From Maritimibacter harenae (GTDB lineage Bacteria > Pseudomonadota > Alphaproteobacteria > Rhodobacterales > Rhodobacteraceae), in contig NZ_WTUX01000010.1 of assembly GCF_009882975.1 (NCBI RefSeq), positions 1 to 58,597 of the forward strand: DNA of 58,597 nucleotides, read 5' to 3'. A program made the position numbers and the translations under genes. Below are positions 1 to 58,597 of the stretch, in pieces. The notes under the pieces were generated by a model that did not search any database, was not told the origin of the DNA, and saw nothing but the letters and a program-made list of their open reading frames with translations. Each line of letters begins with the position of its first letter. Position 1 is the stretch's first letter.

Positions 1-93
1 GCGCCGATCGCCATGGAAGACGGCCTCCGCTTCGCCATCCGCGAAGGCGGCCGCACCGTCGGCTCCGGCGTCGTGTCGAAAATCATCGAGTAA
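1..93 (+). CDS. tuf: Elongation factor Tu, 3' end only
   Basis: The first 30 codons encode the C-terminal end of EF-Tu: the residues around [20 protein letters not shown] are the signature of its third beta-barrel domain, ending in KIIE and a TAA stop. EF-Tu carries aminoacyl-tRNA to the ribosome. The gene is cut by the window edge, and its position just before rpsJ is the usual one at the str/S10 junction. Proteobacteria often carry two near-identical tuf genes, which may explain why the sequence starts here. Confidence 0.95.
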
Positions 94-110
94 TACCCAA
101 AGGGTTCGAC

Positions 111-139
111 GAGGGCCTCCGGGTGAGCCGGGGGTCCTC
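111..139 (+). promoter_or_regulatory. Hairpin in the tuf-rpsJ spacer
   Basis: An imperfect 12-pair stem (111-122 with 128-139, including two G-T pairs) closes a 5-nt loop GTGAG. It lies 33 nt before rpsJ and has no T-run after it, so it is not a simple terminator. It may be a leader structure or an RNA processing point between tuf and the S10 operon. The fold was made by hand. Confidence 0.4.
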
Positions 140-172
140 CTATCAACTCCAACGCCTTGAAAGGCTTATAAG

Positions 173-481
173 ATGCAAAGCCAGAACATTCGTATTCGGC
201 TGAAGGCCTTTGACTACCGCGTGCTGGACGCCAGCACGCAGGAGATCGTCAATACGGCCAAGCGGACCGGCGCGCAGGTGCGTGGCCCGATCCCGCTGCC
301 GAACAAGATCGAGAAGTTCACGGTTCTCCGTGGGCCCCACGTCGACAAGAAATCCCGCGATCAGTTCGAGATCCGCACGCACAAGCGGCTGCTCGACATC
401 GTTGACCCGACCCCGCAGACCGTGGACGCGCTGATGAAGCTCGACCTCGCGGCCGGCGTGGACGTGCAGATTTCGGTTTAA
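173..481 (+). CDS. rpsJ: 30S ribosomal protein S10
   Basis: This 102-residue protein is S10, part of the head of the 30S subunit and, in characterised bacteria, a partner of NusB in antitermination. The whole S10 sequence is recognisable: [14 protein letters not shown] at the N-terminus, [29 protein letters not shown] in the middle and [14 protein letters not shown] at the end. The length is normal. The GAAAGG motif 8 nt before the ATG is a fair ribosome binding site. It is the first gene of the S10 operon and is followed after 14 nt by rplC. Confidence 0.98.
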
Positions 482-495
482 GGAGGGCATGAACA

Positions 496-1368
496 ATGAT
501 GCGCTCTGGTGTAATCGCGAAAAAAGTCGGCATGACCCGTCTCTTCATGGAAGATGGCAGGCAGGTGCCGGTCACCGTTCTTCAACTCGACGGTCTCCAG
601 GTCGTCGCGCAGCGCACGGCTGAAAAAGACGGCTACACGGCCGTTCAGCTGGGCGCCGGCACGGCCAAGGCCAAGCGGACCTCGAAAGCCATGCGCGGCC
701 ATTTCTCGGCTGCCAAGGTTGCGCCCAAGCGCAAGGTGGCCGAATTCCGCGTCGATGCAGAGAACCTGATCAACGTCGGTGAGGAAATCACCGCCGACCA
801 TTACTTCGAAGGCCAGTTCGTCGACGTGTCCGGCACGTCGATCGGTAAAGGCTTCGCCGGTGCCATGAAACGGCACAACTTCGGCGGCCTGCGCGCCTCG
901 CACGGTGTGTCGATCTCGCACCGTTCGCACGGTTCGACCGGTCAGTGTCAGGATCCGGGCAAGGTCTTCAAGGGCAAGAAGATGGCCGGTCACATGGGCG
1001 CCGCCCGTGTCACCACCCAGAACCTCCAGGTCGTGAAGACGGACAGCGAACGCGGTCTGATCATGATCAAGGGCGCCGTCCCGGGGTCCAAGGGTGGCTG
1101 GGTCACCGTCAAGGATGCCGTCAAGAAGCCGTTCCCCGAGAACGCCATTCTGCCGGCCGCCCTGAAATCCGCTGCTGAAGAAGCTGCGCGTGCCGCGGAA
1201 GAAGCCGCTGCCGCCGCCGCTGCCGAGGCGGAAGAGGAAGCCAAGCGTCTGGCCGAAGAGCAGGCAGCTGCCGAAGAGGCGGCCCTGAAGGAAGCCGAAG
1301 CCGAGATCGACGCCGAGAAGGGCGAAGAGGGCGGCAACGACGCCGAGAAGAAGGAAAGCGACGAATGA
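496..1368 (+). CDS. rplC: 50S ribosomal protein L3 with an Ala/Glu-rich C-terminal tail
   Basis: L3 is a primary assembly protein of the 50S subunit. The conserved core ([14 protein letters not shown] at the start, then the loop [23 protein letters not shown]) reaches about residue 222. Gln150 lies in the segment whose glutamine is methylated by PrmB in E. coli. After the core comes a 69-residue tail made almost only of Ala, Glu, Lys and Asp and likely to be a long charged helix, so the protein is 290 residues against about 210 in E. coli. As I recall, such tails occur in other Rhodobacterales. AAGGAGGG precedes the start; the second ATG at 499 is equally possible. Its stop overlaps the rplD start (ATGA). 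Confidence 0.97.
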
Positions 1369-1982
1369 AACTCGACGTGATCAAACTGGACGGCGGCAAA
1401 GCCGGGTCGGTCGAGCTGGACGAGGCCCTCTTCGGCCTCGAACCGCGCGCCGATATCCTGCACCGTGTCGTCCGCTGGCAGCGGGCCGCGGCCCAAGCCG
1501 GCACGCACAAGGTCAAGACCCGTTCGGAAACGAGCTACTCGACCAAGAAGATCTATCGCCAGAAGGGCACCGGCGGCGCACGCCACGGTGACCGCAACGC
1601 GCCGATCTTCCGCAAGGGTGGTGTCTACAAGGGTCCGACCCCGCGCTCGCACGCCCATGACCTGCCGAAGAAATTCCGCAAGCTGGGCCTGAAGCACGCG
1701 CTCTCCGCCAAGGCGAAGGAAGGTGCGATCGTCGTGATCGACGCCGCCGAAGCCGAAGGCAAGACCAAGGCCCTGGCCAAGCAGGTCAAGGATCTGGGCT
1801 GGAAGCGCGCGCTGGTCATCGACGGGGCCGAGGTGAACGAAGGGTTCGCCAAGGCCGCCCGCAACATCGACGGTCTCGATGTGCTGCCGTCGGTGGGTGC
1901 CAATGTCTATGACATCCTCAAGCGTGACACGCTCGTGCTCACGAAGGCGGGTGTCGAAGCTCTGGAGGCTCGTCTGAAATGA
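1365..1982 (+). CDS. rplD: 50S ribosomal protein L4
   Basis: L4 lines the peptide exit tunnel; in gamma-proteobacteria it also represses its own operon, which is not shown for this lineage. The 205-residue length is typical. The extended loop with [23 protein letters not shown], followed by [16 protein letters not shown], is diagnostic. The start codon overlaps the rplC stop by 4 nt and the stop overlaps the rplW start by 4 nt, so translation of the three genes is probably coupled. Confidence 0.98.
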
Positions 1983-2275
1983 CCGACAAGTCCGCACTCT
2001 ACGACGTGATCCGCAAGCCGGTCATCACCGAGAAGTCCACGATGGCCTCCGAGGCCAACGCGGTGGTCTTCGAAGTGTCGATCGACGCGAACAAGCCGCT
2101 CATCAAGGAAGCGGTGGAAACGCTCTTCGGTGTCAAGGTGAAGGCCGTGAACACGACCATCACCAAGGGCAAGCAGAAGCGTTTCCGCGGCCAGATGGGC
2201 CGTCGGAACGACGTCAAGAAAGCCTATGTCACCCTCGAAGAGGGCAACACGATCGACGTGACCACCGGTCTGTGA
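1979..2275 (+). CDS. rplW: 50S ribosomal protein L23
   Basis: L23 sits at the exit of the ribosomal tunnel, where trigger factor and SRP dock. The 98-residue protein has the family pattern [13 protein letters not shown] at the N-terminus and [14 protein letters not shown]-like residues in the middle (here [14 protein letters not shown]), then the [20 protein letters not shown] basic segment. It overlaps rplD by 4 nt. In most bacteria rplB follows directly; here a strong terminator follows 38 nt after the stop and no rplB is present in the rest of the window. Confidence 0.97.
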
Positions 2276-2313
2276 TCGTGCGGTGGGTGCGCCCGCCGAG
2301 ACGAAACGAAAAG

Positions 2314-2349
2314 CGGCCCCTCGCAGCGATGCGGGGGGCCGTTTTCTTT
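2314..2349 (+). terminator. Rho-independent terminator of the S10 gene block
   Basis: A 12-bp stem (2314-2325 with 2330-2341, one G-T pair) closes a GCGA tetraloop of the GNRA class and is followed by TTTTCTTT. It ends the rpsJ-rplW transcript. Confidence 0.9.
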
Positions 2350-2412
2350 CGGTGACCGGCGCGAGCGGAACCGCGTGCGGCCGCGCGTCGTTGGGCCGGG
2401 AAAGAGCCCCGC

Positions 2413-2805
2413 ATGACCGCCGAGACCACCGCCCTCCGGACTGACGACATTGCCGCCGACCTGGCCCGCGTGGACCGGGTGTCGCGGCTCCTGGACACGC
2501 GATACCGCATTCCGGGCACGGGCGTCCGGTTCGGGCTCGACAGCGTGATCGGCCTGATCCCGGGCATCGGCGACACCGCGATGCTGCTGCCTTCGTTCTG
2601 GATCATGGCCGTGGCTCACCGCCACGGCGTGCGAAAACGCGTGCTGGCGAAGATGGCAGGCAATGCGGGCCTCGACTACGTGGTGGGTTCGATCCCGCTT
2701 GCGGGCGACCTCTTCGACCTGGCCTTCAAGTCGCATCGCCGCAACGCAGCCCTTCTCCATGCCGCACTGGACCGTCCGGAACCGGCCGGGCCGTCGCCGC
2801 GTTGA
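2413..2805 (+). CDS. DUF4112 domain-containing membrane protein
   Basis: This 130-residue protein fits the DUF4112 family: RVSRLLDTRYRIPGTGVRFGLDSVIGLIPGIGD, then a hydrophobic stretch (about residues 54-68), and the repeat-like second half DYVVGSIPLAGDLFDLAFKSHRRN. The paired G-x-IP-x-x-GD motifs are the family hallmark. No function is established for the family; two short hydrophobic segments suggest membrane association. It lies 6 nt before a possible partner membrane protein (RBS of the next gene begins directly after its stop). Confidence 0.85.
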   Translation: MTAETTALRTDDIAADLARVDRVSRLLDTRYRIPGTGVRFGLDSVIGLIPGIGDTAMLLPSFWIMAVAHRHGVRKRVLAKMAGNAGLDYVVGSIPLAGDLFDLAFKSHRRNAALLHAALDRPEPAGPSPR

Positions 2806-2824
2806 GGGGGAAAGGAGGCATCAC

Positions 2825-3046
2825 ATGACACATGGTTGGAGACTGCTTCTCATTCCCATCTGGGCGCTCTGCGTCGCGGGTGCAGTGGTGATCGCCGGCC
2901 TCGCCGTCGGTTACATGACCTGGATCACCTTTGCCGTGGCTGCCGTGGTTGGGGCCGTTATCGGCGTCCCCGCGGGCATCTGGAACACGCGCAAGATCAA
3001 GCGCGAGGACCCGACCTGGGATCATCGCCGCGAAGTGCCCGCCTGA
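2825..3046 (+). CDS. Small two-helix membrane protein
   Basis: A 73-residue open frame starts at an ATG with a near-perfect Shine-Dalgarno, AAAGGAGG, six bases upstream. It has two hydrophobic segments (about residues 7-29 and 31-52) and a charged C-terminus with KIKREDPTWDHRREVPA. It sits 19 nt after the DUF4112 gene and is probably co-transcribed with it. I do not recognise a family. The strong binding site and the clear membrane topology support a real gene. Confidence 0.75.
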   Translation: MTHGWRLLLIPIWALCVAGAVVIAGLAVGYMTWITFAVAAVVGAVIGVPAGIWNTRKIKREDPTWDHRREVPA

Positions 3047-3086
3047 GGCAAAATTATCGAGACGGAAATCGGCGTGATCGGCGTAT

Positions 3087-3110
3087 ACTCCTGACATTCA
3101 AGTCAGGAGT
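3087..3110 (+). promoter_or_regulatory. Perfect inverted repeat over the cytochrome b561 ribosome binding site
   Basis: ACTCCTGAC, a 6-nt loop ATTCAA, then GTCAGGAGT form a perfect 9-bp inverted repeat. Its right arm contains the only Shine-Dalgarno-like AGGAG of the b561 gene, 7 nt before the ATG. TATACT at 3084-3089 overlaps the left arm and could be a -10 element, although no good -35 is visible. The repeat could be an operator or an RNA hairpin that hides the ribosome binding site. Confidence 0.55.
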
Positions 3111-3116
3111 TTCGCC

Positions 3117-3602
3117 ATGCCCACCGGTTATACGCGCATCCAGATCATCCTTCACTGGCTCATCTTCGTCCTCATAGCGGCGCAGTTCCTGTTCGCCGAA
3201 GGCATGGAACGCGCGTGGCGCGCCGTCGAACGGGGGACCGAGGTGACGGTGGACGGTCTCGTGCTCCAACACATCGTCACGGGTCTCCTGGTCCTCGCGC
3301 TCGTCCTCTGGCGCGTGGCCATCAAGCTGCGCCGGGGCGCGCCCGCGCTCCCCGAAGACGAGCCCGCGATCCTGAAGATCACCGCCCGGGTCACGCACCT
3401 CGTGCTCTACTTGTTGGTGATCCTCGTGCCCGTGTCGGGCGCCGTGGCGTGGTTCGGCGGGGTCGAGAACGCGGCCGACGGGCATGAACTTCTCAAGACC
3501 GTGCTTCTCATCGTGGTCGCGCTCCATTTCGCGGGGGCGCTCTTCCAGCGCTTCGTGCTGAAATCCGACGTGATGACCCGCATGATGCGCCCGGGCGTCT
3601 GA
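3117..3602 (+). CDS. Cytochrome b561-family membrane protein
   Basis: This 161-residue integral membrane protein has four hydrophobic helices and the pattern of bacterial b561 proteins: YTRIQIILHWLIFVLIAAQF with the heme-ligand His in helix 1, QHIVTGLLVLALVLWRVAIKLRRGAP in helix 2, ARVTHLVLYLLVILVPVSGAVAW in helix 3 and VALHFAGALFQRFVLKSDVMTRM in helix 4. Family members carry two b-type hemes and move electrons at the cytoplasmic membrane, for instance from superoxide to quinone in E. coli CybB. The electron donor here is unknown. A perfect inverted repeat covers its ribosome binding site. Confidence 0.93.
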   Translation: MPTGYTRIQIILHWLIFVLIAAQFLFAEGMERAWRAVERGTEVTVDGLVLQHIVTGLLVLALVLWRVAIKLRRGAPALPEDEPAILKITARVTHLVLYLLVILVPVSGAVAWFGGVENAADGHELLKTVLLIVVALHFAGALFQRFVLKSDVMTRMMRPGV

Positions 3603-3659
3603 TCCCGGGGCCGAAACCGGTTGCGCGAGGACCGGCGCTGCGTCTATTTCGACGCTAGC

Positions 3660-3736
3660 GGCCCCTTAGCTCAACTGGATAGAGCAGCTGACTTCTAATC
3701 AGCAGGTTCCGGGTTCGAGTCCTGGAGGGGTCGCCA
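3660..3736 (+). tRNA. tRNA-Arg (anticodon TCT)
   Basis: The cloverleaf folds completely: acceptor GGCCCCT with AGGGGTC, D-stem GCTC/GAGC, anticodon stem GCTGA/TCAGC around loop CTTCTAA giving anticodon TCT, T-stem CCGGG/CCTGG with loop TTCGAGT, discriminator G and an encoded CCA. It reads AGA (and possibly AGG) codons, which are rare in this G+C-rich genome. Confidence 0.97.
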
Positions 3737-3796
3737 GCGCCCGGCCGGCGCGTGGTTCGGTTGGACAGCGGCGCCCGGACAGGCCACAAAGGCGGC

Positions 3797-4726
3797 ATGA
3801 CACGCAATTTCATCAGCTACGAAGACGTCGCGGACCGGGTCGACTGGGGCGACGTGATGCGCGCGCTGGAAGAGGGGCACCACCGCCCCAAGGCGCAATT
3901 GGGCGACCTGTTCCTGGGCCCGGCGGAGGCGACGCTGCTCACGCGCTCGGCCTTCATCGAGGGTCTCGGTTACGGCACCAAGTCGGTCACGGTGATGGCC
4001 GGGAACGCCGCGCGCGGCCTGCCGTCGATCCAGGGGGCCATGATGGTCTACGACCCTGACACGGGTGCGCTGACCGGCGTGATCGACAGCAAGCTGGTGA
4101 CCGAGTGCAAGACGGCGGGGGATTCCATCCTCGGCGCACGGCTCCTTGCCCGTCCCGACAGCGCGAAGCTCCTGATCGTCGGGGCCGGGGTGCTGGCCCA
4201 CGGGCTGGTCCGCGCCTATGCGGCCGCCTTTCCGGCGCTCGAGGAGATCGCGATCTGGGCCCGCCGGCCGGAGCAGGCGGCCGCGCTGGTCGAAGGGTTG
4301 TCAGAACTTCCCGTCCCGCTGCGCGTGGCCGACGACCTCGCCAGTGCGGTTGGAGCGGCCGATATCGTCTCGACCGCGACCATGGCGCGCGAGCCGGTCA
4401 TACAGGGCGACTGGCTGCGCCCCGGAACTCATCTCGACCTGATCGGTGCGTTCAAGGCCGACATGCGCGAGGCCGACGATACCGCGCTCGGGCGCGGGCG
4501 GCTTTTCGTCGACAGCCGCGACACGACGCTCGACCATATCGGGGAGCTGAAAATCCCCTTGGCCAGCGGGGCGATCAACCGCGACGACGTGCTGGGCGAT
4601 CTCTACGATCTCGTGCCGGGCAGGGTCGAGGGGCGGGTGAGCGATACGGATATCACGATCTACAAGAACGGTGGCGGCGCGCACCTGGACCTGATGACCG
4701 CCGCCTACCTCACCAGCCTAGTCTGA
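3797..4726 (+). CDS. Ornithine cyclodeaminase / mu-crystallin family NAD(P)-dependent enzyme
   Basis: The 309-residue protein has the family substrate-binding half (GTKSVTVMAGNAARGLPSIQGAMMVYD, then TGVIDSKLVTECKTAGDSILGARLLA) and a Rossmann half starting at LLIVGAGVLAHGLVRAYAAAFP. Members include ornithine cyclodeaminase (ornithine to proline and ammonia), alanine dehydrogenases and ketimine reductases; the exact substrate cannot be set from sequence alone. ATG 3797 was chosen because family homology begins about ten residues later; an upstream start at 3752 lies only 15 nt after the tRNA. It is convergent with the histidine kinase gene, 3 nt away. Confidence 0.9.
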   Translation: MTRNFISYEDVADRVDWGDVMRALEEGHHRPKAQLGDLFLGPAEATLLTRSAFIEGLGYGTKSVTVMAGNAARGLPSIQGAMMVYDPDTGALTGVIDSKLVTECKTAGDSILGARLLARPDSAKLLIVGAGVLAHGLVRAYAAAFPALEEIAIWARRPEQAAALVEGLSELPVPLRVADDLASAVGAADIVSTATMAREPVIQGDWLRPGTHLDLIGAFKADMREADDTALGRGRLFVDSRDTTLDHIGELKIPLASGAINRDDVLGDLYDLVPGRVEGRVSDTDITIYKNGGGAHLDLMTAAYLTSLV

Positions 4727-4729
4727 GCC

Positions 4730-6172
4730 TCACGAGCGCTGGATCGTGAACATGGCGCGCAGCCCGTGCGGCGCGGTGTCGAAGCGCAACGCGCCGCCGT
4801 GGAGCATCGCGATGGTCGACACGATCGACAGGCCAAGGCCCACGCCGTCCACCGATTGGACATCCGCGCCGCGCCGGAAGGGGGCCATGAGAGCCTCGAT
4901 TTCGTCGGTCGAGGTCATGCCGCTTTCGTCCTCCACGATGATGGTCGCGGTTTCCGCGTCGGCTTCGAGCCGCAGAACCGCCCGCCGCCCGTATTTCAGC
5001 GCGTTGTCCACGAGGTTCGACACCGCCCGCTGGATCGACACGGGCCGCGCGGTGACGATCACCCGGTGCGCCCCTTCGACCACGCTGGCGCCCTGGCGTG
5101 CCATGAAGACCGAATGCCCGCCGCGCACCACGATCGGCTCCCCCGCCGCCAGGCTCACGGGGTGGCCGAGATCCTGGTAGTCGTCGACGACGGCCTCGAC
5201 CAATGCGCCCAACGACAGCTCGCGCGGTTCCTCGACATTGAGTTCCGCGCGCGTGTAGGTGAGCGCGCTTTCGATGATCGAGGTCATGCGGTCGATGTCG
5301 GTTTCCAGTTTCTCGCGCAGATCCCGGTCCTCGATCAGCGCCGTGCGCAGGCGCAGACGGGTCGCGGGGGTGCCAAGGTCGTGGCTTACCCCGGACAGGA
5401 CCACAGCGCGCTTGGCCAGCTGCTCCCGCTCGGCTTCGAGATAGGCGTTCACGCTGTCCACCAGCGCCCGCAGCTCCGCCGGCCCCTCGGCCTCGTAGGA
5501 CTCCGGGCCGCCCAGCCTCTGACGGGTGCCGAGCGCGCGGGCGAACCCCGCGAACTTGGCCGCGGTGTCGGTGACGAGCGTGAAGAGCACGCCGAGCGCG
5601 ACCAGTCCGAGGACCAGCGCGGGCAGGCGCAGGTCGGCCGGGGCCGCGCCGCACCCCCAGACCGGCGCGCCCTCGACCCGCAGCCACGGGCCCGCCCCGG
5701 GCTTGGCGAGGATCAGCGGTTCGCTGCAATAGCGCGCCATGAGCAGGGTCAGCTGGCCCAGCGTCTCGGCCGGGCGCTGGCCGGAACGGATAGCGAGGTC
5801 GGCCACGCGGTATTGCAGGTCGTCGGAGACGACGACGAGGCTCAACCCGGAGCCCCCGGACGGATCGGGCAGGATCGGCGCGATGGTGACATAAGCCGGG
5901 CGGGGCAGGCCCGAGACCTGCGTGAATTCCCCCCGCTCGGCGCGCGCGTTGTCCTCGGCGGCGAGGCGGGTGATGTCGATGCCCTCGGGATGTGCGGCGC
6001 CGCGCGACAGGGCGTCGTAGAGCAGGAGCCCGGTGCGCTCGGCCTGCGTCAGGTAGGCGCTCCAGCGGGCATTGGACAGGCCCCAGGCGGCCGCGACCGC
6101 AAGCCCCACCGCGAAGGCCGCGAACATCACCAGCGTGCCGGACGTCCGAAGGCTGGGACCAGGGCGGCTCAC
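4730..6172 (-). CDS. Sensor histidine kinase paired with the downstream-binding OmpR-type regulator
   Basis: The 480-residue kinase has a transmembrane helix at about residues 12-31, a periplasmic sensor region with two cysteines (149 and 174) that could form a disulfide, a second helix at 183-201, a HAMP-like linker, the phospho-acceptor His264 in SGVSHDLGTPATRL, the N-box NLVDNALKYG (386-395) and the G2 box DGVGLGLSIV. The G1 box is unusual (EDESGM). It starts at a GTG overlapping the regulator stop by 4 nt (GTGA). Divergent neighbours form a sugar ABC importer, as in the Pseudomonas GtrS/GltR glucose system, so a sugar-sensing role is likely but inferred. Confidence 0.9.
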   Translation of the reverse strand: MSRPGPSLRTSGTLVMFAAFAVGLAVAAAWGLSNARWSAYLTQAERTGLLLYDALSRGAAHPEGIDITRLAAEDNARAERGEFTQVSGLPRPAYVTIAPILPDPSGGSGLSLVVVSDDLQYRVADLAIRSGQRPAETLGQLTLLMARYCSEPLILAKPGAGPWLRVEGAPVWGCGAAPADLRLPALVLGLVALGVLFTLVTDTAAKFAGFARALGTRQRLGGPESYEAEGPAELRALVDSVNAYLEAEREQLAKRAVVLSGVSHDLGTPATRLRLRTALIEDRDLREKLETDIDRMTSIIESALTYTRAELNVEEPRELSLGALVEAVVDDYQDLGHPVSLAAGEPIVVRGGHSVFMARQGASVVEGAHRVIVTARPVSIQRAVSNLVDNALKYGRRAVLRLEADAETATIIVEDESGMTSTDEIEALMAPFRRGADVQSVDGVGLGLSIVSTIAMLHGGALRFDTAPHGLRAMFTIQRS

Positions 6173-6906
6173 GTGTCTTCGACCGTGACGTCGACGGACA
6201 GGACGTAGCCGACCCCGCGTTCCGTGCGCAGCATCTGCGGGTCTTTCGGGTTGGCCTCGATCTTCGAGCGCAGCCGCCCGACCAGTACGTCGATCGCCCG
6301 CCCCTTGGCCTCGTCCGTGCCGCCGCCGTCGCCGGTGACGTCGAGCGCTTCGGCGATCTCCTCGCGCGTGAGCGGGATGAAAGGGTTGGCAAGCAGGGCC
6401 TGCAACAGCCCCGTCTCGCGTCGCGACAGCGTCACCTGGAAACCCTCGGGCGAGGTGACTTCGCCCAGCTTGGCGTCATAGGTCCAGCCTGCGAACCGGA
6501 AGCGCTTGGTGCGCCGACGGTGGGCCAGCGAGGCCGAGCGCCGGGTGCGCGCCAGCACCGCGCGCACGCGGGCCAGCAGGAGGTCGGGGTTGAAGGGCTT
6601 GGCGATGTAATCGTCCGCCCCCACCTCGTAGCCAGCCATGCGCTGGTGGTCGGCCGAAAGCGCCGAAACCATGATGATCGGCACGTCCTGCTCGGACCGC
6701 AGGCGGGCGCAGATCTCGATCCCGCTTTCGTCGCCCAGCATCACGTCGAGGAGGATCAGGTCGATGCGCCCGGCGGCCATCGCGCTTTCGATCCCCGACA
6801 TGGAGGCCGCGCCGAGGGCGATGAAGCCGTGCTTCTGCAGGAACTGGGTCATCATGCCCCGCATCTCGGAATCGTCGTCGACGACCAGCAGTCTCGGAAT
6901 GCTCAC
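6169..6906 (-). CDS. OmpR/PhoB-family response regulator
   Basis: The 245-residue protein has a receiver domain (LLVVDDDSEM with the acidic pocket at residues 10-12, phospho-acceptor Asp54 in LILLDVMLGDESG, Lys103 in IAKPF) and a C-terminal winged helix (LSRRETGLLQALLANPFIPLTREEI, GRAIDVLVGRLRSKIEANPKDP, RTERGVGYVL). The start is taken as GTG 6906 because GGGAGGA lies at the right distance and the receiver begins four residues later. Three TGTAACA boxes lie 35-81 nt upstream, between it and the divergent sugar importer, and are the likely binding sites of this regulator. Confidence 0.93.
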   Translation of the reverse strand: MSIPRLLVVDDDSEMRGMMTQFLQKHGFIALGAASMSGIESAMAAGRIDLILLDVMLGDESGIEICARLRSEQDVPIIMVSALSADHQRMAGYEVGADDYIAKPFNPDLLLARVRAVLARTRRSASLAHRRRTKRFRFAGWTYDAKLGEVTSPEGFQVTLSRRETGLLQALLANPFIPLTREEIAEALDVTGDGGGTDEAKGRAIDVLVGRLRSKIEANPKDPQMLRTERGVGYVLSVDVTVEDT

Positions 6907-6940
6907 CCGCGTCCTCCCTCGCGCCCTGGGGGTGATGATT

Positions 6941-6987
6941 TGTAACATCACGCAACAAAATCAACGAGCCTGTAACAAGCTGTAACA
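6941..6987 (+). promoter_or_regulatory. Three TGTAACA direct repeats between regulator and sugar importer
   Basis: TGTAACA occurs at 6941-6947, 6971-6977 and 6981-6987. The centre-to-centre distances are 30 and 10 bp, that is three and one helical turns, so all lie on one face of the DNA. OmpR-family regulators bind such tandem direct repeats as dimers. They sit in the only divergent promoter region shared by the two-component system and the ABC importer, which makes them a candidate operator. Confidence 0.6.
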
Positions 6988-7075
6988 GAACCCGCGGATT
7001 TCTCGCGCCTCTCCCCACGGCAGGCCCGCTGGGCACTTGCCCGAAGGCCCGGGTCGGGCGCACGCTCTTTCCATC

Positions 7076-7093
7076 GCTGCCCTCAACGGCAGC
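7076..7093 (+). promoter_or_regulatory. Leader hairpin before the sugar-binding protein gene
   Basis: GCTGCC, loop CTCAAC, GGCAGC form a perfect 6-bp hairpin that ends 7 nt before the ribosome binding site GGGAGGA (7101-7107). It may stabilise the abundant transcript or influence initiation. Confidence 0.35.
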
Positions 7094-7114
7094 AGGTTAA
7101 GGGAGGAATCCAAG

Positions 7115-8359
7115 ATGAAATACACCGCTTTCGCGGGCGTCTCCGCATTCGCAATCGCCGTCGGCGGCATGGCCGTCGCCGAACCGCAGGCCGAAGTGCT
7201 GCATTGGTGGACCTCGGGTGGCGAGGCCAAGGCCGTCGCCGTTTTGCAGGAAGAATTCGCCGAACAGGGCGGCACCTGGACCGACATGCCGGTCGCGGGT
7301 GGCGGCGGCGACGCGGCCATGACCGCGCTGCGCGCCCGCGTCCTGTCGGGCAACGCGCCCACCGCCGTGCAGCTGAAAGGCCCGGCGATCCAGGAATGGT
7401 ACGAGGAAGGCGTGCTCGCCGACATCTCGAACGTCGCCGAGGAAGAGAACTGGTCCGAGGTTCTGCCCGCCTCGATCGCCAACCACATGAAGTGCGACGG
7501 CACCTGGTGCGCCGCCCCCGTGAACGTCCACCGCGTGGACTGGATCTGGGCCAACGCCGACGTGCTCGAGCAGAACGGCATCGAGATGCCGTCCACCTGG
7601 GACGAGTTCAACGCCGCGGCCGAGAAGCTGCAGGAGGCCGGGGTCATCCCGCTCGCTCACGGCGGTCAGGCCTGGCAGGACGCCACGGTCTTCGAAACCG
7701 TCGTGCTGGGTCTTGGCGGCCCGGACTTCTACCAGTCCGCGCTCGTGGACCTCGACCAGGAGGCGCTGACCTCGGACACGATGAAGGCCGTCTTCGACCA
7801 GATGCGCACGCTGCGCGGCTACGTCGACGACAACTTCTCGGGCCGTGACTGGAACCTCGCCACCGCGATGGTGATGAACGGCGAAGCCGCCTTCCAGATC
7901 ATGGGCGACTGGGCCAAGGGCGAATTCCTCGCCGCCGGCAAGGAGCCGGGCGAAGACTTCCTCTGCGCCTCCACCCCGGGTGACGGCTTCCTCTACAATG
8001 TCGACAGCTTCGCGATGTTCGACGTCGACGGCGAGGACAAGCGCGCGGGCCAGGAGCTCCTGGCCGAGCTGATCGTGGGCCAGAACTTCCAGAAGGTCTT
8101 CAACCTTAACAAGGGTTCGATCCCGGCGCGCACCGACGTGTCGCTGGAAGAGTTCGACAGCTGCGCCCACACCTCTTCGGAGGACATGCAGGCGTCGTCG
8201 GAGAACGGCTCGCTCCTGCCGTCCTATGCCCACGGCATGGCGCTGCGCGGTGCGCAGGCCGGTGCGATCACCGACGTGGTGACGGCGCACTTCAACTCGG
8301 ACATGTCCTCGGACGAGGCGGTCCAGATGCTCGCCGACGCCGTCGCGAACTCGATGTAA
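7115..8359 (+). CDS. Sugar ABC transporter substrate-binding protein (glucose/mannose type)
   Basis: This 414-residue periplasmic solute-binding protein of family 1 has an Ala-rich signal peptide (about residues 1-23, ending GMAVA). The mature start EVLHWWTSGGEAKAVAVLQEEF, the segment VQLKGPAIQEWYEEG, PVNVHRVDWIWANADVLEQNGIEMPSTWDEF and MGDWAKGEF are typical of glucose/mannose-binding proteins. Cysteines in KCDGTWCAAP and in the C-terminal third could form disulfides. ATG 7115 follows GGGAGGA with a 7-nt spacer. It is the first gene of a four-gene importer operon and is followed by a strong intercistronic hairpin, which often raises the level of the binding protein over the membrane components. 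Confidence 0.93.
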   Translation: MKYTAFAGVSAFAIAVGGMAVAEPQAEVLHWWTSGGEAKAVAVLQEEFAEQGGTWTDMPVAGGGGDAAMTALRARVLSGNAPTAVQLKGPAIQEWYEEGVLADISNVAEEENWSEVLPASIANHMKCDGTWCAAPVNVHRVDWIWANADVLEQNGIEMPSTWDEFNAAAEKLQEAGVIPLAHGGQAWQDATVFETVVLGLGGPDFYQSALVDLDQEALTSDTMKAVFDQMRTLRGYVDDNFSGRDWNLATAMVMNGEAAFQIMGDWAKGEFLAAGKEPGEDFLCASTPGDGFLYNVDSFAMFDVDGEDKRAGQELLAELIVGQNFQKVFNLNKGSIPARTDVSLEEFDSCAHTSSEDMQASSENGSLLPSYAHGMALRGAQAGAITDVVTAHFNSDMSSDEAVQMLADAVANSM

Positions 8360-8378
8360 GCTGACGCTTCGCAAACCC

Positions 8379-8406
8379 GGGCCCGTCCCCAAAGGGGGGC
8401 GGGCCC
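8379..8406 (+). promoter_or_regulatory. Intercistronic stem-loop after the binding-protein gene
   Basis: A 12-bp stem (8379-8390 with 8395-8406, one G-T pair) closes a 4-nt loop. There is no T-run, and the permease ribosome binding site follows immediately. Such structures behind binding-protein genes usually protect the upstream mRNA from 3' decay and lower expression of the downstream genes. Confidence 0.75.
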
Positions 8407-8420
8407 AACACGGGAGGGGA

Positions 8421-9296
8421 ATGATGGCCAGATGGTTCGAAACCCATTTGCCGAAGATGGTTCTGGCACCCAGCTTCATCGCGGTGCTGATCTTCGTCTA
8501 CGGCTTCATCGGCTGGACCGCCTGGGTGTCTCTCACCCGCTCGCGGCTGCTGCCGAAATACGAGATCGAGGGCTTCATCCAGTATGATCGCCTCTTCGAC
8601 TCCCCGCGCTGGGACACGGCGCTCAACAATCTCTTCATCTTCGGGGGCCTCTACATCGGCATCTCGATGGTTCTGGGCCTGATCCTCGCGATCCTGCTGG
8701 ACCAGAACATCCGCACCGAGGGCGCGATCCGCACCGTCTATCTCTACCCGATGGCACTTTCGATGATCGTGACCGGCACGGCGTGGAAGTGGATCCTGAA
8801 CCCCGGTCTGGGGATCGAGGCGATGGTGCAGGGCTGGGGCTTTCCCAACTTCAGCTTCGACTGGCTCGTGAACCCGGACATGGCGATATACGCGATCGTG
8901 CTCGCCGCCATATGGCAATCGTCAGGCTTCGTGATGGCGCTGTTCCTGGCCGGCCTGCGCTCGGTTGACACCGAGATCATTCGCGCGGCCCAGGTCGACG
9001 GCATCCCTACGTGGCGCGTCTATACCGCGATCATCATTCCGTCGATGGCGCCGATCTTCCTGTCCGCGTTCATCGTGCTCGCCCACCTCGCGATCAAGAG
9101 CTTCGACCTCGTCATCGCGCTGACCGGCGGCGGGCCCGGCTATGCGACCGACCTGCCGGCGACCTACATGTACGCGATGGCCTTCTCACGGGGCGACATC
9201 GGCCAGGCGGCCAGCTCGGCCATGATCATGATGCTCGTCGTCTTCGCGATCATCGTCCCCTATCTCTACTCGGAACTGAGGGCGAAAAATGACTGA
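8421..9296 (+). CDS. Sugar ABC transporter permease, MalF-like
   Basis: The 291-residue inner-membrane protein has about six hydrophobic helices and the permease EAA loop IRAAQVDGIPTWRVYTAIIIPSMAPIF, which contacts the ATPase. It begins after GGGAGGGG at ATG 8421 and overlaps the second permease by 8 nt. Together with the second permease it forms the membrane channel of the sugar importer. The order binding protein, permease, permease, ATPase matches glucose/mannose uptake operons of Pseudomonas and Rhodobacterales. Confidence 0.93.
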   Translation: MMARWFETHLPKMVLAPSFIAVLIFVYGFIGWTAWVSLTRSRLLPKYEIEGFIQYDRLFDSPRWDTALNNLFIFGGLYIGISMVLGLILAILLDQNIRTEGAIRTVYLYPMALSMIVTGTAWKWILNPGLGIEAMVQGWGFPNFSFDWLVNPDMAIYAIVLAAIWQSSGFVMALFLAGLRSVDTEIIRAAQVDGIPTWRVYTAIIIPSMAPIFLSAFIVLAHLAIKSFDLVIALTGGGPGYATDLPATYMYAMAFSRGDIGQAASSAMIMMLVVFAIIVPYLYSELRAKND

Positions 9297-10203
9297 TCTC
9301 ACCGCCGCCCCCCGCCGCCCCGACGTGGCCGGCGTGCGCCGCCGGTCCAGTGCGGGCAAGATCGCGCTGCGCTGGGGCCTCTACGCCATCCTGCTCGTCT
9401 TCGCGCTCTACTACCTCATGCCGCTCTTCGTGATGCTCACCACGTCGCTCAAGAGCCTTGAGGAGATCCGCACCGGCGACCTCATCGCCCTGCCGCGCGA
9501 AATCACCTTCGACGCCTGGCGCACCGCCTGGTCCGAGGCCTGCACCGGCATCCAGTGCGAAGGGGTCCGCCCCTACTTCTGGAACTCGGTGCTGATCGCC
9601 GTGCCCGGCGTCATCATCTCCACGCTCCTGGGCGCCGTGAACGGCTACGTCGTCGCCCAGTGGCAGTTCCGGGGCGCCAACGTGATCTTCGCGCTGATGC
9701 TCTTCGGCTGCTTCATCCCCTTTCAGGTGGTGCTCCTGCCGATGGCGCGGCTTCTCGGGCTGATGGGGATCGCGGGCACCATCCCGGGGCTGATCTTCGT
9801 GCACGTGATCTACGGCATCGGGTTCACCACGCTCTTCTTCCGCAATTACTACGTCACCATTCCGTCCGAGCTGACCAAGGCGGCCAAGGTGGACGGGGCC
9901 GGGTTCCTGCGGATCTTCTGGGCGATCTTCCTGCCGCTCAGCCTGCCCATCGTGGTGGTGAGCGTGATCTGGCAGTTCACCCAGATCTGGAACGACTTCC
10001 TGTTCGGCGTCTCGTTCTCGCAGGCAGGGACGCAACCCGTCACCGTGGCGCTCAACAACATCGTCAACTCGACGACCGGCGTGAAGGCCTACAACGTCGA
10101 CATGGCCGCCGCGATCATCGCCGCGCTGCCGACCCTTCTCGTCTACGTCGTCGCCGGCAAATACTTCATCCGCGGTCTGACCGCCGGATCCGTCAAAGGA
10201 TAA
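9289..10203 (+). CDS. Sugar ABC transporter permease, MalG-like
   Basis: The 304-residue permease carries the EAA loop ELTKAAKVDGAGFLRIFWAIFLPLSLPI and about six membrane helices, with a cytoplasmic basic N-terminus (residues 1-25). A cysteine-containing periplasmic segment EACTGIQCEGVRPYFWNS resembles the same loop in glucose permeases of this subfamily. Its start overlaps the end of the MalF-like gene by 8 nt, indicating coupled translation, and the ATPase gene follows after 4 nt. Confidence 0.93.
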   Translation: MTDLTAAPRRPDVAGVRRRSSAGKIALRWGLYAILLVFALYYLMPLFVMLTTSLKSLEEIRTGDLIALPREITFDAWRTAWSEACTGIQCEGVRPYFWNSVLIAVPGVIISTLLGAVNGYVVAQWQFRGANVIFALMLFGCFIPFQVVLLPMARLLGLMGIAGTIPGLIFVHVIYGIGFTTLFFRNYYVTIPSELTKAAKVDGAGFLRIFWAIFLPLSLPIVVVSVIWQFTQIWNDFLFGVSFSQAGTQPVTVALNNIVNSTTGVKAYNVDMAAAIIAALPTLLVYVVAGKYFIRGLTAGSVKG

Positions 10204-10207
10204 TCCC

Positions 10208-11305
10208 ATGGCACCGATCCTCGACATCAGGAACCTTTACAAGAACTACGGCACCACCGAGGTCCTCAAGGACATCAACGTGTCGATCGAATCCGGCGAA
10301 TTCCTCGTCCTCGTCGGTCCGTCCGGCTGCGGCAAGTCCACGCTGCTCAACTGCATCGCCGGGCTCGAGCCGATCTCGGGCGGGACGCTGGCGATCGCGG
10401 GCGAGGACATGACCGACGTCAGCCCCAAGGACCGCGACATCGCGATGGTGTTCCAGTCTTACGCGCTCTACCCGACGATGAGCGTGGCCAAGAACATCAC
10501 GTTCGGCATGAAGGTGCGCGGCGTCGACTCGGCCACGCAGGAGCGCAAGCTGGCCGAGGTCGCCCGACAGCTCCAGATCGAGCCGCTTCTGAACCGGCGC
10601 CCCGGCCAGCTTTCGGGCGGCCAGCGTCAGCGTGTCGCGATGGGCCGCGCCCTCGTGCGCGATCCCAAGCTTTTCCTCTTCGATGAGCCGCTGTCGAACC
10701 TCGACGCCAAGCTGCGTGTCGAGATGCGTACCGAGATCAAGGCGCTGCACCAGAACCTGGGCGCCTCGATGGTCTACGTCACACACGACCAGATCGAGGC
10801 GATGACGCTGGCCACCAAGATCGTCGTGATGAAGGGCGGCGTGATCCAGCAGATCGGCAGCCCGTCGGAGATCTACAATCGCCCCGCGAACCTCTTCGTG
10901 GCCGATTTCATGGGCTCGCCCGCAATGAACCTGATTCCGGCCCGCGCGCAGGGCAACGGCAGCGGCACCCGGATCGAGATCGCCCGCGAGGGCGGCGAGC
11001 CCATCGTGCTCACCGACGCCCGCGCCAGGGATCTGCCCGAGGACGTGATCGTGGGCCTGCGCCCCGAGGACATCGCGGAGCCGGGCTTCCGCCACGGCGA
11101 GGCGGTGCAGGAGGCGAGCTGCAAGATCGACATCGTGGAGCCGGCGGGGGCGGACACCTACGTGATGACGCACCTGGGCGGAAAACCGGTGACGGCACGT
11201 CTCCACTCGGAAACCGAGGCCGCGCCGGGGGCGACGCATACCTTCGCCTTCGACCTCTCCAAGGTGTCCTATTTCGAGCCCGAAAGCGGCCGCCGGCTGA
11301 ACTGA
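10208..11305 (+). CDS. Sugar ABC transporter ATP-binding protein, MalK/UgpC family
   Basis: The 365-residue ATPase has Walker A GPSGCGKST (37-45), the Q-loop FQSYALYP, signature LSGGQ (135-139), Walker B LFLFDE (155-160), the D-loop SNLDAK and the switch His in VTHDQIEAM. After about residue 235 comes the MalK-type C-terminal OB-fold (FMGSPAMNLIPARAQG, VIVGLRPEDIAEP), which is the usual place for regulatory contacts. It energises the preceding permease pair and closes the operon; a terminator follows. Confidence 0.95.
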   Translation: MAPILDIRNLYKNYGTTEVLKDINVSIESGEFLVLVGPSGCGKSTLLNCIAGLEPISGGTLAIAGEDMTDVSPKDRDIAMVFQSYALYPTMSVAKNITFGMKVRGVDSATQERKLAEVARQLQIEPLLNRRPGQLSGGQRQRVAMGRALVRDPKLFLFDEPLSNLDAKLRVEMRTEIKALHQNLGASMVYVTHDQIEAMTLATKIVVMKGGVIQQIGSPSEIYNRPANLFVADFMGSPAMNLIPARAQGNGSGTRIEIAREGGEPIVLTDARARDLPEDVIVGLRPEDIAEPGFRHGEAVQEASCKIDIVEPAGADTYVMTHLGGKPVTARLHSETEAAPGATHTFAFDLSKVSYFEPESGRRLN

Positions 11306-11322
11306 GCCGGGCCACATTGCTG

Positions 11323-11353
11323 AGACGCCGGGACGAAAGCCCCGGCGTCTTTT
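11323..11353 (+). terminator. Rho-independent terminator of the sugar importer operon
   Basis: A perfect 10-bp stem AGACGCCGGG (11323-11332) with CCCGGCGTCT (11341-11350) closes an 8-nt loop and runs into TTTT. It lies between the converging importer ATPase and dehydrogenase genes. Confidence 0.88.
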
Positions 11354-11356
11354 CGT

Positions 11357-12310
11357 TTACACCCGGTTGGGCACCTCGCCCGTTTCGAAGAACGACAGGA
11401 TGTTGTCGGCCGCCAACAGCCCCATCGCCTCGCGCACCTCGAAGGCGGCGGTGCCCAGGTGGGGCAGGAGCGATACGTTCTCCATCCTGCGCAGCGCCTC
11501 CGGCACGTGCGGCTCGTTCTCGTAGACGTCGAGCCCCGCGCCCGCGATCTCGCCCGCCTCGAGTGCGGCGATGAGAGCGGGCTCGTCCACCACGTCCCCG
11601 CGCGAGATGTTCACGAAGATCGCGCTCTCGGACATGTTCGCGAACACCGAGGCATCGATCAGGTGATGCGTCTCGGCCCCGCCCGGCACGGCGACGACGA
11701 GGAAGTCGGCCAGGGCTGCCACGTCCGCGATGTCATCGCGCTGGCGCGCCGGGAAATCGAGCCGCTTGGGTGAGCGGTTGTAGAACTCCACCGACATGTC
11801 GAAGCCGAAGTGGCAGCGCCGTGCGATCGCCTGCCCGATCCGGCCCATGCCGATCACGCCCAGCGTCTTGCCGGTGACATGGGTGCCCAGGAGTTGCATC
11901 GGGTCCCATCCGGTCCACTTGCCGGCGCGCACGAAGCGTTCGCCTTCGCCGGCACGGCGCGCGGTCATCAGGAGCAGGGTCAGCGCGATGTCCGCTGTCG
12001 CATCGGTCACGGCACCGGGGGTGTTTGAGACCTCTACCCCGTGGGCGCGCGCGGCCGCCACGTCGATGTGGTTGTAGCCGACCCCGAAGTTGGCCAGCAG
12101 GCGGCAGCGGATGTCGTCCGCCGCGTCGAAGACCTCGGCGGTGAACGCATCACCCAGCGTCGGCAGCACGGCGTCGAAGCCCGAGAGCGCGCAGATCAGC
12201 TCTTCGCGGTCGAGCGGTTCGATGGCTTCCCGAAGGGTGACGTTGTGCGCCGCCCCGAGCTTGTCGATCACGCTTTCGGGCAGCGGGCGGGTGACGAGAA
12301 CCTCGGCCAT
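11357..12310 (-). CDS. D-2-hydroxyacid dehydrogenase (glyoxylate/hydroxypyruvate reductase type)
   Basis: The 317-residue enzyme has the NAD(P)-binding motif GMGRIG (154-159) and the catalytic triad Arg237 (NISRGD), Glu266 (YENEP) and His284 (LLPHLGTA). FGVGYNHIDVAAARAHG and NTPGAVTDATADIAL are typical of the glyoxylate/hydroxypyruvate reductase branch, which reduces 2-oxoacids to D-2-hydroxyacids. ATG 12310 overlaps the csaA stop by 1 nt (TGATG), so proC, csaA and this gene form one operon. Confidence 0.92.
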   Translation of the reverse strand: MAEVLVTRPLPESVIDKLGAAHNVTLREAIEPLDREELICALSGFDAVLPTLGDAFTAEVFDAADDIRCRLLANFGVGYNHIDVAAARAHGVEVSNTPGAVTDATADIALTLLLMTARRAGEGERFVRAGKWTGWDPMQLLGTHVTGKTLGVIGMGRIGQAIARRCHFGFDMSVEFYNRSPKRLDFPARQRDDIADVAALADFLVVAVPGGAETHHLIDASVFANMSESAIFVNISRGDVVDEPALIAALEAGEIAGAGLDVYENEPHVPEALRRMENVSLLPHLGTAAFEVREAMGLLAADNILSFFETGEVPNRV

Positions 12311-12648
12311 CAGTAAAGCCGCCCGCCATCGGGCACGTGCTTGTCGGGCGTGAGGAGCACGACCTCGTCTTCGCCGTCCGGCACGCCCAGAACCAGCACC
12401 TCGGACATGAACTTGCCGATCTGGCGAGGGGGGAAGTTCACGACCGCCATCACCTCTTTGCGCAGCACGCTTTCGGGCGTGTAGTGCTTCGTGATCTGGG
12501 CCGAGGTCTTCTTCACCCCGATCTCCTTGCCGAAATCGACCCAGAGCTTGATCGCGGGCTTGCGCGCCTCGGGGAAGGGTTCGGCCTTGACCACCGTGCC
12601 CTTGCGGATGTCGACCTTCAGGAAGTCGTCGAAGCTGATCTCGCTCAT
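12310..12648 (-). CDS. csaA: CsaA-type tRNA-binding domain protein
   Basis: This 112-residue protein is a stand-alone OB-fold tRNA-binding domain like B. subtilis CsaA and Trbp111. FLKVDIRKGTVVKAEPFPEARKPAIKLWVDFG, SAQITKHYTPE and VVNFPPRQIGKFMSEVLVLG are the family core. CsaA homologues are dimers with export-chaperone or tRNA-binding activity; the true substrate is not settled. It overlaps proC by 4 nt (ATGA) and the dehydrogenase by 1 nt, so translation of the three genes is likely coupled. Confidence 0.92.
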   Translation of the reverse strand: MSEISFDDFLKVDIRKGTVVKAEPFPEARKPAIKLWVDFGKEIGVKKTSAQITKHYTPESVLRKEVMAVVNFPPRQIGKFMSEVLVLGVPDGEDEVVLLTPDKHVPDGGRLY

Positions 12649-13460
12649 GCGCCCAGTTCCTTGTCACGCTTGATCGCGGCATCCATCGCGCGCTTGAGAA
12701 GCGGGGGGAAACCGACGTCCTCGTTCATCAGCACCTCGAGCGCGGCCTGCGTGACGCCGTTGGGCGAGGTGACGTTGATGCGCAGCTGCGTGGGGTCTTC
12801 GTCGGCGTTCTCGGCCAGGTGCCCGGCGCCCGCGACGGTGGCCTTGGCAAGCTGGAGCGCAAGCTCGGGGGCGAGCCCGTTGGCCTCGCCGGCGGCCGCC
12901 ATCGCCTCGATCAGGTGGAAGGTATAGGCCGGGCCGCAGCCGGAGATCGCGGTGACCGCGCCCATCTGGCCTTCGTTCTCCAGCCGCACGACCTGTCCCA
13001 CCGCGGAGAGCAGCGTTTCGGCCAGGTCCACGTGATCGCCGCGCGCGGCCTCGGAGCCGATGATCGCGGTGACGCCCCGGCCAACGGCGGCGGGCGTGTT
13101 GGGCATCGCGCGCACGATCGGGGTCTTGGCGCCCAGCATCTCTTCGTAGGTGGCCAGCGTGATACCGGCGGCGACCGAGATGAAGAGCGTGGAGCCATTG
13201 CCCATCGCCTTCAGCGTCGGCAGCGCATCGGCCATCATCTGCGGCTTCACGGCGACGAGCACCACCGCCGGGGTCTCCGGCAGCTTGGCGTTCAGGTTCA
13301 GCCCCTCGATCCCCTTGAGCCAGTCCGATGGGTTCGGGTCGTTCACCCAGACCGAGCTGGCCGGAAGCCCCCCGTCGAGCCAGCCCTTGAGCATGGCCGA
13401 GCCCATCTTGCCGCAGCCCAGCAGGACGAGGCCCTTCTCGCGAATGTCGTTCATGTCCAT
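12645..13460 (-). CDS. proC: Pyrroline-5-carboxylate reductase
   Basis: ProC reduces pyrroline-5-carboxylate to proline, the last step of proline synthesis. The 271-residue protein has the dinucleotide motif VLLGCGKMGSAML, the segment VRAMPNTPAAVG and the C-terminal signature SGCGPAYTFHLIEAM, later LRINVTSPNGVTQAAL. Of several possible starts the ATG at 13460 has GGAG at a 7-nt spacing; an ATG four codons upstream is possible. It is the first gene of the proC-csaA-dehydrogenase operon. Confidence 0.95.
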   Translation of the reverse strand: MDMNDIREKGLVLLGCGKMGSAMLKGWLDGGLPASSVWVNDPNPSDWLKGIEGLNLNAKLPETPAVVLVAVKPQMMADALPTLKAMGNGSTLFISVAAGITLATYEEMLGAKTPIVRAMPNTPAAVGRGVTAIIGSEAARGDHVDLAETLLSAVGQVVRLENEGQMGAVTAISGCGPAYTFHLIEAMAAAGEANGLAPELALQLAKATVAGAGHLAENADEDPTQLRINVTSPNGVTQAALEVLMNEDVGFPPLLKRAMDAAIKRDKELGA

Positions 13461-13550
13461 GTGGATCTCCATTTTGGCGCGGAGACTAGGCGGGGGCGGG
13501 CCGAGGTGCAACGCCAGCGGGTGAATTGCGGTCGTGGCGTCAGCTCCCCC

Positions 13551-13580
13551 GAAACGAAAACGAGGGGCCAAGGCCCCCCG
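13551..13580 (-). terminator. Terminator of the YbjN gene
   Basis: On the minus strand a stem of about eight pairs (13572-13580 with 13561-13569, one mismatch, centre CCTTGG) is followed by TTTTCGTTTC. It ends transcription from the YbjN gene before the proC promoter. Confidence 0.75.
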
Positions 13581-13609
13581 CTTCCGTTCATTGGAGATGA
13601 AACTCGTGT

Positions 13610-14113
13610 TCAGGCGCGCCCGTAGGCCTCTGCCAGTGCCACCTGCATGGCGCTCTCGACGCTCTGGTCGCCCCAGTTGACCAGCTGGAAAGCCGGGTAG
13701 AAGCGTTCGCAGTTCTGCACCGACGCGGCGATCAGCCGACCCAGCTGCTCGGCCCCCGCCGTCAGCCCGCCGGCCAGGATCAGGCCGTAGCGGAACACCA
13801 TCAGGCGCTGTTCGTGCCAGTAGGTGAAGGCGCCGTCCCAGATCATGTCGTTTGTGGCGTTGAGCGCCTCGAAGAGCTTGGGCAGCTTGTCTTCGGGCGG
13901 GTCCATTTCGAAGGTGCAGATCAGCCGGAGCGTTTCGTCATAGGGGCTCCAGGCCAGCGTGATCGAGTAGGTGCGCCACTGCCCCTCGACCGCCATCGCG
14001 ATCTGGTCGTCGGCCACGCGGTCGAAATCCCAGGCGTGGTGCTCGGCAAGGGTTTCGACGATGTCTATGGGGTGAAGGTCTTCGGATTCGAAGTAATGCT
14101 CGGTCGCCGCCAT
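13610..14113 (-). CDS. YbjN domain-containing protein
   Basis: The 167-residue protein matches the YbjN family, which shares the fold of type III secretion chaperones and bacterial sensory proteins. Seen here are HPIDIVETLAEHHAWDFDRVADDQIAMAVEG near the start, LRLICTFEMDPPEDKLPKLFEALNATND in the middle and the aromatic helix-strand AFTYWHEQRLMVFRYGLIL. In E. coli YbjN affects motility and stress responses; the function in alphaproteobacteria is unknown. The 280-nt region upstream contains a perfect 9-bp inverted repeat close to the start. Confidence 0.88.
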   Translation of the reverse strand: MAATEHYFESEDLHPIDIVETLAEHHAWDFDRVADDQIAMAVEGQWRTYSITLAWSPYDETLRLICTFEMDPPEDKLPKLFEALNATNDMIWDGAFTYWHEQRLMVFRYGLILAGGLTAGAEQLGRLIAASVQNCERFYPAFQLVNWGDQSVESAMQVALAEAYGRA

Positions 14114-14138
14114 TGGCTTGCCCCTTCTGCTCGGTGCA

Positions 14139-14166
14139 GCCTTTGCGGATGCAGAAACGCAAAGGC
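14139..14166 (-). promoter_or_regulatory. Inverted repeat in the YbjN gene leader
   Basis: GCCTTTGCG and CGCAAAGGC form a perfect 9-bp inverted repeat with a 10-nt centre, 26 nt before the YbjN start. It may be a leader hairpin or an operator. The rest of the 280-nt gap (14114-14392) holds an AT-richer stretch, a smaller inverted repeat (14280-14298) and no credible gene on either strand. Confidence 0.45.
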
Positions 14167-14392
14167 TTGTTGCCTGTACCGGGTGTGGCGTCTTGTGCGC
14201 CCGTCCCTACTAGATATCGTGTGATATTCATTGACTCCTGTAAAGGAGAAAGTCGTAATTCCGGTTTTTCGCAGCGAATCGAGTCGCTTGAGGACTCGCG
14301 ACTTGCACTATTCATACATTTTTCCCGCATTTTCCGGGTTTTAGGGTCTCGGAAACGGGCCGATGAAGGGGCAGATGCTGTGCTGCGGAATG

Positions 14393-15994
14393 TTACCCGG
14401 CGCGGATCATGTCGGCGGCCTTCTCGGCGATCATCACGGTCGGCGAGGCGGTGTTTCCCGACGTGATGGTCGGCATCACACCCGCATCCACGACCCGCAG
14501 CCCGTCCATGCCGTGCACCTTCAGGTCCGGACCCACGACCGCCATCGGGTCGGTTCCCATCTTGGTGGTGCCCACCGGGTGGAAGATGGTCGAGGCGATG
14601 TCGCCCACCGCCCGCAACAGGTCCGCGTCCGTGGCGCAATCGGGACCGGGGAGGAATTCCGCGGGCTCGTAACGCGCCATCGCGGGCATCTTCATCATCG
14701 CCCGCGCCTGCTGCACGGCCTTGACCGCCACCAGCTTGTCCTTCTCGGCGGAGAGATAGTTCAACCGGATGTCGGGCTGTTCGCCGGGGTCGGTGGAGCG
14801 CAGGTGCGACGTGCCGCGGCTTTCGGGCCGCAGGTTGCAGACGGACACGGTGATGCCGGGGAACGGGTGGAGCGGATCGCCCAGCTTGTCGGTGGTGAGC
14901 GGCTGGACGTGGTATTCCAGGTCCGGGGTCGCCACGCTGTCGTCCGAGCGCGTGAAGATACCAAGCTGCGAGGGCGCCATCGCCAGCGGTCCTGATCGCA
15001 TCAACGCGTATTCCAGCCCGATGCGTGCCTTTCCGAAGAGCGAATTGGTGAGCTGGTTGAGTGTCTTCGCCCCGGTCACGCGGTAGGCGGTGCGGATCTG
15101 CAAGTGGTCCTGGAGGTTCTTGCCGACACCGGGCAGGGCATGGGCCACGTCGATGCCGAACCCGCCCAGCACATCGGGGTCGCCGATCCCGGAAAGCTCC
15201 ATCAGCTTCGGCGAATTGAGCGATCCGGCGGCCAGCAGCACCTCGCGCTCGGCGCGCGCCTCGAAGGGGGTGCCGTTCACGGACCAGGCGACGCCGGCGG
15301 CCCGGCGCCCGTCGAGGATCAGCCGCTCGGCCAGTGCGCCTGTGACCACGCGCAGGTTCCCCCGCTTCTCGGCCGGGCGCAGGAATCCCTTGGCGGTCGA
15401 CCAGCGCACCCCGTTGTGCTGGTTCACGTCGAAGAAGCCGACGCCCTCGTTGATCCCGTCGTTGAAGTCCGGCGAAAACGGGATGCCGAACTGGATCGCG
15501 GCTTCCTGTACCGCCTCCAGAACCTCCCATTTCAGGCGCTGCTTCTGCACCTTCCAGGCGCCGCCGGTCCCGTGCAGGTCGCTGTCGCCGCCGTGGTAAT
15601 CCTCGCTCTTGAGGAAATAGGGGAGCACGTCGTCCCACCCCCAGCCGGTATTGCCCAACTGGCGCCAGTGATCGTAGTCGGCCGATTGGCCGCGCATGTA
15701 GATCATGCCGTTGATCGAGCTGCACCCGCCCACCACCTTCCCGCGCGGGTAGGCGAGGCTGCGGCCGTTCAGCCCGGGCTCTTGCGCCGTCTTCATCATC
15801 CAGTCGGTGCGCGGGTTGCCCATCGTGTAGAGGTATCCGACCGGCACGTGGATCCACGGGTAGGTGTCGCGCCCCCCGGCCTCGAGCAGCAGTACGCGTG
15901 TCGCAGGATCTTCGGTCAGCCGGTTGGCCAGAACGCAGCCGGCCGTGCCCGCGCCCACGATGATGTAATCCCAGGTGCCGTCGATCCCTGCCAT
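14393..15994 (-). CDS. GMC-family FAD-dependent oxidoreductase (choline dehydrogenase-like)
   Basis: The 533-residue flavoenzyme has the ADP-binding motif DYIIVGAGTAGCVLANRL near the start, GMC signature 1 GKVVGGCSSINGMIYMRG, GMC signature 2 in GSLNSPKLMELSGIG and the C-terminal HPVGTTKMG and DAGVMPTITSGNTASPTVMIAEKAADMI with the catalytic His/Asn region. Family members oxidise alcohols such as choline; the substrate here is not determined and no betaine aldehyde dehydrogenase lies next to it. It stands alone, divergent from the LytTR gene. Confidence 0.93.
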   Translation of the reverse strand: MAGIDGTWDYIIVGAGTAGCVLANRLTEDPATRVLLLEAGGRDTYPWIHVPVGYLYTMGNPRTDWMMKTAQEPGLNGRSLAYPRGKVVGGCSSINGMIYMRGQSADYDHWRQLGNTGWGWDDVLPYFLKSEDYHGGDSDLHGTGGAWKVQKQRLKWEVLEAVQEAAIQFGIPFSPDFNDGINEGVGFFDVNQHNGVRWSTAKGFLRPAEKRGNLRVVTGALAERLILDGRRAAGVAWSVNGTPFEARAEREVLLAAGSLNSPKLMELSGIGDPDVLGGFGIDVAHALPGVGKNLQDHLQIRTAYRVTGAKTLNQLTNSLFGKARIGLEYALMRSGPLAMAPSQLGIFTRSDDSVATPDLEYHVQPLTTDKLGDPLHPFPGITVSVCNLRPESRGTSHLRSTDPGEQPDIRLNYLSAEKDKLVAVKAVQQARAMMKMPAMARYEPAEFLPGPDCATDADLLRAVGDIASTIFHPVGTTKMGTDPMAVVGPDLKVHGMDGLRVVDAGVMPTITSGNTASPTVMIAEKAADMIRAG

Positions 15995-16092
15995 GCCCGC
16001 CTCCTCCGGATCCGCGCGCCGGCCCGGAAAAACCGGGCGTCGCGCACCATGATCATTTGCCTGCCCCGAAGTGATCGTCTAATTCAAGAGCC

Positions 16093-16866
16093 ATGAGGGT
16101 GGAGATCGGGCGGAAAGTTGCGGTGGTGCTGGTCCTGTTGGTCGTGGCGACGGTCAATGGACCGGTCGGCACGTTCGACAGCATGACGCTTCTGGAGCGG
16201 TTCATCTACTGGGGTCTGCTGCTGCCCGTCGTCTCGACCCTGATGATCGTGGGCATCCACTACGCGAACGACGGGCCGCACCTGCGCCGCCTTCATCCGC
16301 TCCTGCGCATCACGATCGGGGCGGTGGTCGCGGGCCTGCCGTCGGCGCTTTGGGTGATGACGCTCGGCGCGACGCTGCGCGGGTTCGAGTTCACGGCCTA
16401 CGGCGTCGGGTTCCGGTGGGTCATCGCCACGATCATGGGCATGGGCATCGGTGTGATCGAGGCCTACGTGCGCCCGCGCGATATCGAACGCCACATGCGC
16501 GAAAGGCTCGCCGACGCGACGCCGGAGCCGGCCCCCGAACCCGTGCGGGAAGACCCGCTCTTCATCCGCAACCTGTCGCCGGACCTGGGGCGCGAGATCA
16601 TCTCGATCTCGACGCGCGACCATTACCTCGACGTCGTCACGGCCGAGGGCAAGGACCGCATCCTCAAACGCATGTCCGACGCGGTGGCCGAGCTGAACGG
16701 CCTGCCCGGTCTGCAAATCCACCGCTCCCACTGGGTCGCGTTGGACGCCGTTGAACGGCTTGAGCGCGAGGGTCGCAAGGCGCGCGTGGTGCTCAAGAAC
16801 GGCGCGACGCTTCCCGTGAGCCGTCCCAACATTCCCGCTCTCGCCGAGGCGCTGGAAAAGCGCTGA
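16093..16866 (+). CDS. Membrane-anchored LytTR DNA-binding protein
   Basis: The 257-residue protein has about four hydrophobic helices in the first 140 residues, a Pro/Glu-rich linker (about 141-158) and a C-terminal LytTR domain (about 165-257: [63 protein letters not shown]). LytTR domains bind DNA in imperfect direct repeats. A regulator fixed in the membrane with no separate kinase is a one-component arrangement found in many Rhodobacterales. No clear Shine-Dalgarno precedes the ATG. Its targets are unknown; the divergent GMC gene is a candidate. Confidence 0.9.
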
Positions 16867-16918
16867 CCCCTCGACATGGGACCCGCACGTGCCTAGGTCG
16901 GGCGGGAAAGGACGCGTC

Positions 16919-17929
16919 ATGACACCCTACTCCATTCTCGATCTTGCCGCCGTGCCCGAAGGCTCGAACCCGGCCGATGCGATCGCAAATTCCGTCGACC
17001 TCGCCCAGCATGCCGAGCGGTGGGGCTACACCCGCTACTGGTTCGCCGAGCATCACAATTCCACCGGCATCGCCTCCGCCGCGACCTCGATCCTGATCGG
17101 GCATGTCACCGGCCAGACGGAGACGATCCGCGTCGGTGCGGGCGGCATCATGCTGCCCAACCACGCGCCCCTGATGGTGGCCGAGCAGTTCGGAACGCTG
17201 GCGACGCTCTACCCGGACCGGATCGACCTTGGCCTGGGCCGCGCGCCGGGCACCGACATGGCCACCGCGCGGGCGCTCCGCCGGATCATGAGCCAGGCGG
17301 ACACCTTCCCCGAGGACGTGGTCGAGCTGATGAACTATTTCGAGCCGATCACGCCGGAGACCCGGATCAAGGCGATCCCGGGCGCGGGCACCCGCGTGCC
17401 GGTCTGGATGCTTGGCTCGTCGCTCTTCGGGGCGCAACTGGCCGCGCACCTTGGACTGCCCTATGCCTTCGCGTCGCATTTCGCGCCCGATGCGCTGGAC
17501 GATGCCCTCCATGTCTATCGCTCGAGCTTCAAGCCGGGCCGGACCGAGGCGCCGCACTTCATGCTCGCCGTCAATGTCTTTGCCGCGGACACGAATGACG
17601 AGGCGCACCGGCTGCGCACCTCCATGCAGCAGGCCTTCCTGAACCTGCGCACCGGCAAGCCCGGCCCGCTGCCGCGCCCGGTCGACGACCTGTCCACGGT
17701 CGCATCGGCCGATCAGCTGGCGATGGTGAACCATGCGCTGCGCGTGAGCGTGGTAGGCGGCCCGAAAGAGGTCGAGGCCCAGTTCGAGCGGCTCATCGAA
17801 GCGTATCGTCCCGACGAGCTCATCCTGACCGGCATGATCCACGATCACGCCGCGCGCAGGCGGTCGTTCGAGATTGCGGCGGACCTCCTGTCCTCGCGCG
17901 CCGGGACGGCGGCGAGCGGCGCCGCCTAG
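16919..17929 (+). CDS. Luciferase-like flavin-dependent monooxygenase (LLM class, MsnO8 type)
   Basis: The 336-residue protein belongs to the bacterial luciferase-like oxidoreductases: [78 protein letters not shown] and [28 protein letters not shown] are the family core. Such enzymes use reduced FMN; the substrate is unknown. The ATG at 16919 follows GGGAAAGGA. Its stop codon shares the palindrome CTAG (17926-17929) with the stop of the converging thioesterase gene. Confidence 0.92.
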
Positions 17930-18339
17930 AGCGCGTCGATCATCTCGCGCAGGGGGGCGACGGGCAGGGCGGTCATCCGCCCGTCCCGCTCCCCGAAGAC
18001 CCCGCGGGTCTCGATCCCCTCGACCAGAATGCGCGTGCCGATCCGTCCCGTATAGGGCAGGGTGAGGCTGCGCCCGCTCCAGCGCGGCGCGCCCATCTCA
18101 AGCACGAAGCGATCGCCATCCGTGCCCGGTGAGCGGAAATCCGCATCGACATGCATCAACCCGATGCCCCGTGCCCCGAGTTGCGCGCACAGCCCCGCAT
18201 GGCCGCCCAGCCGGTCGAGCAGGAAGGTGTGGAAGCAGCGGTCGAACCACCTGAAATAATTGGGATAGAACACGATCCCGGCCGCGTCGCAGTGGCCGAA
18301 GCTGATCTGGATCTCGATCGAATGGAGCGGTGTGGTCAT
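17926..18339 (-). CDS. Acyl-CoA thioesterase, 4-hydroxybenzoyl-CoA thioesterase-like
   Basis: The 137-residue hotdog-fold protein has the motif [27 protein letters not shown], with the Asp that acts in the 4-hydroxybenzoyl-CoA thioesterase family. It likely hydrolyses an acyl- or aryl-CoA thioester; the substrate is unknown and no benzoate or 4-chlorobenzoate pathway is next to it. The ATG at 18339 was chosen because homology begins immediately after it. The gene converges with the monooxygenase gene and overlaps it by 4 nt. Confidence 0.88.
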
Positions 18340-18497
18340 CGGTCTGGTCCCCGGAAATTGCCGGCGGACCTGACGATATGGCGCGCAATTTGGCAACCGC
18401 TTTTCGGTCGCCGGCCGTTCGGTTGCGCTCGTGCGATTTAGGATGCCATATGCTGCGGGAGCGAAAAAGCGGGTGGCCGATGCGGCGAGAGACCGAA

Positions 18498-20300
18498 ATG
18501 ACAGGCGAAACCGTCCCCGACCCGGCCCTCGAGGCCGACCTGCGCACCATCCAGCCTTTGATCCTGCCCGGCGGCATCGGCGGCGCGGACGAACGGCTGT
18601 TCCTGCGCCTGTCGGGGGGCGCCACGGTCAAGGCCGAGGCGGGCGAGATCGCCCTGCCGTCGGGCGCGCGCGCGACCACCGACACGTTCTCCAACGTGTT
18701 CCCCGCTGGCAAGTGGATCGACCAATGCGCGCTTTCGTCGCTCTATCTCGACATGCGCGGCGAAGGCACCGTCGCGCTGCGTGTCACCAGCGTCGATGAG
18801 CATGGCACGCGGAGCGTTCTGGTCGAGCGGGAAGTGCATCTCGCCGAGGGCGCGAGTGTCCAGGTGGACATTCCGCTCGAGCCCGTGTCGCGCCCCGTCG
18901 GTCTGCTCTACTGCGAGATCATGGCGCAGGACGGCCCCGCGCGCCTTTGGGCGCTCGATTGGGCCACGCATGACGCCCCGCGCCGGATGCCCACGATCCT
19001 CGCCGCCATGACCACGTTCGACCAGACCGAGGCGGCGCTGAATTCCGCCGAACGGTTCGAGGCCTTCGTGGAGCGTTCGCCGCTCAAGGGGTTGGTGAAG
19101 CTCCTGGTCGTGGACAACTCGAGCACGCTCGACCCGTTCGACCTGGCCCATGCCTCGGTCGTGCAGAGCGCGAACCTGGGCGGCTCCGGCGGTTTCTCTC
19201 GCGGTCTGCTGGAGGCCCGCGACCGCGGCTTCACGCATTGTATCTTCATGGATGACGACGCGCAGATCGACATGGCCATGCTCACGCGCGTCTGGGCGTT
19301 TCTTGCCTATGCGCGGGATCCGGGAACCGCGGTGTGTGGCGGCCTGATGCAAGGGCGTGCCGACCAGGTGATCTGGGAAAACGGGGCGATCTTCAAACGC
19401 GTCTGCCTGCCCGTATCCCGTGGTCTGGACGTCGCCGATTTCGACGACGTCATCCAGGCGGAGTACGACTCCTACCTGACGGAAACGCCGAGCTTCTACG
19501 GCGGCTGGTGGTTCTTCGCCTTTCCGACCGGCGATCTCGAACACTTTCCGTTCCCGTTCTTCGTGCGTGGCGACGACATCAGCTTCTCGCTGATGAACCG
19601 CTTCAACTTCGTCACCCTGCCGGGGGTCGTCTGCCAGCAGGACGTCGACTTCTTCGACAAGGAATCGCCGCGTGCACTCTACCTCGATGTTCGAAACCAC
19701 ATGGTGCAGCATCTGACCGCGCCCCAGCTGCTCGGGACCCGCGGACAGCTTTTCTGGATCATGCAGTTCTTCTTCTTTCGCAGCTTCTTCATGTTCGGCT
19801 ACGACAGCATCCACGCCATCGCTCTCGCCATGCGCGACGTGGTCACGGGACCAGAGCGTTTCCGGGATGCCGAGACCACGCTGGCCCGGTTCAAGGAGAT
19901 CGGGGGTTTCACCGAGGACGAGAAATGGGTGGACGAGGTGCCCCCGGCACGCAACGAGCGTGAATTGCCGAAGCTTGTACAGTACGCGCTGATCGCCACG
20001 CTGAACGGTCACCTGGTCCCGTTCTACGGCGCCTTCGCGCGCCACGCCGTGCTCGATGCCAAGCGGCGGGGGGCCACGCAGTACGCGATCGGGGCGAGCC
20101 GCGTGACCCTTGCCGCGACCGGCGGTGAGCGCTCCATGCACCTGAAGATGAACCGCCGCAAAGCGCTCTCTTCGGCCTTCGCCTTCTGGAGGGAAGCGGC
20201 CCGGCTGCTCATCCGTCACAAGGCAGTGTCGAAGAAATGGGAAGAGGGGTATCCGCGGCTGGCCTCGGAAGCGTACTGGCGCGACAAGCACGGTATGTGA
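18498..20300 (+). CDS. GT2-family glycosyltransferase resembling galactofuranosyltransferase GlfT2
   Basis: The roughly 600-residue protein has an N-terminal beta-rich region (about 1-170), a GT-A domain beginning near LVKLLVVDNSS with QSANLGGSGGFSRGLLEARDRGFTHCIFMDDDAQID (the metal-binding DDDA motif), SFYGGWWFFAFPTGDLEHFPFPFFVRGDDISFSLMNRF, and a helical C-terminal part. This layout matches mycobacterial GlfT2, which builds galactofuran from UDP-galactofuranose. Alternative starts lie at 18480 and 18450, the latter with a better AGGA spacing. It is followed after about 100 nt by an MMPL transporter and a secreted protein, suggesting a glycolipid or polysaccharide route. The acceptor is unknown. 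Confidence 0.85.
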   Translation: MTGETVPDPALEADLRTIQPLILPGGIGGADERLFLRLSGGATVKAEAGEIALPSGARATTDTFSNVFPAGKWIDQCALSSLYLDMRGEGTVALRVTSVDEHGTRSVLVEREVHLAEGASVQVDIPLEPVSRPVGLLYCEIMAQDGPARLWALDWATHDAPRRMPTILAAMTTFDQTEAALNSAERFEAFVERSPLKGLVKLLVVDNSSTLDPFDLAHASVVQSANLGGSGGFSRGLLEARDRGFTHCIFMDDDAQIDMAMLTRVWAFLAYARDPGTAVCGGLMQGRADQVIWENGAIFKRVCLPVSRGLDVADFDDVIQAEYDSYLTETPSFYGGWWFFAFPTGDLEHFPFPFFVRGDDISFSLMNRFNFVTLPGVVCQQDVDFFDKESPRALYLDVRNHMVQHLTAPQLLGTRGQLFWIMQFFFFRSFFMFGYDSIHAIALAMRDVVTGPERFRDAETTLARFKEIGGFTEDEKWVDEVPPARNERELPKLVQYALIATLNGHLVPFYGAFARHAVLDAKRRGATQYAIGASRVTLAATGGERSMHLKMNRRKALSSAFAFWREAARLLIRHKAVSKKWEEGYPRLASEAYWRDKHGM

Positions 20301-20402
20301 TCCTTGCGTGCATGAGGCCGGGGCCGATATGAGTGTCGCGATCGGCTCGGCAGGTGACATGCACAGGACAACGCCCCTTTCCCAGCACCGGACAAGGCCC
20401 TG

Positions 20403-22619
20403 ATGAGGCGACCCACGTCTTTCGCCCGGGCGCAGGTGCGCGTTCTCGGGGCGATCCGGCGGCGCCTGGCGTGGTTCTGGCTTGTGCTCGCCGCGCTGGT
20501 CCTCGTGGCGGCCACCGGCATTCCGCGCGTTACCTTCGACACCGCCCTCATTCGCTTCTTCGAAGGCGATGTGGCGGCCTTTCGCACCTATGACGACGTG
20601 ACCAACCGGTTCGAGGGGGACGCCAACGACGTGGTGGTCCTGCTCGAGGCCGGGTCCCTGGCCGACCCGGCCGCGCTCGAGGCGGTGTCGAGCTTCCTTC
20701 TGGAAGCGCAGTTCATCGACGGTGTGCGCGCGGTCTGGTCGCCGCTCTCCTTCGAGATCACCGGGCCGGAGGGCGTGCGAGAGCCTCTCGTCCCGTTCCC
20801 GATCCCGGACGCCGAAACGATGTCCGCGCGTATCGACGCGGTGCGGGCCGAGACCCCGGCGCTGCGCCGCCTCATGTCCGAAGGCAAGGACGCGATGCTC
20901 GCGGTGCTGCCGATCACCGGGAACGAGGCGGGGCAGGAGGCCACGCTCAAGGCCCTCACCGACCTGGCCGCGCGCGTGTCGGGCGATGCGGTGTCGGTCC
21001 GTGTCGCAGGCTACCCGGCACTTCGGGCGCGGGTGTCCGAGGGGCTGATGACGGACGTGATCGCGCTCAACCTCGCCGGTGCGCTGATCGGGTTCGCCGT
21101 GGCAGCGCTGGCGTTGCGCAGCGTACGGCTGGGGCTTCTGACGCTTCCGGGGCCGCTGATCGCGCTCATGCTGTCCATCGGCCTCTTCGGGCATGCGGGT
21201 CTGGCGATCACGACCGTGACGCTGACGCTGCCCGTGCTGGCGATGATCCTTGCCACCATCGACTCCATCCACATCCTGTTCGAACGGCTCCACCAGGGCG
21301 CACGCACGCCCCGCGCCGCGGCGCTGCGCGCGGTGCGGCGGATGGCTCCGGCCTGCCTGGCGGCGACCGTGACGACGGCCTTGGCCTTCGCGGTCTTCGC
21401 GGCGTCGCCCGTCGAAGTGATCGCCGAACTGGGGCGTATGGGGGCGGTCATCCTGGTCGTGAGCACGCTCACCGTCATGCTGACCCAGAGCCTCGTCCTG
21501 TCGGTGGCGGGCGCGCGTCCCTCGATCCGGACAGCCTTCGCGCGTCTGAACGCCCGTCCGCCGCGGGGTGGCCCTTTCGCCCGCTTGCCGCGGCTGGCGC
21601 TGGCGCGCCCCCGGCTGGTGACGCTGGGCGCGCTGGGCCTTCTCGTCCTTGGCGCCGGGCTCTACGGGCAAGCGGGGCCGCGGTATTCACCGCTGGACAG
21701 TCTCGGTCCGGCCGACCCTTTGCGCGCCACGTTCGAGCGGATCGAAACGGCGGTCGCGCCCATCTCGATGATGCAGGTCGCGGTGACAGATGCCACGCCC
21801 GAGGTGCTGGCCGAGGTCGAGCGCACCATCGCCGAGGCGTCCGGAAGCGCGTTGGTGCAATCCATCGCCTCCATCACGGGCGAGGCGGCGGATGCTCGCG
21901 ACACCCTGCCCGAGGCGATCCTTGCGCGGCTCGTCTCGGCGGATGAAAGCCGCGCCCTCGTCACCCTGCCGTTCCACTACGACAGCGGGGCGGGGGCGAT
22001 TGCGCTGGCCGACAATATCGACGCGGCCTTGGCCGGGAACCCGGCGCTCGCGGCCGTCGAAATCAGTCCCGTCACGGGGCTTCCCGTGATGGCGGCCCGC
22101 GTCGTGGGCGGGGTGCTGTCCGATCTTCAGACCGGGCTTCTCATCGCGGTCGCGGCGGTCGGTGGGCTCATCGCGCTCTGGGCGCGCTCCGTCGTCGTGG
22201 CGCTGGTCGCGCTGGTGCCCAACGTCCTGCCGGTGGCCCTGATCGGCGGCGGGCTCGCGCTGTCGGGGCAGGGGATCGGGTTGGCCGGAGGCCTCGCCCT
22301 GACCGTGGCCTTCGGGGTCGCGGTCGACGATACGCTCCACGTGCTCAACCGCATCCGGCTGGGCGGCGGGTTCCGGGGACTGGATCGCCCGCGGCTCGGG
22401 GCCGCGATGTCGGAGGCGACACCGGCGCTGGTGACCACCTCTGCGCTCCTGGTGCTGGGCTTCGGCGGGTCCGCCTTCGCCGCGACGCAGGAAGTCGCGG
22501 CCTTCGGGGCCACCGCCACCGGCATATTCGTGCTCGCGCTCCTCTCGGACCTCCTGGTGCTGCCCGCCGTGGTTGCTTTCCTCGGGCCGCGTTTCTACCG
22601 TGCTTCCCCGAAAGGATAG
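20403..22619 (+). CDS. MMPL/RND-superfamily transporter
   Basis: The 738-residue membrane protein has the duplicated RND plan: one helix (about 22-38), a large periplasmic loop, a five-helix bundle (about 215-365), another helix (about 415-432), a second loop and a second bundle. LPVLAMILATIDSIHILFERLHQG and ALTVAFGVAVDDTLHVLNRIR are the matching helix-4 motifs with the acidic residue expected for proton coupling. Relatives such as MmpL3 and HpnN move lipids or glycolipids rather than drugs. No membrane-fusion or outer-membrane partner lies next to it. A secreted protein starts 2 nt after its stop. Confidence 0.9.
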   Translation: MRRPTSFARAQVRVLGAIRRRLAWFWLVLAALVLVAATGIPRVTFDTALIRFFEGDVAAFRTYDDVTNRFEGDANDVVVLLEAGSLADPAALEAVSSFLLEAQFIDGVRAVWSPLSFEITGPEGVREPLVPFPIPDAETMSARIDAVRAETPALRRLMSEGKDAMLAVLPITGNEAGQEATLKALTDLAARVSGDAVSVRVAGYPALRARVSEGLMTDVIALNLAGALIGFAVAALALRSVRLGLLTLPGPLIALMLSIGLFGHAGLAITTVTLTLPVLAMILATIDSIHILFERLHQGARTPRAAALRAVRRMAPACLAATVTTALAFAVFAASPVEVIAELGRMGAVILVVSTLTVMLTQSLVLSVAGARPSIRTAFARLNARPPRGGPFARLPRLALARPRLVTLGALGLLVLGAGLYGQAGPRYSPLDSLGPADPLRATFERIETAVAPISMMQVAVTDATPEVLAEVERTIAEASGSALVQSIASITGEAADARDTLPEAILARLVSADESRALVTLPFHYDSGAGAIALADNIDAALAGNPALAAVEISPVTGLPVMAARVVGGVLSDLQTGLLIAVAAVGGLIALWARSVVVALVALVPNVLPVALIGGGLALSGQGIGLAGGLALTVAFGVAVDDTLHVLNRIRLGGGFRGLDRPRLGAAMSEATPALVTTSALLVLGFGGSAFAATQEVAAFGATATGIFVLALLSDLLVLPAVVAFLGPRFYRASPKG

Positions 22620-22621
22620 TC

Positions 22622-23128
22622 ATGATCCCCGCACGCATCGCCTTCGCCGCACTTCTTGTCGCCACGGCTCACCCCGCGGCAGCGATCGACCTTTTCACGG
22701 CCCAGGGCGGCTGGACCGGGACCGGAAGTCTCGCGACTTCGGTCGAGCGGCGGATGCAGCCCGCCCGGTGCCAGGTGGACGTGAAACCCACTGACGCGGG
22801 CGGAGACGTGAGCGTGACCGGCAAGTGTGCCGTGGCCGTCGGTGCGTCCAACATCTCGTTCCGGCTGGTCAGGGGCGACGGGCGCGCCGTGCGCGGTGCG
22901 ATGTGGTCCGAGGCCACCGACGAGATCCTGCAACTGGCCGGCGCGCGTACCGAGACCGGCGTCGACATGACCGCGACCGAGCCGTGGGTGGTCGATGGCG
23001 TCGACTACGAGACGCGCGTCATCGTGCGCGAACCGGACGCGGGGAGCTTCAAGATCCAGCAACTGGCCCGCATGGAAGGCGAAAAGGCGTGGCGGGTGAT
23101 CGTCGACATGACGTATCGTCAGCCATGA
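22622..23128 (+). CDS. Secreted protein of unknown function, partner of the MMPL transporter
   Basis: The 168-residue protein has a clear signal peptide (about 1-21, ending HPAAA), and the rest is predicted to be mostly beta-strand (GGWTGTGSLATSVERRMQPARCQVDVKP, VSVTGKCAVAVGASNISFRLV, AWRVIVDMTY). Two cysteines (in ARCQVD and GKCAV) could form a disulfide. I do not recognise the family; the alternating pattern would fit a calycin-like barrel, which is only a guess. The ATG is 2 nt after the transporter stop, so the two are translated together and the protein probably acts in the periplasm with it. Confidence 0.8.
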   Translation: MIPARIAFAALLVATAHPAAAIDLFTAQGGWTGTGSLATSVERRMQPARCQVDVKPTDAGGDVSVTGKCAVAVGASNISFRLVRGDGRAVRGAMWSEATDEILQLAGARTETGVDMTATEPWVVDGVDYETRVIVREPDAGSFKIQQLARMEGEKAWRVIVDMTYRQP

Positions 23129-23218
23129 CGCGGCGTCCGCGCCGGCACGCGCGATGCATCCGACCGGCCGCGGGGGCCGTAACGAGGACCGAAGATCAAC
23201 GTGGCGACGGCGGAGCAC

Positions 23219-24367
23219 ATGACCGGGGAACATGACGCGCTTTTCGTGGGCGGCGGGCTTGCGAGCTGCCTGTGCGCCCTGCGGCTCTGCGCGGCCCGGC
23301 CGGGCATCCGCATCGCGATCATCGAAGCGGGCCCGGAAATCTGCGGCAACCATACGTGGTCGTTTCACGCCCCCGACGTGAGCCGCGACGCGTTCGACTG
23401 GCTCGCCCCGCTGGCCAGCCACCGCTGGGACAGCCAACAGGTCATCTTTCCTTCCTACACCCGCGCGCTCGACACGCCCTACCTTTCGCTGACGTCCGAG
23501 GGCCTGCGCGCCGCGGTCGAGGAGACACCGGGGATCGAGATCTTCGCCGGGCGCAAGGTCACGCAGATGACGCGGGACCGTGTGACGCTGGACGACGGCA
23601 CGACGCTCGCAGCGCCCTGCATCTTCGACGGGCGGGGTTTCATGCCCAGCCCTGCCTCGGAGCTGGGGTTCCAGAAATTCCTGGGCCTCGAGGTGGAGCT
23701 CGCCGCGCCCCACGGGCTCGAGGCGCCGGTGATCATGGATGCGACCGTGCCGCAGCGCGACGGCTATTGCTTCATCTACCTGCTGCCCTTCGCCCCCGAC
23801 CGGCTGTTGATCGAAGAGACCTATTATTCCGACGACCAGGACCTCGCCCCGCAACGGCTGGAGTCGAACATCCGCGGCTATGCCGAGGCGCGGGGCTGGG
23901 ACATCCGGCGCGTGGTGCGCCGCGAGCAGGGGGTCCTGCCGATCGCGCTGTCGCTGGACGCCCCGGCCCTCTGGCGCGACATGGTCACGGACGCGGTGCC
24001 CATCGGCCTGCGCGCGCACCTGTTCCACCCGGTCACGGGCTACAGCCTGCCGGTGGCGGTGGCGACGGCCGAACGGATCGCGGCGCACGATGGTCCGCTC
24101 ACGACTGCGGCGCTGCGTCGCGTGCTGGAGGACCAGGTGATCTCGTCGGGCCGGCACAACGTATTCTACAGGTTCCTGAACAGGATGCTCTTCCGCGCCG
24201 CGAAGCCGGAAAAACGTTTCCTCGTGATGGAGCGCTTCTACGGCCTCGGCGCGGGTCTGATCGAACGGTTCTATGCCGGACGGCTGACGCTCCGCGACAA
24301 GGCGCGCATACTGGCCGGCAAGCCGCCGGTCCCGATTACGAAAGCCCTGGGGTGTATTCGTGAATAG
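23219..24367 (+). CDS. crtY: Lycopene beta-cyclase
   Basis: CrtY closes both beta-ionone rings on lycopene to give beta-carotene. The 382-residue protein has the flavin motif ALFVGGGLASCLCALRL, HTWSFHAPD, LGFQKFLGLEVELAAPHGLEAPVIMDATVPQRDGYCFIYLLPF, GVLPIALSLDA and HPVTGYSLPVAVATAE, all as I recall from Paracoccus CrtY. ATG 23219 matches the family N-terminus; a GTG six codons upstream is an alternative. It overlaps crtI by 8 nt, starting the crtY-crtI-crtB operon. Confidence 0.95.
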   Translation: MTGEHDALFVGGGLASCLCALRLCAARPGIRIAIIEAGPEICGNHTWSFHAPDVSRDAFDWLAPLASHRWDSQQVIFPSYTRALDTPYLSLTSEGLRAAVEETPGIEIFAGRKVTQMTRDRVTLDDGTTLAAPCIFDGRGFMPSPASELGFQKFLGLEVELAAPHGLEAPVIMDATVPQRDGYCFIYLLPFAPDRLLIEETYYSDDQDLAPQRLESNIRGYAEARGWDIRRVVRREQGVLPIALSLDAPALWRDMVTDAVPIGLRAHLFHPVTGYSLPVAVATAERIAAHDGPLTTAALRRVLEDQVISSGRHNVFYRFLNRMLFRAAKPEKRFLVMERFYGLGAGLIERFYAGRLTLRDKARILAGKPPVPITKALGCIRE

Positions 24368-25889
24368 ACACGTGAGTACGAACGACATGCAAGCGACCGG
24401 AAGCCGGGCCATCGTGATCGGCGCGGGGTTCGGCGGGCTCGCCCTGGCCATCCGCCTGCAGAGCGCCGGGATCTCCACCACGATCCTCGAGAAGCGCGAC
24501 AAGCCGGGCGGGCGCGCCTATGTCTACGAGAAGGACGGGTTCACCTTCGACGGCGGCCCCACGGTGATCACCGATCCCGACGCCCTGCGCGAGCTCTGGG
24601 ACCTGTCGGGCCGGTCGATCGACGATTACGTGACGCTGATGCCCGTTTCGCCATTCTACCAGTTGTGCTGGGAGGACGGGACGCGCTTCGATTACGTCAA
24701 CGACCAGGATGAGCTCGCCCGCCAGATCGAGGCGCTCTCGCCCCGTGACGTGGCCGGATACGAGCGTTTCATGAAGTATTCCGAGGACGTCTACCGCGAA
24801 GGCTACCTCAAGCTCGGCACCGTGCCCTTCCTCGACTTCAAGAGCATGATGAAGGCGGCCCCCCAGCTGGTGCGCGTGGGCGCCTATCGCAGCGTCTACT
24901 CCAAGGTCGCCTCGTTCATCGAGAACGACTACCTGCGCCAGGCGTTCTCGTTCCACACGCTGCTGGTGGGCGGCAACCCGTTCGACACGTCGTCGATCTA
25001 CGCTCTGATCCACGCGCTGGAGCGGCGCGGGGGCGTGTGGTGGGCCAAGGGCGGCACCGGCGCGCTGGTCAAAGGCATGGTCAAGCTGTTCGAGGACCTG
25101 GGCGGCACGATCCGCACCTCGGCGGAGGTCGAGCAGCTGATCACCGCGGGCGACCGGATCACCGGGGTCCGGGTCGCGGGCGAGGTGCTGGAGGCCGATC
25201 TCGTCGCCTCGAACGGGGACGTGGTGCACACCTACGACAAGCTCCTGGGCGGCACGCGGCGCGGCAAATCCTATGCGAAGGCGCTGAAACGCAAGCGCTT
25301 CTCCATGTCGCTCTTCGTCACCTACTTCGGGCTCAAGGGGAAGCCCGAGAACCTGCGCCACCACATGATCTTGTTCGGCAATCGCTACCGCGGGCTGATC
25401 GACGACATCTTCAAGACGGACAAGCTGTCCGATGATTTCTCGCTCTACCTGCATGCGCCGTCGGTGACCGATCCCACCCTCGCGCCGGAGGGGCACAGCA
25501 CCTACTACGTGCTCTCCCCGGTCCCGCACCTTGGCACGGCCGACATCGACTGGGAGGCGGAGGCACCGCGCTACCGCGACCGGATCTTCGACTATCTCGA
25601 AAAGCACCACATCCCGGACCTGCGCAAGCGGCTCGTGACGTCGCACATGCTGACGCCGCACGGCTTCCGCGATGATCTGAATTCGCACCTCGGCTCGGCC
25701 TTCTCGGTGGAGCCGATCCTGACCCAGTCCGCGTGGTTCCGCCCGCACAACCGCGATGACGTCATCCGCAACCTCTACATCGTCGGGGCAGGCACGCATC
25801 CCGGCGCGGGCATCCCCGGCGTGGTCGGGTCGGCCAAGGCGACCGCCGGGCTGATGATCGAACACGCCCGCGCGGAGGCCCCGGCATGA
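24360..25889 (+). CDS. crtI: Phytoene desaturase
   Basis: CrtI introduces four double bonds into phytoene to make lycopene. The 509-residue flavoenzyme has AIVIGAGFGGLALAIRLQSAGI with the dinucleotide motif at 21-26, GGRAYVYEKDGFTFDGGPTVITDP, AFSFHTLLVGGNPFDTSSIYALIHALERRGGVWWAKGG and the C-terminal bacterial desaturase signature around YIVGAGTHPGAGIPGVVGSAKA. The usual start would be near residue 17 (AIVIGAG); the gene is assigned from GTG 24360, with GTG 24372 and ATG 24387 as alternatives. The stop overlaps crtB by 4 nt. Confidence 0.96.
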   Translation: MNRHVSTNDMQATGSRAIVIGAGFGGLALAIRLQSAGISTTILEKRDKPGGRAYVYEKDGFTFDGGPTVITDPDALRELWDLSGRSIDDYVTLMPVSPFYQLCWEDGTRFDYVNDQDELARQIEALSPRDVAGYERFMKYSEDVYREGYLKLGTVPFLDFKSMMKAAPQLVRVGAYRSVYSKVASFIENDYLRQAFSFHTLLVGGNPFDTSSIYALIHALERRGGVWWAKGGTGALVKGMVKLFEDLGGTIRTSAEVEQLITAGDRITGVRVAGEVLEADLVASNGDVVHTYDKLLGGTRRGKSYAKALKRKRFSMSLFVTYFGLKGKPENLRHHMILFGNRYRGLIDDIFKTDKLSDDFSLYLHAPSVTDPTLAPEGHSTYYVLSPVPHLGTADIDWEAEAPRYRDRIFDYLEKHHIPDLRKRLVTSHMLTPHGFRDDLNSHLGSAFSVEPILTQSAWFRPHNRDDVIRNLYIVGAGTHPGAGIPGVVGSAKATAGLMIEHARAEAPA

Positions 25890-26845
25890 GGGTCCATGCC
25901 GCAGACGCGACGGAGCTCGTCCAGTTCGGCGAGCAGTCCATCGCGCGCGGCTCGAAGAGCTTCGGCATGGCGGCGACCCTGTTCAAGCCGCAGGTGCGCG
26001 CCGACGTGGTGATGCTCTACGCCTGGTGCCGCCATGCCGACGACCTGATCGACGGGCAGGCCTTCGGCCATGACCAGGATCCCGCTTTCCGCAAGGGCCA
26101 GCACGGGCGGCTCGAGGATCTGAAGCGCCGCACCGCCGCCGTGCTGAACGGCGAACGCATCGGCGACCCGGCCTTCGACGGGCTCGGCGAAGTGGTGCGC
26201 GGCAACGACATTCCGCACCGGCTGCCCGAGGACCTGATCACCGGGTTCGAGATGGACGTGAGCGAGCGCGACTATCCCACGCTCACCGACACGCTGACCT
26301 ATTGCTACCACGTGGCCGGGGATGTTGGCGTGATGATGGCGATGGTGATGGGCGCGCGGCGCGCGGACGTGCTCGACCGGGCCTGCGACCTGGGCATCGC
26401 GTTCCAGCTCACCAACATCGCGCGCGACGTGATGGACGACGCGCACGCGGGGCGCCGCTACGTGCCAGCCGATCTCCTGGCGCGCCGCGGCCTGACGCCC
26501 GATGATTACGACGCGCCGGAGAACCGTGCGACGCTCTTCGCCGTGGTCTGCGACATGCTGGACGAGGCGGACCGGTATTATGCCTCGGCCCAGTGGGGGC
26601 TGTCGGAGCTCGATTGGCGATCGGCCTGGGCCATCGCCTCGGCCGCGCGGGTCTACCGCGCTATCGGTGAGAAGCTGCGCCGGGGCGGGCCGGGGGCCTG
26701 GGAGCGGCGCATCGCCACCGGCCTCGGCGCCAAGGTCTGGCTCATCACGCTGGCTTTGGGGGACACGATCGGATCACGGTTCCGGAGCGTCGACGACGCG
26801 CCCGCGCGGCGTGGTCTCTACACGCGGCCGACGGTTCCGTCCTGA
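25886..26845 (+). CDS. crtB: Phytoene synthase
   Basis: CrtB condenses two geranylgeranyl diphosphates to phytoene. The 319-residue protein has the first Asp-rich motif in YAWCRHADDLIDG (52-56), the second in GIAFQLTNIARDVMDDAHAGRRYVP, and the typical SKSFGMAATLF segment. It overlaps crtI by 4 nt (ATGA). Its 3' end overlaps the converging crtZ gene by 28 nt. The GGPP synthase gene crtE is not in the window. Confidence 0.95.
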   Translation: MRVHAADATELVQFGEQSIARGSKSFGMAATLFKPQVRADVVMLYAWCRHADDLIDGQAFGHDQDPAFRKGQHGRLEDLKRRTAAVLNGERIGDPAFDGLGEVVRGNDIPHRLPEDLITGFEMDVSERDYPTLTDTLTYCYHVAGDVGVMMAMVMGARRADVLDRACDLGIAFQLTNIARDVMDDAHAGRRYVPADLLARRGLTPDDYDAPENRATLFAVVCDMLDEADRYYASAQWGLSELDWRSAWAIASAARVYRAIGEKLRRGGPGAWERRIATGLGAKVWLITLALGDTIGSRFRSVDDAPARRGLYTRPTVPS

Positions 26846-27363
26846 TTGACCGCCGCGGCGTCCTCGGACTCGTACATCTCCAGAGCCATTCTTTCGCGGT
26901 TCTTCTTCAGGTCCGCCTTCAGCCGGTCGATCGGCGGCGCCCAGATGAAGCCGAAGGAGACGCAGCCGTCGCGCCCCTTCACGGCGTGATGCAGCCGGTG
27001 AGCCTGGTAGACGCGCTTGAGGTAGCCGTTCTTGGGCACGTATTTGAACGGCCAGCGGTGATGCACCAGCCCGTCGTGCGCCATGAAGTAGAGCGCGCCG
27101 TAGATCGTCACGCCGAGCGCGATCCAGAAGAGCCCCGCCCAGAGCCAGAGCGACAGCGCGAAGAGGAAGATCGCGGTGACCGAGCCGACGACGGCGTAGA
27201 GGTCGTTCTTCTCCAGCCCGCCCTCGTGGGGCACGTGGTGGCTTTCATGCCAGCCCCAGCCCCAGCCGTGCATGATGTACTTGTGCGACCACCACGCCAC
27301 GAACTCCATCGCCGCCACTGTGGCGACGACGATCAGGATCGGCACGATCACGGCTTCGAACAT
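26818..27363 (-). CDS. crtZ: Beta-carotene 3-hydroxylase
   Basis: CrtZ hydroxylates both rings of beta-carotene to zeaxanthin and is a non-heme di-iron membrane enzyme. The 181-residue protein has all the histidine boxes: HKYIMH (27-32), HESHH (39-43), HDGLVHHRW and HRLHH, with hydrophobic helices between them. It is transcribed toward crtB and overlaps it by 28 nt, so read-through from either side would make antisense RNA over the other end. No ketolase gene (crtW) is in the window, so zeaxanthin or a derivative is the expected product. Confidence 0.95.
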   Translation of the reverse strand: MFEAVIVPILIVVATVAAMEFVAWWSHKYIMHGWGWGWHESHHVPHEGGLEKNDLYAVVGSVTAIFLFALSLWLWAGLFWIALGVTIYGALYFMAHDGLVHHRWPFKYVPKNGYLKRVYQAHRLHHAVKGRDGCVSFGFIWAPPIDRLKADLKKNRERMALEMYESEDAAAVNQDGTVGRV

Positions 27364-27411
27364 CCTGTCAGTCTCCGTTCTTCCCGGCGCGTTTCTCGCA
27401 ACCCTGTATGC

Positions 27412-27440
27412 GCCGGGTTGGCGGATTGCGCCACCCCGGC
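27412..27440 (-). promoter_or_regulatory. Hairpin in the crtZ leader
   Basis: GCCGGG-TT-GGCG, loop GATTG, CGCC-AC-CCCGGC (plus-strand reading) make a strong stem of ten pairs with a symmetric 2-nt internal loop, 48-77 nt before the crtZ start. No T-run follows. The rest of the 236-nt gap between crtZ and the TauE gene shows no gene or clear promoter. Confidence 0.4.
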
Positions 27441-27599
27441 GGCTGACATCGGGATCAACCTTCCGCCATCGCCCGACAGGATATCATTGCGGCCGCGGGG
27501 AGCGCCATGCCCCAACGGCGGGCGAATTGGCGCACCCGGCGTGGTTTCGGTGAAGTATACGCATGCGCGGGGCGTCCGGATGAGGGCCGCGCGGCGGGA

Positions 27600-28340
27600 T
27601 CAGAACAGCCCGCCGTAGATCAGGCGGACGGCCAGCACGAAGAGGATGAACAGGATCACCCATTCGAAAGCCTGCCGGGGCATCCGCGCGCCGATCCAGC
27701 TGCCGAGCGGCATCGACAGCAGAAGCGGGATCAGGGCGAGCCCGCTGTAGAGGAACCGCTCCGGGGTCATGATCCCGAAGGCCATCTGTGCGGGCAATTG
27801 CACGACGCCCAGGGCCACGAAGAAGAGCGACACCGTGCCCATGAAGTCCTCGCGCTCCAGCCGTAGCGCGCCGAGGAAGGTGAGCGACACCGGGGCGGAC
27901 AGCCCTGTCGCCCCCTGGAGCGCGCCGGCGAGGATGCCGGCCGGTGCGGCGAGGAGCCGCCCGGTGTTCATCCTGAGCGTCCAGCCCGGTTTGAAGGCGC
28001 GAAAGAGGATGTAGGCGACCATGACGAAGCCGACGGTGAGCAGCAGAAGATCCGGCTTCCATCCGGCCAGCGCGATCGTGCCGAGCCCTGCGCCCACGCC
28101 GCCCGCGATCGCGAAGGTCGCCGCGAAGCGGGGCGCGGAAAGCTGTCTCCGGTAGGCCCAGGCCTGGATCACGTTGGGTACGATGTTGGGCAGCACGAAG
28201 ACCGCGACCGCGAACTGCATGTCGCGCGTGAGCGCCATCAGCGGCACCGCCAGAAGCGGCGCACCCGCGCCGACCGCGCCCTTGAGCACGCCCCCCGCCG
28301 CGAAGGCGAGAACGATCAGGATAATGTCAGAAATGTCCAA
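27600..28340 (-). CDS. TauE/SafE-family membrane permease
   Basis: The 246-residue protein has about seven or eight hydrophobic helices and the family pattern LAFAAGGVLKGAVGAGAPLLAVPLMAL near the start and the repeated motif LLAAPAGILAGALQGATGLSAPVSLTFL in the second half. Family members export sulfite, sulfoacetate or other organic anions. It is 30 nt after a dienelactone hydrolase gene and downstream of a TRAP transporter, all in the same direction. Its substrate is not known. Confidence 0.9.
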   Translation of the reverse strand: MDISDIILIVLAFAAGGVLKGAVGAGAPLLAVPLMALTRDMQFAVAVFVLPNIVPNVIQAWAYRRQLSAPRFAATFAIAGGVGAGLGTIALAGWKPDLLLLTVGFVMVAYILFRAFKPGWTLRMNTGRLLAAPAGILAGALQGATGLSAPVSLTFLGALRLEREDFMGTVSLFFVALGVVQLPAQMAFGIMTPERFLYSGLALIPLLLSMPLGSWIGARMPRQAFEWVILFILFVLAVRLIYGGLF

Positions 28341-28370
28341 TGTGTCGTGCCTGCCCGTGCCCGTTCTCGA

Positions 28371-29027
28371 TCAGCCGAGGTGCTTGGCGAAGAAGGCGAG
28401 CGTCCGTTCGTGGGCCAGCGCCGCGGCCTCCGGCACATAGCTCGGACGGGCATCGTTGGCAAACGCATGCCCTGCCTCGTACATGTGCATCTCCATCTCC
28501 GGGAGATACTCCTGCGCCTCGTCCAGCATCTCCTTGGGCGTATGGTCGTCCTTGGTGCCGAAATGCCCGAGGAGCGGCGCCTTGAGCGGACTGTCGAGGT
28601 ATTGGGGCAGCCGCGTGCCGTAGAAGGCGACGGCGGCGTCGACGTCGAGCTTCTGGGCCGCGCGCAGCGCCAGCCCGCCGCCCCAGCAGAACCCCATCAC
28701 GCCGACCTTGTGGCCCTTGGCCTTGAGCGCCTGCACGGCAGCATCCGTGTCCATCATGGTCTCTTCCAGGTCGGCCGCCAGCATCAGGTCGCGCCCCTTG
28801 GGCCCCTCGTCGAAGGGAATGACCGCGCCCGGCTGCTGTCGGTCGAAGAGCGCCGGGATCGCCACGTCGTAGCCCTGTGCCGCATACATCTGCGCGACGC
28901 CCTTGAGCTGGTCGGTGACGCCGAAGATTTCCTGCAGGATCACGATGCCGCCCTTGGCCGTGCCCTCGGCGGGCTGCATCCAGCAATCGAGTTGATGGCC
29001 GTCGGAGGCCGTGAGCTTCTCCATCAT
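28371..29027 (-). CDS. Dienelactone hydrolase family protein
   Basis: The 218-residue alpha/beta hydrolase has the Cys nucleophile of dienelactone hydrolases (Cys114 in GVMGFCWGGGLAL), an acid in GTKDDHTP (160-161), His187 in AGHAFAND, and the conserved Glu in VILQEIFGV. Members hydrolyse dienelactone in chlorocatechol breakdown, but many act on other esters or thioesters, so the substrate is open. There is an ATG pair; the first, at 29027, has AGGA nine nt upstream. It lies between the TRAP binding-protein gene and the TauE gene. Confidence 0.9.
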   Translation of the reverse strand: MMEKLTASDGHQLDCWMQPAEGTAKGGIVILQEIFGVTDQLKGVAQMYAAQGYDVAIPALFDRQQPGAVIPFDEGPKGRDLMLAADLEETMMDTDAAVQALKAKGHKVGVMGFCWGGGLALRAAQKLDVDAAVAFYGTRLPQYLDSPLKAPLLGHFGTKDDHTPKEMLDEAQEYLPEMEMHMYEAGHAFANDARPSYVPEAAALAHERTLAFFAKHLG

Positions 29028-29059
29028 GGGAAATATCCTGAAATCTGGTGGGGGAAGGG

Positions 29060-29089
29060 GGGCGGCGCGGCCCAGGGGCCGCGCCGCCC
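29060..29089 (-). promoter_or_regulatory. Very stable intercistronic stem-loop after the TRAP binding-protein gene
   Basis: A perfect 13-bp G+C-only stem (29060-29072 with 29077-29089, 4-nt loop) begins 6 nt after the binding-protein stop. No T-run follows, so it likely protects the upstream mRNA or partly terminates, favouring the binding protein over the hydrolase and TauE permease. Confidence 0.75.
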
Positions 29090-29095
29090 GCGATA

Positions 29096-30070
29096 TCATT
29101 CGCCGACGGGGATGCCCGCCTCTTCGTAGTAGCGCAGCGCGCCAGGGTGGTAGGGCGTCGCGTTCGCGGGCGCCATGTCCTGGGCATTCGCGCGGTTGAA
29201 CGCCCCGAACGAGGCCGCGAGCGCCTCCTTGTTCTCGGCGATGGCCTTGGTCATGTCGTAGACGAGCTGCTCGTCCACGTCGCCGTTGCTCATCAGGATC
29301 CACGGGATCTGCATCAGGTTGGCGCCGTAGTTCTGGAGTCCGTTGATGTCGTCGTTCTGGCCCAGCGACACGATGTTGCCCGCCGGCAGGAATTCCTTGA
29401 ACGCCGCCTCGCCTTCCTCGGAATCATCGAGCGAGATGTAGCACAGCCCGCCGCGGTCCTGCAGCTTGACCGCCGCCTGCTGCCCTGCGCCGGAGTTGAG
29501 GCTTACCAGCGCCACGTCGACCAGTTCGTCACCCAGCGCGTTGATCCCGGCGACGAAGCTCGCGACCGGCACCTTCTGGAAGTCGTCGTAGGTGAGACCG
29601 GCATTGGCCAGCCCGCCGCGGATGTAGAACGGGATGATCGTCGAGGACGTGTATTCCGACGCGATGCGCAGGTCGCCGGCCTGTTCCTTGAGGTCCGCCA
29701 CGGTTTCGAGCCCCAGGTCGCAGGGCGCCATGATCGAGGTGGTCAGCGGGAACATCACGCCGACCATGCGGATGTTGGGATGCGCCCGGTCGTAGTTGCC
29801 GGTGCCTTCATAGGCATAGGCGACCTCGACCCCGTTGGAGAAGCCGAAGTCGACCTCGCCCGAGTTGACCAGCGGCAGGTAGCCCACCAGCGGCTGGGTG
29901 CGCGCGGTGATGCCCGCGTCGTTGGCGACCTTGGCCACGGCCTGGCCGGAGTTGTAGGCGAGCGATCCCTGCGCCCCGGTCGCGATCGTGACGACCTGCG
30001 CCACGGCGGCCCCGGCCGTCAGGGCGAGCGCGGCGGCCCCCGCGCCCAGCGTGCGTGTGATGATACTCAT
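29096..30070 (-). CDS. TAXI-family TRAP transporter substrate-binding protein
   Basis: The 324-residue exported protein has a signal peptide (about 1-27, ending GAAVAQ) and the TAXI pattern VVTIATGAQGSLAYNSGQAVAKVANDAG, then LVNSGEVDFGFSNGVEVAYAYEGTG and VMFPLTTSIMA. TAXI proteins bind solutes such as glutamate or 2-oxoglutarate-like acids, but most are uncharacterised. It starts inside the stop codon of the permease gene (4-nt overlap), so here the permease comes first. A strong stem-loop follows. Confidence 0.92.
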   Translation of the reverse strand: MSIITRTLGAGAAALALTAGAAVAQVVTIATGAQGSLAYNSGQAVAKVANDAGITARTQPLVGYLPLVNSGEVDFGFSNGVEVAYAYEGTGNYDRAHPNIRMVGVMFPLTTSIMAPCDLGLETVADLKEQAGDLRIASEYTSSTIIPFYIRGGLANAGLTYDDFQKVPVASFVAGINALGDELVDVALVSLNSGAGQQAAVKLQDRGGLCYISLDDSEEGEAAFKEFLPAGNIVSLGQNDDINGLQNYGANLMQIPWILMSNGDVDEQLVYDMTKAIAENKEALAASFGAFNRANAQDMAPANATPYHPGALRYYEEAGIPVGE

Positions 30071-32001
30071 GATGTCTTCCTCCCTGTTGTCGTTTCGGTC
30101 TTGGGTGTGTTGCGCCGTCCCAGCGCGAAGGCCAGCAGCGCGAGCGCGACCAGCACCCCGGCGGCGGGGACGTGCAGAAGTTCGGATTTCGGCAGGAAGC
30201 CGAAGGGCATTGCGGCAAGGCCGAGCGCCACGACCGCGACGCGGATCCACAGCGCGAGGTCGCGGCCCCAGAAGCCCACGATCCCGGCGGTCACCGCCAT
30301 GACGCCGATCCCGGCGAGCGCGGTGGCCGACAGCGCCTCGCCCCAGGTGCCGTCGAACAGGATCGCCGGCGTGGCCACGAACAGGAACGGGATCACGAAG
30401 GCCGCCCAGCCCACGCGCATCGCGGCGAGCCCGGTCTTCAACGGATCGTCCTTGGTGATCGTCGCGGCCGCGAAGGCGGCCAGTGCCACCGGGGGCGTGA
30501 TCATGGACATCATGCCGAAGTAGAGGATGAACAGGTGGGCCGAGAGCTGGTTGATACCGGCCTCGACCAGCGAGGGCGCGACCAGTGCGGCGAGCAGCAC
30601 GTACACGCCCGAGGTGGGCATCCCCATTCCCAGGATGATGCAGATCACCGCCGAGATCATCACGAGCAGCACGAGGTTCGATCCCACCGTGTCCACCAGC
30701 ACGAGCGTGAGCGCAAAGCCCAAGCCAGTGATGTTGAGGATGCCGATCACGAACCCGGCCGCCGCGACCACGAGGATCAGGTCCACCATGCTGAGCCCTG
30801 TGTCCACGAAGACCCGGCCCAGTGTCCTGGGCGTCAGCCTCTCCCCCCGGTAGCCGCGCAGGAAGCCGACCGCGACGATGCCGACGGCGGCCAGGAGCGC
30901 GCTGTCCTCCGGGTCCCAGCGCCACCAGAAGAGCGCGACGAGGAGCAGCCCGAAGGGGACGGCGAAATGCCAACCTTCCTTCAGCACCTCGCCCACCGTG
31001 CGCATCTCGTCATCGGCCGCCGCGATCCGGTCGCGCCCGGCGATCAGGTCCACCTGGGTGAAGACGCTGAGGTAGTAGAGCGCCGCAGGGATCACCGCCG
31101 CGCCCGCCACGGTGAAGTAGGAGATGTCGAGGAACTCGGCCATCAGGAAGGCGGCGGCCCCCATGATCGGCGGGGTGAGCTGCCCACCGGTCGAGGCCAC
31201 CGCCTCGATCGCGCCGGAATCGCGCTTGTTGTAGCCGCCGCGCTGCATGAGCGGGATGGTGACGACGCCGGTGGTCACGACGTTCGATACCGCGCTGCCC
31301 GAGATCGAGCCGAAGAGGGCCGAGCCGACGACCGAGATCTTGGCCGACCCGCCCCGCGCCCGGCCGGTCGCCGCCATCGCGAGGTCGGTGAAGAAGGTGC
31401 CGCCCCCGGCAGCGAACAGGAGCTGCCCGAAGAACACGAAAACGAGGACGATCATCGTCCCCACGGCGAGCGGGGTGGAAAAGACCGCGTTCGGGTCGAA
31501 GCCCACGTATTGCACCAGCCGGACCGGGCTCAGTTCCTTGCCGATCAGCCGCCCGGGCACCTGGTCGGCAAAGAGCGCGTAGACCAGGAAGATCGCGACG
31601 ATGGTGAAGAGCATCCAGCCCGTACGCCGGCGTATGCCCTCCATCACCGCGAGCGTGATGACCGTGCCGACGACCGTGATCTGCCACGGTCGGTAGGGCT
31701 GTTCGCGCAGAAGCCAGACGTAGTCCGCAGCGCAGTAGAGCACGACGCCCAGAACGATGAGCGCGATGGCCCCGTCGACCCAGCCCGCCCGGTCTGACGG
31801 CGCGCCGGTATAGGTGAAGCGGATGAAGGTCAGGCCAAGCGCCAGCGCCAGCTGGAACGCCATGTATTGCTGGCTCAGAAGCGCAAAGCCCAGCCGTGTC
31901 GGCACCTCCAGGTTCCACAGGATACAGGCCACGACCATGAGTGTCGTCATGCCCGCCACCACCCAGCCAACCCTGGGTGGTGTGTCGTCCACTGCCGTCA
32001 T
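30067..32001 (-). CDS. Fused TRAP transporter permease (small plus large subunit, TAXI type)
   Basis: The 644-residue permease is the fused DctQ-DctM form used with TAXI binding proteins. It has many membrane helices; GGGTFFTDLAMAATGRARGGSAKISVVGSALFGSISGSAVSNVVTTGVVTIPLM and GAIEAVASTGGQLTPPIMGAAAFLMAEF are the typical DctM signatures. Sodium-driven uptake is expected. The ATG at 32001 is the first in frame with a membrane-protein N-terminus. It heads a possible operon with the binding protein, hydrolase and TauE permease, and diverges from a LysR regulator 126 nt away. Confidence 0.93.
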   Translation of the reverse strand: MTAVDDTPPRVGWVVAGMTTLMVVACILWNLEVPTRLGFALLSQQYMAFQLALALGLTFIRFTYTGAPSDRAGWVDGAIALIVLGVVLYCAADYVWLLREQPYRPWQITVVGTVITLAVMEGIRRRTGWMLFTIVAIFLVYALFADQVPGRLIGKELSPVRLVQYVGFDPNAVFSTPLAVGTMIVLVFVFFGQLLFAAGGGTFFTDLAMAATGRARGGSAKISVVGSALFGSISGSAVSNVVTTGVVTIPLMQRGGYNKRDSGAIEAVASTGGQLTPPIMGAAAFLMAEFLDISYFTVAGAAVIPAALYYLSVFTQVDLIAGRDRIAAADDEMRTVGEVLKEGWHFAVPFGLLLVALFWWRWDPEDSALLAAVGIVAVGFLRGYRGERLTPRTLGRVFVDTGLSMVDLILVVAAAGFVIGILNITGLGFALTLVLVDTVGSNLVLLVMISAVICIILGMGMPTSGVYVLLAALVAPSLVEAGINQLSAHLFILYFGMMSMITPPVALAAFAAATITKDDPLKTGLAAMRVGWAAFVIPFLFVATPAILFDGTWGEALSATALAGIGVMAVTAGIVGFWGRDLALWIRVAVVALGLAAMPFGFLPKSELLHVPAAGVLVALALLAFALGRRNTPKTETTTGRKTS

Positions 32002-32127
32002 TGCGTCCTCCCCCGCGCGCCCCCGGTGTGAGGGTGCCGGTTTTGTGATCAGACTATCCCCCTTGGCGCAATGTCGCAAATTTATGTTCTTTCTGTTATC
32101 CATTGACGGAATTGATGAAGGTGGCCC

Positions 32128-33039
32128 ATGTCCGGTTTCGATCTCAATCTCCTGCCCGTCTTCAACATGCTGATGGAGGAGCGCAGCGTGACCGCCACGG
32201 GCGACCGGCTGGGGCGCACGCAATCGGCGATTTCAGCCGCCTTGAAGCGCCTGCGCGACACGTTCGAGGACCCGCTGTTCCTGCGCACGGCGCAAGGGCT
32301 GGAGCCGACGCGCAAGGCGCTCGCGCTTTACGAAAAGACCAGCCAGATCGCGGAATTGTCGCGCGAATGCACCCGGCTCGAGGCGACGTTCGATCCGCGC
32401 AGCGACCGGACGCACGTGGTGATCGGCGCGCCGGACCGGCTGAGCCTTCCGGTGATGCTGCCGTTCCTGCGCCATGTCCGGGACCGCGCGCCGGGCATCA
32501 GCATCGACTTGCGCACCGCCGACCGGGGGCGGGCGCTTGAGCTTGTGCTCTCCAAGGATCTCGACCTTGCCATAGGATCGTTCGACGACGTGCCCAAGGG
32601 CGTCGAAAGCGCCGCGGTGTTCGACGAGCCGCTGCTCGCCGTGTTCGCCCCGTCGCATCCACTCGCGTCCGGTTGCGGCCCCGTGCCGATCGAGGAACTC
32701 GTGCGCCACGAGCATCTCGTCGTCACATCGGGCGGGGTGCAGGGGGCCGTGTTCGACCGCGTGCTGAACGAGATGGGGATGCCGCGACAGCAACGCGTGT
32801 CGATCTCGAATTTCATCATCACGCCGGACCTGTTGCAGGACGGCGATCTCGTGGGCGTGTTCACCCGGCGCGTCGCGCAGGTGTTCCTCGACCGCCACGG
32901 GTTGCAGGCCCGCGAACTGCCCCCCGATATCCCGGCGGTGGCGCACAGCATGATCTGGCACAAGCGCATGGATGCGGACGCGGCGCACCGGTGGCTGCGC
33001 GAACAGTTGCAGGCGATCTGCCTCGCCCCCGTGCCCTAG
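32128..33039 (+). CDS. LysR-family transcriptional regulator (likely controls the TRAP operon)
   Basis: The 303-residue protein starts with a LysR winged helix (DLNLLPVFNMLMEERSVTATGDRLGRTQSAISAALKRLRDTFEDPLFLRTAQGLEPTRKA), of the NodD/NahR-like type, followed by a periplasmic-binding-like effector domain (about 90-303). It is divergent from the TRAP permease gene, the classic position for a regulator of the neighbouring operon, probably responding to the transported solute. Its stop shares the palindrome CTAG (33036-33039) with the stop of the converging peptidase gene. Confidence 0.93.
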   Translation: MSGFDLNLLPVFNMLMEERSVTATGDRLGRTQSAISAALKRLRDTFEDPLFLRTAQGLEPTRKALALYEKTSQIAELSRECTRLEATFDPRSDRTHVVIGAPDRLSLPVMLPFLRHVRDRAPGISIDLRTADRGRALELVLSKDLDLAIGSFDDVPKGVESAAVFDEPLLAVFAPSHPLASGCGPVPIEELVRHEHLVVTSGGVQGAVFDRVLNEMGMPRQQRVSISNFIITPDLLQDGDLVGVFTRRVAQVFLDRHGLQARELPPDIPAVAHSMIWHKRMDADAAHRWLREQLQAICLAPVP

Positions 33040-33968
33040 AGCCGGTCGGCGATCTCCGACAATGCGTCGCGCACGGCGGCGAAGACCGACTTGTCGCCCA
33101 TCGAATGCCCCGCGCCTTCAACCTCGCGGACCACTGCGCCCGGCCATGCGTCGGCGAGCGCGTGCGACGTTTCGGGCGGACACAGCAGGTCGAACCGGCC
33201 CTGCACGACCAGGCCGGGGATGTCGCCCAGGGCCCGCGCCCGGTCCCGCAGGTCGCCGTCGAGGAAGCAGTCGTTGCTGAAATAATGCGCTTCCATGTAG
33301 GGCGATGACGGGACCGGTCCGGTCGTCGCCTGCACCGCGCGCATGTCGAGCCGCGTGGCGGACGGGACCAGGGACGACAGCGCCCGCTCCGTGTCATGCC
33401 AGGCTCGCGCGGCGGGCAGGTGGACGGCGGGGTCGGGGTCGAGGATGCGCGCCCAGTATGCGTCGAGCGGCCGCGCGCGTTCCGTCTTCGGCAGCATCGA
33501 CAGCCAATCCGCGTGGAGCGCCGGGTAGAAGGTCGGGAGATGCACCAGAAACGCGCGCTCGAGCTCGGCCCGCGTGCCGAGGAAGACCGCCCGGAGCACG
33601 AGCCCCCGCACCCGCTCCGGATGCGCCGTGGCATAGGCCAGCGCCAGCGTCGCGCCCCATGACCCGCCGACGACGAGCCAGCGGTCGATCCCGAACCGGT
33701 CGCGGATCGCTTCGACGTCGGAGACGAGATGGGCGGTCGTGTTGCCGTCGCGCCCGCCCTTGGGCGTGCTCAAGCCCGCCCCGCGCTGGTCGAAGGCGAT
33801 CACGTGGAAGCGGTCGAGGTCGAAGACGCCAAGCTGGCTCTCCTGCACGCCGCTCCCGGGGCCGCCATGCAGGAAGACGGCCGGGATGCCGTCGGGGTTG
33901 CCCGTCGAACGCACGCAGAGCCTGTGCCCGTCCGAAACGGGCAGCATTTCATCGGTGAGCCATTTCAT
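33036..33968 (-). CDS. pip: Prolyl aminopeptidase (proline iminopeptidase)
   Basis: The 310-residue alpha/beta hydrolase removes N-terminal proline from peptides. HGGPGSG (34-40) forms the oxyanion region, Ser103 lies in GGSWGATLAL, and Asp260 (QGRFD) and His288 (EGAGHSM) complete the triad, as in the S33 peptidase family. It starts 9 nt after the pqqE stop on the same strand, so it appears to be the sixth gene of the pqq operon. The window contains no pqqF/pqqG-type protease, which makes a role in peptide trimming after PqqA processing possible but unproven. Confidence 0.92.
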   Translation of the reverse strand: MKWLTDEMLPVSDGHRLCVRSTGNPDGIPAVFLHGGPGSGVQESQLGVFDLDRFHVIAFDQRGAGLSTPKGGRDGNTTAHLVSDVEAIRDRFGIDRWLVVGGSWGATLALAYATAHPERVRGLVLRAVFLGTRAELERAFLVHLPTFYPALHADWLSMLPKTERARPLDAYWARILDPDPAVHLPAARAWHDTERALSSLVPSATRLDMRAVQATTGPVPSSPYMEAHYFSNDCFLDGDLRDRARALGDIPGLVVQGRFDLLCPPETSHALADAWPGAVVREVEGAGHSMGDKSVFAAVRDALSEIADRL

Positions 33969-33977
33969 CCCCGGACG

Positions 33978-35132
33978 CTAGGCCTCCGGGGTGCCACCGG
34001 CAAGGTTGCGGTAGATGAAGCGCGTGTCGCCGGTGGCGGACTCGTCCTCGGCGGTCTTGAACACGGCCTCGTGGTGGGGCGAGAACGAGCAGGCCGGATC
34101 GGTGGCGGCCGCGTCGCCGGTGAGTGCGAAGGCCTGGCACCGGCAGCCGCCGAAATCTTCTTCCTTGAAGTCGCAGCTTCGGCACGGCTCCGGCATCCAG
34201 TCGGTGCCGCGATAGAGGTTGAGCGCGGGGGAGTGGTCCCAGATCCAGCCGAGCGCATGATCGCGCACGCTGTCGAACTCCAGCCCCGTGATCGTCTCGG
34301 CGGCATGGCAGGGCAGCACCTTGCCGGCAGGGGAGATGTTGAAGAACTGCCGGCCCCAGCCGCCCATGCAGGTCTTGGGGCGCACGGCGTAGTAATCCGG
34401 AACGACATAGTCGATGGCGAGCACGCCCTTGAGCCGCTCCTCTGCCTCGGCCACCACGCGGTTGCATTCCTCGATCTGGTCCATGGTCGGCATCAGCGCC
34501 GCCCGGTTCTTCAAGGCCCAGCCGTAATACTGCACGTTCGCCACCTCGATCCGGTGCGCGCCCATCTCGACCGCCATGTCGATCATGTCGGGGAGTTCGT
34601 GGAGGTTCTGGCGGTGCATCACGGCGTTCACGGTCAGCGGCAGACCGACCGCGCGGGTGTGGCGCGCGGCCTCGAGCTTCTTGGCGTGGCCGTTGCGATA
34701 GCCGCCCACGCGGTTCGCGAGCACGGGGTCGTTGGCCTGGAAGCTGATCTGCACATGGCACAGCCCGGCATCGGCCAGCGCCTCCAGCTTGTCTCGCGTC
34801 AGGGTGACGCCGGAGGTGATGAGGTTGGAATAGAGCCCCGCATCCGTGGCCGCCTGCACGAGCTCGACGATGTCCTTGCGCGCCATCGGCTCGCCGCCGG
34901 AGAAATGGACCTGGAGCACCCCGAGATCGGCCATTTCGTTGAGGACCCGCACCCATTCCTCGGTCGAGAGTTCCGCCTTGGGCTTGTCGAGTTCGACGGG
35001 GTTCGAGCAATAGGGGCATTGCAGCGGGCAGCGGTGCGTTACCTCGAGCAGCACCGCGACCGGCAGGCCGTGGGACGTGCCCTTGCCCGGCTCCAGCGTC
35101 GTCTGTCGCGTGGTTTCGGCGATGTCGCTCAT
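33978..35132 (-). CDS. pqqE: PQQ biosynthesis radical SAM enzyme PqqE
   Basis: PqqE forms the carbon-carbon bond between the Glu and Tyr side chains of PqqA. The 384-residue protein has the radical SAM cluster motif CPLQCPYC (Cys35, 39, 42), [10 protein letters not shown], and a C-terminal SPASM region with [23 protein letters not shown] and [16 protein letters not shown], which binds further iron-sulfur clusters. The ATG at 35132 overlaps the pqqD stop by 4 nt, fitting the obligatory PqqD-PqqE partnership. Confidence 0.97.
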
Positions 35133-35443
35133 GGTGCCTCCGTTCGGGTGAGAAAGCCTTTGTCGGCAAGGTCCTGCATCATGTCGATCACGTCTGCCTC
35201 GATCCGTTCGACCGGGGCGGCATAGGTTTCCGACAGTTCGACGGCGATGTCGTGCAGGGATTTCGCCCCGTCGCATTTCTCGAGCACCACGACCGCGATC
35301 GGGTCCGGCGTGAGCACGCGTTCCGGGGCGAGAAGCAGCCACATCTCGCGCGGCTTGTTGTAGCGAAGCTGGACATGACGGGGCAGGGCGAGCGCCATGT
35401 CGCCGGTCACGATCAGCCGCTGCGGTTGTCCGTCCGCGCTCAT
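35129..35443 (-). CDS. pqqD: PQQ biosynthesis peptide chaperone PqqD
   Basis: PqqD binds the PqqA peptide and presents it to PqqE. The 104-residue protein shows the winged-helix RRE fold pattern: [40 protein letters not shown] then [37 protein letters not shown]. The length is typical. It overlaps both pqqC and pqqE by 4 nt (ATGA junctions), so the three are translationally coupled. Confidence 0.96.
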
Positions 35444-36210
35444 GTCAGTTCGTCCGGAACGAAGGCGCCGGGTGGCGGAAAGCCCGAGACATAGGCGTGG
35501 TAGAGCGCGTCGAGTTGAACCCAGAGCACTTGCGTCTTGAACAGTAGCGCATCGCAGACCGCCGCGCGCTCCTCGGGCGTGCGGGCATGTTCGCGCACGT
35601 AGTTGAGCGCGAATTCCGCGTCGCGCGGCGCCTGCGTCAGTCGGCGCTTGAAGTAGGTCATGATCTCGGGGCGGATGAAGTCGTAGTGCTGGAGCATGCC
35701 TTCGATGCGCTGCTCGTGCAGCGAGGGGGCGAAGAGTTCGGTCAGCGACGAGGCGATCGCCTCCAGCGGCGTGCGGTCGCGCACGAAGTGAACGTAGGCG
35801 TCGACCGCGAACCGGGTGGCGGGCAGGATGCCTTCGGTCGACTCGACATAGGCGCGGTCGATGCCCAGCCCTTCGGTCAGCTGCAGCCAGCGTTCGATGC
35901 CGCCTTCGCTTTCGGGCGCGCCGTCGTGGTCCTCGATCCGGTGGCGCCATTCCACGCGGGTCAGCCGGTCGTCGAACCGGGAGATGACGATGGCGTCCTT
36001 GATGGGGATCGAGCACTGGTAATAGTACCGGTTGATCGCCCACGCCTGCACCTGTCCCTTGTTCAGCTTGCCGCCGTGCAGCATGTCGTGGAACGGGTGG
36101 AGGTTGTGATAGCGCGTCTGGCCGATCAGGCGCAGGCGCTCTTCCATCTCTTCCGCACTCTCGAGCGGCGTCTTGGGGATGGTGGTGAATTGGGGTGTGT
36201 CGAGGCTCAC
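35440..36210 (-). CDS. pqqC: Pyrroloquinoline-quinone synthase PqqC
   Basis: PqqC carries out the last step, the ring closure and eight-electron oxidation that yields PQQ, without a metal or cofactor. The 256-residue protein has the family core [46 protein letters not shown] and the histidine-rich DHDG and [21 protein letters not shown] segments. It starts at GTG 36210, which overlaps the pqqB stop by 4 nt (GTGA). This start gives the usual family length. Confidence 0.96.
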
Positions 36211-37130
36211 AGCGTCACCTTCTGTCCGTGTCTGGCGATGTCCCATCCCGCGCGTTCCAGCGTCTTGCGCTCCGGCGAGTCCGGCAGATGCGCGGGGTTG
36301 GAGTTGTTGACGTGGATGAAGATCCGGCGGGTCACGTCGAGCCCCTTGAAGGCTTCGATCACCCCGTCGGTCCCGGCCATCGACATGTGCCCCATGCGCT
36401 GCCCGGTCTTGGGGCCAAGCCCGGCCGCGATGATTTCGTCGTCGGTCCAGAGCGTGCCGTCGAAGAACACAAGGTCCGCGCCGCGCAGCCGTTCTTCGAG
36501 CGCCGCGTCCATGCCCGCGCAGGCGGTGATGACGAACGCCTTGGCGCCGTCCGGCCCGGTGATCTCGAGCCCCAGCGTGTCACCCGTGACGTCGCGCTGG
36601 TGGCCGTGGGCCGTGCCCTCCAGGTACCAGGCGGATTTGCCGGGAACCTCGAAGGCCGTGACACTGATGCCGGTGGGCGATCCGTCCTGAAGCGTGAGCG
36701 GAAAGGGCTTGTCGATACCGACCGGGATGCGCGGCACCTTTTCGCGGTCCAGCACGTTGAAGATGGAATTGTCCTCGAGCAGCGACAGCACCCGCTCATG
36801 GGCCCAGATACCGAACGGGGACCCTTCGCGCATCGACAGAAGCCCCGCGACCGCGTCGACCTCGCCATTCGTCAGGATGACCCCGGCGATCGGGCTGTGG
36901 CGCAGTTCGGCCTCTTTCGGATGAAGCTCGGGCGTTTCGTTGATCTGCTGGCGGATGTCGGGCGAGGCGTTGACGAGAAACCAGTTCTCCCCGTCCGCGC
37001 TGAAAGCGACGGAGGCCTGCCCATCGCCAAGCGCCGGGTTGGCGCGCGCCGCCCGGCAGGTCGGGCAATTGCAGTTCCATTGCGGAACCCCTCCGCCCGC
37101 GGCGCCCCCGAGAACGACGAAGTTCAGCAT
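36207..37130 (-). CDS. pqqB: PQQ biosynthesis protein PqqB
   Basis: PqqB has the metallo-beta-lactamase fold and hydroxylates a tyrosine-derived intermediate in PQQ synthesis. The 307-residue protein starts with VVLGGAAGGGVPQWNCNCPTCRAAR, where the paired cysteines bind zinc, and continues with NASPDIRQQINETPEL, GVILTNGEVDAVAGLLSMREG and IFIHVNNSNPAHL. It begins 41 nt after pqqA, the usual small gap in this operon. Confidence 0.96.
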   Translation of the reverse strand: MLNFVVLGGAAGGGVPQWNCNCPTCRAARANPALGDGQASVAFSADGENWFLVNASPDIRQQINETPELHPKEAELRHSPIAGVILTNGEVDAVAGLLSMREGSPFGIWAHERVLSLLEDNSIFNVLDREKVPRIPVGIDKPFPLTLQDGSPTGISVTAFEVPGKSAWYLEGTAHGHQRDVTGDTLGLEITGPDGAKAFVITACAGMDAALEERLRGADLVFFDGTLWTDDEIIAAGLGPKTGQRMGHMSMAGTDGVIEAFKGLDVTRRIFIHVNNSNPAHLPDSPERKTLERAGWDIARHGQKVTL

Positions 37131-37171
37131 GGGGACGCGGGCACTGAAGTCGGCGGGCAGAGGGGCATGGG

Positions 37172-37252
37172 TTACTTCTGCTTCGCGCAGGCGTACATGT
37201 TGATTTCCATGCCGACCGGAATCTCGCGAACTTTCGGTGCGTCCCAAGCCAT
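37172..37252 (-). CDS. pqqA: PQQ precursor peptide PqqA
   Basis: This 26-residue peptide is the ribosomally made precursor of PQQ. Glu16 and Tyr20 in the MEINMY segment give the required E-x-x-x-Y pair whose side chains become the cofactor. MAWDAPKVREIP is the standard leader. GGGAGG lies 6 nt before the ATG. As in other species it is the first gene of the operon, and the 3' neighbours pqqB to pqqE follow on the same strand. Confidence 0.97.
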   Translation of the reverse strand: MAWDAPKVREIPVGMEINMYACAKQK

Positions 37253-37300
37253 GTGGAACCTCCCTTCGTTTTGTTGCACAGCGACATTGCTGCAGGAACG

Positions 37301-37347
37301 AGAGTAGGGACGGGCCCCGGCGACCTTCAATCTATGCGCTCCATAGA
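37301..37347 (-). promoter_or_regulatory. Candidate pqqA promoter with a LysR-type palindrome
   Basis: TCTATG, 5 nt, CATAGA (37331-37347) is a perfect 17-bp dyad with the T-N11-A spacing of LysR-type sites. On the minus strand it is directly followed by TTGAAG (37325-37330), a possible -35, and after 18 nt by TACTCT (37301-37306), a possible weak -10. The dyad would lie at about -40 to -60, the usual LysR activation position. The LysR gene at 37420 is the natural candidate regulator. Confidence 0.55.
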
Positions 37348-37419
37348 CCGCGGCCAAACGCGGGCATCAGGCCGGAAAATCATTTAATGGCAATGGCTTG
37401 GCTTCGCGCGCCTTGGTGC

Positions 37420-38463
37420 CTAGTCGGCTGCGGCCGGCGTGTCGAGGAAGGGTGGCGTATCGAGAAGACCGGGCGGCGCGAAATGCGCGCCCGCCACCTT
37501 GAGGTGCTCGATCAGGCTCGCATACGGGTCCGTACGCAAATACGTTTTGGGCAGGAGGGCGACCACGTCGCGCGCCGGGAAGTCGACCCGGTAGAGGCGC
37601 ACCCCCTGGATTGCCGTTCCCCCGACGACGCAGGACATCGCCGGGGCGAGGCATACGCCAAGGCCGGACCGCACCATCCCCAAAGCGACCTCGAAACTGC
37701 GGGCCTGTGCGAAGGGCCAGTTGCCCGGGACCACCTTGTCGTACCACGCCTGCACGCGCTTGCTGTGCTGCGTGCCGAAAGCGAACTGGATCGAACGCAT
37801 CAGCACCTCGCGCGCCTCGGGCGACAGGTCTGTGCGCGGGTCCGCGACGTCGGCGAGGTCGAGATCCCGGGGCACGGCGAGCACGTAGGGATCCACGCAG
37901 ATCGGAACCTGCTGGAAGCCGGCGCTGGCCGGCGCGATGGAGTTCGACGAGATCAGGCCAAGGTTGATGCGCCGCGCGTAGAGCATCTCGAGCACCTCGG
38001 CGGGCGAGCTTTCGTGGATGTCGTAGTCGACGCGCGGAAACTCCTCGTGCAGCGCCTCCATCGCGGGGGGCAGGATCACCCGCAGGATGGAGTTGAGCCC
38101 GGCGAGGTGCACGGTCTGGCGCGACCCGTCGCCGATCTCGGCCACCCCGTCCTCGAGCGCCTGCATGCTTTCGAGCACCTTTTCCACGTGGCGCAGAAGG
38201 TGGCGCCCCGCCTCGGTCAGCTCGAGCGTGTTCGAGCGCCGGTCGAAGAGCGACGAGCCGACGATGTCCTCCAGCGTGGCGATCTGCTGCGACACGGACG
38301 GCTGCGCGAGGCCCAGCTGTTTGCTCGCCTGCGTGAGGCTTGTCGAGTGGGCCACGGACCAGAACACCTGGAGCCTGCGGAAGGTCAGCCCGCCGGCCGC
38401 GTCGCTGGCGGACCGGGGCTTGGCGTCCTCGGCGGGGCGGTCTTGTTTCTCGGACTTCTTCAA
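37420..38463 (-). CDS. LysR-family transcriptional regulator upstream of pqqA
   Basis: The 347-residue protein has a 25-residue charged N-terminal extension, then a LysR winged helix (LTFRRLQVFWSVAHSTSLTQASKQLGLAQPSVSQQIATLEDIVGSSLFDRRSNTLELTEAGRHLL) and an effector domain with SFEVALGMVRSGLGVCLAPAM. It is read in the same direction as pqqA, 167 nt upstream of it, and diverges from the NSS symporter gene. Both flanking spacers hold a short palindrome (37331-37347 and 38526-38538), so it may control one or both neighbours. This is inferred from position only. Confidence 0.92.
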   Translation of the reverse strand: MKKSEKQDRPAEDAKPRSASDAAGGLTFRRLQVFWSVAHSTSLTQASKQLGLAQPSVSQQIATLEDIVGSSLFDRRSNTLELTEAGRHLLRHVEKVLESMQALEDGVAEIGDGSRQTVHLAGLNSILRVILPPAMEALHEEFPRVDYDIHESSPAEVLEMLYARRINLGLISSNSIAPASAGFQQVPICVDPYVLAVPRDLDLADVADPRTDLSPEAREVLMRSIQFAFGTQHSKRVQAWYDKVVPGNWPFAQARSFEVALGMVRSGLGVCLAPAMSCVVGGTAIQGVRLYRVDFPARDVVALLPKTYLRTDPYASLIEHLKVAGAHFAPPGLLDTPPFLDTPAAAD

Positions 38464-38525
38464 GGTGGGTCCCTGTTCGCAGAGTCTTCGCCCCAGCTTA
38501 GGCAGGTCCTGCCATTGCGCTGTGC

Positions 38526-38538
38526 AATATCACATATT
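38526..38538 (+). promoter_or_regulatory. Small palindrome in the LysR-symporter divergent promoter region
   Basis: AATAT, CAC, ATATT form a 13-bp dyad in the only A+T-rich part of the 162-nt spacer between the divergent LysR and NSS genes. It is a candidate regulator site. No convincing -35/-10 pair was found. Confidence 0.35.
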
Positions 38539-38625
38539 CTTTTGCCGGATGGCAGCGCGGGGCGGGAACAGGGGGACACCCTACCGCGTTGCTCCGTGGC
38601 GAACACGGATTCACGGGAGGCCCTT

Positions 38626-40128
38626 TTGCCACCAGCGGACCCGCGCGACGCGCAGCCGGACAACGAAGACACCGCCCCGCAGGATGCGACGGAACGCGGC
38701 CGATCGTCTGCGTCCGAAAACGGATCATCCGACGGGCCGCGCGCCGCGCAGCGCGAACCCACAGCCCGCCCCCGCGAAGAGAGCAGCCAGGCGGCGGCCG
38801 GTCTTTCCGACGTTTCGCGCGAAGCCGCGCACCGTAGGGAAGAGCCCTATGCGACGTGGTCGTCGGAACGGGCCTTCGTCCTGTCCACCGCGGCGGCGGG
38901 CGTGGGACTGGGCAACCTCTGGCGCTTCCCGACATTGGTGGGCGAGAACGGCGGCGGCGCGTTCCTGGTGGCCTATGCCATCGCTGTCGTCGCCTTCGCG
39001 ATCCCCTTCGCCGCGCTCGAGGTGGCCGCCGGCCGCAATTCCCATGGCTCCGTGATCGCGAGCTTCCGTCGCCTGGGGCGGGCCTTCGTGGCCTTCGGCG
39101 TCGCGGTGGTGCTGCTGACGCTGATGATCAACAGCTACTATTTCGTCGTGACCGGCTGGACCTTCGGCTACGCGGTCGAAAGCACGCTGGGGGCCCCGCC
39201 CGCTTTCGGGGAGTTCAGCTCCGGTTTCGCCTCGGTCTGGTGGCTGGGCGGGACCGGTGCCGTGGTGGCCGCCATTCTGGCCTTCGGCCTGTCGGGGATC
39301 GAACGCGCCGCGCAGTTTCTCATGCCGGTGCTGCTTCTCGCGCTGGGCGGGATCGCAATCTACGGGCTGCAGAACGGGGCGGCCGGCGAGGCGATGGATT
39401 TCCTCTTTTCGACCGACGCCACCCGGTTCGCGGACCCCGGTCTGTGGCGCGCCGCCTTCGGGCAGGCGTTCTTCTCGATGACCATCGGGCAGGGCTACCT
39501 GATCACCTACGGCAGCTACCTGCCGCGCCGGGTGCATGTCCCGCGCGCCGTGGCCTCCATCGCCGCGATGAACTCCGGCGTGGCGATCCTGGCGGGTATC
39601 GCGATCTTTCCGCTGGTCTTCGCAGCGGGCCTGTCGCCCGACGCGGGCTCGGAACTCGCGTTCGAGACCTTGCCGAAAGCGTTCGAGAACATGGGCGCGG
39701 GCGGTATCCTTGCCCCGGTGTTCTTCTGGCTCCTGTTCCTCGCCGCGCTGTCATCCTGCCTGGGCGGTGCGAAGGTGGTGACGGCGGCCCTGCGCGAACA
39801 ATGGCGCCCGTTCGGACAGGTCTCGGCGGTCATCGCGGGCATCCTCGCCATCGTCGCGCTCGCCGTGCCGTCGGCCCTGAGTTACTCCGCGGCGGAGTGG
39901 AGGATCGCCGGCGAACCGGTGCTGGACGCCGTCGACCGGACCATCGGCTCCAACGGCGTGATCCTCGCCGCCATCGGCTCGTCCCTCATCCTCGGCTGGC
40001 GCTTCAGCCCCGGCCACCTGTGCCGGCAATTCGGCCTGCGCCACGGTGCAGCCCGAACCCTCGCCTGGATCGTCCGCCTCGGCCCGCTCGGCCTCGGCGT
40101 GCTGTTCGGGGTCACGACGGTAACGTGA
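38626..40128 (+). CDS. Neurotransmitter:sodium symporter (NSS) family transporter
   Basis: The 500-residue protein belongs to the LeuT-like NSS family, which takes up amino acids or related amines with sodium. The unwound helix-1 motif AAAGVGLGNLWRFP is at about 90-102, followed by NGGGAFLVAYAIAVV and roughly eleven helices. The first 75 residues are hydrophilic, Pro/Arg/Glu-rich and probably disordered. No ATG lies in this region; TTG 38626 has a perfect GGGAGG five nt upstream and is taken as the start. A GTG at 38596 without a binding site is less likely. The substrate is unknown. Confidence 0.88.
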   Translation: MPPADPRDAQPDNEDTAPQDATERGRSSASENGSSDGPRAAQREPTARPREESSQAAAGLSDVSREAAHRREEPYATWSSERAFVLSTAAAGVGLGNLWRFPTLVGENGGGAFLVAYAIAVVAFAIPFAALEVAAGRNSHGSVIASFRRLGRAFVAFGVAVVLLTLMINSYYFVVTGWTFGYAVESTLGAPPAFGEFSSGFASVWWLGGTGAVVAAILAFGLSGIERAAQFLMPVLLLALGGIAIYGLQNGAAGEAMDFLFSTDATRFADPGLWRAAFGQAFFSMTIGQGYLITYGSYLPRRVHVPRAVASIAAMNSGVAILAGIAIFPLVFAAGLSPDAGSELAFETLPKAFENMGAGGILAPVFFWLLFLAALSSCLGGAKVVTAALREQWRPFGQVSAVIAGILAIVALAVPSALSYSAAEWRIAGEPVLDAVDRTIGSNGVILAAIGSSLILGWRFSPGHLCRQFGLRHGAARTLAWIVRLGPLGLGVLFGVTTVT

Positions 40129-40170
40129 CGTGCCGGTCGCGTACGCGATGTTGGTGTGTGGTGGGGGATT

Positions 40171-40246
<76 letters not shown>

Positions 40247-40406
40247 ATACGGCTCATGCCGAATGTTCGCGGTGTTTAGGCGAGCGCGGGGTGGGTTTCA
40301 AGCGAAAAAAACGCCGGTCGTGCAATTCCTTCGGACCCGCCCGAAACCGCCGTGTTTCCTGGCCCCGCGGCCGCGCCCGACGCCCGCGCAGCGGCGCGAA
40401 CGACAA

Positions 40407-40430
40407 GGGCCGGGCGCAACGGCCCGGCCC
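40407..40430 (-). terminator. Terminator-like stem after the FYDLN-acid gene
   Basis: GGGCCGGGC (40407-40415) and GCCCGGCCC (40422-40430) form a perfect 9-bp stem with a 6-nt loop, 24 nt after the stop of the minus-strand FYDLN gene. The following minus-strand bases TTGTCGTT are only moderately T-rich. The rest of 40247-40454 shows no gene. Confidence 0.65.
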
Positions 40431-40454
40431 CGTGATTCTCGCACCCGCCGGTGC

Positions 40455-40784
40455 TTACTCGTCGTCTTCCGAGGCGACGTCGGCGATCTCGTCGAGCGAG
40501 ACGTCGTCATCGTCGTCGTCCTCGAGCACGTCATCGCCCAGATCGACGTCGGTGTCGTCGTCTTCGATCGTCTCGTCGTCGTTGCTGACGAGGTCGTCGC
40601 TCGAGGTGTCGTCTTTCTTGCTGGCCTTGTCCGCCTTGTCGGCGACCATGGTCCGCGACTTGCCGGTGTCGATCTCGACCACTTCGCCGGTGTAGGGCGA
40701 AACGATCGGGTCGGCGTTCAGGTCGTAGAACCGCTTACCGGTCGTCGGGCAAACGCGTTTCGTGCCCCATTCTTCCTTGGGCAT
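40455..40784 (-). CDS. FYDLN-acid domain protein (TIGR02300 type)
   Basis: The 109-residue protein has the conserved N-terminal block MPKEEWGTKRVCPTTGKRFYDLNADPIVSPYTGEVV, which names the FYDLN family, and an extremely acidic C-terminal half (about 58-109) dominated by Asp and Glu, including a run of six aspartates. The Cys and TGK residues suggest a small zinc-ribbon-like element, although only one cysteine is present. The family is restricted largely to alphaproteobacteria and has no known function. It is a single gene followed by a terminator-like stem. Confidence 0.92.
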   Translation of the reverse strand: MPKEEWGTKRVCPTTGKRFYDLNADPIVSPYTGEVVEIDTGKSRTMVADKADKASKKDDTSSDDLVSNDDETIEDDDTDVDLGDDVLEDDDDDDVSLDEIADVASEDDE

Positions 40785-40904
40785 GGAAAACCCTTTCCGT
40801 CATCATGTCGTCATGCGAGATTTGGGCGCAATTGCCACATGTGCAAGGGGGTGTCAAAGCCTTTCAAAACGGGTTTTGGCGCATTGAGCGAGCGGGAGCC
40901 GCAA

Positions 40905-41645
40905 ATGGGGCTGAGAGAAGCGGTCTTCGGACGGGGCGGAGGACAGGAGCCGGCGACGATTCGCCTGCCCGGTCAGCCGGAGGTCGTGGTGCGCGTGCGC
41001 CGCTCGTCCCGGGCGCGCCGCCTGTCGCTCCGGATCTCGCGGCTCGACGGGCAGGTCACGCTCACGCTGCCCACGGGCGTGCGCTTTCGCGAGGCCGAGG
41101 CCTTCGCGGCCGAACGGGCCCGGTGGATCCGCGGCCACCTCGCCGATCTGCCGCATGAGGTCGTGCCGCTTCCCGGTGCCGCGATCCCGTTCGAGGGGCG
41201 CATGCTGCCGATCGAGGCCGCCCCGCGACGGAGTGTGGCGATCCGGGAGGACCGTATCCTCGTGCCGGACACCCGGGTCGAGACGACGCCCGCGCGCCTT
41301 GCCGCCGTTCTCAAGCACGCCGCACGTGACCGGCTGGTCGAGGCCTCCACGCGCCACGCAGCCGCTGTCGGCTGCGCGTTCGGCAAGGTGACGTTGCGCG
41401 ACACACGCTCGCGCTGGGGGTCGTGCTCGGCGCAGGGCAACCTGATGTATTCCTGGCGGCTGGTGATGGCCCCGCCCGAGGTGCTCGACTACGTCGCCGC
41501 GCACGAGGTCGCCCATCTCGTCCACATGGACCACTCGGCGGCCTTCTGGCGCCAGTGCGAGAGGCTCTTTCCCGATCACAAGGCGCAGCGCCGGTGGTTG
41601 CGCGAAGAGGGCGGTGGGCTGCACCGCTACCGCTTCCGCGATTGA
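40905..41645 (+). CDS. YgjP/WLM-type zinc metalloprotease (M48-related, DUF45)
   Basis: The 246-residue protein has the zinc-binding motif HEVAH (200-204) with a further His210, preceded by TLRDTRSRWGSCSAQGNLMYSWRLVMAPPEVLDYVAAHE, which is diagnostic for the YgjP/DUF45 family. The N-terminal part has RRSSRARRLSLRISRLDGQVTLTLP, also typical. The substrate is unknown. The ATG at 40905 has GGGAG 8 nt upstream and fits the family length. It is followed after 30 nt by a GntR gene with an operator-like palindrome between them. Confidence 0.9.
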   Translation: MGLREAVFGRGGGQEPATIRLPGQPEVVVRVRRSSRARRLSLRISRLDGQVTLTLPTGVRFREAEAFAAERARWIRGHLADLPHEVVPLPGAAIPFEGRMLPIEAAPRRSVAIREDRILVPDTRVETTPARLAAVLKHAARDRLVEASTRHAAAVGCAFGKVTLRDTRSRWGSCSAQGNLMYSWRLVMAPPEVLDYVAAHEVAHLVHMDHSAAFWRQCERLFPDHKAQRRWLREEGGGLHRYRFRD

Positions 41646-41656
41646 CCGCGGCAGCA

Positions 41657-41670
41657 TTTGTGATCACAAA
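41657..41670 (+). promoter_or_regulatory. Perfect 14-bp palindrome at the GntR gene start
   Basis: TTTGTGATCACAAA is a perfect palindrome containing TTGT-N4-ACAA, the half-site type common for GntR-family operators. It ends 5 nt before the ATG of the GntR gene, so a bound repressor would block transcription or initiation. Autoregulation is likely. Confidence 0.6.
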
Positions 41671-41675
41671 GGGAC

Positions 41676-42341
41676 ATGGACACGCCGCCCCCCGCCCCGA
41701 CACAGCCGCCCGATCCGCAGAGCTCGGCCCATGAACGGGTCTACCGGACCCTGCGCGCGCGCCTCATGGCCGGCGAGATGGAGCCGGGCGTCGCGCTCAC
41801 CCTGCGCGGCATCGGCAAGGATTTCGGCGTCTCCATGACCCCCGCGCGCGAGGCCGTGCGCCGGCTGGCCGCGGAAGGTGCGTTGACCCTGTCGTCATCG
41901 GGGCGTGTGACCACGCCGGATCTCACCCCGGAACGGATCGAGGAGCTGGCGGCGCTGCGCGCACTCCTGGAGCCCGAGCTTGCCGCCCGGGCCCTGCCGC
42001 GTGCGCACCTCGCGCTGATCGAGCGCCTGCGCACCATAAATTCACGGGTGGCCGAGGTCGTGGCGAAGCATGACGTGACCGGCTACATCCGCTCGAACCT
42101 CGAGTTCCACCGCACGCTCTACCTGCGTGCCCAGGCGCCGGCGATGCTGGCGATGGCAGAGACCGTTTGGCTCCAGCTGGGGCCCACGATGCGCGCGCTC
42201 TACATGTCGCGCGACCGCTCCGACCTGCAAAAGCACCACCGCGCGATCCTTGCGGCCCTTGCCGCGGGGGATGAGCCGGGGCTGCGCCTGGCCGTGCGGA
42301 CGGACGTGACACAGGGGCTCAGGATGCTCGTCGGGCTCTAG
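41676..42341 (+). CDS. GntR-family transcriptional regulator with FCD domain
   Basis: The 221-residue protein has the GntR winged helix (about 18-80: HERVYRTLRARLMAGEMEPGVALTLRGIGKDFGVSMTPAREAVRRLAAEGALTL) and an FCD-type helical effector domain (about 90-215: IEELAALRALLEPELAARAL, SNLEFHRTLYLRAQAPAMLAMAETVWLQLGPTM, HHRAILAALAAGDEPGL), whose His and Asp residues usually bind a metal and a small acid. Its targets are unknown; it lies alone between the protease and amtB. A palindrome sits at its start and another (42342-42357) directly after its stop. Confidence 0.93.
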   Translation: MDTPPPAPTQPPDPQSSAHERVYRTLRARLMAGEMEPGVALTLRGIGKDFGVSMTPAREAVRRLAAEGALTLSSSGRVTTPDLTPERIEELAALRALLEPELAARALPRAHLALIERLRTINSRVAEVVAKHDVTGYIRSNLEFHRTLYLRAQAPAMLAMAETVWLQLGPTMRALYMSRDRSDLQKHHRAILAALAAGDEPGLRLAVRTDVTQGLRMLVGL

Positions 42342-42357
42342 ATTACAAATTCGTAAT
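42342..42357 (+). promoter_or_regulatory. Near-perfect 16-bp dyad directly after the GntR stop
   Basis: ATTAC, A-AATT-C, GTAAT is palindromic over 16 bp except for one internal pair. It abuts the stop codon of the GntR gene. It differs from the operator at 41657-41670, so it may bind another protein or be chance. A small inverted repeat GTCG/CGAC follows (42358-42370). Confidence 0.35.
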
Positions 42358-42455
42358 GTCGTGATGCGACGGAGGCGCCGGGCCCGCGCGTTTGCAGGGG
42401 CACGATGGAGGGTCATGTCCTGCCCCCCTCCACGCCGCTCCGACCGGGGCGGCCG

Positions 42456-42484
42456 AAAGGCCGGGGGTCTCCCCGGCCTTTTCG
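42456..42484 (+). terminator. Rho-independent terminator, plus strand
   Basis: A perfect 11-bp stem AAAGGCCGGGG (42456-42466) with CCCCGGCCTTT (42471-42481), loop GTCT, runs into TTTTC. It ends the plus-strand transcript from the GntR gene. Confidence 0.88.
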
Positions 42485-42495
42485 CGTGCGGCAAA

Positions 42496-42524
42496 GAAAA
42501 AAGCCCGGGCGCGAACGCCCGGGC
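42496..42524 (-). terminator. Rho-independent terminator of the glnK-amtB operon
   Basis: On the minus strand a 9-bp stem (42516-42524 with 42503-42511) closes a TTCG tetraloop and is followed by TTTTTTC. It lies 25 nt after the amtB stop and faces the plus-strand terminator of the GntR gene. Confidence 0.93.
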
Positions 42525-42548
42525 CTGTGTTTCGGATATGGTGAGCGA

Positions 42549-43901
42549 TCAGCTCACGAATTCCGGGTAGGCTTCCATGCCCAGCTCGGCCTTGTCGAGG
42601 CCCATCATCTCGTCCTCTTCGCTCACGCGCAGGCCCATGACGGCCTTGAGGATGAACCAGATGATCGCCGAGACCACGAAGACGAAGATGCCGACGATGA
42701 TGATCGAGATGATCTGGCCGCCGAAGGTCGCGTCCGAGTTGGTGAAGACGACCGCGATGGTGCCCCAGATACCGGCGAGCAGGTGCACCGGGATGGCGCC
42801 GACCACGTCGTCGATCTTCATCTTGTCGAGCATCGGGACCGCGAAGACCACGATCACGCCGCCGACGGCACCGATGATGGTGGCAGCACCCAGCGACGGG
42901 GTGAGCGGTTCGGCCGTGATCGACACGAGACCCGCGAGCGCGCCGTTGAGAACCATCGTCAGGTCGACCTTCTTGTAGACGATCTGGGTCAGGATCAGCG
43001 CGGCGATGGCACCACCGGCCGCGGCCGTGTTGGTGTTCGAGAAGATGCGCGACACGTCGGCCACGTCACCCACGGTGCCCATCGCGAGCTGCGAGCCGCC
43101 GTTGAAGCCGAACCAGCCGAGCCACAGGATGAACGTGCCCAGCGTGGCGAGGGTCAGGTTCGAACCCGGGAAGGCCGTGACCTTACCGTCGACGTACTTG
43201 CCAAGGCGCGGGCCGAGGATCAGCGCACCGGCGAGAGCCGCCCAGCCGCCGACCGAGTGCACGACGGTCGAACCGGCGAAATCGAGGAAGCCGAACTGGC
43301 TGTCGAGGAAGCCGCCGCCCCATTTCCAGGAGGCCTGGATCGGGTAGATGAAGCCGGTCAGGATCACGGTGAAGATCAGGAACGGCCAAAGCTTGATGCG
43401 CTCGGCGAGCGTACCCGAGACGATCGAGGCCGTGGTGGCGCAGAACATCAGCTGGAAGAAGAAGTCCGAACCGGTCGAGGCGTAGCCATAGTCGTCGGCC
43501 GCGTCACGCCCGACACCGACCGCTTCGAGCACCGCGACGCCGAAGGCGCCAAGGTAGCCGCCGGTCTCGTCCGTGCCGATCGACCAGGACCCCAGCGGGT
43601 ACATCAGGTTGTAGCCGATGAGGTAGTACATGATCGCCGCGATCGAGAAGAGCGCGATGTTCTTGGTGAGCTGCATGGTCACGTTCTTGGAGCGAACGAG
43701 GCCGGCCTCGAGCATCGAGAAACCCGCGGCCATCCACATCACGAGGAAGCCGCCGATGAGGAAGAGCAGCGAGTTGAAGATGAAGATCGAATCGGACGCG
43801 GCATCGGTGCCCGCGACCGGACCTTCGTCCTGACCAAAGGCGACCATCGGCAGCATGGTGGCCGCCGCGACGCCAAGCGGAAGAAGTTTCTTGAGTTGCA
43901 T
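42549..43901 (-). CDS. amtB: Ammonium transporter
   Basis: The 450-residue membrane protein begins with a signal peptide (about 1-23) and has eleven expected helices. NSLLFLIGGFLVMWMAAGFSMLEAGLVRSKN, DFFFQLMFCATTASIVSGTLAERIKLWPFLIF, DFAGSTVVHSVGGWAALAGALILGPR with the first pore histidine, and VGAIPVHLLAGIWGTIAV with the second, are typical of Amt proteins. It follows glnK by 27 nt on the same strand, the classic glnK-amtB pair in which GlnK blocks the channel when nitrogen is ample. Confidence 0.97.
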   Translation of the reverse strand: MQLKKLLPLGVAAATMLPMVAFGQDEGPVAGTDAASDSIFIFNSLLFLIGGFLVMWMAAGFSMLEAGLVRSKNVTMQLTKNIALFSIAAIMYYLIGYNLMYPLGSWSIGTDETGGYLGAFGVAVLEAVGVGRDAADDYGYASTGSDFFFQLMFCATTASIVSGTLAERIKLWPFLIFTVILTGFIYPIQASWKWGGGFLDSQFGFLDFAGSTVVHSVGGWAALAGALILGPRLGKYVDGKVTAFPGSNLTLATLGTFILWLGWFGFNGGSQLAMGTVGDVADVSRIFSNTNTAAAGGAIAALILTQIVYKKVDLTMVLNGALAGLVSITAEPLTPSLGAATIIGAVGGVIVVFAVPMLDKMKIDDVVGAIPVHLLAGIWGTIAVVFTNSDATFGGQIISIIIVGIFVFVVSAIIWFILKAVMGLRVSEEDEMMGLDKAELGMEAYPEFVS

Positions 43902-43928
43902 GTCGTGTAGTTCCCCTTGTTGTCGCGC

Positions 43929-44309
<381 letters not shown>

Positions 44310-44330
44310 TCACGCCCTTAGCAAGCGCAG

Positions 44331-44365
44331 GCGCACCCCGCTCAACAAGGAAACGCGGGGTGCGC
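44331..44365 (-). promoter_or_regulatory. Perfect 11-bp inverted repeat upstream of glnK
   Basis: GCGCACCCCGC (44331-44341) and GCGGGGTGCGC (44355-44365) form a perfect inverted repeat around a 13-nt centre, 64-98 nt before the glnK start. The core CGCACCCCG occurs again at 44432-44440 in the same divergent region. It may be an operator for a nitrogen regulator such as NtrC or a leader hairpin. Confidence 0.5.
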
Positions 44366-44377
44366 GTGCCCGCCCCG

Positions 44378-44391
44378 TAGGCAATTGCCTA
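44378..44391. promoter_or_regulatory. Perfect 14-bp palindrome between glnK and the penicillin-binding protein gene
   Basis: TAGGCAATTGCCTA is perfectly symmetrical and lies in the A+T-rich part of the 267-nt divergent region. With no loop it cannot form a useful RNA hairpin, so a DNA-binding site is the better reading. The protein that binds is unknown. Confidence 0.5.
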
Positions 44392-44534
44392 ATTTTTGGA
44401 CATAGAATCTGGTGTGTGCTCAATTATTACTCGCACCCCGGAGGCACATTTCTGCGACCTGATCCCGAACCGCTCGCAATACCGGGCGCGAGTCGTTAGT
44501 TTGGCGCGAAAAGAGCAGCCGACGCAGCGGACAC

Positions 44535-46727
44535 ATGGCAAACAACGGAAAGCGGCGCACCCCGCTTGTCGCGGACAAGCGCTACGCAAAGCCGCAGAAA
44601 ACAACGAAAAAAGCCACCGGTGGCAAGCAACGTCCGCCGCGCAGGCCGCGCCGGGGCAAACGCGCCGCACCGCGGCGGCGCCTGCCGCTCATCCTGGCGT
44701 TGCCGCTCGGGCTGATCCGCTGGGTTTTGCGCATCTTCTTGCGGCTGGGCATGGTGACGGCCGTCGTCGCGGCCATCGGGATCGCCGCGGCCGTGTTCTA
44801 CACCGCCTCCACCATTCCGCCGATGTCCAAGCTCGTCGATGGGCGTGCCAAGGGCTCGGTCACGATGCTCGACCGCTACGGCGACACCTACGCCTGGCGT
44901 GGCAACCAGTTCGCCGGGATCGTCACCGCCGACACGGTGAGCGACCACCTCAAGAATGCCGTGGTCGCGACCGAGGACCGTCGGTTCTACCGCCATTTCG
45001 GCGTCTCTCCGCGCGGCATCGCAAGTGCCATCCGCATCAACCTTGCGGAGGGGCGCGGGCCGCTCTCCGGCCACGGCGGGTCGACCATTACCCAGCAGAC
45101 CGCCAAGCTCCTGTGCCTGGGCAATCCCTACGACCCGAACTCCGGCATGACCGAGGCGGAATACGAGGCCGACTGCCGTCGCTCGTCGCTGGCGCGCAAG
45201 GCGAAGGAGGCGATCTACGCCCTCGCGCTGGAAACCAAGCTGTCGAAGGACGAGATCCTCACGATCTACCTCAACCGCGCCTATTTCGGCGGCGGCTCCT
45301 ACGGCGCCGAAGCGGCGAGCCAGCGCTACTACGGCAAGTCGGCGGCCAACATCAGCCCCGGCGAGGCCGCGACTCTCGCCGGCCTGCTCACCGCGCCGTC
45401 GACCTACGCGCCGACCGCGAACATGGACCGCAGCTGGTCGCGCGCGCTGACCGTGATCAAGCTGATGGAGCAGCAGGGCTACCTCACCGCCGCCGAAGCG
45501 CAGGCAGCGCGCGCCAACCCGGCGCAGCTGTCCGAAGCTGCGCAACGCGAGGCGGGCGGATATTTCGCCGACTGGGTGATGGGCGAGGGGCCCTCGTTCC
45601 TGACCCGCGACACGACCGAGGACGTGATCATCCGCACGACTTTCGACCCGGCGATCCAGGCCGCGGCGGAAGAGGCGCTTCTCAAGGTGTTCGAGGAAAA
45701 GGTCGCCGACGACAGCGAAGCCCAGGCCGCGATCGTGGTGATGAGCGCCGACGGCGCGGTGCGTGCAATGGTCGGCGGACGCCAGACCAAGGTGTCGGGC
45801 GCGTTCAACCGCGCCACCCAGGCGATGCGCCAGACCGGCTCGGCCTTCAAACCCTTCGTCTATGCCGCGGCGCTCGATCTTGGCTGGAGCTACGACGACA
45901 CGATCGTCGATGAGCCGATCACCATCGACGTCCCAGGCTCGGGCCCGTGGTCGCCGCAGAACTACACCCGCAAGTTCTACGGGCCGGTGACGCTGACCAC
46001 CGCCCTCAAGAACTCGCTCAACATCCCGGCGATCAAGCTGTCCGAGGATGTCGGGCGCGAGAACGTGCGCACCGTCGCCTCCTATTTCGGGATCGAGAGC
46101 GATCTCGCCGCGGGCCCCGCGCTTGCGCTGGGCGTGTCCGAGACCACGCTGCTCCAGATGACCGGCGCCTTCGCGGGCATCCAGAACGGCGGTTCGGCGG
46201 TCGAGCCCTACGGCCTGGTCGAACTGTCGCTGCTGGGCGACGAGCAGCCGCTGATGGAGCAGGAAGGCGGCATCGGCAAGCGCGTCATCCAGGAAAACGC
46301 GAACCGGCAGCTGGTCTACATGATGCACCAGGTCATCGAGAGCGGCTCGGGCCAGCGTGCCCGTCTCGAAGGGCGCGAGGCGGCCGGCAAGACGGGCACG
46401 ACGCAGTCGGCCCGCGACGCCTGGTTCGTCGGCTTCACCGCCGACTACGTGGCCGGCGTCTGGATGGGCTACGACGACAACACGCCGCTCACCGGCGTGA
46501 CCGGCGGCGGCCTCCCGGCCGAGATCTGGCGCGAGACGATGACCCGGGTCCATGCCGACCTCGAGCCCCGGCCGCTGCCGATGATCCGGCCCGAGCGCGA
46601 GCCGGTCGTCGCCCAGGACGCACAACCGGAGCCCTTCGACCCGGCCAACATCTTCAACGGCGGCAACCGCCGGCCGCGCGAAGACAGCCTGATCGGCGTG
46701 ATCCAGAACATCCTCGGCATCAACTGA
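44535..46727 (+). CDS. Bifunctional class A penicillin-binding protein (PBP1A/1B type)
   Basis: The 730-residue enzyme polymerises and cross-links peptidoglycan. A very basic cytoplasmic N-terminus (about 1-50, rich in Lys, Arg and Pro) precedes one membrane anchor (about 51-92). The GT51 domain has catalytic Glu147 in VVATEDRRFYRHFG, GGSTITQQTAKL and LTIYLNRAYFGGGSYG. The transpeptidase domain has SAFK (Ser436-Lys439), SLN (494-496) and KTGT (619-622). The length is normal. It is a single gene divergent from glnK. Confidence 0.96.
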   Translation: MANNGKRRTPLVADKRYAKPQKTTKKATGGKQRPPRRPRRGKRAAPRRRLPLILALPLGLIRWVLRIFLRLGMVTAVVAAIGIAAAVFYTASTIPPMSKLVDGRAKGSVTMLDRYGDTYAWRGNQFAGIVTADTVSDHLKNAVVATEDRRFYRHFGVSPRGIASAIRINLAEGRGPLSGHGGSTITQQTAKLLCLGNPYDPNSGMTEAEYEADCRRSSLARKAKEAIYALALETKLSKDEILTIYLNRAYFGGGSYGAEAASQRYYGKSAANISPGEAATLAGLLTAPSTYAPTANMDRSWSRALTVIKLMEQQGYLTAAEAQAARANPAQLSEAAQREAGGYFADWVMGEGPSFLTRDTTEDVIIRTTFDPAIQAAAEEALLKVFEEKVADDSEAQAAIVVMSADGAVRAMVGGRQTKVSGAFNRATQAMRQTGSAFKPFVYAAALDLGWSYDDTIVDEPITIDVPGSGPWSPQNYTRKFYGPVTLTTALKNSLNIPAIKLSEDVGRENVRTVASYFGIESDLAAGPALALGVSETTLLQMTGAFAGIQNGGSAVEPYGLVELSLLGDEQPLMEQEGGIGKRVIQENANRQLVYMMHQVIESGSGQRARLEGREAAGKTGTTQSARDAWFVGFTADYVAGVWMGYDDNTPLTGVTGGGLPAEIWRETMTRVHADLEPRPLPMIRPEREPVVAQDAQPEPFDPANIFNGGNRRPREDSLIGVIQNILGIN

Positions 46728-46780
46728 GACCGGCCCGCCGTTAACCCGGAATTATCGTGTCGGGGGGCAGGGTGCGGGCC

Positions 46781-48529
46781 ATGAGCACCGTGACCCGCCC
46801 CGCCGGCCGTACGGAACTTCGCGCCGTCCTGCGTGAGGCGCGGGGCCTGTTCTGGATCGTGGGGGTCTTCTCCGCCTTCATGAACCTCCTGATGCTGACC
46901 GGGCCGCTCTACATGCTGCAGGTCTATGACCGGGTGCTGGGCAGCCGGTCGGAGGAAACGCTGCTCGCGCTGACCGTGCTCATGGTGTTCCTCTTTGCGA
47001 TGATGGGGTGCCTCGACTTCGTGCGCGGCCGCGTGCTGGCGCGGATCGGGGCGCGGTTGCAAGTGCGTCTCGACCACCGGGTCTTCGCGGCCATGCTGGA
47101 TCATGACGCGCGCCTGACGCGCACCTCGGTCGCCTCTGAAAACGGGCTTCGCGCGCTGGAGGCGCTGCGCCGGTTCTTGGCATCGCCCGCCTGCGCCGCG
47201 CTCTTCGACCTGCCGTTCACGCCGATCTTCCTCGCGGGCATCCTGCTCTTCCATCCGCTGCTGGGCGCGCTGGCGCTGGGCGGGGGCGCGCTGCTCGTGG
47301 GCATCGCGGTGCTCAACCAGCTTGCGACCGCGGCCCCGAGGCGCGGGGCGGGTGCGGCGGCGATGCAGGCCGACAGCTTCAGCGAACAGATCCGGTCGGA
47401 GGCCGAGATGGTGCGCGCCCTGGGCATGTCGGACGCGGCTTTCGCGCGCTGGTTCCGGGCACGCCATTCCGCGTTGGCCGACACCATCCTGTCGGCGGAC
47501 CGCGCGGGGGGCTGGTCGTCCCTGTCACGCACCCTGCGTCAGGTCCTGCAATCGGCGATGCTGGGGCTCGGTGCCTGGCTGGTGCTGCACGGGCAGGTGA
47601 CGCCCGGCGTGATGATCGCCGCCTCGATCCTCATGGGCCGCGCGCTTGCCCCGGTCGACCTGCTCATCGGCCAGTGGCCGCTGGCGCAATCCGCGCGGCT
47701 GGGCTGGCGGACGCTGGCGACGCTTCTTTCAAGGGTGGACCAACCCGCGCCGCGCACTGGCCTGCCACGACCCCGCGCGATCCTGAGCGCCGAGACTCTG
47801 ACCATCGTGCCGCCGGGCGTGGCGCAGGCGGCGCTGCGCATGGTCAGCTTCGACCTGCAACCCGGGGAGGCGATGGGCGTCATCGGGCCCTCCGGCGCGG
47901 GCAAATCGAGCCTCGCGCGGGCCATCACGGGGGTCTGGCCCCCGGTGGGTGGGCGCCTGCGGCTGGACGGGGCGGCGCTCGACCAGTTCGACCCGGCGGT
48001 GCTGGGCCAGCACATCGGGGTTCTGCCGCAACGCGTCCGGCTGTTCGACGGAACCATCGCCGAGAACATCGCGGGCCTTGCACTTGACCCGGACGACGCG
48101 CAGGTCGTCGCCGCCGCGCGCAAGGCCGCCGCGCACGACCTGATCCTCCGGCTCCCGGACGGCTACGACACGCGGGTGCAGGGGGCCGGGGGGCTGCTCT
48201 CCGGCGGGCAGTTGCAGCGCATCGGGTTGGCGCGCGCGCTTTACCGCGACCCAGTGATCCTCGTGCTCGACGAACCCAATGCCAACCTCGACAACGAGGG
48301 GAGCGAGGCGTTGAACCAGGCGATCCGGGCGGTGAAGGCGGAGGGCGGCGCGGTGCTCATCATGGCGCACCGCCCCTCGGCGATCCAGGAATGTGACAAG
48401 CTGCTCGTCCTCGCCGATGGTCTCCAACGCGCCTTCGGCCCGCGTGACGAGGTGCTGCGGCGTACGGTGCAGAACGCGGGCCAGATCGCGCAGGGGGCAG
48501 GGCTCCACCGTGCGGCAGGGGTGATGTGA
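46781..48529 (+). CDS. Type I secretion ABC exporter, PrtD/RsaD-like
   Basis: The 582-residue protein fuses a six-helix membrane domain (about 20-310) to an ATPase: Walker A GPSGAGKSS (369-377), LSGGQ (473-477), Walker B VILVLDEPNANLD. LMLTGPLYMLQVYDRVLGSRSEETLLAL near the start is typical of PrtD-type exporters, which lack a peptidase domain and export RTX or S-layer proteins. ATG 46781 is chosen over GTG 46757 because of AGGGTG upstream. The HlyD partner starts in its stop codon (TGATG). No cargo or TolC gene is in the window. Confidence 0.93.
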   Translation: MSTVTRPAGRTELRAVLREARGLFWIVGVFSAFMNLLMLTGPLYMLQVYDRVLGSRSEETLLALTVLMVFLFAMMGCLDFVRGRVLARIGARLQVRLDHRVFAAMLDHDARLTRTSVASENGLRALEALRRFLASPACAALFDLPFTPIFLAGILLFHPLLGALALGGGALLVGIAVLNQLATAAPRRGAGAAAMQADSFSEQIRSEAEMVRALGMSDAAFARWFRARHSALADTILSADRAGGWSSLSRTLRQVLQSAMLGLGAWLVLHGQVTPGVMIAASILMGRALAPVDLLIGQWPLAQSARLGWRTLATLLSRVDQPAPRTGLPRPRAILSAETLTIVPPGVAQAALRMVSFDLQPGEAMGVIGPSGAGKSSLARAITGVWPPVGGRLRLDGAALDQFDPAVLGQHIGVLPQRVRLFDGTIAENIAGLALDPDDAQVVAAARKAAAHDLILRLPDGYDTRVQGAGGLLSGGQLQRIGLARALYRDPVILVLDEPNANLDNEGSEALNQAIRAVKAEGGAVLIMAHRPSAIQECDKLLVLADGLQRAFGPRDEVLRRTVQNAGQIAQGAGLHRAAGVM

Positions 48530-49869
48530 TGGGCGCCCCGGCCCCGCCACCCGGCCACGACCCGACAGCGGTCATGCGTGCCTGGTCCGCGCGTACCCAT
48601 GTTCTGGTGGGGCTGACCGCGCTCGCGCTCCTGGTCGGCGGATTCGGGACGTGGTCGGTCGGCACCGACCTCTCGGGCGCGATCATCGCCCCCGGCGCGG
48701 TGGAGAGCGAACAGAACCGGCAGGTGGTCCAGCACCCCGACGGCGGCGTGATCGCGACCCTCGAGGTGGCCGAGGGCGACGTGGTGGAGGCCGGCGACGT
48801 TCTCATCCGGCTCGATCCCGAACAGCTCCGCTCCGCGCGCACCATCGTCGAACAACAGCTTTTCGAACTGCAGGCGCGGCGCGGCCGGCTGGAGGCGGAG
48901 CGGGACGGGCGCCCGGCGATCCGGTTCGATCCGATGCTGCTCGAGGCGGCGCGGGGCGACACGGCGGTGCGCGCGGTGATGGACGGGCAGCGGCGGCTCT
49001 TCGACCAGCGGCGGGAGTCGCTCGCGGCCGAGAAGGAACAGCTGGCCAAGCGGCAGGCGCAGATCGCGCTTCAGAACGACGGGATCGCGGCGCAGCAGGC
49101 CGCGCTGGACCGGCAGATCGCCCTGATCGACGAAGAGCTCGCCAACAAGCGCGCGCTGCTCAAACGGGGGCTCACGCGATCCTCCGTCGTGCTCGCGCTT
49201 GCCCGGGACAAGGCCGCGCTCGAGGGTCGGGCCGGGGAACTCGCCGCGCTTGTCGCCCAGAACGACGGGCGCATGACCGAGATCGCGATCGAGATCATCA
49301 AGCGCGACCAGGCCCGGCGCGAAGAGGCGATCGAGACGTTGCGCGACATCGGGGTGCGCGAGGCCGAACTTGCCGAGCGCCGCCGCGCGCTCACCGCGCA
49401 GCTGGGCCGGCTCGACATCCGCGCGCCGCTGGGCGGCGCCATCCACGCGATGGAGGTCCATGCCGTGCAGGAGGTGATCCGCCCCGCCCAGCCGCTTCTC
49501 TACATCGTGCCGCAGGACCAGAGGCTCGTCATCGCCGCAAAGGTCGCCCCGATCGATGTGGACGAGATCCGGGTGGGCCAGGCCGTCAGCCTGCGGATTC
49601 CGGGGCTCGAGGCGCGGCGCACGCCGGATCTCGTGGGCCGCGTCGCCTCGGTGTCGCCCGACGCGCTGAGCGACGAGGCGACCGGCACCCGGTATTACCG
49701 CGCCCGCATCCGGCTGGTCGAAGGCGAAAGCGCGAAACTGCCCGTGGGCACGGTCCTCGTCCCCGGCATGCCGGTGGAAGCGTTCCTGCGCACCACCGAC
49801 CGCAGCCCGCTCGCCTATCTCGTCGAACCGCTGGCGCAATATTTCAGCCGGGCCCTGCGCGAAAGCTGA
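48529..49869 (+). CDS. Type I secretion membrane-fusion protein, HlyD/PrtE-like
   Basis: The 446-residue adaptor has one N-terminal membrane helix (about 20-40), a lipoyl half (GAIIAPGAVESEQNRQVVQHPDGGVIATLEVAEGDVVEAGDVLIRLD), a long coiled coil of Glu/Ala/Arg-rich repeats (about 100-290), and the second lipoyl and barrel part with IRAPLGGAIHAMEVHAVQEVIRPAQPLLYIVPQDQRLVIAAKV. It bridges the inner-membrane exporter and an outer-membrane channel of the TolC type. Start ATG 48529 overlaps the exporter stop by 1 nt. Confidence 0.93.
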   Translation: MGAPAPPPGHDPTAVMRAWSARTHVLVGLTALALLVGGFGTWSVGTDLSGAIIAPGAVESEQNRQVVQHPDGGVIATLEVAEGDVVEAGDVLIRLDPEQLRSARTIVEQQLFELQARRGRLEAERDGRPAIRFDPMLLEAARGDTAVRAVMDGQRRLFDQRRESLAAEKEQLAKRQAQIALQNDGIAAQQAALDRQIALIDEELANKRALLKRGLTRSSVVLALARDKAALEGRAGELAALVAQNDGRMTEIAIEIIKRDQARREEAIETLRDIGVREAELAERRRALTAQLGRLDIRAPLGGAIHAMEVHAVQEVIRPAQPLLYIVPQDQRLVIAAKVAPIDVDEIRVGQAVSLRIPGLEARRTPDLVGRVASVSPDALSDEATGTRYYRARIRLVEGESAKLPVGTVLVPGMPVEAFLRTTDRSPLAYLVEPLAQYFSRALRES

Positions 49870-49922
49870 GCCTTTCACCCGGGCGGGGGCCGCGTTAGCG
49901 TGCCGGCAAAAGGAGATGCGCA

Positions 49923-50384
49923 ATGGGTAAATTCGAATCGCGCCTGGCCGAGCTCGGCGTCACGCTGCCGGACGCCCCCGCCCCGGCCGCCAATTACGTG
50001 CCGTTCCATGTCGTGGGCGACATGGTCTACGTTTCCGGCCAGGTGTCCATGCGCGACGGGACCCTCGTCACCGGCAAGCTGGGCGACGACATGGCGACCG
50101 AGGACGGCGTCGAGGCCGCGAAGCTCTGCGCGATCTCTCTGCTGGCACAGGTGAAGGCCGCTGCGGGCGGCGACCTCGACCGGTTGGCCCAGGTGGTCAA
50201 GCTCACCGGCTTCGTCAACTCCACGCCGGGTTTCGGCGATCAGCCCAAGGTCATCAACGGCGCGTCCGATTTCCTCGTCGAGGCGCTGGGGGACACGGGC
50301 CGTCACACCCGCTCGGCCGTCTCGGCGGCCTCGCTGCCCTTCGGCGCGGCGGTCGAGATCGAAGGCATCTTCCAGCTCGCATGA
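49923..50384 (+). CDS. RidA-family (YjgF/YER057c) protein
   Basis: The 153-residue protein resembles the longer RidA branch: RLAELGVTLPDAPAPAANYVPFHVVGDMVYVSGQVSMRDG, then LLAQVKAAAGGDLDRLAQVVKLTGFVNSTPGFGDQPKVINGASDFLVEALGDTGRHTRSAVSAASLPFGAAVEIEGIF. RidA proteins hydrolyse reactive enamines and imines from amino acid enzymes; the conserved Arg of the active form appears to be in GRHTRSAV. AAAGGAG precedes the ATG. It overlaps the glycerophosphodiesterase gene by 4 nt. Confidence 0.92.
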   Translation: MGKFESRLAELGVTLPDAPAPAANYVPFHVVGDMVYVSGQVSMRDGTLVTGKLGDDMATEDGVEAAKLCAISLLAQVKAAAGGDLDRLAQVVKLTGFVNSTPGFGDQPKVINGASDFLVEALGDTGRHTRSAVSAASLPFGAAVEIEGIFQLA

Positions 50385-51148
50385 CCGACCTGCCGGCGGC
50401 ATTCCTGGGCCCGCCTCTCGCGCACAGGGCCTATCACGACGCGGCCGCGGGCCGGCCCGAGAACTCGCGCGCCGCGGTGCGCGCGGCAGTCGCGGCGGGC
50501 TACGGGATCGAGATCGACGTGCAGCTTTCGCGCGACGAGGTCGCGATGGTCTTCCACGACTACGACCTGGCCCGGCTGACCGGCGAAAAGGGCCCGGTGC
50601 GCCAGCGCACGGCCGAAGACCTGGCCTTGATCCGGCTTACCGGCGGGGACGAGGGCATCCCGACGCTGTCCGAGATACTGGCACTCGTCGACGGCCGCGT
50701 ACCGGTGCTCATCGAGATCAAGGACCAGGACGGCGCGATGGGCCCCAACGTGGGCCCGCTGGAGGCCGCCGTGGCAGACGCGGTGACCGCCTATGCCGGA
50801 CCCGTGGCGGTCATGTCGTTCAACCCGCACGCGGTGGCCGAAATGGCCCGCCTCGCACCCGACGTGCCGCGCGGGCTGACCACCTGCGCCTTCAGCGCCG
50901 AGGATTGGCCGATCCTGAACGCCACCACGCGCACGCTCCTCGCCCGCATCCCCGATTTCGACCGGACCGGCGCCACGTTCATCAGTCACGACGCCCGCGA
51001 CCTGCGTGCCGAAACGGTCGCCGTGCTCAAGGCGCGCGGCGTGCCGGTCCTGTGCTGGACCGTGCGCTCGCCCGAGGCCGAAACACAAGCGCGTGAAATA
51101 GCCGACAACATCACCTTCGAGGGCTACGCGGCCCCGCACGCCGGTTGA
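50381..51148 (+). CDS. Glycerophosphodiester phosphodiesterase
   Basis: The 255-residue enzyme releases glycerol-3-phosphate from glycerophosphodiesters. AHRAYHD...PENSRAAVRAAVAAGYGIEIDVQLSRDEVAMVFHD carries the catalytic His pair and the metal-binding Glu and Asp; LIEIK and PVLCWTVRS are the later family motifs. It has no signal peptide, so it works in the cytoplasm. It overlaps the RidA gene by 4 nt and is likely co-transcribed with it and with the FemAB-like gene 31 nt downstream. Confidence 0.93.
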   Translation: MTDLPAAFLGPPLAHRAYHDAAAGRPENSRAAVRAAVAAGYGIEIDVQLSRDEVAMVFHDYDLARLTGEKGPVRQRTAEDLALIRLTGGDEGIPTLSEILALVDGRVPVLIEIKDQDGAMGPNVGPLEAAVADAVTAYAGPVAVMSFNPHAVAEMARLAPDVPRGLTTCAFSAEDWPILNATTRTLLARIPDFDRTGATFISHDARDLRAETVAVLKARGVPVLCWTVRSPEAETQAREIADNITFEGYAAPHAG

Positions 51149-51179
51149 CCCCGCGCGCCACAGACCCCGTATAGAAGAC

Positions 51180-52343
51180 ATGGACGAACGCGCCATCGAG
51201 ATACGCACCCACGACAGCCTCGCCGACATTCCGGCCGAGGACTGGGATGCCTGCGCCTGCCCGGAGGGCGGCGACCGGCCCGAGGACCCGTTCACAACGC
51301 ACCGGTTCCTCCATGCGCTGGAGCGCTCCGGCTCGGTCGGGCCCGGCACCGGCTGGCAGCCCCTCTACCTCAGCGCACGTGACGAGGCCGGGATCATCGG
51401 CGTCGCGCCGATGTATGCCAAGATGCACAGCCAGGGCGAATACGTCTTCGACCATTCCTGGGCCCATGCCTGGGAACGCGCCGGCGGCTCCTATTATCCC
51501 AAGCTCCAGATCGCGGTGCCGTTCACGCCCGCGACCGGCCGCCGGTTCCTTGTCCGGCCGGGGGCCGAGGCCAAGGGCATGTCGGCGCTCGTGCAGGGCG
51601 CCGTGCAGGTGGCGGCGGACAATGAGCTGTCATCGCTCCACGTCACCTTCTGCACGGAAGACGAGGCGATCGCGGGCGAGGCGATGGGGCTCCTGCACCG
51701 GAGCCATTCGCAATACCACTGGTTCAACGACGGTTTTGCCGATTTCGATGCCTTCCTCGAAACCCTGTCGAGCCGCAAGCGCAAGGCGATCCGCAAAGAC
51801 CGGCGCACCGCGCAGAACTTCGGCGGCGAAATCCTCGCGCTGACCGGCGACGACCTCAAGCCCGAGCATTGGGATGCCTTCTGGACCTTCTACCAGGACA
51901 CCGGGGCGCGCAAATGGGGTTCGCCCTACCTGACACGGGCCTTCTTCGACATCGTGCAGGAGGAAATGCGCGACGACGTGCTCCTGGTGCTGGCGATGCG
52001 CGACGGGATGCCGGTGGCCGGGGCGCTGAATTTCATAGGGCGCGACGTGCTCTACGGCCGATACTGGGGCTGTATCGAACATCACCCGTCGCTGCATTTC
52101 GAGCTGTGCTACTACCAGGCGATCGACTACGCGATCGAACACGGGCTCGGCCGGGTCGAGGCCGGGGCGCAGGGCGATCACAAGCTGGCGCGCGGCTACA
52201 TGCCGGTGACCACCCATTCGCTGCACTGGATCGGCGATCCGGGCTTCCGCCGCGCCGTGGCCGAGTTCTGCGAACAGGAAGCGCGCGCGGTCGACGAGGA
52301 TATCGAGATCCTGACCTCGATGGGTCCCTTCAAGCGCGGTTGA
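51180..52343 (+). CDS. FemAB/GNAT-like protein of the DUF482 (PF04339) family
   Basis: The 387-residue protein fits the DUF482 family: VFDHSWAHAWERAGGSYYPKLQIAVPFTPATGRRFLVRPG, SSRKRKAIRKDRRTAQNFGGEI, WTFYQDTGARKWGSPYLTRAFFD, ALNFIGRDVLYGRYWGCIEHHPSLHFELCYYQAIDYAIEHGL and EAGAQGDHKLARGYMPVTTHSLHW. These proteins are related to FemAB/GNAT transferases and may use aminoacyl-tRNA or acyl-CoA; no reaction is established. A 7-bp G+C-rich hairpin follows the stop. Confidence 0.9.
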   Translation: MDERAIEIRTHDSLADIPAEDWDACACPEGGDRPEDPFTTHRFLHALERSGSVGPGTGWQPLYLSARDEAGIIGVAPMYAKMHSQGEYVFDHSWAHAWERAGGSYYPKLQIAVPFTPATGRRFLVRPGAEAKGMSALVQGAVQVAADNELSSLHVTFCTEDEAIAGEAMGLLHRSHSQYHWFNDGFADFDAFLETLSSRKRKAIRKDRRTAQNFGGEILALTGDDLKPEHWDAFWTFYQDTGARKWGSPYLTRAFFDIVQEEMRDDVLLVLAMRDGMPVAGALNFIGRDVLYGRYWGCIEHHPSLHFELCYYQAIDYAIEHGLGRVEAGAQGDHKLARGYMPVTTHSLHWIGDPGFRRAVAEFCEQEARAVDEDIEILTSMGPFKRG

Positions 52344-52344
52344 C

Positions 52345-52363
52345 GGGGCCGATGCACGGCCCC
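52345..52363 (+). terminator. Weak terminator-like hairpin after the DUF482 gene
   Basis: GGGGCCG, loop ATGCA, CGGCCCC form a 7-bp stem 2 nt after the stop, followed by ACATTCATTT. A perfect TATAAT (52381-52386) lies behind it but no -35 element is recognisable at 16-18 bp. Confidence 0.45.
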
Positions 52364-52396
52364 ACATTCATTTCAGCGAATATAATGGAGAAGCAC

Positions 52397-52783
52397 ATGG
52401 CCTATACCCTCGACCGCCTCATCGAAGGCGCCGACTTCGAAGACGTGGATGCCCGCACCCGCGCTGCGCTGGGCGATGCCGGTTTCGGTGTCCTGACCGA
52501 GATCGACGTGAAAGCGACGATGAAGAAAAAGATCGACAAGGACATGGACGACTACCGCATCCTTGGCGCCTGCAATCCCAACATGGCGTGGGAAGCGATC
52601 GGGATGGAGCCCCGCGTGGGCGCCATGCTGCCGTGCAACGTGATCCTGCGCTCGGTCGACGGCGGGGTCGAGGTCTCGGCGGTGGACCCGGTCGCCTCGA
52701 TGTCCGGGATCGACAATGACGAGCTGAAACAGGTGGCAGGCCAGGTGCGCGACATGCTGGCGGGCGTGGTGAAGGCCATCTGA
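52397..52783 (+). CDS. DUF302 domain-containing protein
   Basis: The 128-residue cytoplasmic protein matches DUF302: FEDVDARTRAALGDAGFGVLTEIDVKATMKKKIDKDMDDYRILGACNPNMAWEAIGMEPRVGAMLPCNVILR. The family has a small alpha/beta fold with a conserved Cys-Asn-Pro segment and is of unknown function. ATG 52397 has GGAG at a good spacing; the ATG at 52385 is less likely. It is followed by a strong terminator shared with the converging peroxiredoxin gene. Confidence 0.9.
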   Translation: MAYTLDRLIEGADFEDVDARTRAALGDAGFGVLTEIDVKATMKKKIDKDMDDYRILGACNPNMAWEAIGMEPRVGAMLPCNVILRSVDGGVEVSAVDPVASMSGIDNDELKQVAGQVRDMLAGVVKAI

Positions 52784-52813
52784 GCCGGGGCATCCAGCCC
52801 AGTCAAAACGACG

Positions 52814-52848
52814 AGCGCCGCACCGGGGTTTCCCGCTGCGGCGCTTTT
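52814..52848. terminator. Bidirectional terminator between DUF302 and peroxiredoxin genes
   Basis: AGCGCCGCA (52814-52822) and TGCGGCGCT (52837-52845) form a perfect 9-bp stem. TTTT follows on the plus strand, and GTCGTTTTG follows on the minus strand. It lies between two convergent stop codons. Confidence 0.85.
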
Positions 52849-52871
52849 CCATTCGGATGCTCGGGTGCGGC

Positions 52872-53360
52872 TCAGATCGCCTCGAGCATCGATTCCCCGC
52901 CCGACATGTCGCAGACGCCGGGGTTTTCCTCGGCCTGGAACACCTTCACGACACCGTCCTCGGCCATCAGCGCGTAGCGCTTGGAGCGCGCGACCAGCCC
53001 GACCGGCGGCGCGTCGAAGCGCAGGCCCATCGCCTCGGTCAGCGTGCATTCCGGGTCGCCCAGCATCTCGATCCCCGCGTCGTTGGCGCCGGTCGAGGAA
53101 CCCCAGGCACCCATGACGAAGGGGTCGTTGACCGACACGCACATGACGGCATCCACGCCCTTGCCCTTCAGGGCGTTCATGTTGCGGATGAAGCTGGGCA
53201 CATGCGCGGTCGTGCAGGTGCCGGTAAAGGCGCCGGGCAGGCCGAAGATCACGACCTTGCGGCCCTTGGTCAGGCTGGAAAGTTCGACCTGCTCGGGCCC
53301 TTTTTCGCCGAGTTTCATGAGGGTTGCGTCGGGCAGCGTGTCGCCCACTGAAATCGTCAT
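52872..53360 (-). CDS. Peroxiredoxin (Prx5 / type II peroxiredoxin family)
   Basis: The 162-residue peroxidase has the active-site segment PGAFTGTCTTAHVPSF with the peroxidatic Cys49, and KGKGVDAVMCVSVNDPFVMGAW as in Prx5-type enzymes. It reduces hydrogen peroxide and alkyl hydroperoxides, normally using glutaredoxin or thioredoxin. A further cysteine is near the C-terminus (PGVCDMSGGE) and could be resolving. AGGAGGA lies ideally before the ATG. It is divergent from a ferredoxin-reductase gene 76 nt away. Confidence 0.95.
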   Translation of the reverse strand: MTISVGDTLPDATLMKLGEKGPEQVELSSLTKGRKVVIFGLPGAFTGTCTTAHVPSFIRNMNALKGKGVDAVMCVSVNDPFVMGAWGSSTGANDAGIEMLGDPECTLTEAMGLRFDAPPVGLVARSKRYALMAEDGVVKVFQAEENPGVCDMSGGESMLEAI

Positions 53361-53436
53361 GGAGTCCTCCTGTTCGCGTTGCCATTCTGATACGGCAGGC
53401 GATAGGTTGCGGACCAAACAGGGAGAAGCAAGAGTA

Positions 53437-54648
53437 ATGTCGGACATCGTCGTCGTCGGGTCGGGGCAGGCCGGAGCCGCCCTCGTCGCCAAGCTGCGCC
53501 ATTTGGGTCACGAGGGGGCAATCACGCTGATCGGGGAAGAGCCGGTGGCCCCTTACCAGCGCCCGCCGTTGTCCAAGGCCTACCTGCTGGGCGACATGAC
53601 GCTGGAGCGGCTCTACCTGCGGCCCGAGACGTTCTATCCGGAGCATGACATCACGCTCGTGAAGGGCACCAGGGTCGACGCGATCGACCGGGAGGCCAAG
53701 CGCGTCCACCTCGCAAACGGTGAAGAGATCGCCTACGACCAGCTCGCGTTGACCACCGGCTCGGTGCCCAACCGCCTGCCCGCCGCAATCGGCGGGGACC
53801 TGCCGGGCGTCTACACCGTTCGCACGCTGGAAGACGCGGACGCGATGGCGCATGAATTCGCCGAAGGCCGCAAGGTGTTGGTCGTGGGCGGTGGCTACAT
53901 CGGGCTCGAGGCTGCGGCGGTGGCCGCAAAAAAGGGCATGCACGTCACGATCATCGAAATGGCGCAGCGCATCCTGCAAAGGGTCGCGGCGCCCGAAACC
54001 TCGGAGTATTTCCGCAAGCTGCACCGTGACCACGGGGCGACCGTGCTGGAAGACGTGGGCCTCGCCCGCCTGACCGGCGGGGAGCACGTGACAGGGGCGG
54101 AGCTGACCGATGGCTCGAAGCTCGACGTGGATTTCGTCATCGTGGGCGTGGGCATCAAGCCCGACACCGCGCTGGCCGAAGCCGCCGGGCTCGAAATCGA
54201 GAACGGCATCAAGACGGACGAGAAGGGGCGCACCTCGGACCCTTCGATCTTCGCCGCGGGCGACTGTGCCTCGTTCCCGTACAAGGGCACGCGCATCCGG
54301 CTGGAAAGCGTCGGCAACGCCATCGACCAGGCCGAGCTCGTGGCCGAGAACATGCTGGGCGCCGAGAAGGATTACCTGGCCAAGCCCTGGTTCTGGTCCG
54401 ATCAATACGACACCAAGCTCCAGATCGCCGGGCTCAACACCGGCTATGACAAGGTCATCACCCGACAGGACAGCGAGACTGCGGTGAGCTACTGGTATTA
54501 CGCGGGCGATGACCTGGTGGCGGTGGATGCGATGAACGATCCGCGCGCCTACATGGTGGGCAAGCGGCTGATCGAGGGCGGCAAGAGCCCGGACCCGGCC
54601 GCGGTCGGCGACCCGGGCACCGACCTCAAGGCGCTTCTGAAAGCGTGA
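53437..54648 (+). CDS. FAD-dependent ferredoxin/rubredoxin reductase-like oxidoreductase
   Basis: The 403-residue flavoprotein has two dinucleotide-binding motifs (VVVGSGQAGAALVAKLR at the start and VLVVGGGYIGLEAAAVAA in the middle), YQRPPLSKAYLLG, LTTGSVPNRLP and the FAD-contacting FAAGDCASF with the C-terminal reductase domain. Such enzymes pass electrons from NAD(P)H to ferredoxin or rubredoxin for P450s or ring-hydroxylating oxygenases. No partner ferredoxin or oxygenase is in the window. Its stop overlaps the rsmD start by 4 nt (GTGA). Confidence 0.92.
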   Translation: MSDIVVVGSGQAGAALVAKLRHLGHEGAITLIGEEPVAPYQRPPLSKAYLLGDMTLERLYLRPETFYPEHDITLVKGTRVDAIDREAKRVHLANGEEIAYDQLALTTGSVPNRLPAAIGGDLPGVYTVRTLEDADAMAHEFAEGRKVLVVGGGYIGLEAAAVAAKKGMHVTIIEMAQRILQRVAAPETSEYFRKLHRDHGATVLEDVGLARLTGGEHVTGAELTDGSKLDVDFVIVGVGIKPDTALAEAAGLEIENGIKTDEKGRTSDPSIFAAGDCASFPYKGTRIRLESVGNAIDQAELVAENMLGAEKDYLAKPWFWSDQYDTKLQIAGLNTGYDKVITRQDSETAVSYWYYAGDDLVAVDAMNDPRAYMVGKRLIEGGKSPDPAAVGDPGTDLKALLKA

Positions 54649-55205
54649 GGATCATCGCGGGGCAGCACCGCGGGCTGACGCTCGCCAGCGTGGGCAAGGG
54701 CGATGCCGCCGCGCATCTGCGCCCGACGAGCGACCGGGTGCGCGAAAGCCTGTTCTCCATGCTGATGGGCGGGCGCTTCGGCGATCCGGTCACGGAAGCC
54801 CGCGTGCTCGACCTGTTCGCGGGCACTGGCGCATTGGGGCTCGAGGCGCTGTCGCGCGGCGCGGCGCATGTCACCTTCGTCGACGACGGGCGCGTGGCCG
54901 GCAAGCTGCTGCGGGAGAACATTGCAAAATGCCGGGCCGAGGGCGAAACCCGCGTCGTGACCCGCAACGCGACCCGGCTGGGAGAGACGGCCGAGGAGCC
55001 CGCGACGCTCGTCTTCCTCGACCCACCTTACGGCAAGAAGCTGGGGGAAAAGGCGCTGGCCGCGGCGTTGGCCGGTGGCTGGATCGCGCCGGGTGCGACG
55101 ATCGTGTGGGAAGAGAACGGCCCCGTGGCCCCGCCGCCGGGCATCCAGCTGCGCGACACGCGCCGTTATGGCGACACCACGATCTCGATCTGCGAGGTGC
55201 AATGA
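54645..55205 (+). CDS. rsmD: 16S rRNA (guanine966-N2)-methyltransferase
   Basis: The 186-residue enzyme methylates G966 of 16S rRNA. MRIIAGQHRGLTL starts the family pattern, RPTSDRVRESLFSML follows, the SAM pocket is in VLDLFAGTGALGLEALSRGA and the catalytic DPPY is in LVFLDPPYGKKL. The start is GTG 54645, overlapping the stop of the reductase gene. It overlaps the HAD gene by 4 nt (ATGA), so the three genes form one translational chain. Confidence 0.95.
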   Translation: MRIIAGQHRGLTLASVGKGDAAAHLRPTSDRVRESLFSMLMGGRFGDPVTEARVLDLFAGTGALGLEALSRGAAHVTFVDDGRVAGKLLRENIAKCRAEGETRVVTRNATRLGETAEEPATLVFLDPPYGKKLGEKALAAALAGGWIAPGATIVWEENGPVAPPPGIQLRDTRRYGDTTISICEVQ

Positions 55206-55849
55206 CCCCGCGCGCGGTGCTTTTCGATTGCGACGGCGTGCTGGTCGACAGCGAGCCCGCGGCCTTCGACCTGCTGGGCGACGAGCTTGCGGCCCACGGC
55301 CACGCGATGGACCGCGAAGAGATGGAGCGCACCTTCGTGGGCACGACGATCACGGGCGTCGCGGAGCGGGCGCGCGCCCTGGGCGTGGATTTCGCGCCTG
55401 ACTGGGTCGAGCGATTCTACGACCGGCTCTATGCGCGACTGGGGGAGGGCACCGCGCTCATGCCCGGCGTCGCGGCCTTCCTCGACCGGCTGGACCGGGC
55501 GGGCGTGGTCTACGCGGTCGGATCGAACGGCACGGTGCGCAAGATGGAAACCACGCTCTCCCAGCACCCCGAGGTCTGGCAGCGGCTCAGGGCGCGCCTG
55601 TTCTCCGGGCAGGAGATCGGGGCGCCGAAGCCCGACCCCGCGCTTTACCTTGCGGCTGCGCAGGCGCTTGGCGTCGCGCCGGCCGACTGCGTCGTGGTCG
55701 AGGACAGCCCCACCGGTGCGCGCGCCGGCGTGGCCGCCGGCATGCGCGTCTTCGGATATGCGCCGCAAGGCGGCGGCGCGGCGCTTGCTGAGGTCGGGGC
55801 CGAGGTGGTGGACAGCTTCGACGAGATCGCCGCGCGCATCGGCGTGTGA
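55202..55849 (+). CDS. HAD-family hydrolase (phosphoglycolate phosphatase/beta-phosphoglucomutase type)
   Basis: The 215-residue protein has HAD motif I FDCDGVLVDSEP (8-19), a helical cap (about 20-90), motif II in YAVGSNGT, motif III Lys in GAPKPDPALY and motif IV VVVEDSPTGARAGVAAGM. The nucleophile and the general acid Asp are present. It dephosphorylates a small phosphate ester; the exact substrate cannot be given. It is translationally coupled to rsmD. Confidence 0.92.
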   Translation: MTPRAVLFDCDGVLVDSEPAAFDLLGDELAAHGHAMDREEMERTFVGTTITGVAERARALGVDFAPDWVERFYDRLYARLGEGTALMPGVAAFLDRLDRAGVVYAVGSNGTVRKMETTLSQHPEVWQRLRARLFSGQEIGAPKPDPALYLAAAQALGVAPADCVVVEDSPTGARAGVAAGMRVFGYAPQGGGAALAEVGAEVVDSFDEIAARIGV

Positions 55850-55985
55850 CCGGTCCCGCGATCGTGAGTGCCTCAACCGCCTGAACGTGCTACACTTCTC
55901 TTCAAGACCGGTGTCGGATGCGGCGCGGTCTTGACCTCTCGCGTCCCGGCACGGTCCGCCAGCTTGACGGACGAGGGAGGAAACC

Positions 55986-56867
55986 ATGTCCAGAACCAAG
56001 ACCATCGGCAACCCGATCTCCGCGGGCCTTCGCGCGCTCGGAAGCGGTGCCCGCAGCCTCGAACAGGGGGTCGAACATATCGGCAGCCATCACATTGCCC
56101 ACCCGGAGGTGCGTGACATCACGATGGCGGAACTTGGGCGGGCGCTGCGCCACGGCGTGGCCGATTTCGCGGCCCTGCGCACCGACGTGATGTTCGTCGT
56201 CGTGGCCTATCCGCTGATCGGGCTCCTGATCGCGGGCCTTGCCTTCAACGCGGCGTTGGCGCCGCTGCTGTTCCCGGTCGCGGCCGGTTTCGCCCTTCTG
56301 GGCCCGGTGGCCTCGATCGGGCTCTACGAGATGTCCAAGCGGCGCGAGATGGGGCTCGACGTGACATGGGGCGACGCCTTCCACACCGTGCGGGCGCAGG
56401 TGATGGGGCCGATGCTCACCATTTCGCTCTACCTCTTCATGTTGTTCACCGCCTGGCTCTTCGCCGCCGACCTGATCCACGAGGTCACGATGGGCAGCGC
56501 CATGCCCGATAGCCTCCCGGCCTTCGCCACCGCAGTGTTCACCACCGCGGCCGGGTGGGAGATGATCGTGATCGGGATGGCCGTGGGCTTCGTCTTCGCG
56601 CTGATCGCGCTGGTGACCACCTGGATCGCCGCGCCGATGCTCACGGACCGGCCGGTGGGCATGCCCGTGGCGGTCTCGACCTCGATTCGCGCGGCACGCC
56701 GCAACCCGGGGCCGGTGCTGGCCTGGGGCTTCATCGTGGCCGTGCTGCTCGCACTCGGGTCGGTGCCGCTGTTTCTCGGCTTGATCGTGGTGTTGCCGAT
56801 CCTGGGCCACGCGACCTGGCATCTCTACCAGTCGGTCGTGTTCTACCCCGAGGATGCTCAGGCGTAG
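55986..56867 (+). CDS. DUF2189 membrane protein
   Basis: The 293-residue protein has a hydrophilic N-terminus (about 1-65) and about six hydrophobic helices. ALRHGVADFAALRTDVMFVVVAYPLIGLL, GPVASIGLYEMSKRREMGLDVTWGDAF, ARRNPGPVLAWGFIVAVLLAL and HATWHLYQSVVF are characteristic of the DUF2189 family, common in Rhodobacterales. Its function is unknown. GGAGG precedes the ATG. The last 10 nt overlap the converging map gene. Confidence 0.9.
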   Translation: MSRTKTIGNPISAGLRALGSGARSLEQGVEHIGSHHIAHPEVRDITMAELGRALRHGVADFAALRTDVMFVVVAYPLIGLLIAGLAFNAALAPLLFPVAAGFALLGPVASIGLYEMSKRREMGLDVTWGDAFHTVRAQVMGPMLTISLYLFMLFTAWLFAADLIHEVTMGSAMPDSLPAFATAVFTTAAGWEMIVIGMAVGFVFALIALVTTWIAAPMLTDRPVGMPVAVSTSIRAARRNPGPVLAWGFIVAVLLALGSVPLFLGLIVVLPILGHATWHLYQSVVFYPEDAQA

Positions 56868-57664
56868 GTCGGGTGGAATTTCCCTGCGGGCGAGAGCGTG
56901 AAGATCTCGTTTCCGTCCGCGGTGATGCCGATGGAGTGCTCGAACTGCGCCGACAATGACTTGTCGCGCGTCACGGCGGTCCAGTCGTCGGCCAAGACCT
57001 TGGTCTCCGGTCGGCCCAGGTTCACCATCGGCTCGATCGTGAAGAACATGCCTTCCTGAAGAACCGGCCCGGTGCCGGGGCGGCCGTAGTGCAGCACGTT
57101 GGGCGGCGCGTGGAACACCTGGCCCAGCCCGTGACCGCAGAAATCGCGCACTACGGCCATGCGGTTCTTTTCCACGAAGCTCTGGATCGCGAACCCGATG
57201 TCGCCGAAGGTGTTGCCGGGCTTGGCCGCCTCGATCCCCCGCATCAGCGCCTCGTGCGTCACGTCGATCAGCCGCTCGGCCTTGCGGTTCAGCTTGCCGG
57301 CCACGAACATGCGCGAGGTGTCGCCGTACCAGCCGTCGACGATCACGGTGACGTCGATGTTGAGGATATCGCCGTCCTTGAGCTTCTTGTCGGACGGGAT
57401 GCCGTGGCAGACCACGTGGTTGATCGAGATGCACGAGGCGTGCTCGTACCCCTTGTAGCCGATCGTGGCCGAGGTCGCCCCGGCTTCGTTCACCATGTCC
57501 TCGATCGCCTGGTCGAGCTCACCCGTGGTGACGCCCGGTTCCACCATCGGAATGATGCGGTCGAGAATTTCGGCGGCCAGCCGGCCGGCCTTGTGCATCC
57601 CGGCGAAATCCGCCGGTTCGTAAAGTCGAATGCCTTCGCGTGTGATGCGTGTCTTGGTATCCAA
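56858..57664 (-). CDS. map: Methionine aminopeptidase
   Basis: Map removes the N-terminal methionine from new proteins. The 268-residue enzyme has the five metal ligands: two Asp in NIDVTVIVDGWYGDTSRMF, His in GHGLGQVFHAPPNV, Glu in FFTIEPMV and Glu in FEHSIGI. No ATG is present in the expected region; TTG 57664 has GGAG 7 nt upstream and gives the normal length with ITREGIRLYEPADF near the N-terminus. An ATG 20 codons upstream has no binding site and would add an unusual extension. It overlaps the DUF2189 gene by 10 nt, tail to tail. Confidence 0.94.
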   Translation of the reverse strand: MDTKTRITREGIRLYEPADFAGMHKAGRLAAEILDRIIPMVEPGVTTGELDQAIEDMVNEAGATSATIGYKGYEHASCISINHVVCHGIPSDKKLKDGDILNIDVTVIVDGWYGDTSRMFVAGKLNRKAERLIDVTHEALMRGIEAAKPGNTFGDIGFAIQSFVEKNRMAVVRDFCGHGLGQVFHAPPNVLHYGRPGTGPVLQEGMFFTIEPMVNLGRPETKVLADDWTAVTRDKSLSAQFEHSIGITADGNEIFTLSPAGKFHPTYA

Positions 57665-57742
57665 GGGGTGGCTCCATCCAGTCTTGCCTCTAGATAAGCC
57701 CAAACCGCGCGATGCACAACGCACCCGCGGCGAAGCTTTGCT

Positions 57743-58450
57743 TCAGGCGTGGGGCGGGACGAAGGGCAGGCGGTCGCCCAGCGAGACGCCGGCCGGCGTG
57801 ATCCGGCAGGCATATGCGAGGGGCGTGACGCCGCGCTCCAGCGCCGCGGAGACCGCCGCGGCATAGGTCGGGTCGATGTCAGAGGCGATCCGCACCTCTC
57901 GCGCGTCGGTGCGCTGGACGAGATAGAAGATCACCGCCCGGTGCCCGGCGTCGGCCATGAGCGCGAGTTCCGCCATGTGCTTGGCCCCGCGCGCGGTGAC
58001 GCTGTCGGGGAACTCGGCCACGCCGGGCGTGCGCGACAGGGTGACGGACTTGACCTCGACATAGGTGTCGGGACCGTCGCCGGAGAGCAGGAAGTCGATC
58101 CGGCTGTTCTGGCCGTATTTCACCTCGGCCCGCACGAGGGGGGCGGCCAGTTCGGGGATCTCGCCGGCCGTGAGCGCGGCCTTGAGCATCCGGTTGGGCA
58201 GGGACGTATCGACGCCGGTGAAATGCCCGTCCCCGTGATCGACTAGGCGCCAGCCATACTTGAGCTTCTTCTTCGGGTCGTCGTTGGGCTCCAGCCAGAC
58301 CTGAGCGCCGGGGGCGGCAAGGCCCATCATGGAGCCCGGATTGGCGCAATGGGCGGTCACGGTGGTGCCATCGGAGAGCGTGCAATCGGCTAGGAAGCGC
58401 TTGTAGCGCTTGACCAGGGTGGCAGGGACGAGAGCGGTGGAGAAATCCAT
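57743..58450 (-). CDS. sfsA: Sugar fermentation stimulation protein homologue SfsA
   Basis: The 235-residue protein is SfsA: VKRYKRFLADC, CANPGSMMGLAAPGAQVWLE, KYGWRLVDHGDGHFTGVDTSLPNRMLKAAL, FLLSGDGPDTYVEVKSVTLSR and FPDSVTARGAKHMAELALM match the family. It has a nuclease-like fold and was described in E. coli as a regulator of maltose metabolism; the true activity is unclear. It stands 58 nt from a perfect octamer repeat array. Confidence 0.94.
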   Translation of the reverse strand: MDFSTALVPATLVKRYKRFLADCTLSDGTTVTAHCANPGSMMGLAAPGAQVWLEPNDDPKKKLKYGWRLVDHGDGHFTGVDTSLPNRMLKAALTAGEIPELAAPLVRAEVKYGQNSRIDFLLSGDGPDTYVEVKSVTLSRTPGVAEFPDSVTARGAKHMAELALMADAGHRAVIFYLVQRTDAREVRIASDIDPTYAAAVSAALERGVTPLAYACRITPAGVSLGDRLPFVPPHA

Positions 58451-58491
58451 GTCGGGCGGACGAAAATTGAGCTTAAGGTGTTGACATAAAA

Positions 58492-58515
58492 CGGAAAACG
58501 GATTCGAGTTTTCCG
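58492..58515. repeat. Inverted repeat at the array border
   Basis: CGGAAAAC (58492-58499), eight bases, then GTTTTCCG (58508-58515) form a perfect 8-bp inverted repeat. The right arm is the first unit of the octamer array; the left arm belongs to two AAAACGG units (58488-58501) that are shortened, oppositely oriented copies of the array unit. Confidence 0.75.
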
Positions 58516-58597
58516 GTTTTCCGGTTTTCCGGTTTTCCGGTTTTCCGGTTTTCCGGTTTTCCGGTTTTCCGGTTTTCCGGTTTTCCGGTTTTCCGGT
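58508..58597. repeat. Perfect octamer tandem repeat, at least 11 copies
   Basis: The unit GTTTTCCG is repeated 11 times without a mismatch (58508-58595) and the array runs off the window edge after two more bases. It lies 58 nt upstream of the sfsA start. Such uniform short arrays vary in copy number by slipped-strand replication and also stop assemblers. The true length is unknown. Confidence 0.95.

Follow-up and report, generated by a model that had tools for sequence, protein, structure and literature searches.

A galactofuranosyltransferase-like gene, an MMPL–secreted barrel pair and a zeaxanthin cluster as probable separate modules at a variable site of Maritimibacter harenae

The genes between positions 18,498 and 27,363 of the window, i.e. 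the whole 58,597-nucleotide stretch of the Maritimibacter harenae genome analysed here (contig NZ_WTUX01000010.1), are best explained, with modest confidence, not as one pathway but as three independent modules that share a variable site. The modules are a glycosyltransferase gene (GT), a pair of genes for an MMPL transporter (MMPL) and a secreted protein (SEC), and the zeaxanthin genes crtY, crtI, crtB and crtZ. A reading of the sequence alone had proposed that all of these glycosylate a carotenoid or another membrane lipid and move it to the outer membrane. However, the GT, the export pair and the crt genes occur apart in the related genomes examined, which makes a shared pigment-glycosylation pathway unlikely, and the window shows no such pathway.

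The gene positions and order given by the sequence-only reading were confirmed, with all ORFs open at those places. On the forward strand, GT (18,498–20,300, with its ATG at 18,498 and its stop ending at 20,300) is followed after 102 nt by MMPL (20,403–22,619) and, another 2 nt downstream, by SEC (22,622–23,128). crtY (23,219–24,367, with an alternative GTG start at 23,201) begins 72 or 90 nt behind SEC, depending on the start used, and is followed by crtI (24,360–25,889) and crtB (25,886–26,845), on which crtZ (26,818–27,363, reverse strand) converges. A terminator scan returned five sites compared to a mean of 4.2 in shuffled sequences, i.e. chance level, none of them within the gaps of the block; the site counts of a promoter scan were likewise at chance level, and PADLOC gave no match at E 0.001 that would indicate a role in defence. 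Since the GC3 of the block (0.84–0.93) resembles that of its flanks (0.83–0.91), recent foreign import is unsupported by composition. This lack of a compositional sign speaks against the three-module reading, as does the common orientation of GT, MMPL and SEC towards crtY, with intervals of roughly 100 nt at most and no predicted terminator in between.

To survey the family, 295 genomes were searched for GT (at E 1e-40), SEC (at E 0.001) and a strong crtY. GT was found in 24 genomes, SEC in 11 and crtY in three, and the overlap consisted of the window's genome only (1/295). At the level of loci, MMPL, SEC and close crt genes were all absent from the 30 external GT loci (4–22 kb each), the loci fetched from the other 10 SEC-matching genomes (11–20 kb) were devoid of crt genes, and GT, MMPL and SEC were missing from all 10 other strong crtY loci. 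Together, these surveys led us to reject a conserved GT–MMPL–SEC–crt unit: the genes are found regularly without crt genes and in other contexts, conserved co-occurrence with crt genes was not detected, and the proposed joint pathway is not borne out. Within the genus, MMPL (E 1e-60) and crtY (E 1e-10) were each found in one of eight genomes.

For GT and SEC, the search covered the whole genome of one congener (G229) and the site itself in the other members of the genus, a coverage that counts against the three-module reading. The left flank (12,645–17,929) is conserved in the genus and comprises genes that we take, from reading them, to be proC, YbjN and GMC, followed by LytTR and luciferase-like monooxygenase genes identified via Pfam. 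The fetched loci of the seven other genus genomes preserve this order, except for GMC in one of them (L127). The block is preceded by a 4HBT thioesterase gene (17,926–18,396, reverse strand; Pfam 4HBT), the last one there shared with a congener: a 72% identical copy is present in G229 (locus L125) and was not seen in the other six genus loci. Beyond the block, two genes that we presume from reading to be TauE-like and dienelactone-hydrolase-like (27,600–29,303, reverse strand) show a 77% DNA match over both to G297:C26 and two separate matches on G229:C4, 2–2.7 Mb from the left flank, meaning they lie apart from the left flank in both congeners where they were found. With its left flank conserved and its right side different, the block occupies a site that differs in congeners. 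The modules probably became neighbours in this lineage when DNA was inserted and rearranged in the interval bounded by the 4HBT gene and the stretch running from TauE to pqq.

The crt genes constitute a standard Paracoccus-type zeaxanthin cluster with no crtX beside it. Lycopene beta-cyclase (crtY; TIGR01789, 453 bits, cut-off 215) and phytoene desaturase (crtI; TIGR02734, 712 bits, cut-off 238) both exceed their NCBIfam cut-offs, phytoene synthase (crtB) is a clear SQS_PSY member in Pfam (E 1e-63) that stays under the NCBIfam equivalog cut-off (NF042419, 334 bits versus 480), and the beta-carotene hydroxylase (crtZ) matches Pfam FA_hydroxylase alone (E 3e-12). All four lie together in the block in the same order as in other clusters. 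The crt cluster on a Paracoccus yeei plasmid (NZ_CP044079), for instance, shares crtY-crtI-crtB with a converging crtZ, yet differs in its neighbours: a glycosyltransferase gene immediately precedes crtY and a polyprenyl synthetase gene lies past crtZ, where the window has MMPL–SEC and the TauE-like gene, respectively. A glycosyltransferase different from GT directly precedes crtY on the same strand in both P. yeei and a second genome (G023), and from reading we take it to be CrtX. The CrtX-like protein of locus L109 (G023) matches Pfam UDPGT and has no match in the window's genome at E 0.001.

MMPL is an RND/MMPL transporter whose Pfam MMPL domain is matched in two stretches (78.7 bits, cut-off 20.5; E 5e-22). 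Its match to the HAE3 model TIGR00921 (E 1e-29) stays below the cut-off of that model and outscores the actII MMPL model. While its sequence found no solved structure at E 0.001, the AlphaFold model (pLDDT 86.5) has its best Foldseek matches in MmpL4 (E 1.9e-22), MmpL5, MmpL3 and HpnN (5khn, E 7e-19), so that the suggested lipid-type transporter is borne out at the level of the predicted fold. An identity with the hopanoid transporter HpnN was rejected: the RND fold is common to both, but TIGR03480 matches MMPL only locally and, at 25.6 bits, far under its cut-off of 751.85.

SEC, a protein of 168 aa with a signal peptide read from the sequence, yielded no Pfam or NCBIfam match at E 0.001, and its profile found no solved structure at E 1. 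The model (pLDDT 90.5), which suggests a lipocalin/nitrobindin-like barrel (nitrobindin TMq 0.66), has ten long strands and one of three residues; no Foldseek match fell under E 0.001. A GxWxGxG motif as well as Cys50 and Cys69 are invariant in 10/10 aligned SEC sequences. SEC contains a single His, at position 17 and hence within the signal peptide; with none after it, a haem-binding nitrobindin role is unlikely.

Of the 10 further genomes in which SEC is matched, nine have it directly behind an MMPL gene, in varied contexts; a search of plasmids found no SEC match at E 0.01. MMPL–SEC is thus a conserved, uncharacterised export pair, and the pairing is real. Extending the SEC profile search to the whole class yielded just two further, weak places, both in one genome: L156, which is separated by some 2 kb from an opposite-strand MMPL homologue and lies in a region with ORFs that we take by eye to be squalene-synthase-like, and L155, without an MMPL match. 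One of the three closest relatives of the pair, L045, adjoins a sigma factor–ChrR pair and DUF1365/FAD-oxidase/CMAS genes, a photo-oxidative setting that speaks against the three-module reading. In another relative (L051), a gene for a FadL-type outer-membrane protein comes next. Mechanistically, MMPL would lift a hydrophobic or lipid molecule from the inner membrane, which the SEC barrel may then take up in the periplasm. The earlier idea of SEC as a periplasmic carrier is plausible in that it travels with MMPL and is predicted to form such a barrel. The window points to a small conserved pair for which a ligand could be sought directly, made up of an RND pump and a secreted barrel that no Pfam or NCBIfam model covers. 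A literature search returned no paper on MMPL together with lipocalin, RND and Rhodobacter, which is no proof of absence.

To our knowledge, the route of carotenoids to the outer membrane of Gram-negative bacteria is poorly understood. Against this background, it is conceivable, albeit doubtful, that the zeaxanthin operon has recruited MMPL–SEC for delivering zeaxanthin, or else a photoprotective lipid, to the outer membrane, with GT as a bystander. The shared direction and short distance to crtY, the lipid transporter-like predicted fold of MMPL, the predicted lipocalin-like barrel of SEC, which lacks the His of an obvious haem protein, and the L045 and L051 neighbourhoods all favour recruitment. 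According to PMC5401885, Corynebacterium glutamicum co-transcribes the RND gene cg0722 with crtE and crtB, and an mmpl and a putative lipocalin gene, the latter named in a figure, are among the genes of actinobacterial crtR/crt loci, suggesting that an MMPL gene beside crt need not be chance and hence also counting against three independent modules. The SEC loci without crt genes and the crtY loci without MMPL or SEC speak against recruitment. Moreover, a Mycobacterium kansasii pigment screen yielded, according to PMC9861118, no mmpL1 insertions despite light induction of this gene with the crt genes, for which its authors consider redundancy or unseen mislocalisation as possible reasons. Still a little less probable is the broader proposal that MMPL–SEC, combining an RND pump with a lipocalin-like shuttle in the periplasm, serves Rhodobacterales as a dedicated path for photoprotective lipids from the inner to the outer membrane. 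In this species, it would have come to stand before the zeaxanthin genes so as to load their pigment into the outer membrane, as a proteobacterial counterpart of the mmpl and lipocalin genes in actinobacterial crt loci. The actinobacterial loci share with the window an RND/MMPL gene in or beside a carotenoid operon, as PMC5401885 and PMC9861118 describe it, but belong to another phylum; MMPL is nearer to the HAE3 than to the actII MMPL model, and the association was found once here. Aryl-polyene export via ApeL (LolA-like), ApeM (RND) and ApeN (LolB-like) similarly combines an RND transporter and a periplasmic carrier with a pigment cluster (PMC8253772), whereas the carrier here is predicted to be a lipocalin/nitrobindin-like barrel and its association with pigment genes lacks conservation. 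No paper on MMPL with carotenoid, outer-membrane transport and glycosyltransferase was returned by a literature search, again no proof of absence.

Under the favoured three-module reading, GT is probably a surface-polysaccharide galactofuranosyltransferase of the GlfT2 type (GT2). Although the Pfam Glft2_N match is weak (E 2e-4; 21.6 bits versus a cut-off of 26.1), a search of solved structures aligned residues 9–599 of 600 with 30–656 of PDB 9dtp (E 1.4e-18) and also matched 4fix (E 4e-14), with 9oa3 as a relative structure. This full-length similarity to galactofuranosyltransferases covers the N-terminal beta domain and the C-terminal domain and includes the DDD metal, WW and DD motifs: MDDDA, FYGGWW and RGDD are intact in GT, and DDDA, FYGGWW and RGDD are present in 29/29 aligned external loci. 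The GlfT2-like layout noted earlier is therefore upheld. In GlfT2, one His coordinates the metal. GT has Gln at this position when aligned via a paralogue from its own genome that keeps the His, as do 28 of the 29 external loci, with Gly in the remaining one; a phmmer alignment instead pairs the His with the GT residues that follow, Asp. Being absent across the subfamily, the His marks the subfamily off from GlfT2 proper, not GT from its relatives; its loss in GT and most of its family is a further point against the three-module reading.

Mycobacterial GlfT2 genes lie with arabinogalactan genes, whereas the GT relatives in Rhodobacterales adjoin glf and capsule-type genes. Neighbours in the 30 external loci include the c1 family (20), GLF (19) and KpsT-like (17), KpsE-like (16) and KpsM-like (15) proteins; on the single members tested, Pfam confirmed GLF and gave no match for c1. 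An annotated Leisingera plasmid unites GT, an ABC exporter, sulfotransferases and glf. As glf, the UDP-galactopyranose mutase gene, is present elsewhere in the window's genome (G000:C63), GT may add galactofuranose from the UDP-Galf made by its product to a surface polysaccharide. On the strength of its GlfT2-like family, motifs and capsule-type context, we reject a reading of GT as CrtX or another carotenoid glycosyltransferase, and no UDPGT (GT1-type) domain was matched by Pfam in GT. The window also draws attention to a GlfT2-type family that in Rhodobacterales goes with genes for surface polysaccharides; for this order, a literature search found no paper on a galactofuranosyltransferase, without this proving absence.

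MMPL proteins elsewhere export glycolipids, and GT and MMPL are adjacent and co-directional with a 102-nt gap. Joint action of GT and MMPL–SEC on a galactofuranosylated envelope lipid, with no part for carotenoids, is nonetheless improbable, given that the 30 external GT loci lack MMPL and SEC and that a search for GT at E 1e-40 found nothing in the other 10 SEC-matching genomes. Least probable is a single pathway in which GT glycosylates zeaxanthin or a lipid for export by MMPL–SEC: the genes are contiguous and co-directional, the CrtX-like protein of G023 finds no match in the genome, and GT lies upstream of crtY like the glycosyltransferases of P. yeei and G023, only farther away, but its family resides with glf and capsule-type genes, differs from the UDPGT fold family of the CrtX-like protein and, across the 295 genomes, meets a strong crtY or SEC in no other genome. 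Among the external GT loci, none of which has a close crt gene, one holds a 24% identical FAD oxidase.

The genes in front of the zeaxanthin cluster lie where the sequence-only reading had placed them: a GlfT2-like glycosyltransferase gene (GT, 18498-20300), an RND/MMPL transporter gene (MMPL, 20403-22619) and a small secreted-protein gene (SEC, 22622-23128), followed by crtY (from 23201 or 23219 to 24367), crtI (24360-25889) and crtB (25886-26845), with crtZ converging on the minus strand (27363-26818). Intergenic gaps measure 102 nt between GT and MMPL, 2 nt between MMPL and SEC and, for the two possible crtY starts, 72 or 90 nt between SEC and crtY. Since a terminator scan returned five sites against 4.2 expected, with none inside the gaps of the block, co-transcription is neither supported nor contradicted.

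That reading had also joined GT, MMPL and SEC in one pathway that glycosylates and exports a carotenoid or lipid. Conserved co-occurrence of these genes with crt genes was found neither at 30 external GT loci, nor at the loci of the ten other genomes with a SEC match, nor at ten other strong crtY loci. Searched by tblastn, the GT loci (4 to 22 kb each, from one contig scan, one a partial match; L028 and L034, both counted, are the same neighbourhood on one MAG contig) matched neither MMPL nor SEC; their only match to a crt gene was a 24% identical FAD oxidase at L038, its class checked with Pfam. Clustering of their neighbours gave a family, c1, at 20 of the 30 loci and UDP-galactopyranose mutase (GLF) at 19, along with KpsT-like (17), KpsE-like (16) and KpsM-like (15) proteins, where the Kps names, like the sulfotransferase likeness of c1, come from reading the sequences by eye. 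Pfam confirmed GLF in the one member tested and returned no match for the one c1 member tested. Contexts were inspected in three of 18 plasmid records carrying GT. An annotated Leisingera caerulea plasmid holds a similar set (ABC exporter genes, sulfotransferases, and glf with GT); the Ponticoccus and Acetobacter plasmid stretches around GT carry other glycosyltransferases, a sulfotransferase in one of the two and no annotated glf. The single glf match of the M. harenae genome lies on another contig (C63) beside an ABC-transporter locus, next to which capsule reference proteins found no match except a 25% identical ABC ATPase.

GT itself has a sub-threshold Glft2_N match as its sole Pfam match, and phmmer against PDB sequences aligned its residues 9-599 with the galactofuranosyltransferase 9dtp (E 1.4e-18) and also matched GlfT2 4fix (E 4e-14). 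In an alignment of the window protein, 29 of the 30 external loci (the fragment L043 was dropped by clustering) and a paralogue from the same genome (C50:379351), the motifs DDDA, FYGGWW and FFVRGDD are conserved in all 29 external sequences. A His of the paralogue, which is a metal ligand in GlfT2, is replaced by Gln in the window GT and 28 of the 29, and by Gly in the other; the phmmer alignment sets the 9dtp His opposite a neighbouring Asp. Because motifs are kept and the His is replaced in the window and its relatives alike, GT looks intact for its subfamily, which, to judge from the alignment, departs from GlfT2 at this position. GT probably adds galactofuranose to a surface polysaccharide. 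The His-bearing paralogue (G000:C50:372000-388000) stands in an unusual cluster with polyketide synthase, aminotransferase, methyltransferase and Capsule_synth (KpsS-like) genes.

The pairing of MMPL with SEC is established. SEC occurs in 11 of 295 family genomes, M. harenae included (E 0.001), and in nine of the ten others it lies directly behind a same-strand MMPL homologue, often with overlapping ends. The tenth match (G186, L052; E 9.8e-4), opposite a long ORF of weak MMPL likeness, is probably false. MMPL identity is 35-45% in L045-L047 and 26-29% in six other loci, and the surroundings vary. At L045 the order is Rrf2, MMPL, SEC, sigma factor, ChrR-type cupin, fasciclin, SDR, DUF1365, FAD oxidase and CMAS, a photo-oxidative, furan-fatty-acid-like locus (6369-17016) similar to the chrR and furan-fatty-acid genes of R. 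sphaeroides described in PMC7380195. L051 (7278-11122) carries MMPL, SEC and a FadL/TodX-type outer-membrane protein (porin) gene in a row on one strand, which suggests an envelope-crossing set; L054 has a fasciclin gene nearby, and neighbours tested at the remaining loci were housekeeping, regulatory or transport genes or had no match. Two distant SEC-like secreted proteins (L155, 9197-9796; L156, 9455-10087) occur in one 8-Mb alphaproteobacterial genome, one of them in a stretch with an MMPL homologue and ORFs that look squalene-synthase-like by eye.

In the predicted structure of SEC (pLDDT 90.5), ten long strands form a barrel. OssO and nitrobindin are the best PDB matches, with TMq 0.63-0.66, and no match falls below E 0.001 in Foldseek. 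The sole His of SEC lies inside the signal peptide, and Cys50 and Cys69 are invariant in a ten-row alignment. The MMPL model (pLDDT 86.5) matches the folds of MmpL4, MmpL5, MmpL3 and HpnN; the two models were built on shallow alignments of 10 (SEC) and 9 (MMPL) sequences. In the periplasm, SEC would receive a lipid-like molecule from MMPL.

We regard it as improbable that the pair has been taken over for transport of zeaxanthin or a photoprotective lipid to the outer membrane, with GT a bystander. This reading stays alive through known work: an RND protein and carrier alongside the pigment genes of aryl polyenes (described in PMC8253772), an RND gene co-transcribed with crt genes in C. glutamicum and actinobacterial crtR loci whose named genes include mmpl and a putative lipocalin (both in PMC5401885), the light-induced mmpL1 of M. 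kansasii, in which a pigmentation screen found no insertion (PMC9861118), and CrtX, which yields zeaxanthin glucosides in Pantoea, with ketocarotenoid glucosides in Paracoccus (as given in PMC3111180). The loci of the ten other SEC genomes (11-20 kb) had no crt match at E 1e-6.

From the crt side, a crtY search of the 295 family genomes at E 0.001 gave matches in 27, strong in three (M. harenae, G023 and G150); four others show 27-29% identity along their full length, the remainder being short FAD-binding-type stretches. At E 1e-60, crtY is found in nine of 385 class genomes, M. harenae included. Neither the ten other strong loci (L109, L110, L140-L147; L141 spans only 7.6 kb) nor four weak ones (L111-L114) matched GT, MMPL or SEC, at E 1e-4 for the strong loci. 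Matches to crtY occur in 108 plasmid records; one of these, from P. yeei, has a glycosyltransferase gene before crtY-I-B, crtZ converging and a polyprenyl synthetase gene. G023 has the order crtZ-crtX-crtY-I-B, its crtX named by reading and matching Pfam UDPGT; this CrtX has no match in the M. harenae genome at E 0.001, and a 31% partial match with an internal stop in one genus mate. Zeaxanthin is presumably made here without CrtX glucosylation.

Among eight genus genomes, MMPL (E 1e-60) and crtY (E 1e-10) occur in M. harenae only. The left flank recurs at the loci of the mates (proC, YbjN, LytTR and luciferase-like monooxygenase in all seven, GMC in six), and past the monooxygenase none matched a block protein at E 1e-8, L128 being uninformative on the site as it stops about 140 bases after that gene. 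To the right, the TauE-like/dienelactone-hydrolase-like pair has its G297 match on a different contig from the left flank; in G229 its matches fall at two sites, apart from each other and distant from the left flank on the same contig. The remaining five mates gave only weaker matches to the right side, mostly ABC- or LysR-sized. With the left flank conserved and the right side scattered, the block, by this comparison of gene order, sits in a rearranged stretch. By reading, the stretch 33136-36245 holds pqq-like genes and a gene of prolyl-iminopeptidase type; its matches in G297 and G229 are on contigs separate from those with their left flanks, which places a rearrangement point between about 29 and 33 kb. 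GC3 of the block is similar to that of its flanks and so gives no date for its arrival. Among the mates' loci, the 4HBT gene is at the site in G229 alone, where a fused FAD-monooxygenase/AMP-binding protein gene (L125, 6242-9070), divergent from it, occupies the position of the GT block.
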